Shown piece by piece: positions 1-42,701 of a stretch of 42,701 nucleotides of DNA. Both the position numbers and the translations under genes were made by a program. The stretch lies in contig PKTU01000145.1 in assembly GCA_002869005.1 (NCBI GenBank), positions 869 through 43,569 of the forward strand, in the 5' to 3' direction. This stretch comes from Deltaproteobacteria bacterium (GTDB lineage Bacteria > Desulfobacterota > Deferrisomatia > Deferrisomatales > BM512). Position 1 is the stretch's first letter, and each line of letters opens with the position of its first letter. The notes beneath the pieces are model-generated. The model had not been told where the DNA came from. It saw only the letters and a list, made by a program, of their open reading frames with translations, and did not search any database.

Positions 1-300
1 AACCTCAAGGTCGGTGATTAAAGCGGCGTGGTCATTGCCCTGGTAATCCATAAGGTTGACGCCCTGGTACTGCGCCGGTATTTCATAGGGGCCCTGGTCC
101 GCCGAGCCCTCCACGCCGAGTAGGGTGAAGGAGGTAAAGGTCAGGTAGACCTCCATGGCATCATCGACGGGGGCATCGGTGATAGAGATAGATATGGTGC
201 CGGTTGAAGATGACGACGACGAGCCGCACCCCGCAAGGCAGAGGGCCATTAAGAAGGCCACCGAAGCTGCGCCAAAACAACAAAACTTCTTGAGTTTCAT
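1..300 (-). CDS. DUF4382-type lipoprotein, C-terminus beyond window
   Basis: This reading frame is open from an ATG at 298-300 to the window edge, giving the first 100 codons only. It has a strong Shine-Dalgarno (AAGGAG) seven bases before the ATG. The N-terminus is a lipoprotein signal: MKLKKF, a hydrophobic stretch, then a lipobox CLAGC, with the Cys followed by Gly and six serines as a flexible linker. The next part (TGTISISITDAPVDDAMEVY) matches the start of DUF4382 domains, a beta-sandwich family found in exported bacterial and archaeal lipoproteins of unknown function. The protein is probably anchored in the outer membrane or the outer leaflet of the inner membrane. The family call rests on the first 60 residues of the domain. 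The role is unknown, and the downstream neighbour lies outside the window. Confidence 0.75.
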   Translation of the reverse strand, partial: MKLKKFCCFGAASVAFLMALCLAGCGSSSSSSTGTISISITDAPVDDAMEVYLTFTSFTLLGVEGSADQGPYEIPAQYQGVNLMDYQGNDHAALITDLEV

Positions 301-519
301 TAAGACACTCCTTTTATGGTTTATTTGATCCGACTACCTACGCCACTATGTAAAATTATCTCAAATTTCTTTATTTTCAAGGTTACCTGAGTGGAGTTCA
401 ATCAGGCAAAATAATTTCGAAAGCTCTCTTTTTAAAGGATACCGGATATTTGCATCGCGGCATGGCCTCAAGTTAAACTTTCGCCAAACTACAACCGCTC
501 AATTTGCGAGGTTCACCAA
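301..519. other. AT-rich divergent intergenic region
   Basis: This 219 bp gap separates the lipoprotein gene (minus) from trmJ (plus) and must hold promoters for both. It is clearly more AT-rich than its surroundings. On the minus strand TTGAAA, 16 bases and TAATTT form a weak sigma70-like pair. An imperfect dyad (CCTGA, 11 bases, TCAGG) lies near 385-405. On the plus strand no convincing promoter stands out. I see no RNA gene or small coding region. Confidence 0.3.
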
Positions 520-1260
520 ATGGCATTCAAAGGCGAAGTATCGATAATCCTCGTAGACCCGCTTTACGGGGGCAATGTAGGCTCCGTGGCCCGCGCGATG
601 GCGAACTTCGGCCTTGAGAAACTAACCCTGGTGAGACCGGCAGAGGGCGTACTTGAGGATAAGATGCTGGCGCCGATGGCGCGGGGCCAGGCAAGCCACA
701 TAATCGAAGGGCTAAGGGTTGTGGACGACCTCTCCGAAGCTATTGCGGAGGTCGAACTGGCTATGGGGTTCACCACACGCCTCGGCAAGAAACGGTGCGA
801 CGGGATGGATCTGGGGCCGGCGATGGAGTCGCTACTGGCGGAGGTGCCTAGGGCTTCCATAGCCGGTGTTTTCGGCAGCGAAGACAAGGGGCTCTCAAAT
901 GAGGACCTTGAAAAATGCCACTGGCTGGTTCGCATACCAACCGCGCCCGCCCTGTCTAGCCTCAACCTCTCGCAGGCGGTATGCCTCTTTGCCTGGGAGC
1001 TCTTCAAGGTAAGAAGCGATGACGCCGTCGATTACGAAGAGGCCAGAAAGGTAGCCCCGGTAGCGCAGCTTGAAGGTTTTTACTCCCACCTCGAAGAGGT
1101 GCTCGACCTAATCGGCTTCATCCACGAGGAGAACCCGGCGCGGATGATGAACGCCATGCGCAGAATCTTCTCTCGGAGGCTCCCCGACGAGCGTGACGTG
1201 AGAATCCTCAGGGGCTTCCTCTCAAAGGTGGAGCGCACGGCAAAGCTATCAAAAGAGTAA
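520..1260 (+). CDS. trmJ: SpoU/TrmH-family RNA methyltransferase, TrmJ-like
   Basis: The 246-residue protein is a SPOUT-superfamily RNA 2'-O-ribose methyltransferase. Residues 5-160 carry the trefoil-knot SpoU domain: an opening ILVDPLYGGNVGSVARAMAN, then GSEDKGLSNEDL near 118-129, and the cofactor-loop motif LNLSQAVCLFAWELF near 147-161. The helical C-terminal extension (about 175-246) and total length fit TrmJ, which methylates nucleotide 32 of certain tRNAs using S-adenosylmethionine, rather than the shorter TrmL. The ATG at 520 follows a GAGG-like ribosome site. The gene stands alone on the plus strand and converges on the metallo-hydrolase gene 17 bases downstream. The SpoU family is certain; the TrmJ assignment is likely but based on overall layout only. 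Confidence 0.85.
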   Translation: MAFKGEVSIILVDPLYGGNVGSVARAMANFGLEKLTLVRPAEGVLEDKMLAPMARGQASHIIEGLRVVDDLSEAIAEVELAMGFTTRLGKKRCDGMDLGPAMESLLAEVPRASIAGVFGSEDKGLSNEDLEKCHWLVRIPTAPALSSLNLSQAVCLFAWELFKVRSDDAVDYEEARKVAPVAQLEGFYSHLEEVLDLIGFIHEENPARMMNAMRRIFSRRLPDERDVRILRGFLSKVERTAKLSKE

Positions 1261-1277
1261 CGGCTACTGCTAACTAT

Positions 1278-2009
1278 CTATTTGTACCAGTCGTATAGAC
1301 GCGCCTCAACGCCCTCGCCCGCTTCGACCAACTCCTTGAATTTGGAGATATCGCTCATTCCGCCCTTGCCCCGGTAATGGTATGGCATAACCACCTTGGG
1401 CTTGAATGTAAGCACCGCCTTGGCGGCGGCCTCCACATCCATCGTGTAGGGCAGGTTCATGCACAAGAGCGCAAAATCAATATCTTTGAGTTGAAGCATC
1501 TCCGGTGTTCCCTCGGTATCGCCCGAGATGTAAAAACGGGTTCCGCCATAGGAGAGCAGATATCCGTTATCGCGCCCCTTGGGGTGGAAGTTGGCCCGCT
1601 CCGGCGTCGTGTTGTAGGCGGGAATAGCCTCAATCGAGATCCCGTTAAACTCTTTGGCCTCACCATTTGACATCGCCTCGCCGTAGCCGAGCTTTTCAAC
1701 CACCGTAGGCGCACCAATTATCCTTGTACCGCCACCCTTTAGCGCCGATACCAGCTCCGGGGCAAGGTGGTCGCCGTGGATGTGGGTTATCAAAATAAGG
1801 TCGGGACGGGGGTACTTTGCATAGAGCGCGGCCTCCCCCACCGGGTCGACGTAGATGGTCTTGTCCGCGCCGTAGAGGACAAAGGAGGCATGGGTAAGCG
1901 GCAAGAGTGTAAAATCACCGAAATTGACCTCCCCCTCTTCGGATGAAAAAGAGGGTTGCACGGAGAAAAACAGAGCAAACAGGATAACGAGCAGTCCGGT
2001 TATTCTCAT
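1278..2009 (-). CDS. Exported metallo-beta-lactamase-fold hydrolase
   Basis: The 243-residue protein has a Sec signal peptide (about residues 1-23, cut near SFSS) and a metallo-beta-lactamase fold close to the UPF0173/L-ascorbate-6-phosphate lactonase-like group. The metal motif HIHGDH is at 76-81, a later ISGDTEGTPEM supplies the bridging Asp, and PYHY near the C-terminus supplies another metal ligand. It probably acts in the periplasm; the substrate is unknown. The start is the ATG at 2007-2009, preceded by TAGGAG in which TAG is the stop codon of the upstream YyaL-like gene. A GTG one codon earlier is less likely. The two genes are thus translationally coupled. It ends in TAG and converges with trmJ. 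Confidence 0.8.
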   Translation of the reverse strand: MRITGLLVILFALFFSVQPSFSSEEGEVNFGDFTLLPLTHASFVLYGADKTIYVDPVGEAALYAKYPRPDLILITHIHGDHLAPELVSALKGGGTRIIGAPTVVEKLGYGEAMSNGEAKEFNGISIEAIPAYNTTPERANFHPKGRDNGYLLSYGGTRFYISGDTEGTPEMLQLKDIDFALLCMNLPYTMDVEAAAKAVLTFKPKVVMPYHYRGKGGMSDISKFKELVEAGEGVEARLYDWYK

Positions 2010-2018
2010 CACTAACTC

Positions 2019-4055
2019 CTAGTCGATTGACTCACGTTTTAGCCACTCGTCGAGCTCTAAAAGCCCTTTAAGCTCGGTGTGGCAAGCTGTTTTTGAACAT
2101 ATACGCACTGAAACTCCGTTTACTAAAGCCTCTTCAAATCCAATAAAAGTTTCCGGCATGTATTTGGCGGCAAGGGTTTCACGCGCCTTTGCAACGTCGA
2201 AAGAATCCCTCTCGCCCACCACCTCTATACGTCTGGCACTCTCAAGCGCGACTGATAATGAGGTTAGAAGGTGTGTGAATGCCTCCGGGTAACGGGTCAA
2301 TAGCGCTGCGTTTGCAGCTACCAGCCGCCCGCCACGCTCCTCCCAGAGGGAGTCGCCGGTGAGGAGCCATAGCCCAATAAAGAGCTCGTAAGCGACGGAA
2401 GTTGATGAGGGCATTGCGGTATCGGTGGCGTCGGAGAAGTCCAAGACCAACTCTTCGCCGGAATCATTGGTGTCCGATAGCGTCCCGCCCTCACAGATAA
2501 AGCGCTCGGCGAGGGTATCGGCGAGGTTGGCGGCGCGATCAAGGTAGTAGTTCTCAAAGGTCGCGGTATAAAGCTCAAGGGCCGCCCGCCCCAAAAAGGC
2601 GTAGTCCTCGGAGAAACCCTCGATGGAGGACTCGCCATCTTTGTGACGCCTGTAGAGGGTGCCGCCCTCCCCCATCGTCGAGAGGAGGAAGTCCACACAC
2701 ACTTTGCCGCGTTTGAGAATTCTCTCATCACCCAGCGCCGCTCCTGCGCGTATGAATGCTGTGGCGGCGAAGGCCGACCAACCCGTCAGTACCTTGTCGT
2801 CCAGGAGGGGGCGGATCCTTCCTTTCCGTGCCTCAAAGAGCTTCTTTAACGAATCAGCGTGGCGAGTCTCCCGGGTGGCGGGTTGCTCCACTCCGCTTTG
2901 GAGGCCAAACTGGCCCGGAAGGGGAACGTGGAGTATATTCCTGCCGCTTCGGGTCCCACTCCCTTCCTCCAGAAAGTTCCCCTCCGGCAATACGCCAAAG
3001 CTCGCCATAAAGGCTTTAGCATCATCACCCAGGAGAGTCTCAAGTTCAGCGCCCGTCCACGTATAAAAAAGTCCCTCCTCACCCTCGGAGTCGGCGTCCT
3101 CGCCGCAGCAGAAACCACCCTCCGGTGAGGAGAGGTCACGATCAACGTAAGAGAGGATTTGCCGCACGGTTAAGGCATACTCCTCGTGCCCGGTGGCGAG
3201 GTAGGTGTCGAGGTATATTTTAGCTAGCCCCGCCTGGTCATAGAGCATCTTCTCAAAGTGCGGGGTGAGCCATTTCCTGTCGGTGGAGTATCGGTGGAAC
3301 CCCCCGCCGACATGGTCCCATAGGCCCCCTGCCCGCATACCGTCCAAGGTGGTGGTGACCATCTTTAAAAGGTGCGGCTTGCCCGTGCGCCTGTATCTGG
3401 AGAGGAGAAAGGAGAGCTGGTGCGGTGCGGGAAATTTGGGCGCGTCGCCGAAGCCGCCATATTTGGCATCGTAAGTGGTCTCGGCGTGGCGGCACGCGAC
3501 ATCGAAGAGGTGCGGGTTGACCTCAGGCGCCTCCCCGGAGTACTGCGACTCGATGGCGTCCTGTAGGCCATTGATGAGCTTCTTTGCCGACTCGATTACC
3601 CTGTCCGGCTCCTTATTCCAAAGGTCGGCAGCGCTCAAGAGGAGGCCGATAAGCCCCGTTGCCTGCCCACGATTCTCCTTGGGCAGGTATGTTGCCGCAA
3701 AAAAGGGGTTGCCCTCCGGGGTCATCAGGATCGTCAGGGGCCAACCTCCCCTTCCGGTAAGGGATTGGCATACGCGCATGTATACGCGGTCGATATCGGG
3801 GCGCTCTTCGCGGTCGACCTTTATCGCTACATAGTTATCGTTCAGGATCTTCGCGACGTCCTCATCCTCGAAGGACTCCCTCTCCATTACATGACACCAA
3901 TGGCAGGTGGAGTAGCCAATCGACAGAAAGATCGGCCTCTCAAGGTCGCGCGCGCGGGCAAAAGCCTCCTCCCCCCAAGGGTACCAATCCACGGGGTTTT
4001 TTGAGTGTGATTGAAGATATGGACTTTTCTCTAACGCGAGGCGGTTAGCTGCCAC
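2019..4055 (-). CDS. YyaL/SSP411-like thioredoxin-domain protein (DUF255)
   Basis: The 678-residue protein belongs to the YyaL/spermatogenesis-associated protein 20 family. An N-terminal thioredoxin-like domain (DUF255, about residues 3-165) carries CHWC at 51-54 followed by VMERESFED and KVDREERPD, the family hallmark. The rest is an (alpha/alpha)6-barrel resembling N-acylglucosamine 2-epimerase or glycosidase folds, with conserved [20 protein letters not shown] and [11 protein letters not shown]. The biochemical function is not established; a redox or sugar-related role is inferred from the folds. The start is a GTG at 4053-4055 with a weak ribosome site; it matches the conserved N-terminus ([14 protein letters not shown]). 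It is first in a two-gene operon with the metallo-hydrolase and has its own likely promoter in the upstream gap. Confidence 0.88.
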
Positions 4056-4111
4056 TATTTACACCTTTTCGCTAACTTTTAATTTTCAGAAGTGGTCATC
4101 ACCTAGTTCCC

Positions 4112-4126
4112 GGGAGCAATGCTCCC
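4112..4126. repeat. Perfect inverted repeat, 6 bp arms, in gap upstream of yyaL-like gene
   Basis: GGGAGC and GCTCCC flank a three-base centre. On the minus strand it would lie in the 5' leader of the yyaL-like mRNA, shortly after the predicted transcription start. It has no T-run on either strand after the hairpin, so it is a poor intrinsic terminator. It may stabilise the transcript or act as a protein site. Confidence 0.4.
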
Positions 4127-4138
4127 CTTACAGAAAAA

Positions 4139-4168
4139 AATATACCAGCAATGTCCCCCTGATGTCTT
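4139..4168 (-). promoter_or_regulatory. Predicted sigma70-type promoter for the yyaL-like operon
   Basis: On the minus strand AAGACA (4163-4168) is separated by 18 bases from TATATT (4139-4144). The latter is preceded by TGG, an extended -10. Transcription would start near 4132, about 77 bases before the GTG start. The match is by eye only. Confidence 0.5.
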
Positions 4169-4183
4169 AATCCCGGCGCACAA

Positions 4184-5791
4184 CTATCTGCCAAGCCTCG
4201 AAAGCAACTTCTCTCTCTTATCGGCGGACAGGCAGCTTGTAGCTGAAACCGCGTCCTCCCTTAAATAGGAGATTAGATCGACCTCCTCGCGTGTAGGGTT
4301 TTCACCGACACGGATTAGCGCTGTGCGAATAGCGAACTCGCCGAGGGATAGCCATGCGAGCTTCCTAAGGTATATCTCCTTCATCGGGAGTTTTTTCCCA
4401 TACCGCATAAGCGCGAAATTAAAGCCGAAGCGAAAACGCCGCCCCAGGGTCTTAGCTGTGAGCAATGCCCTTTTAAGCGCCGGTTGACGGGGCCAGCGCC
4501 CCTCCCTGGGATACCTGAATGCGTGGAAGATAAGATATTTAACTGCCTCCCATTTGCCCTTTGGTATCTCTCGCGATACCGCGCGGGCTGCAAAGAGCGC
4601 GGGGTATATGGAGTGAATTTCCGTCGTGCCCTCGAAGATAGTCGCCACTCGCCAATCCCTCAGCCTCCGCTCGTAGGGCGCGGTGGCGAGATATCCGGAT
4701 CCGCCCGCCACCTGTTGGGCGTCATAAAGGGTCTCCCATGTCTTCGTAGTGGAGTATAGCTTACAGTGGCTCGTCTCCATCGCTGCGTTGGCGGTGGGGT
4801 CGCGGTCCAGCTGCTCCGCCGTGGCCCAAACCATGGTGTCCGCCGCGAAGGCATGCACGCGGGCCTTGGCGATCTTCTCTTTTATGAGCTCGAAATCAAT
4901 TATCGGTACTCCGAATTGAATACGTTTAGAGGCGCGGGCGCGCATATCCTCTACGGAGCGTTTCATCAACCCGACCCCAGCTGAGGCAACCGCTAGGCGG
5001 CCGTAGTTGAGGATCGTCATCGCTATTTTGAAGCCGTCTCCCGGCTTACCCAGGATGTTTTCAACGGGCACCTTAACTCCATCGAACTTAATCGGAGTCG
5101 TGGAGGAGGCTTTGATCCCCATCTTCTCAAGGTCCGCGCCGACTTCGACCCCCTCCCAACCGCGCTCGACTATGAGCGCGACCATCTCTCCCTCCTTGCC
5201 ACCATCGACCTTGGCGAAGACGGTGTACCCTCCGGCATAGTTGCCGTTGGTTATATATGTCTTCCTTCCATTTAGGATGTAGTGGCTACCGTCCTCGGCG
5301 AGGGTAACACTGGTGGTTATGTGCTGGGCATCCGAGCCGGTGTCGGGCTCGGTAAGGGCGTATGCGAAGATCATCTCGCCCGAAGCGGCGGGCCTTAGAT
5401 ATCTCTCTTTTTGCTCCTCGGTGCCGAAAAGGATTATCCCCTCAAGGCCAATGGAGAGGTGCGCAAGGGATACGAGGGCGAGGGCTATATCCTTAGCCGC
5501 GACCTGCTCAACCAGAGCCAGGTAGCTGCGAAAGGTGAGCCCAGCGCCGCCATATTTCTTTGGTATCGTCATCCCGAAAAAGCCCGCCTTGCGCATCATA
5601 TCCAGCCCCTCCTCGGGGACTACCCCAAGCTTGTCGAGCTCCTTTGGCGGGAATTTCTTCGTCACCTCACCGAAGGCTTCTATGAGGGCGGTTGTCTCGT
5701 CGTTGGTTTGCACGGGTTCCAGCGGGGAGATCAACCCTTCATCAAGGACGCCTTCAACACGCAGCTTATAGAGAAATGACATGGATTCCAT
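4184..5791 (-). CDS. Acyl-CoA dehydrogenase
   Basis: The 535-residue flavoprotein oxidises acyl-CoA to trans-2-enoyl-CoA with FAD, passing electrons to ETF. The N-terminal helical domain (about 35-145), the beta-domain with FAYALTEPDTGSDAQHI near 140-160 and INGRKTYITNGNYAG, and the C-terminal helical domain with VAGGSGYL and IFEGTTEIHSIYPALFA are all present. It is about 150 residues longer than short- and medium-chain enzymes. The extra C-terminal helical region suggests the very-long-chain or DUF-extended acyl-CoA dehydrogenases used in fatty-acid degradation. The ATG at 5789-5791 has a strong AGGAGG five bases upstream and directly follows the TAA of the flavoprotein gene before it, so the pair is co-transcribed. 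Chain-length preference cannot be read from sequence. Confidence 0.9.
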   Translation of the reverse strand: MESMSFLYKLRVEGVLDEGLISPLEPVQTNDETTALIEAFGEVTKKFPPKELDKLGVVPEEGLDMMRKAGFFGMTIPKKYGGAGLTFRSYLALVEQVAAKDIALALVSLAHLSIGLEGIILFGTEEQKERYLRPAASGEMIFAYALTEPDTGSDAQHITTSVTLAEDGSHYILNGRKTYITNGNYAGGYTVFAKVDGGKEGEMVALIVERGWEGVEVGADLEKMGIKASSTTPIKFDGVKVPVENILGKPGDGFKIAMTILNYGRLAVASAGVGLMKRSVEDMRARASKRIQFGVPIIDFELIKEKIAKARVHAFAADTMVWATAEQLDRDPTANAAMETSHCKLYSTTKTWETLYDAQQVAGGSGYLATAPYERRLRDWRVATIFEGTTEIHSIYPALFAARAVSREIPKGKWEAVKYLIFHAFRYPREGRWPRQPALKRALLTAKTLGRRFRFGFNFALMRYGKKLPMKEIYLRKLAWLSLGEFAIRTALIRVGENPTREEVDLISYLREDAVSATSCLSADKREKLLSRLGR

Positions 5792-6781
5792 TTAGCCCTC
5801 CTGAGCGCCGATGGTTTTCGGCAGCTTGTTGGTTATTATCTCCTCAGCCTCTCGTACGATTCGGCTAAAAAGCTCGGCGACAGTCGGGATATCTCTTATC
5901 AGCCCCGCTACCTGCCCCGCGGCTACCACCGCGCGGTCAAGGTTGCCGCCCTCAAGGACCTCCCGCTTTATATCCTTGCCAGAGACGAAGGGTATAAGGT
6001 CTTCAATCGAAGCGCCGCCCCTCCCCTCAATCTCCAAAATCTTTTCAACGGTCGGAGAGTTCAGGACGCGCTCGGAGTTGCCCAGCGTGCGCATAATGAG
6101 GCGTGTATCCACCTCGGAGGAGGCTACTACAAACTCCTTTACACGCTCATTGACGCCCGTCTCCTTTGTGGCGAAAAAGCGTGTTCCCATGTTGACACCA
6201 TCCGCCCCCAGAGAAAGCGCTGCAACTACGCCACGCCCATCTCCGAAGCCGCCGGAGGCCACCACGGGAATGTCGAGCTCGTCGGCCGCACGGGGGATGA
6301 GGATGAGGGAGGTTACGTCATCCTCGCCGGGATGGCCCGCACACTCGAAGCCATCTATTGAGACCGCGTCACACCCTATCTCCTGCGCTTTTACGGCGTG
6401 GCGTATCGAGGTGCATTTGTGTATCACCTTCATCCCGGCGCCCTTTATCTGCTCCATATAAGGTTCGGGGCTGCGTCCTGCCGTCTCTATGAACTTCACC
6501 CCCTCTTCGGCGCAAACCGTGAGATAGGCGGGGTAATCGATTGGCCTCAGAGAGGGCAGGAAGGTGAGGTTGACGCCAAAGGGTTTCTTAGTTAGTGAGC
6601 GGCACTTTACAATCTCGGCGCGCATCTCTTCCGCCGTAGGGTGGGTAAGCGCAGTCATAAAGGCGATCCCACCTGACTCGGCGACGGCGGCGGCGAGCTC
6701 GCTGCGGGAGAGCCACATCATGCCCCCGGAGATTATCGGGTATTCAATGCCGAAAAGCTCAGTAATTCGATTATTCCACAT
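5792..6781 (-). CDS. Nitronate monooxygenase / FabK-like flavoprotein
   Basis: A TIM-barrel FMN enzyme of the 2-nitropropane dioxygenase/FabK family. Visible motifs are the N-terminal MWNNRITELFGIEYPIISGGM, DGFECAGHPGEDD near the middle with the conserved His, and the phosphate-binding ASGGFGDGRGVVAALSLGADGV followed by NMGTRFFATKE. Members either oxidise alkyl nitronates or reduce enoyl-ACP. Pairing with an acyl-CoA dehydrogenase suggests a role in acyl-thioester metabolism, which is inference. I chose the ATG at 6779-6781 (329 residues) because family members begin at this point and GGGATAGAG precedes it; an in-frame GTG at 6806-6808 would add nine residues without a ribosome site. An operator-like palindrome lies just upstream. 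Confidence 0.8.
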   Translation of the reverse strand: MWNNRITELFGIEYPIISGGMMWLSRSELAAAVAESGGIAFMTALTHPTAEEMRAEIVKCRSLTKKPFGVNLTFLPSLRPIDYPAYLTVCAEEGVKFIETAGRSPEPYMEQIKGAGMKVIHKCTSIRHAVKAQEIGCDAVSIDGFECAGHPGEDDVTSLILIPRAADELDIPVVASGGFGDGRGVVAALSLGADGVNMGTRFFATKETGVNERVKEFVVASSEVDTRLIMRTLGNSERVLNSPTVEKILEIEGRGGASIEDLIPFVSGKDIKREVLEGGNLDRAVVAAGQVAGLIRDIPTVAELFSRIVREAEEIITNKLPKTIGAQEG

Positions 6782-6813
6782 AGACTCTATCCCATTAGTC
6801 GTTCTCACTTAAA

Positions 6814-6835
6814 GTACCCCGATAAAATTGGGTAC
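6814..6835. promoter_or_regulatory. Operator-like palindrome GTACCC-N10-GGGTAC
   Basis: Two perfect 6 bp arms (6814-6819 and 6830-6835) flank an AT-rich 10 bp centre. The element lies in the 122 bp gap between the divergent flavoprotein/acyl-CoA dehydrogenase operon and the small exported-protein gene. The size and position fit a dimeric repressor site, such as a TetR-type fatty-acid regulator, but no regulator gene is in the window. It lacks a convincing T-run for termination. Confidence 0.4.
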
Positions 6836-6903
6836 ACAATACGCGCTCAGTTAAAATAAAGAAAAGCGTGCAAGCTTGATGTATCTTTAGGGTGGAGACG
6901 ATT

Positions 6904-7230
6904 ATGAAAATATTGATGACTTTGGCCGCCTTTCTCGCGTTTTCCATCTGGGCTTCGGCAGGAGAAACCGTTACCGTATCGGGAAAGACCATCTTTGAGG
7001 GGATGGGCGTTGAGGAGGTGCGGATACTGGCAGAAGGCGGTGGCATGAAAAAAGAGTTCAAAAGCACCTACCACGGCACCTTTCGCGTAGAGCTGCCTCC
7101 GGGTGTATACACCCTCAAAGCCAGGGGCGCGCTGCCGGGGCTTGAATTAGCCGGCGATAAATCCATTGAGGTTAAAGGTGGGGAGAGGCGGCTGGACAGG
7201 GTTACCATTCCCCTCCACGGTTCTAAGTGA
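6904..7230 (+). CDS. Small exported protein with a carboxypeptidase-regulatory-like fold
   Basis: The 108-residue protein has a signal peptide (MKILMTLAAFLAFSIWASA, cut before GETV). The rest reads as a single Ig-like/CarboxypepD_reg-type beta-sandwich: VTVSGKTIFEGMGVEEVRI, GTFRVELPPGVYTLKARG, and a final basic strand. Such domains often bind carbohydrate or act as structural modules. I chose the ATG at 6904 because GGTGGAG ends six bases before it and a good signal peptide begins there; an in-frame GTG at 6892 lies inside that ribosome site. The gene is isolated on the plus strand between minus-strand genes. It is probably periplasmic; function unknown. Confidence 0.65.
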   Translation: MKILMTLAAFLAFSIWASAGETVTVSGKTIFEGMGVEEVRILAEGGGMKKEFKSTYHGTFRVELPPGVYTLKARGALPGLELAGDKSIEVKGGERRLDRVTIPLHGSK

Positions 7231-7234
7231 GCTC

Positions 7235-7429
7235 CTATTTGAGGTTGTCGATTCGGTCCTTCATCTGCTCCATCTTGTCGATAACCTCCTCCTTCGCCTC
7301 CATGGAGCGGTGCATCACATCGCCTTTTACTTCGCCCTCTCCGGTTTTGGCGCTAAACACATCGCCGCCCACCGCATAGATGAAGTAGAAGATTACTCCC
7401 AACACGAGCAAGAGACCTATAAGGCGCAT
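7235..7429 (-). CDS. Small single-span membrane protein with a coiled-coil tail
   Basis: A 64-residue protein with an N-terminal membrane segment (about residues 3-22, LIGLLLVLGVIFYFIYAVGG) and a charged, heptad-like C-terminal half rich in Lys, Glu and Met (EAKEEVIDKMEQMKDRIDNLK). GAGGAA lies upstream of its ATG at 7427-7429. I do not recognise a family. It could be a bitopic protein that oligomerises through the coiled coil, or a small regulator of a membrane complex. It is convergent with the small exported-protein gene (four bases apart) and divergent from sfsA. Confidence 0.6.
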   Translation of the reverse strand: MRLIGLLLVLGVIFYFIYAVGGDVFSAKTGEGEVKGDVMHRSMEAKEEVIDKMEQMKDRIDNLK

Positions 7430-7458
7430 TTTTTATTCCTCGCTAAAAAGTGAAAGAG

Positions 7459-8187
7459 ATGAAAGAAAATACTACAAGCCGCCCATTCATCCCCTTTCCC
7501 ACCCCCCTCGTCAGGGGGAGGTTCATAAAGAGAGAGAAGCGTTTCCTCGCCCACATGGAGCTTGAAAGCGGCGAACGCGTCATCGCGCATTGCGCAAACA
7601 CAGGCTCCATGCGCGGTTCCCTAAGGGAGGGAGCACCGACACTTATGTGGGACAGCGAAAACCCCAAGCGCAAATATACACTCAGCTGGAAAGCCATTCA
7701 ATTGGACAATACGTGGGTGGGTATTGACACCTCCCTTCCAAACGCTCTCGCCGCCGAGGCAATATCGCTAGGCTTCATCGCCCCCCTTTCGGGCCACGAG
7801 ACCATTCAGCGGGAGCGAAAGATATCCGAAGGGAGCAGGATTGACATATACCTGACGGATGGTGCCGGAGCCGACTGCTATGTGGAGGTGAAGAACGTCA
7901 CGCTGGTGGAGGGAGGCGTAGCGCGCTTCCCCGACGCGGTGACCACCAGGGGACTCAAGCACCTCGGGGAGCTTATAAAGAAGGTTTCGAAGGGTGAACG
8001 CGCGGCGATGGTGTATGTCGTGCAGAGGTCCGACGGACGCTCCTTTATCCCCGCCGATGACATCGACCCCGCCTATGGAGCGAGGCTGCGAGAGGCGGCC
8101 GAGAAGGGCGTCGAGCTCTACGCTCTCTCAACAGAGGTGAGCGAAAAAGGCGTTGTAGCTACAGGGCTTTTACCAATACAACTCTAG
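7459..8187 (+). CDS. sfsA: SfsA family protein (sugar fermentation stimulation)
   Basis: The 242-residue protein matches SfsA along its length. It has an OB-fold-like N-terminal part (RGRFIKREKRFLAHMEL, AHCANTGSMRG) and a nuclease-like C-terminal domain with SRIDIYL, CYVEVKNVTLVEGGVARFPD and TTRGLKHLGEL. In E. coli, SfsA affects maltose metabolism and binds DNA; the Asp, Glu-x-Lys pattern resembles PD-(D/E)XK nucleases, but its biochemical activity is unsettled. The ATG at 7459 is used here; a GTG at 7450 would add three residues, and neither has a good ribosome site. The N-terminus is about ten residues longer than the E. coli protein. It ends in TAG, seven bases before the end of the convergent ridA frame. 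Confidence 0.88.
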   Translation: MKENTTSRPFIPFPTPLVRGRFIKREKRFLAHMELESGERVIAHCANTGSMRGSLREGAPTLMWDSENPKRKYTLSWKAIQLDNTWVGIDTSLPNALAAEAISLGFIAPLSGHETIQRERKISEGSRIDIYLTDGAGADCYVEVKNVTLVEGGVARFPDAVTTRGLKHLGELIKKVSKGERAAMVYVVQRSDGRSFIPADDIDPAYGARLREAAEKGVELYALSTEVSEKGVVATGLLPIQL

Positions 8188-8193
8188 TGCTTT

Positions 8194-8571
8194 CTAAAGC
8201 GTAGCGACAAACTCCATAGCCAGGGACGCTCCCTTCGGCAGCGCAGAAACCTCAACCGCCGCGCGCGCCGGGGGATCGTCTCCGAAGAACTACGCGAAGA
8301 CCTCGTTTACCGCCTCAAAATCGCCGAGGTCGGTAAAGTAGATAGTTGCCTTCACCACGTCGCCGATAAAGCCACCCCCAGCCTCGATAATCGCAACACC
8401 GTTTCGGATTATCCTCCGCGCCAGCTCAGCCGCGTCACCCTCGACAAGGGCTCCGGTCGCGGGGAATATCGGCAGCTGCATCGATACCCAGATAAGGCCG
8501 CCCGCCGAGACACCTTGGCTATAGGGGCCGACCGCCGCAGGGGCGCTTTTGGTTTTTATTATCTCGCTCAC
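8194..8571 (-). CDS. ridA: RidA family reactive-intermediate deaminase, interrupted by in-frame TAG
   Basis: RidA hydrolyses reactive enamine/imine intermediates made by PLP enzymes. The frame opens with GTG at 8569-8571 behind AGGAGAG and reads SAPAAVGPYSQGVSAGGLIW, then GDVVKATIYFTDLGDFEAVNEVFA, then a TAG codon at 8290-8292. Past the TAG the same frame continues with FFGDDPPARAAVEVSALPKG and ends at a second TAG (8194-8196). The continuation contains the family motif PPAR, whose Arg binds the substrate carboxylate, so it is clearly the missing C-terminus. Total length including the amber is 125 codons, as expected for RidA. Without readthrough the product lacks the catalytic Arg and should be inactive. 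The residue at the TAG is usually Glu, Lys or Arg in relatives. The gene is last in the gua-gmk-rpoZ-rel operon, ten bases after rel. Confidence 0.8.
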
Positions 8572-8580
8572 GGCTCTCTC

Positions 8581-10704
8581 CTAACTCCGCACCCTGATGA
8601 CGCTTTCAACAGTTTTCAGGTCGCGTACAGCTTTTATTATCTTTTGCAATTTATCGATATCGGGGACAAGGAGCGCGAACTGATACTCGGATTTGCCAGG
8701 CATCAGCGGCTTTACCTGCGCCGAGACCACCTGCACCCCGAACCCAGCAAGCGCGGTGGTTATGTTGGGAAGCATCGTAGCCTTGTCGGTAGCCTGAACC
8801 TTGAGGCGTACGGGATGGGCTGTAGAGTCCTCAAGCCCCCATTCCACATCTATCCTGCGGCTCTCATCGGATCGTTTAAGGTTTGGACAGTTGGCGGCGT
8901 GCACAGTCATGCCGTGACCCCGGGTTATGAACCCAACCACCGGTTCACCGGGCAGCGGGCTGCAACACTTTGCGTAGCGGACCATTACGTCGCCCACCCC
9001 CTTTATCACTATACCCTGCTTCGATTTTTTCTGGGGTGGTTTCCGCTTTGTGGATTCCTCCTGAACCCGCTCAAACTCAGGGTACACCTTCTCAATGATC
9101 TGCCTTGCCTGGACTTTGCCGTAACCAACCGCCTCAAGGACTTCTTCAGCCTTGTTTACTCCGAAGCGGTCGGCCACATCATCTATCAACCCCTCCTTCA
9201 ACGCCTTGGAGAGCGATTTCGATACCTTCCTGAACTCCCTGTCGAGGATATCACGACCCAGGGCTATTGAGCGTTCGCGCTGCTCGTTGCGTATCCACTG
9301 ACGGATGCGGTTTTTTGCCCGAGAGGATTTCGCGAATTCAAGCCAGTCGGCACTGGGGGTCTGGTTCTTGGAGGTGACTATCTCGATACGGTCGCCATTT
9401 TTGAGTTCGGTGCCAAGGGTTACCATCCTGTCGTTGACCTTGGCGCCGACGCAGCGGTTACCCACCTGGCTGTGTATTGCATAAGCGAAATCGATTGGCG
9501 TAGCGCCGCGGGGTAGCTCCATCACCTGCCCGGTCGGCGTGAATACATAGACGACATCCGGGAAGAGGTCCCCCTTGACGTGGTCGACGAACTCGCTGGC
9601 GTCCGCCACCTCCTGATTTGCCTCGACCACCTGCCTGAGCCAACTGAAGACCGAGTCAGCCTTGCCGCCCGCCGCGCCGCGCTCCTTGTAGCGCCAGTGC
9701 GCCGCGATGCCCTCCTCCGCGACTGCGTGCATCTCGCGTGTGCGAATCTGCACCTCCATAGGGATGCCGCGAGGGCCTATAACAGTCGTATGGAGCGACT
9801 GATAGAGGTTCTTCTTCGGAAGGGCGACGTAATCTTTAAAGCGCCCCGGCACAGGCTTCCACCTGGAGTGGACCGCTCCGAGGAGGGCGTAACATTCGGA
9901 GAGCTCGCCGCAGATAATCCTGAACGCAACGCGGTCGTATACCTTATCGAAGGGTATCCCCTGGTCGAGCATCTTCATGTAGATGGAGTAAAGGTGTTTT
10001 ACGCGCCCGTATACCTTTCCATCGACCCGGTTCTCATCGACTATTCCGGTGAGGGTTCCCTTCACCTCCTCGATATACTCCTGCATCTCGCTATGGCCCT
10101 GCTCCTGCTTTGCAGTCAGCTCCGCCCAGACCTCGGGTTCAGTGTATTTAAAGCCCAGGTCCTCAAGCTCGCTCTTCACGCGGTAGATACCCAGGCGGTT
10201 GGCTAGCGGCGCATAGATGTCGAGGGTCTCGCGGGCATACTCCTCGCGTTTTTCCGGGCGGATAAACTCAAGGGTACGCATGTTATGAAGTTGGTCGGCG
10301 AGTTTAATTATTACGACGCGCACATCCCGCGCCATCGAGAGGAGAAGACGCCTGAACTTTTCCGCGTGGTCGGCGGTGGAGGAGGAGTAGCGAATTGAAA
10401 CCACGCGATGGAAGGAGTCGGCGAGGGTTGCGATCTCCTCACCAAACTTATCCTTCACCACTTCAGTGCCGACCTTCTCCATGGCTTCATGGAGGAGACC
10501 TGCTGCGATGGTCTCCTCATCCATGTTCATGTCGGCCAAAATCTCGGATACTTCACAGAGGTGTACCGTGAGGGGGCGGCCTGAGAGGCGCGTGTCCTCG
10601 CCGTGTATCTCAACGGCGAAGTCGTACGCACGCCTTATCAGGTCAATACGCGCGTTTGGGTCGCGCGCCAGAACTTTATCGACAATCGGGTCCAGGGCGC
10701 TCAT
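8581..10704 (-). CDS. RelA/SpoT-family (p)ppGpp synthetase with degraded hydrolase motif
   Basis: The 707-residue protein has the long-RSH layout: HD domain (about 25-190), synthetase domain (about 230-350), TGS (about 390-455, VYVFTPTGQVMELPRGATP), helical and zinc-finger-like region with YAKCCSPLPG, and a C-terminal ACT domain. The synthetase keeps YGRVKHLYSIYMKM, YDRVAFRI and PGRFKDYVALPKKNLYQSLH; the RFKD form is that of bifunctional Rel/SpoT. In the HD domain His48, Asp137 and Asn141 are kept, but HDxxED reads HEAMEK at 72-77, so two metal-site or catalytic acids are altered. Synthesis from ATP and GDP/GTP looks intact, hydrolysis doubtful. GAGGAG precedes the ATG. It lies between rpoZ and ridA, and its stop TAG forms part of the ridA ribosome site. 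Confidence 0.92.
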   Translation of the reverse strand: MSALDPIVDKVLARDPNARIDLIRRAYDFAVEIHGEDTRLSGRPLTVHLCEVSEILADMNMDEETIAAGLLHEAMEKVGTEVVKDKFGEEIATLADSFHRVVSIRYSSSTADHAEKFRRLLLSMARDVRVVIIKLADQLHNMRTLEFIRPEKREEYARETLDIYAPLANRLGIYRVKSELEDLGFKYTEPEVWAELTAKQEQGHSEMQEYIEEVKGTLTGIVDENRVDGKVYGRVKHLYSIYMKMLDQGIPFDKVYDRVAFRIICGELSECYALLGAVHSRWKPVPGRFKDYVALPKKNLYQSLHTTVIGPRGIPMEVQIRTREMHAVAEEGIAAHWRYKERGAAGGKADSVFSWLRQVVEANQEVADASEFVDHVKGDLFPDVVYVFTPTGQVMELPRGATPIDFAYAIHSQVGNRCVGAKVNDRMVTLGTELKNGDRIEIVTSKNQTPSADWLEFAKSSRAKNRIRQWIRNEQRERSIALGRDILDREFRKVSKSLSKALKEGLIDDVADRFGVNKAEEVLEAVGYGKVQARQIIEKVYPEFERVQEESTKRKPPQKKSKQGIVIKGVGDVMVRYAKCCSPLPGEPVVGFITRGHGMTVHAANCPNLKRSDESRRIDVEWGLEDSTAHPVRLKVQATDKATMLPNITTALAGFGVQVVSAQVKPLMPGKSEYQFALLVPDIDKLQKIIKAVRDLKTVESVIRVRS

Positions 10705-10740
10705 TCTGGGCTCCTCGGGGTACGCCGGATTGTCTTTAAA

Positions 10741-10947
10741 CTAGAGGCTGGGGATGGATTTTCGCTCTTTTACGGTAATTTTACCCTCCGCTACTTCACG
10801 AAGCGCGGTTACCACAAACTTGTTTTTGGTCTGCACCATCGCGGGAGCCCCTTTGAGGAGCTGTTTTGCGCGCTGTGCGGCTACCATAGCCAGCGCGAAA
10901 CGATTTGGAATAAGTTCCAGGCAGTCTTCAACCGTTACTCGTGCCAT
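10741..10947 (-). CDS. rpoZ: RNA polymerase omega subunit
   Basis: The 68-residue omega subunit helps assemble and stabilise RNA polymerase through beta'. The conserved opening [21 protein letters not shown] and the following [11 protein letters not shown] and [11 protein letters not shown] are diagnostic. In proteobacteria the N-terminus of omega forms part of a ppGpp site on the polymerase, so its place between gmk and rel ties together GTP supply, alarmone synthesis and target. It starts two bases after the gmk stop and ends 36 bases before rel. Its length is normal for short omega proteins. Confidence 0.95.
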
Positions 10948-10949
10948 CT

Positions 10950-11546
10950 TTACTCGCTTTCTATTTCCTCGGACCCGTTGGCCCGCAGGCGTTCATTCTC
11001 GATGATCGAAGTGAGCTTTTTAGACGCCTCTTCAAGGTCGTCGTTAACAACTATATAATCATAAAGAGGAGCTTTTTCCAACTCCTGCCTTGCATTCAAT
11101 AGTCTCTTAAGAATTATCTCTTCGTCGTCCTTGTTCCTCAACCTCAGCCTCTTCTCCAACTCCTTAAGTGAAGGAGGCTCGATGAAGATGAATACCGAAC
11201 CGGGTATCTTCTGCTCCTTTAAATTCAGCGCACCGACTACGTCAATATCCAATATGACGTCTTTACCATCGCGCCTCACAGCATCCAGCGAAGCATGTGA
11301 GGTCCCGTAGAGGTTGGAGTGCACCAGCGCCCACTCAGCGAACTCGCCCCTTGCAGCCATCTCCCTGAACTCTTCGACGCCTACGAAGTGGTAGTGGACA
11401 CCGTCAACCTCACCGGCGCGCGGCGCGCGGGTCGTGTGGGATATGGAAAACCCAAGCCCTCCCACGCTCTCTCGCACCCGCTCAATGAGGGTTGACTTTC
11501 CGGCGCCGGAGGGAGCAGAGATGATAAAGAGCAGTCCCTTTGACAT
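10950..11546 (-). CDS. gmk: Guanylate kinase
   Basis: The 198-residue enzyme phosphorylates GMP to GDP using ATP. The P-loop [10 protein letters not shown] lies near residues 10-19, followed by [20 protein letters not shown] (GMP-binding region) and the lid with [16 protein letters not shown] chose the ATG at 11544-11546, which overlaps the guaA stop as TGATG, because guanylate kinases begin here ([14 protein letters not shown]). An upstream in-frame GTG at 11553-11555 would add three residues inside guaA. The overlap means translation is coupled to guaA, so consecutive steps XMP to GMP to GDP are encoded back to back. Confidence 0.95.
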
Positions 11547-13102
11547 CACTCCCACTCAATGGTGGCGGGGGGCTTTGAGGAGATATCGTATACCACGCGG
11601 TTGATTCCCCTCACCTCGTTGATTATCCGGTTGGAGATGCGCCCCAGGATATCGTAGGGAATCTTGGACCAATCCGCGGTCATGCCGTCCAGAGAGTTCA
11701 CCGAGCGGACAGCGGCGACGTTTTCATAGGTGCGCTCGTCGCCCATGACACCGACGCTTTTGACTGGCAACAGCACGCAGAGCACCTGCCACACCACGTT
11801 TTGCAAACCACCGGCGGCTATCTCCTCACGGACGATGGCGTCAGCTTCACGCAATATATCCAGCCGCTCCTTGGTGACCTCGCCTATGATGCGTATGGCG
11901 AGCCCTGGCCCCGGAAAGGGGTGCCGCTCAAGTATCTCCTCGACCAGGCCAAGCTCTCGTCCTACTTCACGAACCTCATCCTTGAAGAGCTCTCGTAGGG
12001 GCTCGACCAGCTTAAGGTTCATCTTTTCAGGTAGCCCGCCGACGTTGTGGTGGCTCTTTATGGTAGCCGACGGCCCCTTGAAGGAAACCGACTCTATTAC
12101 GTCGGGATATAGGGTACCCTGCGCGAGGAAGTCGACATCGCCGCCAAGCTTTATTGCTTCCCGTTCGAAGAGGTAGATGAATTCGTTGCCGATTATCTTG
12201 CGCTTGGTCTCCGGGTCCGTCACTCCCGCGAGCTTTTCAAGGAAGAGCTCGGAAGCGTCAACGTGGACCAAGTTCATGTGGTAGTGGTCGCGGAAGGTAC
12301 GGACAACAGCCTGCGCCTCCCCCTTTCTTAGCACCCCGTTGTCGACGAAGATGCATGTAAGCTTGTCCCCCAGCGCCTTGTGCAAAAGCAGCGCTACGAC
12401 CGATGAATCAACGCCGCCGGAGAGCCCGCAGATCACCTTGCCATCGCCGACCTGTTTTTTCACGTCCTCGATAGTTGAGGCGATGAAGGAGCCCATCGTC
12501 CATTTGGGTTCAAGGCCACAGACGTCGAAGAGGAAGTTGTCCAATATCTCACGCCCGCGCGGCGTGTGGACGACCTCTGGGTGAAACTGCACTCCGTAGA
12601 AGGGTTTATCCTCATGGCGCATAGCCGCGAAGGGCGAGTTTTCGGAGGTAGCCGTAACAGAGAAGCCCTCCGGGAGCTTTTCAAGGCGGTCACCGTGGCT
12701 CATCCAGACCGGTGAGTGGTCCTCTGGGCCGAACCCCGCCAGAATCGCCGTCGAATCGGTAACGTCGATATGCGAGAGGCCATATTCGCGCTCGTCGCCA
12801 TGCTCCACGCTGCCGCCTAAGAGGTGGCACATCAGCTGCATTCCGTAGCAGATGCCGAGGACGGGAAGACCAAGGTCAAATATCTCCAGCGGGATTGACG
12901 GCGCGCCTTCGTCATGTACCGAGAAGGGGCTGCCGGAGAGGACTATTCCCCTCGCCCCGAAATCCCTTATAAATTCCATATCGACGTTGCAGGGGTGAAT
13001 CTCACAGTAAACGCGGCTTTCGCGTATGCGGCGCGCGATAAGCTGTGTGTACTGTGACCCGAAGTCGAGGATCAGGACCTTCTCGTCGTGGATGTCGTAC
13101 AT
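11546..13102 (-). CDS. guaA: GMP synthase (glutamine-hydrolysing)
   Basis: The 518-residue enzyme aminates XMP to GMP using glutamine and ATP. The N-terminal class I glutamine amidotransferase domain has [16 protein letters not shown], the nucleophile Cys in [11 protein letters not shown] (near residue 85) and FHPEVVHT with the catalytic His and Glu. The central ATP-pyrophosphatase domain has the P-loop [15 protein letters not shown] near 230, and the C-terminal dimerisation domain ends [12 protein letters not shown], as is standard. The ATG is preceded by TAGGAGAGG, where TAG is the stop codon of guaB, so the two are coupled. Length and motifs are typical. Confidence 0.97.
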
Positions 13103-13111
13103 TTACCTCTC

Positions 13112-15878
<2,767 letters not shown>

Positions 15879-15880
15879 TA

Positions 15881-16531
15881 TCAATCGACTCCTAAAGCGG
15901 CGAGGCGCACCATATTGGATTTAAGCGCCTGATAGCTATCTTCGGAGAGCCCCGCGCCACGCGCGACGACTTTGGCGAAATCCGATGTTATTAAATCTCC
16001 CGGAGTGTGCGCATCAGTGTTTAGGGCCAGCAGCGCGCCGCTTTTGGCTGCCATCTGCACCACATGTCCGTTTGTAAGGGAGTGGCCCTTTCTGGCGGTT
16101 AGCTCAAGGGTGACTCCGTTCACGGATGCCAGCTGCGCGAGCTCAAGGGGTATAAGACCAGGGTGCGCGAGGATATCGCAACGCCCCTCGATTGCAGCCT
16201 TATTGGTCCCCTCCTCAACCGGCTCTACGGGGGATTCGCCATGTACTACAACTATGCGCGCGCCAAGGTCTCTGGCCTTCTCGATGAGGCCGGGAATCTG
16301 CGCTGGAGGCGCGTGCGTTATCTCAACTCCGGGAATAGCCCTTATGGAGCGCTCGCGATTGTTCTCTCGGCACACCTCGACGATTCTGGGAACTATATAG
16401 TCCAGATTGGAAGCATCGGCGTGGTCGGTCAGCGCAATTCCGGCAAGCCCCTTCATCTGGGCGCGCCTTATCAGCTCCGATGGGACTAGCACCCCGTCGG
16501 AGAATATCGTGTGCGTGTGTAAATCGTACAT
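15881..16531 (-). CDS. PHP-domain metal-dependent phosphoesterase
   Basis: The 216-residue protein starts with MYDLHTHTIFSDGVL, the PHP metal motif HxH, and continues with GIALTDHADASNLD, GVEITHAPP, VVHGES, DILAHPGLI and a final NTDAHTPGDL. All the expected His and Asp ligands of the trinuclear metal centre are present. The short form without extra domains resembles histidinol-phosphatase-like or YcdX-like phosphoesterases. The substrate is unknown. It sits between the nitroreductase gene (18 bases) and the BamB-like gene (overlap or near-overlap), so it belongs to the same operon; this grouping gives no clear functional hint. Confidence 0.85.
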   Translation of the reverse strand: MYDLHTHTIFSDGVLVPSELIRRAQMKGLAGIALTDHADASNLDYIVPRIVEVCRENNRERSIRAIPGVEITHAPPAQIPGLIEKARDLGARIVVVHGESPVEPVEEGTNKAAIEGRCDILAHPGLIPLELAQLASVNGVTLELTARKGHSLTNGHVVQMAAKSGALLALNTDAHTPGDLITSDFAKVVARGAGLSEDSYQALKSNMVRLAALGVD

Positions 16532-16549
16532 TGCTTTAACTTTCAGTCC

Positions 16550-17092
16550 TTAGTAGCTGTTTTTTCTAGCAAATTCCGCCTTGTCCTTACGGGGAGGCAG
16601 ATTTGGTTCCTGGTTGGGATACCCGAGAGGTGTAAGGGCAACGACCTCAACACCCTCCGGTGCGCCGAGGGCAGCTCCCGCCTTTTCACTGTCGAAGAGC
16701 CCCACGCATACTGTTGCGAGCCCCTCGGAGTGGGCGGCAAGCATGAAATTTTGCATCGAAAGCCCGGTATCAAAGAGCGCCCAACCATTGCCGCGAGGGG
16801 TAGCCGGCTCGCCCTTTTTGAAACCGGCGCGGTTCAACTTAGCGCAAAAAGCCACCACCAAAGGCGCTCCAACCATCGCCTTGTAGGCGGGGTTGGTCTC
16901 CGGCAATGTCGCTTGCAGCGCCAATTTTTTAGCCGGGTCATCTATGACAACGACCTCAACGCATTGAGAGTGCGCCCAGCTTGGAGCCCACTGCGCCGCT
17001 TCTATTATGCGGTCGAGAACGTCGGAGGGAACGGCGGTCTCTTTGTAGCGTCTAATGGAGCGGCGCTCTTTGATGGCCTCGTAAAGTTCCAT
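16550..17092 (-). CDS. Nitroreductase-family flavoprotein
   Basis: The 180-residue protein is an FMN-dependent nitroreductase-like oxidoreductase. It starts ELYEAIKERRSIRRYKETAVP, which contains the FMN phosphate-binding Arg cluster, then has APSWAHSQCVEVVVIDD, AALDTGLSMQNFMLAAHSEGL-type dimer and FMN contacts, and ends TPLGYPNQEPNLPPRK. It probably acts as a cytoplasmic dimer using NAD(P)H. The natural substrate cannot be told from sequence. It is the first gene of a three-gene unit with the PHP phosphoesterase and the BamB-like lipoprotein. Confidence 0.85.
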   Translation of the reverse strand: MELYEAIKERRSIRRYKETAVPSDVLDRIIEAAQWAPSWAHSQCVEVVVIDDPAKKLALQATLPETNPAYKAMVGAPLVVAFCAKLNRAGFKKGEPATPRGNGWALFDTGLSMQNFMLAAHSEGLATVCVGLFDSEKAGAALGAPEGVEVVALTPLGYPNQEPNLPPRKDKAEFARKNSY

Positions 17093-17146
17093 AACTCAAA
17101 CCTTTCCCTGAATGTGCCCAGAACTCCAGACTTTCAGTAAACTTAA

Positions 17147-17152
17147 ATTTTA
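17147..17152 (-). promoter_or_regulatory. Predicted extended -10 element for the nitroreductase operon
   Basis: In the 89 bp gap, the minus strand has TGT followed by TAAAAT, an extended -10 matching five of six consensus bases. No clear -35 is seen 17 bases upstream, which extended -10 promoters tolerate. Transcription would start near 17140, about 48 bases before the ATG. Confidence 0.4.
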
Positions 17153-17181
17153 ACACGCTAAGGTTTTGAGGGGTACATATT

Positions 17182-17979
17182 TCAACCCCTGGCCCGTCGT
17201 TGCCTCGCGGCCTCGAAGAGAATCACGCTGGTTGCCGTGGCGACGTTCAAGGACTCAACCGCGCCCTCCATGGGAATGGTGATGAAGCCGTCGACAAGGG
17301 TCTCCCACGCGGGGTCGAGGCCCGCCGCCTCCTGCCCCATGATGAGGGCGAAGGGAGCTGCAAGGTCGCGTTCTTCGGGGAGGGAGCCCCCCTCACCCGC
17401 GGTAGCGTATATCGGCCTTTTAAGCTCTTTTTTCAGCCACTCCCTGGAGCCCGCCCGCAAAACCGGCAGCCTCAAGAGCGCTCCCGCCGAGGCCCTAAGT
17501 GCCTTCGGGTTTCCAGCGTCTACGGAGTCCGCAGTGAGAATAATGGCCCCAGCCCCTGCTGCGAGAGCGGAGCGGGCAATGGTGCCCAAGTTGCCCGGAT
17601 CGCGAAGTTTATCGAGGATTACGAGGGGCTTTGCGCCTTCCAACAAGCCGGCATCATCAAATAATGGCGGCTCGATTACGACTCCGACTCCCTGCGGGGA
17701 CTGGGTATCGGAGACCTGCCTCATCGCCCCCTTTGAGAGTATCCACGTCTCTGACGCGCCCTCACGGATATCGCTACGCAGCTTTTCATGGCGCTCTCCG
17801 GTGAAGTCCTCCGCGAAAAAAGCTGTGCGGATCTTCACCCCACTTGCCACGACCTCCTCGACGAGGCGTACCCCCTCCGCTATCCATACACCCTCGCTTC
17901 GACGCACTTTGGGGTCGGAAAGCAACCTTTTTAGATATTTCACCCGCGCATTGGATGGCGCGAGGGGTGACTCCGTCAT
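17182..17979 (-). CDS. SpoU/TrmH-family RNA 2'-O-methyltransferase
   Basis: The 265-residue protein has an N-terminal substrate-binding domain (NARVKYLKRLLSDPKVRRSEG, IAEGVRLVEEV), followed by the SPOUT knot: VILDKLRDPGNLGTIARSA near 128-146, ALIMGQEAAGLD and the C-terminal IPMEGAVESLNVATATSVILF. It resembles the RlmB/TsnR/YsgA-like rRNA 2'-O-methyltransferases; the target nucleotide is unknown. I start it at the ATG at 17977-17979, which overlaps the queH stop as TAATG and follows GAAGG. The frame is open further upstream but that part lies inside queH and lacks family similarity. It is the second SPOUT enzyme of three in the first half of the window. A weak hairpin surrounds its stop codon. 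Confidence 0.88.
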   Translation of the reverse strand: MTESPLAPSNARVKYLKRLLSDPKVRRSEGVWIAEGVRLVEEVVASGVKIRTAFFAEDFTGERHEKLRSDIREGASETWILSKGAMRQVSDTQSPQGVGVVIEPPLFDDAGLLEGAKPLVILDKLRDPGNLGTIARSALAAGAGAIILTADSVDAGNPKALRASAGALLRLPVLRAGSREWLKKELKRPIYATAGEGGSLPEERDLAAPFALIMGQEAAGLDPAWETLVDGFITIPMEGAVESLNVATATSVILFEAARQRRARG

Positions 17980-18527
17980 TATCCGCTTCCCTTCACCGCT
18001 CTTGGGCGAAAGCGCTCCACCTCGCTGTAGAGGCAACCGCAGTAATCCTGTCTGTACATACCTAGCTCACGCGACCTCTCAACCCCCTCATCCCAATTAT
18101 CCCGCCAGTCGCGGTAGATAAAGGGTATGTCAAGCTCCTCCGCGACGCTCTCACCGGCCTCTCTGACCGCCTCGTGGTTCTGGTAGCGGGAGTATAGGAG
18201 CGTCGTGCTGAAGCCGTCAAAGCGCCCCTTTTTGGCTCGTTTCGCGGTCTCGAAGAGGCGCATACGGTAGCATAAACGGCAGCGCCGCTCCTCGCGGTAG
18301 GCAACTTCACGGAGCCATCCGCGAACTTCATACTCAGGCGCTGGCAGCTCTCTTACACCGGCACGGTCAAGATGTTCACTCAGAGCACTCCGCCTGGCCT
18401 CCCACTCGCGATAGGGGTGGATGTTCGGGTTGTAATAAAATGCGAACGCTTCTATACCCTCCTCGCCGAGTATTCGCAAGGGGGCGATTGAACATGGTCC
18501 GCAGCAGGCGTGCAAGAGGAGCTTCAC
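17979..18527 (-). CDS. queH: Epoxyqueuosine reductase QueH
   Basis: QueH (formerly DUF208) reduces epoxyqueuosine in tRNA to queuosine, the last step of Q biosynthesis, replacing the cobalamin enzyme QueG. The diagnostic cysteine motifs are all visible: LLHACCGPC at the N-terminus, RRCRLCYRMR mid-protein, and a C-terminal YCGCLYSE. QueH is a metalloprotein with an Fe-S cluster and an extra iron. FYYNPNIHPYREWEAR and FSTTLLYSRYQNH are also typical. I prefer the GTG at 18525-18527 (182 residues), since family members start VKLLLH and GGAG lies nine bases upstream; a TTG at 18542 would add five residues. It overlaps the SpoU gene by one base and diverges from trmH. Confidence 0.92.
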   Translation of the reverse strand: MKLLLHACCGPCSIAPLRILGEEGIEAFAFYYNPNIHPYREWEARRSALSEHLDRAGVRELPAPEYEVRGWLREVAYREERRCRLCYRMRLFETAKRAKKGRFDGFSTTLLYSRYQNHEAVREAGESVAEELDIPFIYRDWRDNWDEGVERSRELGMYRQDYCGCLYSEVERFRPRAVKGSG

Positions 18528-18568
18528 TTTATTTTTCTCCAAACTTTCGCTTCAAAGCCAATCTCTGC

Positions 18569-18574
18569 TATCTT
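18569..18574 (+). promoter_or_regulatory. Possible extended -10 element placing trmH start at +1
   Basis: TGC followed by TATCTT ends seven bases before the trmH ATG. The usual distance from -10 to the transcription start would put +1 on or next to the A of ATG. No Shine-Dalgarno is present before the ATG, which together suggests a leaderless mRNA. No good -35 is visible. Confidence 0.35.
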
Positions 18575-18580
18575 CCACCG

Positions 18581-19246
18581 ATGGAAACCTTAAAGGACAT
18601 CCTCACCGGCATGATGACGCCTCGGCGCATGGAGCGGCTTATAGCCGTCCTTGAGGGGCGCTTGAAAACGTTGCGCCTGGTGGTTGAAAACCTGCACGAC
18701 CCCCACAATATGTCTGCGGTGGTACGTTCCTGCGAAGCCTTTGGCGTCCAGCATCTACACGTCGTAGACTCCAAGGGCGAATTCAAGCTGAGCCGAGGTA
18801 TAAGAAAGGGGAGCCACAAATGGCTCGATATCCACTACTACGACTCCTTCGCCCCCTGCGCAGAGGAGCTCAGGGAAGCGGGTTTCGACCTTTACGCCGC
18901 CTTGTTGACCGATGACGCGGTAGCGCTTGAAGAGGTTCCGTCAACCCGACCCGTCGCCCTTGTCCTTGGAAACGAGCACGCCGGCGTAAGCGAGGAGGCG
19001 CAAAGACTCTGCGATGGAGCCTATACAATCCCGATGTACGGCTTCGTCCAGTCCTTCAACATCTCCGTGGCGGCGGCAATAAGCCTCTACTCACTCGGCA
19101 CCCGCATGAGGAGCGAGCTAGGTGAAGGGGCCCTGCTAACACCCTCAGAGGGCTCAGCCCTCCTTGAGAGGTGGATACCAAAAGCCTCCCCCCACGCTAA
19201 GAAGATAGCCGAGATCCTTGCGCGGGGCAAAATCAGGGCTGAATAA
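18581..19246 (+). CDS. trmH: tRNA (guanosine-2'-O)-methyltransferase TrmH
   Basis: The 221-residue protein matches TrmH, which methylates Gm18 in the D-loop of tRNA. The N-terminal TPRRMERLIAVLEGR and LRLVVENLHDPHNMSAVVRS are typical, with Asn and Arg of SPOUT motif 1. Motif 2 is LVLGNEHAGVSEEA and motif 3 PMYGFVQSFNISVAAAISLY. The C-terminal basic tail is where TrmH contacts tRNA. The frame is open upstream, but the ATG at 18581 is where family similarity begins; the segment before it overlaps queH. There is no ribosome-binding site, so the mRNA may be leaderless. The 3' end overlaps the convergent lpxK by 14 bases. Confidence 0.9.
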   Translation: METLKDILTGMMTPRRMERLIAVLEGRLKTLRLVVENLHDPHNMSAVVRSCEAFGVQHLHVVDSKGEFKLSRGIRKGSHKWLDIHYYDSFAPCAEELREAGFDLYAALLTDDAVALEEVPSTRPVALVLGNEHAGVSEEAQRLCDGAYTIPMYGFVQSFNISVAAAISLYSLGTRMRSELGEGALLTPSEGSALLERWIPKASPHAKKIAEILARGKIRAE

Positions 19247-20351
19247 TACCCTCAAGGCTCGCCTTAAGTATATCCCCTCCCTGCTCCGAGAAGCTCATCT
19301 TTATAAGCAGCGCCGCAACCATTATCTCCGGTTTGATGAGGCCCTCTATCCTGACTAGGTCTTTCTCGGTGGTAACCAACGCGGAGGCGGAGGAGAGGCG
19401 CGCCCACTTGGCGAGCTGCCCGAGCTCGGCCGACGTGTACTCGTGGTGGTCTGGAAAGGGGGTGGAGTCGAGCAGGCGCGCGCCAAGCTCTTCTAAATCG
19501 AGAAAGAAAGCGCCGGGGTTACCTATTCCGGCAAAGGCAAGAATTTTCCTGCCCTCCACCCAGGCGAGGGGTAAGCGTTCATTCGTATGCGCCTCCCTGA
19601 AGCAATCAGGGGTATGCGCGGCGGTTATAATCGGCGCTTGCGGGTTGTGCGCCGCCAAGTTCTCCTTCAATGCGTTCAAGGAGATCGCCCCTACCCCCTC
19701 TGCGCGGGTAAGCAAAAAGAGCTGCGCGTCCCTAAGCGCGGAGAGGGGCTCTCGCAGGCTGCCCCTCGGCAGGCAAAACAAATTACCAAAAGGACGTGAG
19801 GCGTCTATGACCACTATGTTCAGGTCGCGCTTTATGGCTAGGTGCTGAAAGCCGTCATCCATTACGATTGCTTCGGCCCCAAGCTCATCTACGGCTAACC
19901 TCGCGGCGTCGTAGCGCTTTGCCCCAATCACCACCGGGACCCCCGCCTCAAGGAGCCGCTCCGACAGCAGCAGCGGTTCGTCGCCCACTTCGGCGGCCGA
20001 GTGTTTGATCTCCCTTCCGTCTGAGACAACGACCACATCACCTTCCATCGAGCCGCCGTAACCTCTGGCGATGATAACCGGCTTTTTGCCCAGCGAAAGA
20101 AGGAGGCGGCAAACGGTCTCTACGCAGGGAGTCTTGCCGGTTCCGCCCAAGGTTATATTACCCACGCATACCGTAGGCACCCCGGCGTGGCGGCTCTTTA
20201 GGACGCCCTCGCGGTAGAGGTTCCTGCGCGTGTATTGTATTAGCGCATAGAGCCCTGAAAGGAGTGTCACCGGAGTGAGTAGTAGCGCGCCGAATTTCCC
20301 CTTTGCCCTCCTGCCCAGAAGCTCCTTGACCTTGAAGTGGAGGTTTATCAT
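19233..20351 (-). CDS. lpxK: Tetraacyldisaccharide 4'-kinase
   Basis: LpxK phosphorylates the 4' position of the lipid A disaccharide at the inner membrane. The 372-residue protein has an N-terminal membrane-associated helix (LLLTPVTLLSGLYALIQY, about 23-40) and the P-loop GNITLGGTGKTP at 64-75. The characteristic ARGYGG, DEPLLL, DDGFQHLAIKRDLNIVVID and FAGIGNPGAFF segments follow. Its start overlaps the waaA stop as ATGA. It is the last gene of the long envelope operon and its 3' end overlaps convergent trmH by 14 bases. Length is somewhat above the E. coli enzyme (328), as in many deltaproteobacteria. Confidence 0.95.
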   Translation of the reverse strand: MINLHFKVKELLGRRAKGKFGALLLTPVTLLSGLYALIQYTRRNLYREGVLKSRHAGVPTVCVGNITLGGTGKTPCVETVCRLLLSLGKKPVIIARGYGGSMEGDVVVVSDGREIKHSAAEVGDEPLLLSERLLEAGVPVVIGAKRYDAARLAVDELGAEAIVMDDGFQHLAIKRDLNIVVIDASRPFGNLFCLPRGSLREPLSALRDAQLFLLTRAEGVGAISLNALKENLAAHNPQAPIITAAHTPDCFREAHTNERLPLAWVEGRKILAFAGIGNPGAFFLDLEELGARLLDSTPFPDHHEYTSAELGQLAKWARLSSASALVTTEKDLVRIEGLIKPEIMVAALLIKMSFSEQGGDILKASLEGIIQP

Positions 20352-21658
20352 CGCCGCGCCTCCAAATGTCCTTCGCTTTTAAGGAGCGTGAGCGCACCAT
20401 CCAGCGCGCCGGAGTTCTCATCGAAAAGCTCCCGCGCCGACCGCCGCACCCGCTCAAGCTCTTCCTCATCGGACAAAAGAGCGATAGCCTTTATCGCCAA
20501 CCCATCGGCGTCATCGATCTCCCAGCCGAGCCCCCTTGAGATGGCCTCGTCGCGCATGACCCGCTGGCTCTCCATGTGCGGCCCGAAGAGGACGGGGACG
20601 CCCTCAAGAAGCGGCTCCAGAAGTGAATGCCCGCCGATTGGGGGGATGGATCCGCCTACAAAGGCCAACTTCGCCCCCGAGTAAAGCCCGCTCAGGATGA
20701 ACATTTCATCGACGATGACCACATGCCCCGCCGCCGCTGCATCTTTCAGGGCGGAATAATCCTTGGAGGTCTCACTCCACAGCACGACCTCTCTGCCCGC
20801 GCTTTCAACATCCCTTATCGCCTCGCCAAGCCGCTCCAGATGCCTTGGCGCGATGAAGAGCGCAGTTTTATCAACCCTCGCTGAAATCAAATTTACCGCA
20901 TCCGTTACAACCCGCTCCTCGGTTGGCCGCGTGGAGCCCGCCACTATGACCTTGAAGCCCGCCTCCCCCAGCCTCCTCAAAAGAGCGCCTCCGGGGGAGA
21001 GCTCGGTGGCGGGCTGGATGTCGAATTTAAGGTTGCCGTTAACCGATGTGTGGGCGATGGGCGCTCCCAACTTGACGAAGCGTTCCATATCGCGGCGCGT
21101 CTGGCACTGTATATTTTTGACTAGCGGTAGGAAGGCCCTGAAAAGCGGCGCAAACCTCCTGTAGGCTTTAAAAGCTGAATCTGAGAGTCGCCCGCTTACG
21201 ATATAAGTCGGGATCTCTCTTCTGGCAGCCTCAACCAGCAGGCCGGGCCAAAGCTCCGTCTCGCCGATAACTATCGCGCTAGGGCGTGCCGAGGAGAGCA
21301 TCCTCCCTATGCACCAGAAAAAATCTAGGGGCAGGAGACGGGCCGCGCCGCCTTCACCAAAGCGTTCGGATATCCTAAGCGCCTCATCCCTGCCCGTATC
21401 GGAGGTCGAGGTTACGATTATGGGTGTGCCGGACGCTGCCACCTTCTCCGCCAACGGCTTTATCGCCCGCACCTCTCCCAAAGAGGCCCCGTGGAGAAGG
21501 ATCGCGCCCTTCGGGACCTCCCCCCAAAAGCCAAGACGTTCGCGCCACTTCACCTTGGCGCGCGGGTTAATCAGTGAGTATAGGGGCCAGAGGAGCAGCA
21601 GAGGTATACCCGCCGCATTGAATACCAGCTGGTAGAGAAGATAGAGGGGGCCCTTCAT
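20348..21658 (-). CDS. waaA: 3-deoxy-D-manno-octulosonic acid transferase
   Basis: WaaA (KdtA) transfers Kdo from CMP-Kdo to the lipid A precursor. The 436-residue protein has an N-terminal membrane anchor (about 5-30, LLYQLVFNAAGIPLLLLWPL), the GT30 motif LHGASLGEVRAIKPL with the catalytic Glu near residue 60, TSTSDTGRDEA, WPGLLVEAARREIPTYIVSGRLS and the C-terminal donor-binding fold with VAGSTRPTEE, FVGGSIPPIGGHSLLEPL. It overlaps the upstream acyltransferase gene (ATGA) and the downstream lpxK (ATGA), so the three are coupled. How many Kdo residues it adds cannot be told from sequence. Confidence 0.95.
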   Translation of the reverse strand: MKGPLYLLYQLVFNAAGIPLLLLWPLYSLINPRAKVKWRERLGFWGEVPKGAILLHGASLGEVRAIKPLAEKVAASGTPIIVTSTSDTGRDEALRISERFGEGGAARLLPLDFFWCIGRMLSSARPSAIVIGETELWPGLLVEAARREIPTYIVSGRLSDSAFKAYRRFAPLFRAFLPLVKNIQCQTRRDMERFVKLGAPIAHTSVNGNLKFDIQPATELSPGGALLRRLGEAGFKVIVAGSTRPTEERVVTDAVNLISARVDKTALFIAPRHLERLGEAIRDVESAGREVVLWSETSKDYSALKDAAAAGHVVIVDEMFILSGLYSGAKLAFVGGSIPPIGGHSLLEPLLEGVPVLFGPHMESQRVMRDEAISRGLGWEIDDADGLAIKAIALLSDEEELERVRRSARELFDENSGALDGALTLLKSEGHLEARR

Positions 21659-22293
21659 GGCGAGGTGACACCCAACATGGCATCGGCACGTTCATTGACC
21701 TCCACCAGCGCCGCCTCTATGCGCTCCATTACAACCTCTATCTCCTCATCCTTGTCGAAGGTCAGCGGCTCGCCGTATATGAACTGTACCGTCGAGAAGG
21801 GGTGGGGCAGCTGAAAGCGGTCCCAGGAGGCGAAAACTTTCTTTCGCGAGGCAGCAACTCCAATCGGGATGAAGGGCAACCCCGTTCTCTGGGCGGCAAA
21901 GGCGATCCCCGGCTTTACTTTATAACGCGGCCCTCTTGGCCCGTCGGGGGTGAAGGCTATATTGTTGCCGCTCTTCGCGTGCCGGAGAATTCCCCTAAGG
22001 GCGTTTGAGCCTCCCCGTGACGAGGAGCCGCGCAGGCCCACAAAGCCCAGCTTTTCGATTACCCTAGTTATCATCTCCCCATCGTCGGACTGGCTTACGA
22101 CAACCCCTATCCCGAGGTCGCCGAGGCGCAGTATGGGGGCGATGAGCCGGTTATGCCAAACCGCCAAGAGCTTTGGGCCCTCAGCGTCGATCCTCTCTCT
22201 CCCCTCCTCCTTGAAGTTGAGGGAAGCTCTTAAAAAGCGCATATAAAGGGTGGTGATAGGCGGCACGATATCGACGAGGAGCTTTGACATCAT
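21655..22293 (-). CDS. DUF374 lysophospholipid acyltransferase-like protein, probable lipid A secondary acyltransferase
   Basis: The 212-residue protein belongs to the DUF374 branch of the LPLAT superfamily. Motif AVWHNRLIAPIL near residue 50 is the local variant of HxxxxD, SQSDDGEMITRVIEKLG follows, and FTPDGPRGPRYKVKPG near 115-130 is the family signature. DUF374 proteins called LpxJ act as Kdo-lipid A secondary acyltransferases in epsilonproteobacteria and have been proposed in other phyla lacking LpxL/LpxM. Its place between msbA and waaA supports a similar role here, by inference. The start is an ATG overlapping the msbA stop; a second ATG directly follows and a GTG precedes, all behind GGGGAGGGG. 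Confidence 0.8.
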   Translation of the reverse strand: MMSKLLVDIVPPITTLYMRFLRASLNFKEEGRERIDAEGPKLLAVWHNRLIAPILRLGDLGIGVVVSQSDDGEMITRVIEKLGFVGLRGSSSRGGSNALRGILRHAKSGNNIAFTPDGPRGPRYKVKPGIAFAAQRTGLPFIPIGVAASRKKVFASWDRFQLPHPFSTVQFIYGEPLTFDKDEEIEVVMERIEAALVEVNERADAMLGVTSP

Positions 22294-24008
22294 CACCCCT
22301 CCCCGAACTGTATGGAGCAGACGCGGGCGTACTCCCCGTTTTTCGCCACAAGTTCGTCGTGCCTCCCCTCCTCTATAACTGTTCCATCTTTCAGGAAGAT
22401 GATCTTGTCGGCGTGGCGTACCGTGGAGAGACGGTGAGCGATGACAAAGGTCGTACGACCTTTCATAAGCCCTGCAAGGGCGTTTTGTATCGCTTGCTCA
22501 GACTCCGAATCAAGGGCGCTGGTAGCTTCGTCTAAAATGAGGATAGGGGCGTCGCGCAAAATCGCTCTGGCAATTGAAATCCGCTGTTTTTGCCCTCCGG
22601 AGAGCATATCTCCCCGTTCACCCACGAAGGTGTCCATCCCTTCGTCCGCCTCCTCTATGAACTGGACGGCGTTTGCCGCAGCTGCCGCCGCCATAACCTC
22701 CTCGGAGGTGGCGTCGGGCCGGCCAAGGAGTATGTTGTTGTAGATCGTGTCGTCAAAGAGGAAGGTGTTTTGGTTTACCATAGCTATCGAGCGCCTTAGG
22801 GAGGAGACCTCATACTCTTTTATATCGCGCCCGTTTATCCTTATAGTGCCCTCTTGCGGCAGATAGAAGCGGGGAAGAAGACGCAATATGGTGGATTTAC
22901 CCGCGCCGGATTCACCGACGAAGGCGACCATCTCACCCTTTTTCGCCGTAAAAGATACTCCCTACAATACCTCTTCACCCTTGGCGTATGAGAAATGAAC
23001 GTCGTCAAAGCTGACCTCGGCGACGTCACCCTCAAGAGGCAGCTGTCCGGCCGTCTCCATTAGTGCCCGCTCCTCATCCATAATGCCGAAGACGCGCTCG
23101 GCGGCGCCGATCGCCTGTTGGATGCGGTTGTTAACGGAGCCGAGCTTCTTCACCGGCTCGGAGAGCAGGAGCAGGGCGGTGAGAAAGCTGAAGAAGTTGC
23201 CGGGCGTCATGGTACCCTTAAGCACCTGATGCCCACCGTAGCCTATGATCAACGCGGCCCCTACGGCGCCGAGAAGCTCCAGAAAGGGCGAAGTCGCGGC
23301 GTTTACGCGGGCCCGCTTTAGAATCTGCCTTAAAACGTTATCCGACTCGTCGAGAAAACGGCCTATCTCCCGCTCCTCCGTGCCAAAGGATTTCACTACC
23401 TCTATGCCTGAGAATGCCTCCACCAATATCTTGGAGAGCAGCCCGAGGCGGGTCTGCACCCGCTTGGTATAATTCTTTATAAGGTGGCTCACCCTCTTTA
23501 CCGGATAAATAGCGAGCGGCATCACAAAGAGGGCGATGAAAGCCAGCTTCCAATCCTGCATGAAGAGGACTGTGATAAGCCCTATGGCCGCGAAGAGATG
23601 CCTGACGAAATCGACCACCGAGGGGATGGCGCCCTGCATCGCTGAAACGTCGGTCAACATCCTAGCCAGGAGAGAGCCCGTGGCGTTCTCCTCGAAGAAG
23701 CGCATCTCTCTATACTGGATCGCGCTCATAAGGTCATTTCTTATTTTTATGACAACCGTCTCCCCGACTCTCACCAGGATCACCTGCTGGGCGTAACGGG
23801 CCACCCCCTTGATGAGAAAGAGCACGACTACGACTATCGGTATGACCTCCAGCATTCTTTCGTCGCGGTTTATAAAGACGTCATCGAGGATGGGCTCCAC
23901 CAGCTTGGCTGTCGCCGCAGTGACGCCGCCGACAAGGAGGCTGCAAATCAACGCGCTCACAAGCGAGGAGATGTAGGGTTTAAAGTAGCCGCTTATGCGC
24001 TTAAGCAT
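22293..24008 (-). CDS. msbA: Lipid A ABC exporter MsbA, interrupted by in-frame TAG
   Basis: MsbA flips core-lipid A across the inner membrane using ATP. Codons 1-348 encode the six-span transmembrane domain and the start of the nucleotide-binding domain (ending FSYAKGEEVL). Codon 349 is TAG (22962-22964); the same frame then continues GVSFTAKKGEMVAFVGESGA with the Walker A motif GESGAGKST, followed by LSGGQKQRISIARA and Walker B ILILDEATSALD. It ends in TGA. Total length of 571 codons is normal for MsbA. Relatives usually have Lys, Arg or another residue at the TAG position (VLKGVSF-like). If translation stops, the ATPase domain is lost unless ribosomes restart at the ATG at 22929-22931, preceded by AAGGGTGAG. 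The gene is flanked by lpxB (8-base overlap) and the acyltransferase gene. Confidence 0.85.
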
Positions 24009-25104
24009 CCAGGGCGCCCCTCTCTTTGAGGAAATCTAGCACTATAGAGGCTGCTCGCCCCGATGCTCCACGCTCGCCCATGCTATCCCTGACGGAGGCC
24101 AGTTCAGTTAAGATGCCGCTGCGTTTGGGGCCGTCTTCGAAAAGCTCCAGCGCAAGAGCAGCGGCCTCCTCCGGCTTAGCCTGCAATAGTTCGGGGACTA
24201 CTTCTCGTCCTGCGATTAGATTGGGTAGGGCCATGTAATCTATCTTTACCAGCCGCTTTACTAAAAAGAGGCTCAAGGGGCTGAAGCGGTATACGACTAC
24301 CATCGGCGTACCGATAAGGGAGCACTCAAGAGTAGCCGTGCCGGAGGCTATTATGCAGACGCGCGCGCGCTCCATGACCTCCTGAGAGTTGCCGGGTAGT
24401 ATCTCGATATCTATATCGGGGGGCGAGGAGAGGAGGCTCGGGTCAAGCCCTTCCGCCCTTGGCGCAATGAAGCGTAGCGGGCGGCTTTTTGCCATCATGC
24501 GGGCCGCTTCGACCATGAGGGGCCATAGGCGGGTAACCTCCGAACGGCGGCTCCCCGGCAGGAGCCCTACGAGGTCCGACTCCTCGGCGTGGGTTACCGG
24601 GTCGAGGTGGTCGAGGATGGGAGAGCCCACATAGTCGCAGGGCACTCCGTTCTCTCGCCAAAAGGTCTCCTCGAAGGGGAGGATGGTCATCAGCCGCTCG
24701 GCGGTCCTGCGGACCCGCTTCACACGCGACTTTCGCCATGCCCAGGCCTTTGGCGGAATAAAGTAGATTACGGGAATCCCCATCTTTGAGGCAACCTCCG
24801 CGAGCGGGAGGTTGAATCCTCCAAAGTCTACGGGGATAAAGAGGTCGGGCGGATTTGCCTTGAACTCCTCAACCATCATATGGCGGGCGCTCTTTAGCGC
24901 CGAGATGTTTGAGAGCGCTTCCACAAATCCCATAGCGGAGATGGAGGAGTAATCCAGCAGCAGCCTACCGCCGGCGGAGGATATCCTCTCGCCGCCAATT
25001 CCCCAGACGGCGGTCTCCGGCGCCCTGCTCAGTATCGCCGACACAAGGTTTCCCGCGTGTATATCACCGGAGGTCTCACCGGCCACTACGGCTATCTGGG
25101 CCAT
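24001..25104 (-). CDS. lpxB: Lipid-A-disaccharide synthase
   Basis: LpxB condenses UDP-2,3-diacylglucosamine with lipid X to form the tetraacyl disaccharide. The 367-residue GT19 enzyme has AGETSGDIHAGNLVSAIL at the N-terminus, the hydrophobic membrane-contact region SAMGFVEALSNI, IPVDFGGFNLPLAE (catalytic Asp region), YFIPPKAWAWRKSR, and LLPGSRRSEVTRLWPLM followed by IASGTATLECSLIGTPMVVVY at the donor site. It lies 20 bases after lpxI and overlaps msbA by eight bases. No anomalies. Confidence 0.96.
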   Translation of the reverse strand: MAQIAVVAGETSGDIHAGNLVSAILSRAPETAVWGIGGERISSAGGRLLLDYSSISAMGFVEALSNISALKSARHMMVEEFKANPPDLFIPVDFGGFNLPLAEVASKMGIPVIYFIPPKAWAWRKSRVKRVRRTAERLMTILPFEETFWRENGVPCDYVGSPILDHLDPVTHAEESDLVGLLPGSRRSEVTRLWPLMVEAARMMAKSRPLRFIAPRAEGLDPSLLSSPPDIDIEILPGNSQEVMERARVCIIASGTATLECSLIGTPMVVVYRFSPLSLFLVKRLVKIDYMALPNLIAGREVVPELLQAKPEEAAALALELFEDGPKRSGILTELASVRDSMGERGASGRAASIVLDFLKERGALDA

Positions 25105-25124
25105 AAAGCTCTTGTTTATCTCCC

Positions 25125-25925
25125 CTAGAAAGCGACTATGCTCATGTCGTTTCTATCGGCCATCTCCACCGCCTCCTCCTGCTGAAAGAAGAAGGTCTTG
25201 CCCGCCTCAAAGGCCAACACGCGCGCGCCGCCGTCAAGGCATGCCTTCACGGTGCCGAGCCCTATCGCGGGGATATCGAAGCGTTGGTCCTGATCGGGTT
25301 TTGCGACCTTTACCACCACCACGTCGCGATTGCCGAGGCTGCCGCCTCGCAGTATCGCCTGGTCCGTCCCCTCTATAGCCTCAATCGCCATCACCGCGCC
25401 GCGTTTGACCACCACCGTCTGTCCAATGTCAAGGCGGCCCATCTCTGTGGCTACGCTGGCTCCGAAATCGATGTCCACCCTTTCGTCATCTGTGGGCTTT
25501 CTCTTCGTAAAGACTTTGGCGCGAGGTATATAGTCCTCCATGAAGGTAGTCTGAGGTATGAGGGTTATCCCCTCCTCGGCAAGGGCGTCGGCGACCTTGT
25601 TCATGATCGTGTCGTCCTTCCTGTTCCTAAGCGACCAAAGCAGGCGCATGGCGGTCAAGTCGGGCTGAAAATCGCGGAAGATGCGCATCTTGTGGACCTT
25701 CCCCGCGACTATTGCTTCGGTGACACCCTCTTTTCTGAGGTGTTTGAATATCTTGCCCACCTTGCCCACCGACTGCCAAAAGACACCGTCCACGACCTCG
25801 TCGAGGACCGGGCTGGCCTCCTCGGAGATGGCTACCACTACCGGCGAGAGCCCCTTTTGAAGACATTTTCTGACGAGGATAATCGGAAATTCGCCTGCTC
25901 CGGCGATGATGCCTACTTTGCTCAT
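25125..25925 (-). CDS. lpxI: UDP-2,3-diacylglucosamine diphosphatase LpxI
   Basis: LpxI hydrolyses UDP-2,3-diacylglucosamine to lipid X and UMP, replacing LpxH of E. coli. The 266-residue protein opens VGIIAGAGEFPIILVRKCLQ, and contains EAIVAGKVHKMRIFRDFQPD and the C-terminal DIPAIGLGTVKACLDGGARV and LAFEAGKTFFF that form the active site in Caulobacter LpxI. The ATG overlaps the lpxA stop (ATGA). Its presence between lpxA and lpxB is typical of alpha- and deltaproteobacteria. It ends in TAG. Confidence 0.94.
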   Translation of the reverse strand: MSKVGIIAGAGEFPIILVRKCLQKGLSPVVVAISEEASPVLDEVVDGVFWQSVGKVGKIFKHLRKEGVTEAIVAGKVHKMRIFRDFQPDLTAMRLLWSLRNRKDDTIMNKVADALAEEGITLIPQTTFMEDYIPRAKVFTKRKPTDDERVDIDFGASVATEMGRLDIGQTVVVKRGAVMAIEAIEGTDQAILRGGSLGNRDVVVVKVAKPDQDQRFDIPAIGLGTVKACLDGGARVLAFEAGKTFFFQQEEAVEMADRNDMSIVAF

Positions 25926-26698
25926 ATGCGTGTAACGCCCCTTTCACTGGACTCGATGAAGGAGACCATATACTTGACCGCGTCTATCCCGTACTCCTCC
26001 ATCTCCATAAGGTTCTTAACCGCCGTAGAGAGGTTGTCCTTTGATTGGAAGAGGGTGCGGTACGCGGTGCGAATCGCTTTTATCTTTGCGCGATCGAACC
26101 CCCGGCGCTTTAAACCTATGAGGTTCAACCCGGCGAGCCGCGCGGGATTTCGACCCGCGGTCACGTATGGCGGGATATCCATGAGGACAACCGCGCCGCC
26201 GCCCACAATCGCATGCTCTCCCACCCTTACGAATTGATGTATTCCTGTGAGCCCTCCCACTATGACGTGGTCTTCCAGGGTGACATGTCCCGCCAGCGTG
26301 GCGGCGTTGGCGAGTATGACCCCGTTGCCCACCATGCAGTCATGGGCGACGTGGGCGTAAGCCATGACAAGGCAATCACTACCCACCTTGGTCACGCCGC
26401 CTCCGCCCTCGGTGCCGGTGTGTAGGGTGGCGAACTCGCGCACCATAGTCCTTGCACCGACCTCAAGGGTCGTGGGCTCTCCTTTGTATTTGAGATCCTG
26501 CGGCTGGAAGCCTACCGCCGCATGGGGGAAGATACGGGCATCCTCGCCGATGGTGGTATGGCCGTCTATCACCGCATGAGCGCCTACCGTTACTCCGGCT
26601 TTGAGCTCTACGTCCGGTCCGATTACAGCATAGGGAGCAATCTTCACAGAGGGGTGTATGCGCGCCTTCTCATCGACAACCGCCCTTGAGTCAACCAT
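25922..26698 (-). CDS. lpxA: UDP-N-acetylglucosamine acyltransferase
   Basis: LpxA is the first enzyme of lipid A synthesis, moving an (R)-3-hydroxyacyl chain from ACP to UDP-GlcNAc. The 258-residue protein is a left-handed beta-helix with hexapeptide repeats (IHPSVKIAPYAVIGPDVELK onward), the catalytic His in YAHVAHDCMVGN near residue 120, and the GIHQFVRVGEHAIVGGG acyl-pocket region. The C-terminal helical part follows from NPARLAGLNLIGLKRRGF. It starts 14 bases after fabZ and overlaps lpxI. Acyl-chain preference is not determinable by eye. Confidence 0.96.
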   Translation of the reverse strand: MVDSRAVVDEKARIHPSVKIAPYAVIGPDVELKAGVTVGAHAVIDGHTTIGEDARIFPHAAVGFQPQDLKYKGEPTTLEVGARTMVREFATLHTGTEGGGGVTKVGSDCLVMAYAHVAHDCMVGNGVILANAATLAGHVTLEDHVIVGGLTGIHQFVRVGEHAIVGGGAVVLMDIPPYVTAGRNPARLAGLNLIGLKRRGFDRAKIKAIRTAYRTLFQSKDNLSTAVKNLMEMEEYGIDAVKYMVSFIESSERGVTRI

Positions 26699-26712
26699 AA
26701 AGCAAAGCCTCT

Positions 26713-27150
26713 CTACTCTTCAGAAACAAAGGCCGACACTTCAGCCTCGGTTGCGATCTCGCCGTCTACAATTGCCTTGGTGGCAAGGGTAACGAAGTTG
26801 CGCTTCTTTTTGAGCATTGTGGCGTTAAGCTCCAGGCGATCGCCGGGAACGACGGTGCGCCTGAATTTGGCCTTTTCGATACCGCGAAATAAGAGAAGGC
26901 GGTTTTCAGAAAAAGTCTTTTCTTCAGAGTAGAGGGCAAGAATGCCCCCTGCCTGCGCCAATGCCTCGATGATGAGGACGCCCGGCATTATCGGCTCACC
27001 TGGAAAGTGCCCGTTGAAGAAGGATTCGTTTATCGTCACGCACTTTATCGCCTTGATTGATTTGCCGGGGTCAATTTCAAGGACCCGATCGACGAGCAAA
27101 AGCGGATATCTGTGGGGTATCAACTGCATTATCTGTTTTACATCAATCAT
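26713..27150 (-). CDS. fabZ: 3-hydroxyacyl-ACP dehydratase FabZ
   Basis: FabZ dehydrates 3-hydroxyacyl-ACP during fatty-acid elongation and competes with LpxA and LpxD for 3-hydroxyacyl-ACP. The 145-residue hot-dog-fold protein contains LIPHRYPLLLVDRV and the active-site FFNGHFPGEPIMPGVLIIEA with His48 and Glu62. It is embedded between lpxD and lpxA, the usual arrangement that lets phospholipid and lipid A synthesis be balanced. Its ATG overlaps the lpxD stop as TAATG. Confidence 0.96.
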   Translation of the reverse strand: MIDVKQIMQLIPHRYPLLLVDRVLEIDPGKSIKAIKCVTINESFFNGHFPGEPIMPGVLIIEALAQAGGILALYSEEKTFSENRLLLFRGIEKAKFRRTVVPGDRLELNATMLKKKRNFVTLATKAIVDGEIATEAEVSAFVSEE

Positions 27151-28205
27151 TACTTGTTCCCCTTTTTCTCTGTCGGCAAAAGCGCGGCTTCCAGCTCTTT
27201 AATCCGGCGATCCATCGCTTTTACGCTCCTCCTGAGATCCGGCGTCCGTGAGAAGGCCATGACGGACTTTAGCCACTCTCTGTGTTCAATGGCGGGGAAA
27301 CCCGCAACCTCCCGTCCAGCCTCAAGAGAGTGCGTCACCCCCGCCTTTGCCGCTATACGCGCTCCATTGCCTACCTCCAGGTGTCCGCCGACTCCTCCCT
27401 GAGCGGCGATGATTACGAAATCGCCTATCTGGGCGGAGCCCGCTACTCCTGACTGGGAGACCAAAAAACAATGCCTGCCGATTTTAACATTGTGTGCCAA
27501 TTGGACAAGATTGTCTATTTTTGTTCCCTCACCCACCACCGTCTCGCCCATTGCTGCTCGGTCTACCGCGGTAAGCGAACCTATCTCGACGTCGTCCGAG
27601 ATGCGGACAATTCCCACCTGTGGAATCTTGACGTGTCCATCCGCGCCGGGCGCGAAACCAAAACCGTCCGAACCTATAACGCAATTCGGCTGCAAGATGA
27701 CACGAGCCCCTATCTTGCAACCCTCCCTAACTGTAACGTTTGGGTAAATCACCGTATCTTCGCCAACGCATACATCCCTGCCCAGGTAGACACCGGGGTA
27801 GATAACGGCGCGCGCGCCGATATCCGCGCCATCCTCGACATAGGCTCCAGCCATTATCGTAATATCTTCGCCGAGGACAACTCCTTCGCCTATGTAAGCG
27901 CGCGGGTCAATCCCTTTACGGGGGTGGCTGGGCGGATTGAAGAGTTGTGATATGAGCGCGAAGGTTTTGTAGGGGTCCTCGGATACAAGGAGATTCAAAC
28001 CCTCGGCGATATCGGCGGGCGACACTATTACCGCCGCTGCGCTGGTTTCGCCAAGCTGTTTGCGGTACTTGGCGTTGGATAAAAAGGCGAGCTTCCCCAT
28101 GCCGCCGGCTTGGAGTGTCGTTACTCCGTCTATCAGCAAAGCGGGATCGCCTTTGACCGTCGCGTTAAATCGCGCCGCGAGTTCGCCCAGGGTATAGGAG
28201 GCCAC
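27150..28205 (-). CDS. lpxD: UDP-3-O-acylglucosamine N-acyltransferase
   Basis: LpxD adds the N-linked hydroxyacyl chain to UDP-3-O-acylglucosamine. The N-terminal uridine-binding domain ([18 protein letters not shown]) is followed by the left-handed beta-helix with hexapeptide repeats and the catalytic His in [13 protein letters not shown]-terminal helix contains [15 protein letters not shown]. The start deserves note: the frame is open further upstream, but a GTG at 28203-28205 has a strong AAGGAG seven bases before it, formed from the end of ompH, and matches where LpxD proteins begin. That gives 351 residues. An ATG at 28232 inside ompH is less likely. Confidence 0.94.
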
Positions 28206-28209
28206 GTTA

Positions 28210-28743
28210 TTACTCCTTAGCAGACCTTTCATCGTATATGCGGATAACCTCGTCGGTAATATCCATCGAGTCATCAGCGTAGAGCAGCCATACACCTGCC
28301 TTGTTGAGAACCATATCGTAGCCGTTCTTCTCGGCAACTTCTCTCACTATTGATTCGAGGTCTTTCAAGACTATGGAGGTCAACTCATCACCCTTGGAGC
28401 GAATTTTCTGCTCCTCCGCCTCAATCTCCTTTTGGAAGGCGACCTTCTTCTCCTCGAACTCCTGGCGCTTGGCAATACGCGCCTCCTCGCTAAGCACCGG
28501 GGCCTGCTTCTCGAAATCCTCCATCATCTTTCTTAGCTCGTCCTCCCTAACCTTAAGGAAGTCTTTCAGCCCGTCACGCTCAGCGCGGAATTTGCTGCCC
28601 AGCCGCTCCCCCTTCTTGGACTTGGAGATGCATTTTTGGAGGTCGACCACCGCGGTCTTGCCGGTTGGCGCCGCGCTCGCCGTTACTACAAAAGCCATAA
28701 GGGCCGAAAATATTATCACTGCTTTGATGAGCTTATTTTTCAT
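28210..28743 (-). CDS. OmpH/Skp-family periplasmic chaperone
   Basis: The 177-residue protein has a signal peptide (about 1-24, [20 protein letters not shown]) and the OmpH/Skp layout: a short beta segment ([20 protein letters not shown]), long helical coiled-coil arms rich in Lys and Glu (about 45-125), and a closing [20 protein letters not shown] strand. Skp trimers hold unfolded outer-membrane proteins in the periplasm and deliver them to BamA. Here it lies directly between bamA and lpxD, the conserved order. GGAG precedes the ATG. It ends TAATAA. Confidence 0.92.
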
Positions 28744-28804
28744 CTTGCACTCCGTTCATATTTTACTTTAATATTCTGTGGTAACTTATTGTTTATTCTA
28801 CTTA

Positions 28805-31129
28805 TCAGAAAAATCCGCCTATACTAAACTCCCACCTTCCGTCAGTGTCCTCACCCTCTTTTGGGTCAATTATGTAACCGTACTCCAGCCTAAGGGGGCC
28901 GAGGGGCGAGAACCAGCGGATACCGGTTCCGACGCTGTACCTGAGCTCCGTCGAGAAGAAATCCTCACCGACGTCCCAAACGTTTCCGGCATCCAGAAAA
29001 AATACGGCCTTCAGCTTCGCTTCTTTGATTACAGGCACCAGATACTCAAAGTTAAATAGCGCATACTTGTCACCGCCGATGACTTCACCAGTCGACTCCC
29101 TTATAACCTCTCCGGTTACAGGGTCCACCTCGCCTTCGTCCTTGGGGCCTATATCTCGCCAACCAAAGCCGCGCATCGTGTATATGCCGCCCAGGGCATA
29201 AAGCTCGTATATCGGAACAGGTTCGCCGTTTATCCCCTCAATGAAGGAGAAGTCAGCGGAGGCGGTGAAGATCGTATCCCAGGGCAGGGAGACGTACTTT
29301 TTCGCCTTTAGTTTATATTGCATATATTGGGCGTCCTGGCCGAGCGGCCCACCGGCCAGCGTCACGGAGGCCGTGCCCCTCGAGCCATCCGAAGCGTCCC
29401 ACTGATTGTTCCTGGTATCGTAGGTGAGCATCGGCGTCAGCGAGGCGGTGACAATCTGCCCCTCCTGCTCCTGAACGCTTATCGACGCTGCGTCAAAGCA
29501 GGTGCCGTTGGCTACATCTTCATCGGTGCAGACATCGTAAACGCTGGAGTCGTCAAAGGCGTAGGTAAGTCTGGTCGACCAGTCGTCGTTGAGGTCAAGG
29601 CCCGTTTTCACCGAGAAACCTTGCGAGGCACGTGAGTACTCGCTGTACTCTGTATATGATTTATAGAGCGATATGCCGAAATATACATCAGAGTCAAAGA
29701 GACGCGGGTTATTGAAGTTAAGCGAGTAGGTCTCCTGAGAGGTCCCGAAGGAGCCGTCGAGGGAGAGCTGGTAACCGTAGCCGAAGACGTTTCTGTGGCT
29801 GAGGCTGACCATACCGATAAGACCGTCAAGGGAGGAGTAGCCTCCCCCAACGCTGAAAGATCCGTTAGTTGTCTCCGTCACCTTTACGTCGAGGTCGACT
29901 ATGGATGTGCCCGGGCGGCGGCGCAGATCAAAGTCAGCTTTTTCGAATAGACCTGTCCTATTCACCTTACGCTTTGAACGGGTCATGTTGGTGCCGTTGT
30001 AAAGCTCGCCCTCCACCAGGTAAATGTCTCGCCTTACGACGCGGTCGCGCGTGGTGGTGTTGCCCACAATCTCGATGCGGCCCACCGTCGCGGGGTCTCC
30101 CTTATCCACCCTGAACTCCAAGTCGATCACCCGCGCATCCTGGTTTACGCTGGTCAGCGGGCTAACCTCCGCGAAGGCATAGCCCCTGTCGCCGAGGAGC
30201 TCCTTTAACTTTCTTACCCCCTCTCGAAGCGCCGCGGTGGTAAATATATCTCCGCCTTTGACCTTAACCGCTTCGGCCATCTCTTCGACGGTGTAATCAC
30301 TGTCTCCAGAAAATCTCACTGGCCCGAAGGTGAACACCGGTCCGGGTTCCACAGGTATATCCACCCTGACCTTTGACATATCCGGGCTGAGGTTGACAAG
30401 GGGCTTGCCGACGACGACAAGCGCGTGACCATTTTCGAGGTAGTAATAGTTTATAAACTCCGCGTCCCGTTGTATTTCGTCGGGATTATAAGCTCCGGAG
30501 TCGGTCAGCCATGACCAGAAACTCTTTTCGGAGGATTTAAATCCGTCGTATAGGTCCTCCAGCTCGCCGGGGTCCTCAACGCCTGGGATCTTTATCTTGT
30601 GTATTCTAACCTTTTCACCCCGGATGACTTTAAAGGTCACGTCTACCCGGTTCTTCCCGTCGTCAAGGCGAGTCTCCTCCGGCGTAACCCGCGCCAGGAA
30701 GTAGCCGTCCTCATGGTATTTGCCCCTTATCACTTCGGAGGCTTTGAGCAGTTGGCCTTCGCGGATAATCTCCTCGCGCTTTAAGGGCATCTCCTCGGCG
30801 AGGTCCTCGACGGTATACTTGTCGTCGCCTTCGATGGTCCACTTATTGAGAGCGGGGTTTTCCCTAACGAGAAAGGTGACTATGCCCTGCTCGTCGCGGG
30901 CGACCGCCACCTCGGAGAAGAGCCCGGTAGCGTAGAGCGCCTTGATATCGCCTCTCGCTGTCTCTTCATCGTACTCGCTGCCCGCCGTGGTCTTTATCTC
31001 TTTTACGATAGCGCCTTCGGGAGTGCGAAGGTTACCGCGCACCTCCACGACGTTCACCATGTATGAGTACGCCAGCGCGGGGGTTAGCATGAGAAGCGCG
31101 ATCAGCGCCAGCGTCTTCTTAAACTTCAA
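28805..31129 (-). CDS. bamA: Outer membrane protein assembly factor BamA
   Basis: BamA is the essential barrel of the BAM complex that inserts outer-membrane proteins. The 774-residue protein has a signal peptide ([18 protein letters not shown]), several POTRA domains to about residue 420 (for example [57 protein letters not shown]) and a C-terminal 16-strand barrel with [19 protein letters not shown], the local form of the conserved VRGF/Y loop. It ends in the aromatic WEFSIGGFF. The start codon is TTG (31127-31129), overlapping the lolD stop as TTGA with GAGGAA upstream. An acidic insert (near residues 660-690, [20 protein letters not shown]) sits in an extracellular loop. Confidence 0.95.
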
Positions 31130-31815
31130 TTATCTTCCTCTTTCACTATTAGACCATCTTCGATGGTTATCGTCCTGTCAGTGGCTGCGGCAAGTTCAGG
31201 GTTGTGCGTCGCGACGATGAGGGTAACCCCGTAGCGCCGGTTCATCTCAAGCAGGAGGTTATGCACAAGCTCTCCTGTGCGATAGTCCAGATTGCCCGTC
31301 GGTTCATCCGCCAGAAGGAGGCCAGGCTTCATTGCTAGCGCGCGCGCCAGCGATACTCGTTGCTGCTCGCCGCCGGAGAGCTCCGCGGGCCTATGCGTCA
31401 ACCGCTCTGAGAGCCCGACTGCCTCCAGAAGCTCCCTCGCCCCATCAAGGGCCTCATTCTTTTGGGCACCGCCAATCATCGCCGGTATTGCAACGTTCTC
31501 TTCCGCGGTGAACTCCGGGAGTAGGTGATGAAACTGGAAGACAAAGCCTATCCTGTTGTTTCTGAACTTCGCCAGCTCGGCGTCTCCGCGCCTGAAGATA
31601 TCCTCACCCTCAAAGGTCAGGGAGCCCGCAGTTGGCCTGTCCAGCGCGCCGAGAAGATGGAGCAGGGTGGATTTCCCCGCGCCGGAGGAGCCTACGATCG
31701 CTACCCTTTCGCCGCTTTTTACGGTCAGCGATATCCCCTTCAACACCTCAAGGGAACCTTTGGGCTGGGCGTATGATTTACCCAGCGCGACGGCTTCGAG
31801 CAAAGGCGCAGTCAA
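31126..31815 (-). CDS. lolD: Lipoprotein-releasing ABC transporter ATP-binding protein LolD
   Basis: LolD powers release of outer-membrane lipoproteins from the inner membrane to LolA. The 229-residue ATPase contains Walker [15 protein letters not shown]-loop [18 protein letters not shown], signature [16 protein letters not shown], Walker [13 protein letters not shown] and the H-loop THNPELA. These match the LolD/MacB subfamily. The start is a TTG overlapping the stop of the cyclic-nucleotide-domain gene (TTGA), with AGGAGA six bases upstream. Its own stop overlaps bamA in the same way. It is separated from the permease gene by the cyclic-nucleotide-domain gene. Confidence 0.94.
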
Positions 31816-32489
31816 ACCGATCTCCTGAGAACCTTTTTTATCGCCGCAGAGACCCTGAGCTGCCTGACCTCTTCCAACTTTGCCTTGAATCTCGGATTTT
31901 CACCGAGGAGCTTTGCAAGCTCCGCCGCCTTTACCACCATTATGAGCGAACTATCGATAACCCTTACCGTCGAGGGGCGTCTGGCATCGGCAAGTACGGC
32001 CTCCTCACCGAAGAAGGCCCCCGGCTGCACCGTTTCAAGCTCTATCTCCTCACCGCTGCTCTGGTCGACCATGAATGAGGCCACCTTCCCGCGGGTAAGG
32101 AAGAAGAATTCGCTGCCCTCGTCGCCCTCTGCATAGACGATTTGCCCAACTGAAAAAGTTCTCGGCTTAAAGAGCGAGGAGGCTCCTTCCCTCTTTCCGA
32201 CCTCAAAGAGTTCCACGAAGTCCGAGATAGTCTCGCCGCTCTCGGCCCCTGACCTATCGACTCCCTCCTCAATCGGTTCAAGGTCGGAGCCGTAAAAGAG
32301 CGATCCTTCCTCCATCCTGAGCAGAGGTCGGTAGAGGGATAAAGGTCTGTTGAGCTGAGCGGGGTCAGCGTACTTTTCGCATACGGCGTTAATCATCTTG
32401 AGGTTCATCGCCTCAAGGGTTGAGGCGAGCTCACTCTCCTCCTGAGAGGGCGTTGCTTTCGGAGGAGCGCTCTTTTTGAAGATAGCCAT
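31812..32489 (-). CDS. Cyclic nucleotide-binding-domain protein without DNA-binding domain
   Basis: The 225-residue protein has a low-complexity charged N-terminus, a predicted helical region, and a cyclic-nucleotide-binding beta-roll at about 105-205. Visible landmarks are [30 protein letters not shown] and the phosphate-cassette region [20 protein letters not shown]. The cassette keeps Gly-Glu and an Arg but has Pro-Ser-Thr where cAMP binders usually have Ala/Thr, so ligand binding is uncertain. There is no helix-turn-helix, signal peptide or membrane span, so it is probably a cytoplasmic sensor or scaffold. It lies ten bases after the Lol permease gene and overlaps lolD, an unusual insertion that may link it to lipoprotein export. 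Function unknown. Confidence 0.82.
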
Positions 32490-32498
32490 AGTTGACCT

Positions 32499-33719
32499 CT
32501 ACTCGTACCTGATAGTCTCCACCGGATCGAGGCGCGCCGCAGTGCGCGCCGGATAGGTGGTGGAGATTAGCGAGATTACGACCGAACTCACTGCAATTAG
32601 GGCGATTGTAACAGGTTCCATCAGCACCGGCACCTTATCCACGTAGTAGATGTCGCTTGGCAGGTGAACCAGATCCGTGTGGCCCAGAAGGAGGCATAAG
32701 CCAACCCCTGAGACAACTCCCAGCAGGGTTCCAAAAATGCCAATCATCGTCCCCTCGACCATAAAAATCTTCATCACCGATGAGGAGGATGCGCCCATAG
32801 ACTTTAAAACTCCGATCTCCCTGCGTTTGCCCAATACGACCATTATCAGGGTGGAGGCAATATTAAACGCCGCCACCAAAATTATGAGGGTGAGGATAAA
32901 GAACATCGCCACCTTCTCAAGCTTCATCGCCCCGAAGAGCGAGCTGTTCAAAACCGTCCAGTCACGCACGAGGTGCCCATCGTCCAGCTTCTTCGACGCA
33001 AGGGCTGCCACCTGCGGCGCATTCTCGGGGTTAGAGACGTTGGCCTCTATACCTGTGACTTCATCTCCAAGGCGGAGAAACCCCTGCGCTTCACCGAGGG
33101 TGGTAACTGCCCAGGTGGTATCATACTCATACATACCGGTCGAGAAGCGCCCGACTACGGTGAAGGTGCGAAAGCGCGGCATAAAGCCCGCGGGCGTCGC
33201 CTGACCGCCCGGGCTGAAGATACGTACCTTGTCGCCGACTGTAAGTGACAGGGTGCGCGCTATCTCGCTTCCAAGCACGATAGGCGATTGCGCGTCGCTC
33301 TCCTTCAGCCTCTTTAACGCGGCCCTAAGCCCGCCTGAATCCTTTGCGCCGCTTTCGGTTAGGCCCATGAAGAGAATCCCCCTCGCCTGACCCTCACGCG
33401 AGAGCATCATCTTCTTCTCCACGTAGGGAGAGGCGCTCTTTACTCCTTCCGTCTCAAGGAGAACCGACAGCACTTTGTCCGCGTTTTTCAGGTCTCCCAC
33501 CCTGGCCGTTACGCGGATGTGCGGGGTCGCGCCAATAATCTTTTCGCGAAGATCTCCCTCAAAGCCGCTCATAACAGAGAGAACGACGATAAGCGCCATC
33601 ACCCCGACGGCTACGCCGCCGACGCTTATCCACGTAATGAGGCGGACGAACCCCTCCCCGCCCCTGACCCTAAGGTACCTTAGCGCAATCCAGAGCTCGA
33701 ACCCCCTGGAGTCGGCCAT
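32499..33719 (-). CDS. Lipoprotein-releasing ABC transporter permease LolC/LolE
   Basis: The 406-residue membrane protein has an N-terminal span (about 23-50, FVRLITWISVGGVAVGVMAL), a periplasmic domain of about 220 residues, and three C-terminal spans of the FtsX-like permease domain (MFFILTLIILVAAFNIAS, FGTLLGVVSGVGLCLLLG, and a final span). The start LWIALRYLRVRGGEGF and end PARTAARLDPVETIRYE are typical of LolC/LolE. Only one permease gene is present, so the transporter may be a homodimer of a LolF-like type with LolD. Its ATG directly follows the lysS TAG. It ends in TAG with AGAGG for the next gene. Confidence 0.9.
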   Translation of the reverse strand: MADSRGFELWIALRYLRVRGGEGFVRLITWISVGGVAVGVMALIVVLSVMSGFEGDLREKIIGATPHIRVTARVGDLKNADKVLSVLLETEGVKSASPYVEKKMMLSREGQARGILFMGLTESGAKDSGGLRAALKRLKESDAQSPIVLGSEIARTLSLTVGDKVRIFSPGGQATPAGFMPRFRTFTVVGRFSTGMYEYDTTWAVTTLGEAQGFLRLGDEVTGIEANVSNPENAPQVAALASKKLDDGHLVRDWTVLNSSLFGAMKLEKVAMFFILTLIILVAAFNIASTLIMVVLGKRREIGVLKSMGASSSSVMKIFMVEGTMIGIFGTLLGVVSGVGLCLLLGHTDLVHLPSDIYYVDKVPVLMEPVTIALIAVSSVVISLISTTYPARTAARLDPVETIRYE

Positions 33720-35222
33720 CTAACCCTCGGTGCGCTCCGGACGCATATGGGGGAAGAAAATCACGTCGCGTATGGAGGGCGCGTCGGTGAAAATCATAAC
33801 CGTGCGGTCAATACCGATTCCCTCGCCCCCGGCGGGGGGCATCCCGTACTCAAGTGCGCGAACGTAATCCTCATCGATCCAGTGCGCCTCCTCGTCTCCC
33901 TTGTCGCACTCGGCGGACTGCGCCTTAAAGCGCTCAAGCTGGTCGACGGGGTCGTTGAGCTCCGAGAAGCCGTTTGCAATCTCCCTGCCGGCTATATAGA
34001 ACTCAAAGCGGTCGGTGAAGCGCGGGTCTTTTTCATTCCTGCGGGATAACGGGCTCACATCCACCGGATATTGCGTAATGAAAGTCGGCTGGATCAGGTG
34101 GGGCTCCGCTACGGTCTCGAAGACCTCCGCCAGGAGCTTGCCCCAGCTCATCTTGGCGGCGTCGGCTATACCCAGCTTATTTGCAAAAGCGAGGAGCTTT
34201 GCCTCATCCTCCGTATCCTCTACGCTAAGCTCGCCTCTGGAGTAGCGCTCAACCGCCTCCTGCATGGTGAGTCGGTTGAATTTAGGGGTGAAGTCTATCT
34301 CCTCACCCTGATATGAAATGCGATATCCGCCGGTAAGCTCTTTAGCCATCTTTGAGAAGAGCGCTTCAGTGTGCGCCATCATATCCTCGTAGGTGGCGTA
34401 TGCCTGGTAGAACTCAAGCATAGTGAACTCGGGGTTGTGCTGGTTGGAGAGCCCCTCGTTTCTGAAGTTCCGGTTAATCTCGAAAACCCGCTCCATACCG
34501 CCGACGAGGAGGCGCTTCAGGTATAGCTCCGGCGCGATGCGAAGATACATCTTTACCGAGAGCGCGTTGTGAAAAGTCTCGAAGGGTTTCGCCGTTGCGC
34601 CGCCGGGGATAGTCTGGAGCATCGGCGTCTCGACTTCGAGGAAGTCCTTTGACTGGAAATATTTTCGGATGAACGCCACCACCTTTGTGCGGGTGATGAA
34701 GGTGCTCTGTACGTCAGGGTTTATCGCAAGGTCGACGTAGCGCTGGCGGTAGCGCGTCTCCTTGTCGGTTAGGCCGTGGAACTTCTCCGGCAGCGGCCTA
34801 AGGGATTTTGAGAGCATGTATATGGACTTTGCCTTTACTGAGAGCTCGCCTGTCTTGGTGATGAAGGCCGTGCCCTTTGCCCCGAGAAAATCGCCCATAT
34901 CGTACTTTTTGAACTTGCCGTAAAGTTCGCGCCCGATAACGTCACGCTGCACGAAGAGCTGGATGTCGCCGGAGCGGTCGCGCAATTTCAAAAAGGTGTT
35001 CTTGCCCATTACGCGCATGGAGATTATGCGCCCCGCTACGGAGTAGCGTTTGCCTTTGGCCTCGATCTCCTCGCTCGTCAGCCCCTCCATGTCCTTACGG
35101 ATTTTGGCGGCGGTGTGCGCTGGTCTAAAGTCATTGGGGTATGGGTTAAGCCCCTCTTCGCGCATGCCTTCTGCTTTTTCAAGGCGTTGCTTAATGAGGG
35201 GGTTGTCGTATCTAGTGTCCAT
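33720..35222 (-). CDS. lysS: Lysyl-tRNA synthetase, class II
   Basis: The 500-residue class II enzyme charges tRNA-Lys. The N-terminal anticodon-binding OB fold (YSVAGRIISMRVMGKNTFLKL, about 60-160) is followed by the catalytic domain with motif 1 (FLEVETPMLQTIPGGATAKP), motif 2 (FEINRNFRNEGLSNQHNPEF) and motif 3 (GIGIDRTVMIFTDAPSIRDV). It ends at MRPERTEG. It is placed first in the envelope operon, directly before the Lol permease, a linkage found in several deltaproteobacteria. A hairpin with a T-run lies between ymdB and this gene. The ATG has ACAGG upstream, a weak ribosome site. Confidence 0.96.
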   Translation of the reverse strand: MDTRYDNPLIKQRLEKAEGMREEGLNPYPNDFRPAHTAAKIRKDMEGLTSEEIEAKGKRYSVAGRIISMRVMGKNTFLKLRDRSGDIQLFVQRDVIGRELYGKFKKYDMGDFLGAKGTAFITKTGELSVKAKSIYMLSKSLRPLPEKFHGLTDKETRYRQRYVDLAINPDVQSTFITRTKVVAFIRKYFQSKDFLEVETPMLQTIPGGATAKPFETFHNALSVKMYLRIAPELYLKRLLVGGMERVFEINRNFRNEGLSNQHNPEFTMLEFYQAYATYEDMMAHTEALFSKMAKELTGGYRISYQGEEIDFTPKFNRLTMQEAVERYSRGELSVEDTEDEAKLLAFANKLGIADAAKMSWGKLLAEVFETVAEPHLIQPTFITQYPVDVSPLSRRNEKDPRFTDRFEFYIAGREIANGFSELNDPVDQLERFKAQSAECDKGDEEAHWIDEDYVRALEYGMPPAGGEGIGIDRTVMIFTDAPSIRDVIFFPHMRPERTEG

Positions 35223-35250
35223 CCTGTCATCCCGTTCTGGTTAAATATTC

Positions 35251-35305
35251 AAAAGGCCCGATGTGCCGGCGCGCCAAAGCCGCGCAGCTACCCAATCGGG
35301 CCCCG
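35251..35305 (-). terminator. Hairpin followed by T-run between ymdB and lysS
   Basis: On the minus strand GGCCCGAT (35294-35301) pairs perfectly with ATCGGGCC (35255-35262), enclosing a GC-rich inner stem (GCTGCGCGGC against GCCGGCGCGCC, imperfect). TTTTGAATATTT follows. It begins about 31 bases after the ymdB stop and ends 33 bases before the lysS start, so it could end the rny-ymdB transcript or attenuate lysS. Confidence 0.5.
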
Positions 35306-35331
35306 CAATCTTCTCATCCCCGCCGGGCGGC

Positions 35332-36111
35332 TCAGGGCTCATTCTCCTCGACCCTCGCCACATTGACGCAAAGGCCGCGTTCATCTACCTCAAAGAGCGC
35401 CCCCATAAGAGTTCCCTTGCCTTCGGCGCTGGGGGTCATGTAAGGCATGCCCGTCATAAAACGCTTCACTGAAGGGGCTTTCTCCACTCCGATTACCGAG
35501 TCGCGCACACCCGTCATCCCAACGTCGGAGATAAAGCCGGTGCCGCCCGGGAGAACTCGTCCATCCGCGGTGGGAACATGCGTATGCGTTCCCGCAACCA
35601 CCGCGACCCTGCCGTCCAGATGGTGCCCCATCGCCGCCTTCTCGCTGGTGGCCTCCGCGTGAAAATCAACGAATATGGCCTTGGCGCCGTTATTTTTCAG
35701 GTCGGCAACCGCATCTTCGGCGATTATAAAGGGGTTTTCGGCGGGGTTCATGAAAATACGTCCGGCAAGATTTACAACCCCGACGCGCCAACCTCCCCTA
35801 TCGTAGAGCCCCCAACCCCTTCCAGGTACGCCCGGGGTAAAGTTCGCGGGGCGCAGGATCCTCTCGTCGCGACCGATAACTTCAAAGCCCTCGCGCTTGT
35901 CCCAGACATGGTTGCCCGTCGTTATGACGTCCACCCCGGCGGAGAATATCCCCTTTATATGCGGTGGAGCCATTCCGAAGCCGCGGGAGACGTTCTCGCC
36001 GTTTGCGATTGTGATATCAGGGGCGAGCCTTTTTTTCACGGTGGGGAGCACCGCCTTGAGGGTTCTCAGCCCCGCTTCGGCGACTATGTCGCCGATAAAG
36101 AGGATACGCAT
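35332..36111 (-). CDS. ymdB: YmdB-family metallophosphoesterase
   Basis: The 259-residue protein matches the TIGR00282/YmdB family. The metal ligands are visible in [50 protein letters not shown] and VAGTHTHVPTADGRVLP. In Bacillus YmdB hydrolyses 2',3'-cyclic nucleotides and affects biofilm and RNase Y-dependent gene expression. The gene overlaps the rny stop as TAATG; this rny-ymdB pairing is widely conserved and suggests work on RNA decay products. No unusual residues are seen. Confidence 0.92.
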   Translation of the reverse strand: MRILFIGDIVAEAGLRTLKAVLPTVKKRLAPDITIANGENVSRGFGMAPPHIKGIFSAGVDVITTGNHVWDKREGFEVIGRDERILRPANFTPGVPGRGWGLYDRGGWRVGVVNLAGRIFMNPAENPFIIAEDAVADLKNNGAKAIFVDFHAEATSEKAAMGHHLDGRVAVVAGTHTHVPTADGRVLPGGTGFISDVGMTGVRDSVIGVEKAPSVKRFMTGMPYMTPSAEGKGTLMGALFEVDERGLCVNVARVEENEP

Positions 36112-37673
36112 TACTTAGCGTAGTCCACCGCCCGCGTTTCACGGATTACTGTAATCTTAATCTGCCCCGGATAGCTGAGCTCCTGCTCAACCTTGCGGGC
36201 AATATCCTTTGAGAGCAGCACCGAGGTGTCGTCGTCGACCTGATCACTCATGACCATTATTCTAAGCTCGCGGCCTGCCTGAATGGCGAAGGATTTGGCG
36301 ACGCCCTCAAAATCGTTGGCGATACGCTCAAGGTCTTCCAGACGCTTGACGTATGTCTCCAGCATTTCGCGGCGCGCGCCGGGCCTCGCGGCGGAGAGCG
36401 CGTCGGCGGATTGCACAAGTATATCGAGCAGCGTCTCCTGCTTGACGTCGCCGTGGTGGCTTGCGATGGCGTTGACGATATCCTTGGGTTCGCGGTACTT
36501 GCGGGCGAGGTCCGCGCCGATGATTGCGTGGGAGCCCTCGATCTCGTGGTCTACCGCTTTGCCGATATCGTGGAGCAGCCCTGCGCGCTTCGCCATCTTG
36601 ACATCCAGCCCGAGCTCCGCAGCCATGATTCCGCAGAGAAAGGCGACCTCGATGGAGTGTTCGAGGACGTTCTGGGCGAAGGAGGTACGGTACTTGAGTC
36701 TGCCTAGAGTTTTAATGAGCTCGGAGTTGATGCCGTGCACACCGACGTCGAAGGTTGCCTGCTCTCCAGCCTCCTGGATCTCACGCTCCACGTCAGCGGC
36801 GGCCTTGGTGACGACCTCCTCGATACGCGCGGGGTGGATTCGCCCATCGGTAATCAGCCGCTCAAGGGCAACCCTCGCAACCTCCCGGCGTACAGGGTTG
36901 TAGCCGGAGAGGAGCACCGTCTCGGGAGTATCGTCGACGATGAGGTCGATGCCGGTGGCGGCCTCAATCGCGCGGATGTTCCGACCCTCGCGGCCGATGA
37001 TGCGCCCCTTCATCTCCTCATTGGGCAGCTGCACGGAGGTCACGGTGCGCTCGGCTACGTAATCGCCGGCGTAGCGCTGGATAGCCAGGCTGATATACTC
37101 CTTGGCCTTCTTGTCGGCTATCTTCTTGGAGTCATCCTCAATTTCGCGGATATACTTAGCGGACTCGTGACGTGCCTCGCTCAAGAGGCTCTCTTTCAGC
37201 TCCGCCTTGGCCTCCTCCGCGCTTATACCGGCGACTCGTTCGAGGTTTGAAAGCACCTCTTTTTCCAGCGCGTCGACCTTGTTCTGCTTTTTGTCGAGGT
37301 CGCTCTGACGTGAGCTCAGCCTCTTTTCGATTTCAACAAGCTTCTCATCGCGTTTTTCGAGGTTGGCCTCTTTGCGGTCGATTGACTCTTCACGGCCGGA
37401 GAGGCGTTTTTCCTGCGCCACCAACTCACTCTTTCGCTCCTCCATCTCTTTGTCGAAACGGGAGCGCTGGGCGAGGAGGGCCTCCTTAGCCGCTATCTCA
37501 GCTTCTTTACGTATTATCGCCGCTTGCTTCCTGGCTTCTTCGAGTAGCGAGGAGGTCGCGTCGTGCGCGTTTCCGGCTGACTGGCTCTTACCCTTAAGGG
37601 TGAGGATAAGCCAGAAAAGCGCCACTGCCACGGCTGCCACGGCAACGGCGATGATCGTTATCGTTAAATCCAA
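36111..37673 (-). CDS. rny: Ribonuclease Y
   Basis: RNase Y is a membrane-anchored endoribonuclease starting mRNA decay. The protein has an N-terminal span ([20 protein letters not shown]), a long coiled coil (about 40-180, rich in Glu, Lys and Arg), a KH domain with [19 protein letters not shown], and an HD domain with [18 protein letters not shown] and ASHHGD. I take the TTG at 37671-37673 as the start (520 residues, the usual length), since AGGGAG lies eight bases upstream and directly before that a hairpin with TTTT occurs. An ATG at 37691 would overlap the T-run and has no ribosome site. It follows the 6S RNA and precedes ymdB. Confidence 0.93.
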
Positions 37674-37691
37674 GTGGGACTCTCCCTTCAT

Positions 37692-37710
37692 AAAAGGACC
37701 TGCCGGGTCC
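37692..37710 (-). terminator. Short hairpin with T-run between 6S RNA and rny
   Basis: On the minus strand GGACC, a five-base loop and GGTCC are followed by TTTT. It is a weak intrinsic terminator that could end 6S RNA transcripts or reduce read-through into rny. A second copy of GGACC/GGTCC (11 bp palindrome) lies at 37723-37733. The remaining bases between here and the 6S RNA hold nothing I recognise. Confidence 0.4.
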
Positions 37711-37801
37711 GGATATCGGTTTGGACCTGGTCCTCTTCGGGAGAAAGGGCGAAATGAGAGCTCCGGGTACTACGGCAATGGGGCCAGGCGCGTAAAGCCC
37801 C

Positions 37802-37992
37802 CGAAAAGATGCCCCCGCTCATGCCGTGTCGGTTGAGGTTCTCGTTGAACCTTTCCCGGAAAGGTGGGTGCCCTTGTGCCGCTTATCGGATCCCCGACAA
37901 AGGGGGCATGCCGTCCACGGTAGGTAAGGACTCCCGTTACGATTTCATTGGCTCAACAGCTTCCGTCTGATCACGAACACAGCAGGGGCAAT
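37802..37992 (-). ncRNA. ssrS: 6S RNA (regulator of RNA polymerase)
   Basis: The 322 bp gap between zapA and rny has no protein gene, and zapA-6S RNA is a conserved pair in proteobacteria. On the minus strand TGCCCCTGCT (37981-37990) pairs with AGCGGGGGCA (37810-37819), with one G-U, forming a ten-pair closing stem at the right spacing for a molecule of about 190 nt. Inside, CTGTTGAGCCAATGAAATC resembles the 5' side of the E. coli central bubble. The small hairpin GGTTC-AACGA-GAACC (37837-37851) lies on the 3' side, and GGGGGCATCTTTTCGG resembles the E. coli 3' end. 6S RNA mimics an open promoter and binds sigma70 holoenzyme. Ends are estimates. Confidence 0.75.
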
Positions 37993-37998
37993 TCCCCA

Positions 37999-38004
37999 AT
38001 TAAA
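37999..38004 (-). promoter_or_regulatory. Possible -10 element for the 6S RNA
   Basis: TTTAAT on the minus strand matches five of six -10 bases and ends seven bases before the predicted 5' end of the 6S RNA. No good -35 is seen. It overlaps the end of the zapA region. Confidence 0.35.
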
Positions 38005-38013
38005 ACTTGAGCG

Positions 38014-38313
38014 TCAGGCAAGGCTCCCCGAGAGCATTCCGAGCATTTTCTCGGCCCTCTCCTCAACCTCAAGGGTTAAACCCTCAAGCCTCTCCTGATA
38101 TTTTTCTTCAGCTTGGGCGGCGACGCCACCTTCACTCGCCAAATCCAAAGCGGCGAGCACGGCTATTTGCAGCGACGATGCGGTCGGAGAGGCTTTGGCG
38201 ACATCGCGCATACGCGTGTCGACCAACCGGGCAAGGGCTAGGACCTTCTCATCGTCCATATCCGCCCTAAGCGCATACTTATCTCCGAAAATCTCTACCT
38301 CGCAAATTTTCAA
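38014..38313 (-). CDS. zapA: Cell division protein ZapA
   Basis: ZapA promotes bundling of FtsZ filaments. The 99-residue protein begins KICEVEIFGDKYALRADMDD and continues LARLVDTRMRDVAKASPTAS, the ZapA fold, followed by a coiled-coil tail (about 55-95) with EEKYQERLEGLTLEVEERAE. The start is TTG (38311-38313), overlapping the stop of the preceding coiled-coil gene as TTGA, with GGAGAG upstream. It is followed by 6S RNA, the usual neighbour. Confidence 0.9.
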   Translation of the reverse strand: MKICEVEIFGDKYALRADMDDEKVLALARLVDTRMRDVAKASPTASSLQIAVLAALDLASEGGVAAQAEEKYQERLEGLTLEVEERAEKMLGMLSGSLA

Positions 38314-38576
38314 GCACTCTCTCCGACATCTTTATTCTGCAATGCTTCGAGCTTTTCGACCACCCCGCCAATGCGACCAAGCGCCTCCAGCGCCGTCCTT
38401 TTGCGGCTCTCATGCGCCACGATCTGATCTTTCAGTTCGCTCAACTCTTTTGTGTCACTCTCAAGACGTTGTCTGAGGAGCTCATTCTCCTCCCTAAGCC
38501 GTTCATACTGCTCGATTAAACGACCCAGCTCTTTCTCCAGAAGATCCAGTTTTTCCAGGTGCATAGACTTCTCCAT
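38310..38576 (-). CDS. ZapB-like coiled-coil protein
   Basis: The 88-residue protein is almost wholly coiled coil, with heptads running from LEKLDLLEKELGRLIEQYER through ENELLRQRLESDTKELSEL to KRTALEALGRIGGVVEKLEAL. It has no signal peptide or other domain. Its overlap with zapA and small size fit the ZapB-like or TIGR02449-type proteins often found just upstream of zapA, which link ZapA to the division ring. Sequence similarity alone is weak for coiled coils, so the name rests largely on context. GAGGG precedes the ATG, and a good promoter-like pair lies immediately upstream. Confidence 0.75.
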   Translation of the reverse strand: MEKSMHLEKLDLLEKELGRLIEQYERLREENELLRQRLESDTKELSELKDQIVAHESRKRTALEALGRIGGVVEKLEALQNKDVGESA

Positions 38577-38588
38577 GCTTTACCCTCA

Positions 38589-38617
38589 ATCCTAATCGGG
38601 AGAGGGATTTAAGTCAA
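38589..38617 (-). promoter_or_regulatory. Predicted sigma70-type promoter upstream of the zapB-like gene
   Basis: On the minus strand TTGACT (38612-38617), a 17-base spacer and TAGGAT (38589-38594) make a strong pair. Transcription would start near 38582, only about six bases before the ATG, so the apparent GAGGG ribosome site would lie outside the transcript. It should drive zapB-like, zapA and perhaps genes beyond. Confidence 0.5.
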
Positions 38618-38706
38618 GGGGCAATAGCGCCGTCAGACCCCTCTGATTAGTGGTCGGCGACACGTCAGGTGTCCCGTGAATTCAAACATTTAGAGGCGTT
38701 ATGCGC

Positions 38707-41211
38707 TCACCCGCCGTGGGCGCTGAACCAGTCCTTGCCCTCGCCCGCCTCGACGAGTAGCGGGACCAAGAGGTCCGCGGCCGACTCCATAGCCTTTACA
38801 AGTAGCTTACGCGCCTCACCGAGCGCTTCATCCTTAACCTCGAAGACCAGCTCGTCGTGTACCTGCAAAATGAGCTCCGCGTCAAGCGCCGCCGCATCCA
38901 TCGCCGCGACGGCATCGAGCATCGCTCTCTTGATAATATCGGCCGCAGTGCCCTGGATCGGTGAATTGAAGGCCATGCGCTTGCCGAATTCACGCTCATT
39001 GCGGTTTCTGGAGGCAAGCTCCCTCAGTGGCCGCCTTCTGCCGAAGAGGGTGAGCGAATATCCCCTCTCGGCGCCCTCCTCGACAAAACGCTCGGTTAAA
39101 GACCTGACCCCGGGGAAGCGCTTGAAGTAGGTGTCGATCATCCGCTTGGCTTCGGGCTGCGGCACCCCTAGCTGACGGGCAAGGCCAAAGGGGCTTATTC
39201 CGTAGATAATTCCAAAGTTTACGGTTTTAGCCTGCCTCCGCATCTCACTGGTTACGCCGAGGGGGCCTACGTCAAAGAGACGCGCCGCCGTCTCGGAGTG
39301 AATATCGCGCCCGGAGGCGAAGAGCTCAAGCAGGGTGGGGTCGGCGCTCATGTGCGCGACCAGCCTAAGCTCCACCTGCGAGTAGTCTGCGGAGAGGAGC
39401 GTGTAACCCTCAGGCGCGACAAAAGCCTCCCTGATGCGCCGCCCCTCATCACCCCTCACCGGGATGTTCTGTAGGTTGGGGTTGGAGGAGGAGAGCCTCC
39501 CGGTCGCCGCGACGATCTGGTGGAAAGTTGCGTGGATGCGCCCGTCGCGCTCATCAACAAGCTTTGGCAGCGTGTCTATGAAGGAGTTTTTCAGCTTCGT
39601 CAGCCCACGGTAGTCAATGACAACCGCTGGAAGCTCATCGACCAGAGCAAGTTCCTCAAGGACGGAGGCGTCGGTGGACCATGCCCCCGTCGCGGTCTTT
39701 CTTATGGGCGTAAGGCCCCGCTTCTCAAAGAGTATCTCGGAGAGCTGCTTTGGGCTGTTTGGGTTGAACTCTCCTCCGGCAAGGTCATACATCTTCGCCG
39801 CGAGGGTTTCGATGCGCCCCTCATATTCTTCGGAGAGCTCGGCAAGCCTTCCCGAATCCACGAGCACCCCCCGCGCCTCCATCCGGGCCAATGCCCCGAC
39901 CAGGGGCATCTCAATCTCATCGGAGAGCTTTCCCATCCCCGCATCTTCGAGTTCGGCCCTCATAGTCGCCGCCAGTTTTAGGACTCCCTCACCGCCTCCG
40001 GGGACAATGCCACGGTCGCGGGCGAGGTCTTCGAGGTGGTAATCACGCTGCCCCGGATTCAGGAGGTACGCCGCGACGCGGGTGTCGAAGAAGGGGCCTT
40101 TGAATGGGACCCCGGCTTCCGGCCAAAGCCGTCGGAAAGTCTTGAGCCCGTGGCCCACCAGGGTGGCGCCCTCCTGAAGAGACGCGATACGCCCCCCCGC
40201 ATCGATAAATGAAACGCCCTCTCCGCCCTCGATTACCGCGATCCAATCCTCCGGTATTTCATTGGAGCTTGACGCCCCCACCTCTCCCAGCGGAAGAGCC
40301 GGGTTGACCCCGGCGACCCGATGGGGCTCTGTGCGGTTCTTTTCAGGCTGCGGCGCTTTTACACCCTCAAGGTCCAGCTCCTTTAAAAAGCGCTTGAATT
40401 CAAGCTCTCTGAAGAGCGCCGCAAGCTTAGTGCGGTCCCGTTCGCGCGGGGTCAGGTCTTTCTCGCCTATTGGCAGGTCGAGGTCGCGCTCTATAGTCAC
40501 GAGGGGTACGTTCATACGTATGCGGTCGAGGTGCTCGCGCAGCGCCTCGCCGCGTTTGCCCTTCACCTCCCCCGAGTGTTCGATGATACCTTCAAGCGAG
40601 CCGAACTCCTCTATCAGCTTCGCCGCGCCTTTTGGGCCTATGCCCGGCACGCCGGGGAGGTTGTCCACCTTGTCGCCCATAATCGCTAGAAGGTCAATGA
40701 CCCGCTCCGCGCTTACCCCCATCCTGTCGGGCACATCCTCAACTGTCGTGAAGCGCTCTTTCATCGTGTCGAGGAGGCGTATTCGCTCGCTCACAAGTTG
40801 GCAAAAGTCCTTGTCGCCGGTGACGATTGTAACCTCGTCGCCCTCGCCGGAGAGCTTTGTCGCAAGGGTGCCGATGACATCGTCGGCCTCCACCCCGTCG
40901 ACCACCAGCACGGGGAGCCCCATCGCCTTCAACACTTTGTGAACATAGGGTATCTGCTCTATCAGGTCCTCCGGGGTTCTCTCCCTGTTGGCCTTGTATT
41001 CTTCATAAAGTTCGTGTTTGAGTGTGGGGCCGCGCGGGTCGAAGATCGCCGCTACGAGGTCTGGGCGCTCTTCGCGCTCCAGCTTCAGGACCATGGAGAT
41101 TATGCCGTAAACGGCGTGGGTGGTAAGTCCCGAGGCGGTGGTAAAGCGTCTTATCGCGTGGTATGCGCGGTAGAGGAGGTTTGTCCCGTCGAGGAGGTAA
41201 ACGCGCTTCAT
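38707..41211 (-). CDS. polA: DNA polymerase I, proofreading domain degenerate
   Basis: The 834-residue enzyme fills gaps and removes RNA primers. The N-terminal 5' nuclease (about 1-290) has VYLLDGTNLLYRAYHA, DGVEADDVIGTLA, VTGDKDFCQLV and DNLPGVPGIGPKGAAKLI. The C-terminal polymerase has SADYSQVELRLVAHMS (motif A), the O helix RRQAKTVNFGIIYGIS and QVHDELVFEV (motif C). The middle 3'-5' exonuclease-like domain (about 330-470) lacks the DxE motif, and the second motif reads GHGLKTFRRLW without the usual Asn and Asp; only DTRVAAYLLNP resembles the later motif. Proofreading is therefore probably absent, as in Taq polymerase of similar length. The ATG directly follows the TAG of the DUF2914 gene. 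Confidence 0.95.
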   Translation of the reverse strand: MKRVYLLDGTNLLYRAYHAIRRFTTASGLTTHAVYGIISMVLKLEREERPDLVAAIFDPRGPTLKHELYEEYKANRERTPEDLIEQIPYVHKVLKAMGLPVLVVDGVEADDVIGTLATKLSGEGDEVTIVTGDKDFCQLVSERIRLLDTMKERFTTVEDVPDRMGVSAERVIDLLAIMGDKVDNLPGVPGIGPKGAAKLIEEFGSLEGIIEHSGEVKGKRGEALREHLDRIRMNVPLVTIERDLDLPIGEKDLTPRERDRTKLAALFRELEFKRFLKELDLEGVKAPQPEKNRTEPHRVAGVNPALPLGEVGASSSNEIPEDWIAVIEGGEGVSFIDAGGRIASLQEGATLVGHGLKTFRRLWPEAGVPFKGPFFDTRVAAYLLNPGQRDYHLEDLARDRGIVPGGGEGVLKLAATMRAELEDAGMGKLSDEIEMPLVGALARMEARGVLVDSGRLAELSEEYEGRIETLAAKMYDLAGGEFNPNSPKQLSEILFEKRGLTPIRKTATGAWSTDASVLEELALVDELPAVVIDYRGLTKLKNSFIDTLPKLVDERDGRIHATFHQIVAATGRLSSSNPNLQNIPVRGDEGRRIREAFVAPEGYTLLSADYSQVELRLVAHMSADPTLLELFASGRDIHSETAARLFDVGPLGVTSEMRRQAKTVNFGIIYGISPFGLARQLGVPQPEAKRMIDTYFKRFPGVRSLTERFVEEGAERGYSLTLFGRRRPLRELASRNRNEREFGKRMAFNSPIQGTAADIIKRAMLDAVAAMDAAALDAELILQVHDELVFEVKDEALGEARKLLVKAMESAADLLVPLLVEAGEGKDWFSAHGG

Positions 41212-41610
41212 CTATTTTGTGATTGTGAAGTTCGCGGTTTCGATGGCATCGCCCTCTGCTGTGATGACGGTAACGCTCCACGCTCCAAGTTGGTGCGGCA
41301 TGACCTTCTTTGAGGACCATGTTCGCCAGCTGGGCCCTTCGACATGGAGGGAAACCTCGGCAACCGTCTCGCCGTTATAATCCCAACGGTGAACTATCTC
41401 CTCACTTTTGCCTGCATCGAGTATCTGTGTGAAGAAATAGACCTCCCCCACGTCGGAGGGAAACTCTACAGAGGCCTCGGCGGGCTCTCGCGCCACTATT
41501 TCGCGTGTGAAGGCGGAGCGTGAAACCGAGGGGGCCGCAAAGGCGGGAAGTGAAATCGCAATCGCAATCAGCGCCATAAAAGCGGCATAGGTCAACTGTT
41601 TAATCAACAC
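41212..41610 (-). CDS. Exported DUF2914-domain protein
   Basis: The 132-residue protein has a signal peptide (about 1-25, ending LPAFA) and a single DUF2914 domain: REPAEASVEFPSDVGEVYFF, then VHRWDYNGETVAEVSLHVEG and WRTWSSKKVMPHQLGAWSVT. DUF2914 is a small beta-rich periplasmic or membrane-attached domain of unknown function. The start is a GTG at 41608-41610 behind GGAGGT five bases upstream; the frame overlaps the upstream small gene by seven bases. It abuts polA, whose ATG immediately follows its TAG. Its link to either neighbour is unclear. Confidence 0.82.
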   Translation of the reverse strand: MLIKQLTYAAFMALIAIAISLPAFAAPSVSRSAFTREIVAREPAEASVEFPSDVGEVYFFTQILDAGKSEEIVHRWDYNGETVAEVSLHVEGPSWRTWSSKKVMPHQLGAWSVTVITAEGDAIETANFTITK

Positions 41611-41816
41611 ATTTCACCTCCCTCTTCCTTTACGCGTTTTCGATGGAAGAGCGCGAAGGCCATCGACGGCCTGTGGGAACCCTCCCGCATCGCAAAGTGA
41701 AAGCCGTCGAATATCCACCCGCCGCGCCCTGCGTATTCATTGAGGAGGCGGGTGAGCTCCTCCTCCGTAACGGAGGAGGTCTCGACAACCCTGTATTCAG
41801 TCTCTTCGGCGCTCAA
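41604..41816 (-). CDS. Small hypothetical protein, possibly DUF4177-like
   Basis: The 70-residue protein starts at a TTG (41814-41816) four bases after the hemB stop, with AGGG upstream. Sequence such as TEYRVVETSSVTEEELTRLL and YAGRGGWIFDGFHFAM, then MAFALFHRKR, resembles the small DUF4177-type fold (strand, helix, Gly-Trp turn, two strands). There is no signal peptide. It ends by overlapping the DUF2914 gene, and its last codons carry the GGAGGT ribosome site for it. Function unknown; the family call is tentative. Confidence 0.6.
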   Translation of the reverse strand: MSAEETEYRVVETSSVTEEELTRLLNEYAGRGGWIFDGFHFAMREGSHRPSMAFALFHRKRVKEEGGEMC

Positions 41817-41819
41817 ACC

Positions 41820-42701
41820 CTAACCCTGGATGACCTTCGCCGCTTCCGGGGCGAAATAGGTGAGGATCATGTCCGCGCCGGAGCGTTTGATGCTCATTAG
41901 CATCTCCATCATAAGGCCGCGTCCATCGCCCCAGTCCAGCCGCTCCATGGCTTTTACCATCGAGTATTCGCCGGAGACGTTGTAGGCCGCTGTGGGGAGC
42001 CCGAAGCGGTCCTTGATCATGCGGATGATGTCCAGGTAGGGGAGCGCGGGCTTGACCATTACGATATCCGCGCCCTCCATTATATCGAGCTCCACCTCGC
42101 GAAGCGCCTCAAGGGCGTTGGGCGGGTCCATCTGGTAGCTTCTTCTGTCGCCGAACTGCGGCGGCGACTCGGCTGCGTCGCGGAAGGGCCCATAGAAGGT
42201 TGAGGCGTACTTTGCCGCGTAGGCCATCACGGGGATGTTGCTAAAGCCGTTTTCATCGAGGATATTCCGAATAGCGCCGACGCGGCCGTCCATCATGTCG
42301 GAGGGTGCAACCATGTCCGCCCCCGCCTGGGCGTGGGTTAGCGCCTCTTTCCTTAGGAGCTCAAGGGTGGCGTCGTTGTCGACGTCGCCATCCACTATCG
42401 CGCCGCAGTGGCCGTGGTCGGTGTACTCGCACATGCAGACGTCGGTGATTACGCACATCTCCGGCACCGCGTCCTTAATCGCCTTTATCGCCCGCTGGAC
42501 TATTCCATCGGGGTCAAAGCCGGTGGAGCCCACCGCGTCTTTGTGGTCGGGGATGCCAAAGAGGATCACCGAAGGCACGCCGAGGTCCCAGGCGTTCTTC
42601 GCCTCCTTCACCGTCTCGTCGATGGAGAGCTGAAACTGCCCCGGCATCGAATTTATCGGATGTCGAATACCCTCACCCTCCCTTACGAAGAGAGGGTAGA
42701 T
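41820..42701 (-). CDS. hemB: Delta-aminolevulinic acid dehydratase, N-terminus beyond window
   Basis: HemB condenses two 5-aminolevulinate molecules to porphobilinogen. The frame is open to the window edge; an internal ATG at 42645-42647 is not the start, since upstream codons read [18 protein letters not shown], the normal family sequence. About 293 residues are present; roughly 30 N-terminal residues are missing. The metal-binding [14 protein letters not shown] has the three Cys of zinc-type enzymes, and the two Schiff-base lysines lie in [17 protein letters not shown] and [23 protein letters not shown] is also typical. It ends in TAG, four bases before the small downstream gene. Confidence 0.97.

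Follow-up and report, generated by a model that had tools for sequence, protein, structure and literature searches.

A Rel-type long RSH with a degenerate hydrolase motif and a second, predicted hydrolase-only RSH in an order of Desulfobacterota

The stretch of DNA analysed here, hereafter the window, comprises 42,701 nucleotides. Its reverse strand holds the gene run guaB-guaA-gmk-rpoZ-rel-ridA (8290-14581), in which three GTP-making genes adjoin a predicted alarmone synthetase. By domain and family matches, guaB (13112-14581) encodes IMP dehydrogenase and guaA (11546-13102) GMP synthase; they are followed by gmk (guanylate kinase, 10950-11555), rpoZ (RNA polymerase omega, 10741-10947) and the rel gene, here called RSH1 (8581-10704). 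Among the 12 genomes of the order to which the window belongs, RSH1 is adjoined by rpoZ in all 12, by gmk in 11, the locus of the twelfth being short, and by ridA in 11. The same gmk-rpoZ-rel-ridA arrangement surrounds the intact single Rel of family f28 (L033), which groups with Geomonas (Geobacteraceae). In the window the ridA-like gene downstream of RSH1 (8290-8571) is cut short after 93 codons by an in-frame stop, behind which the RidA-like reading goes on in frame; the gene is uninterrupted in the same-genus genome G123. The interruption may reflect a pseudogene, readthrough or an error.

RSH1 encodes a Rel-type long RSH of 707 residues, which a comparison of domains and residues predicts to be (p)ppGpp synthetase-only. 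The protein is full-length, with HD_4, RelA_SpoT, TGS, AH/RIS and ACT domains in the HD-synthetase-TGS-helical-CC-ACT architecture of Rel, and scores 702.7 bits against TIGR00691 (cut-off 499.2). The HD domain, a predicted pseudo-hydrolase delimited by Pfam HD_4 and an AlphaFold model, comprises residues 26-173 (10186-10629). Domain calls place the synthetase domain at residues 233-343 (9676-10008), the TGS domain at residues 385-444 (9373-9552) and the ACT domain at residues 628-704 (8593-8823), all on the reverse strand. In a quick tree the RSH1 clade sits among the Rels of the phylum, in which named Geobacteraceae and Desulfuromonadales loci also nest, and tree and synteny together identify RSH1 as a Rel orthologue.

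In the position of the HDxxED hydrolase motif, RSH1 reads HEAMEK (residues 72-77, 10474-10491). The sequence-only reading had reported this change, with Asp replaced by Glu at residue 73 and by Lys at residue 77, and had found His48, Asp137 and Asn141 retained. Rereading of the codons, column conservation and alignment bore out each of these points; its span for the motif (10471-10491) began one codon too far out. The metal histidines H48 and H72 as well as E76 are also present. The pocket tyrosine, Y51 in Acinetobacter baumannii SpoT, aligns with L45 (10570-10572, reverse strand), and two residues are missing, relative to Rel, directly behind the motif. The intact hydrolase site expected of a Rel, HDxxED together with the pocket tyrosine, is therefore absent from RSH1. 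On the synthetase side all 11 residues checked are unchanged (R234, K236, D257, R288, K290 and D291 of the RFKD motif, Y301, H305, E317, Q319 and R321), in agreement with the earlier view that this domain is intact. With both motif aspartates and the pocket tyrosine gone and the synthetase intact, the proposal of a synthetase-only enzyme gains support at the level of sequence, and RSH1 is predicted to be a ribosome-type long RSH turned dedicated (p)ppGpp synthetase.

A sequencing error behind HEAMEK was ruled out, because G123 reads the same motif in an RSH1 with 94% protein identity to that of the window genome (G000), even though synonymous divergence of the HD domain between the two is near 1 (dN 0.016, dS 0.98). 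The motif was also compared with a background of genomes with a single RSH. HDxxED is kept in 60 of 60 single-RSH-hit representatives of other families and in 23 of 23 full-length single-RSH Rels, six of which came from loci selected by the HDxxED pattern, and HEAMEK is hence not a chance variant. The 60 census genomes were hand-picked from the single-match genomes on the list, each family being represented once, and their single-RSH status (59 plus G346) comes from searches that scored at most three or at most two candidates per genome, in which a hidden second copy is possible. At least 80 loci were obtained by scanning contigs with the patterns LHDT[LIV]EDT and EK[ED][QSN]IL[ST][QW][YF]. 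Through these patterns the 41 named Rels in alignment A3 had been preselected for an intact motif, which makes the invariance of their motif columns circular and not evidence; eight genomes added for named loci, G395 and G396 included, were preselected in the same way.

The two aspartate changes and the leucine were then set against published variants. By its numbering, and with alignment ranges that roughly agree, D66 of human MESH1 is presumably the motif position at which RSH1 carries its change from Asp to Lys. The D66K variant of MESH1 is described as catalytically inactive in a portion of PMC9894426. For A. baumannii SpoT, passages of PMC9974481 report inactivation by substitution of Y51, E82, D83 or N147. 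The RSH1 equivalents of Y51 and D83 are Leu and Lys, and because these sit where substitutions inactivate SpoT, hydrolysis by RSH1 should fail.

The AlphaFold model of RSH1 has a mean pLDDT of 83.7 and a pTM of 0.56. Over most of the HD domain pLDDT exceeds 84, with the alpha6-alpha7 region as the exception, and the best structural match of the model is Staphylococcus aureus Rel (Z 38.5, rmsd 1.7, 324 residues). The model thus predicts that the dead HD domain keeps its fold. Strong purifying selection on this domain in the G000/G123 pair makes a merely decaying domain unlikely and points to a structural or regulatory role. Because the dead HD domain of Escherichia coli RelA regulates synthesis, as described in part of PMC8012599, the RSH1 domain would by analogy have been retained as a folded pseudo-hydrolase, presumably with a regulatory function.

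The sequence-only reading had held that a synthetase-only enzyme would require a separate hydrolase. A protein search and searches with PF13328 and PF04607 found exactly one RSH besides RSH1 in the genome, a long protein of 692 residues called RSH2 (contig C155 of G000, 14987-17065, reverse strand). No small alarmone hydrolase or synthetase was found with PF13328 and PF04607 in this assembly, which is 92% complete, so that a gene could be missed. RSH2 carries HDTVEDT. None of the nine hydrolase residues tested is lost in any of the 11 order genomes that have RSH2, and all 11 copies are changed in the synthetase columns D257, H305, E317, Q319 and R321. The foreseen hydrolase thus has a candidate with every tested residue in place. 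The alpha6-alpha7 stretch (RSH1 columns 100-115) comprises 8 residues in RSH2 (11/11), 16 in single Rels (23/23) and in the window RSH1, and 22 in E. coli RelA; a shorter alpha6-alpha7 loop is attributed to monofunctional SpoT in passages of PMC9974481. In G000 and G059 the neighbours of RSH2 are rsmB and a PASTA-domain gene; in G021 some 4.5 kb separate RSH2 from rsmB. Judged by residues only, a live HD site and a dead synthetase in 11 of 11 genomes place it with SpoT[Hs]-like hydrolases, and it is predicted to be devoted to (p)ppGpp hydrolysis, its synthetase domain being inactive, although it might be weak or favour another substrate.

One form of that last reservation is that RSH2 acts on a different nucleotide, e.g. 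(p)ppApp or NADPH, and that another enzyme removes the alarmone made by RSH1. Among Protein Data Bank entries the HD domain of RSH2 does match MESH1 as well as a (p)ppApp hydrolase, but at lower scores than its best matches, which are long Rel and SpoT chains, and the HD_4 and RelA_SpoT searches turned up no further gene in the 92% complete assembly, where one may have been missed. An other-substrate RSH2 is accordingly considered improbable, and RSH2 is taken below as the likely hydrolase of the RSH1 product.

RSH1 is present in all 12 order genomes and RSH2 in 11, the exception, G176, being 81% complete. When 395 genomes of the phylum were searched with a profile, those 11 alone scored at the level of RSH2 (above 1200 bits), the next score being 320 bits. 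Among the 80 loci listed by the HDxxED-type pattern scan none was more than 34% identical to RSH2, so that these loci include no member of the order. The RSH1 motif varies between and within the families of the order: HEAMEK, HKAVEK, HNAVGT, HDVVEE, HDVLEE, HDVIEV and HHRVAE occur, as do a lost H48 region and HDAVED accompanied by a change of N141 to Asp. In L013 (G095) the stretch bearing the first metal histidine is absent from RSH1, the furthest decay in the family. The eleven tested synthetase residues are kept in 12 of 12 RSH1 proteins. RFKD, which had been read as a mark of bifunctional enzymes, does not serve as one here, as it is present in 12 of 12 RSH1 proteins, 11 of which have lost HDxxED.

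Divergence follows the same division between domains. The median ratio of HD to synthetase divergence is 0.95 in single Rels (n=17), 2.14 in RSH1 and 0.74 in RSH2; the HD domain of RSH1 diverges about twice as fast as its synthetase domain, and the bias is reversed in RSH2. These data bear on the idea that RSH1 is still bifunctional, with Glu in place of the metal-binding Asp, compensation by other residues and RSH2 as an accessory enzyme. Retention of H48, H72, E76, D137 and N141 would fit such an enzyme, as would the purifying selection on the HD domain in the G000/G123 pair. Against it stand Lys at residue 77 and Leu at the pocket tyrosine, since substitution of either equivalent inactivates SpoT (reported in a section of PMC9974481), the four family relatives, which read HEAMEK, HKAVEK or HNAVGT or are without the first metal histidine, and the roughly twofold HD divergence across the order. 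A bifunctional RSH1 is very unlikely on this evidence, and a synthetase-only RSH1 with a pseudo-hydrolase domain is preferred.

The pairing of a changed Rel with a hydrolase-type second RSH was also found outside the order. In a phylum sample of 297 genomes, 32 outside the order had two matches: 25 with a second RSH having an intact hydrolase site, five with pieces of one Rel (G023, G035, G152, G209 and G274) and two with an extra synthetase-motif protein (G058 and G278). The latter seven were omitted from the 25, and G058 and G278 were counted as rows without a second hydrolase. Their extra RSH-like proteins (L289 in G058 and L294 in G278) are about 460-480 residues long, carry FDDY and EFQIRT or EFQVRT without a recognisable HDxxED, and occur beside an intact Rel. 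HDxxED is changed in the Rel of all 25 genomes with a hydrolase-type second RSH. When the order and G324, G342 and G380, which came from the 395-genome profile search, are added, the Rel is changed in 37 of 40 genomes (36 of 39 without G176, which is among the two-RSH rows although RSH2 was not found in it) versus 0 of 19 genomes without a second hydrolase. Inclusion of the eight named-locus genomes gives 37 of 42 (36 of 41 without G176) versus 0 of 25.

HDxxED is kept beside a hydrolase-type second copy in five Rels, those of G265 (with N141 changed to Asp), G324, G342, G395 and G396, showing that decay is not obligatory. The two exceptions that came with the named loci, Desulfuromonas sp. 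BM103 and a Desulfuromonadales MAG (G395 and G396), were reached through loci chosen by the HDxxED pattern and were therefore preselected for an intact motif. In all 41 second copies examined (11 from the order, 21 long and 9 short) the nine hydrolase residues are present and D257, E317 and Q319 are gone; in the quick tree these copies fall into three separate supported clades, whose deep placement is uncertain. Besides the order, two or more groups of Desulfobacterota show reciprocal pairing too, with second copies that differ. Family f62, distant from that of the window, includes an Rel (L174, G126) reading HETLEK, the same pair of changes from Asp to Glu and from Asp to Lys as in HEAMEK. 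In the short flanks examined of the Rels of the families with a long second copy (f18, f40, f66, f73, f79 and f92), no gmk, rpoZ or ridA was found. Independent contrasts number only two to three, too few for a paired sign test to become significant, and significance corrected for phylogeny is accordingly not claimed; Fisher tests ignore relatedness and were not relied on.

The pairs bear on the order of events. In Desulfuromonadales and relatives, short second copies without synthetase residues accompany a Rel that is fully intact in four genomes (G324, G342, G395 and G396) but changed in families f62 and f85. Because synthetase-dead second copies stand beside intact Rels in some Desulfuromonadales, this suggests that the hydrolase was gained first and the Rel hydrolase lost later, a suggestion that comes from four genomes outside the window's order, two of them preselected for an intact motif. 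The same present functions could also result from a different history, a reciprocal decay of two copies after an old duplication, i.e. plain subfunctionalisation with no hydrolase-first stage. The long branch of RSH2 in the tree fits such a history, and no order genome has one protein with both sites untouched, but the four genomes with a synthetase-dead second copy and an intact Rel represent an intermediate stage that fits the hydrolase-first order, and reciprocal decay is regarded as a possible, less favoured course.

In the preferred reading the order would first have acquired RSH2 as a second, hydrolase-only RSH, which would have made the hydrolase of RSH1 dispensable. The hydrolase site of RSH1 would then have decayed by different routes among the families, up to outright loss, leaving RSH1 to synthesise the alarmone and RSH2 to remove it. 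We assign a probability of about 0.87 to this combination of a synthetase-only RSH1 with a pseudo-hydrolase domain, a hydrolase-only RSH2, and gain of the hydrolase before the decay of RSH1.

The pair was compared with known systems. As in RelA, a degenerate HD domain is combined in RSH1 with an intact synthetase domain. The RelA synthetase carries an acidic EXDD in place of RXKD, whereas RSH1 has RFKD throughout the order. RSH1 also differs from RelA in its Rel-length alpha6-alpha7 stretch, without the extended H-loop described for RelA in part of PMC8012599. In the quick tree RSH1 did not group with RelA, the single RelA itself being a long branch, and RSH2 grouped with neither RelA nor SpoT, each represented by one sequence (SpoT by that of E. 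coli). RSH2 joined the short Desulfuromonadales second copies at a point where long branches meet, and its deep placement is unreliable. In E. coli the locus reads gmk-rpoZ-spoT; the predicted synthetase-only RSH1 occupies the site at which E. coli has spoT, where hydrolysis is kept, so that the roles would be swapped at a conserved locus.

The literature consulted describes for Beta- and Gammaproteobacteria how a bifunctional alarmone enzyme was divided into one that makes and one that breaks the alarmone; sections of Atkinson et al. 2011 (PMC3153485) treat this subfunctionalisation of RelA and SpoT. As in RelA/SpoT, one of the two paired long RSHs has a dead HD domain beside a live synthetase and the other has a live HD domain, and the dead domain is kept; unlike RelA/SpoT, the pair occurs in another bacterial group, with an RSH1 that belongs to the Desulfobacterota Rels. 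This lineage seems to have evolved a division of labour like that of E. coli on its own, outside both clades. RSH2 resembles SpoT[Hs] of Moraxellaceae (A. baumannii, PDB 7qpr), described in passages of PMC9974481, in being a long RSH that is a predicted hydrolase with a pseudo-synthetase and a short alpha6-alpha7 loop, yet the two are distant (phmmer 142 bits over residues 34-603).

The RshD sections of PMC3153485 describe second Rel copies in four delta-proteobacteria, and by that description RSH2, as a second long RSH copy, and the other second copies would count as RshD. RshD is defined there by copy number, is labelled [HS] and has no supported position; the same sections mention no loss of the synthetase and no decay of the partner Rel. 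RshB of Bacteroidetes, according to its published description in the same source, is a Rel duplicate with a long HD-domain branch that is likened to RelA; it belongs to another phylum and was compared by that description only. No report of a split in Desulfobacterota was found in the titles and abstract openings of open-licence PMC literature. On balance we lean slightly towards a broader reading, in which Desulfobacterota split Rel at least three times independently of RelA/SpoT, a hydrolase-only RSH coming first each time and the hydrolase of the ancestral Rel being lost afterwards, and in which the RshD second copies, labelled bifunctional, are dedicated hydrolases. If so, the phylum would show the stages before, during and after RSH subfunctionalisation in living genomes. 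With the same maker/breaker outcome in another bacterial group and intermediate genomes alive, the order of events can be put to the test. Whether a Rel can hydrolyse is predicted neither by RFKD nor by gene position, and automatic annotation of RSH1 and RSH2 as bifunctional would probably mislead in this order.

Elsewhere in the window three genes encode SpoU-type RNA methylases, at 520-1260 and 18440-19246 on the forward strand and at 17182-18036 on the reverse strand. A run of lipid A genes on the reverse strand (19233-28337) comprises homologues of LpxK, a Kdo transferase, LpxB, LpxI and LpxD together with an ABC exporter that is encoded by separate open reading frames for its membrane part and its ATPase part.
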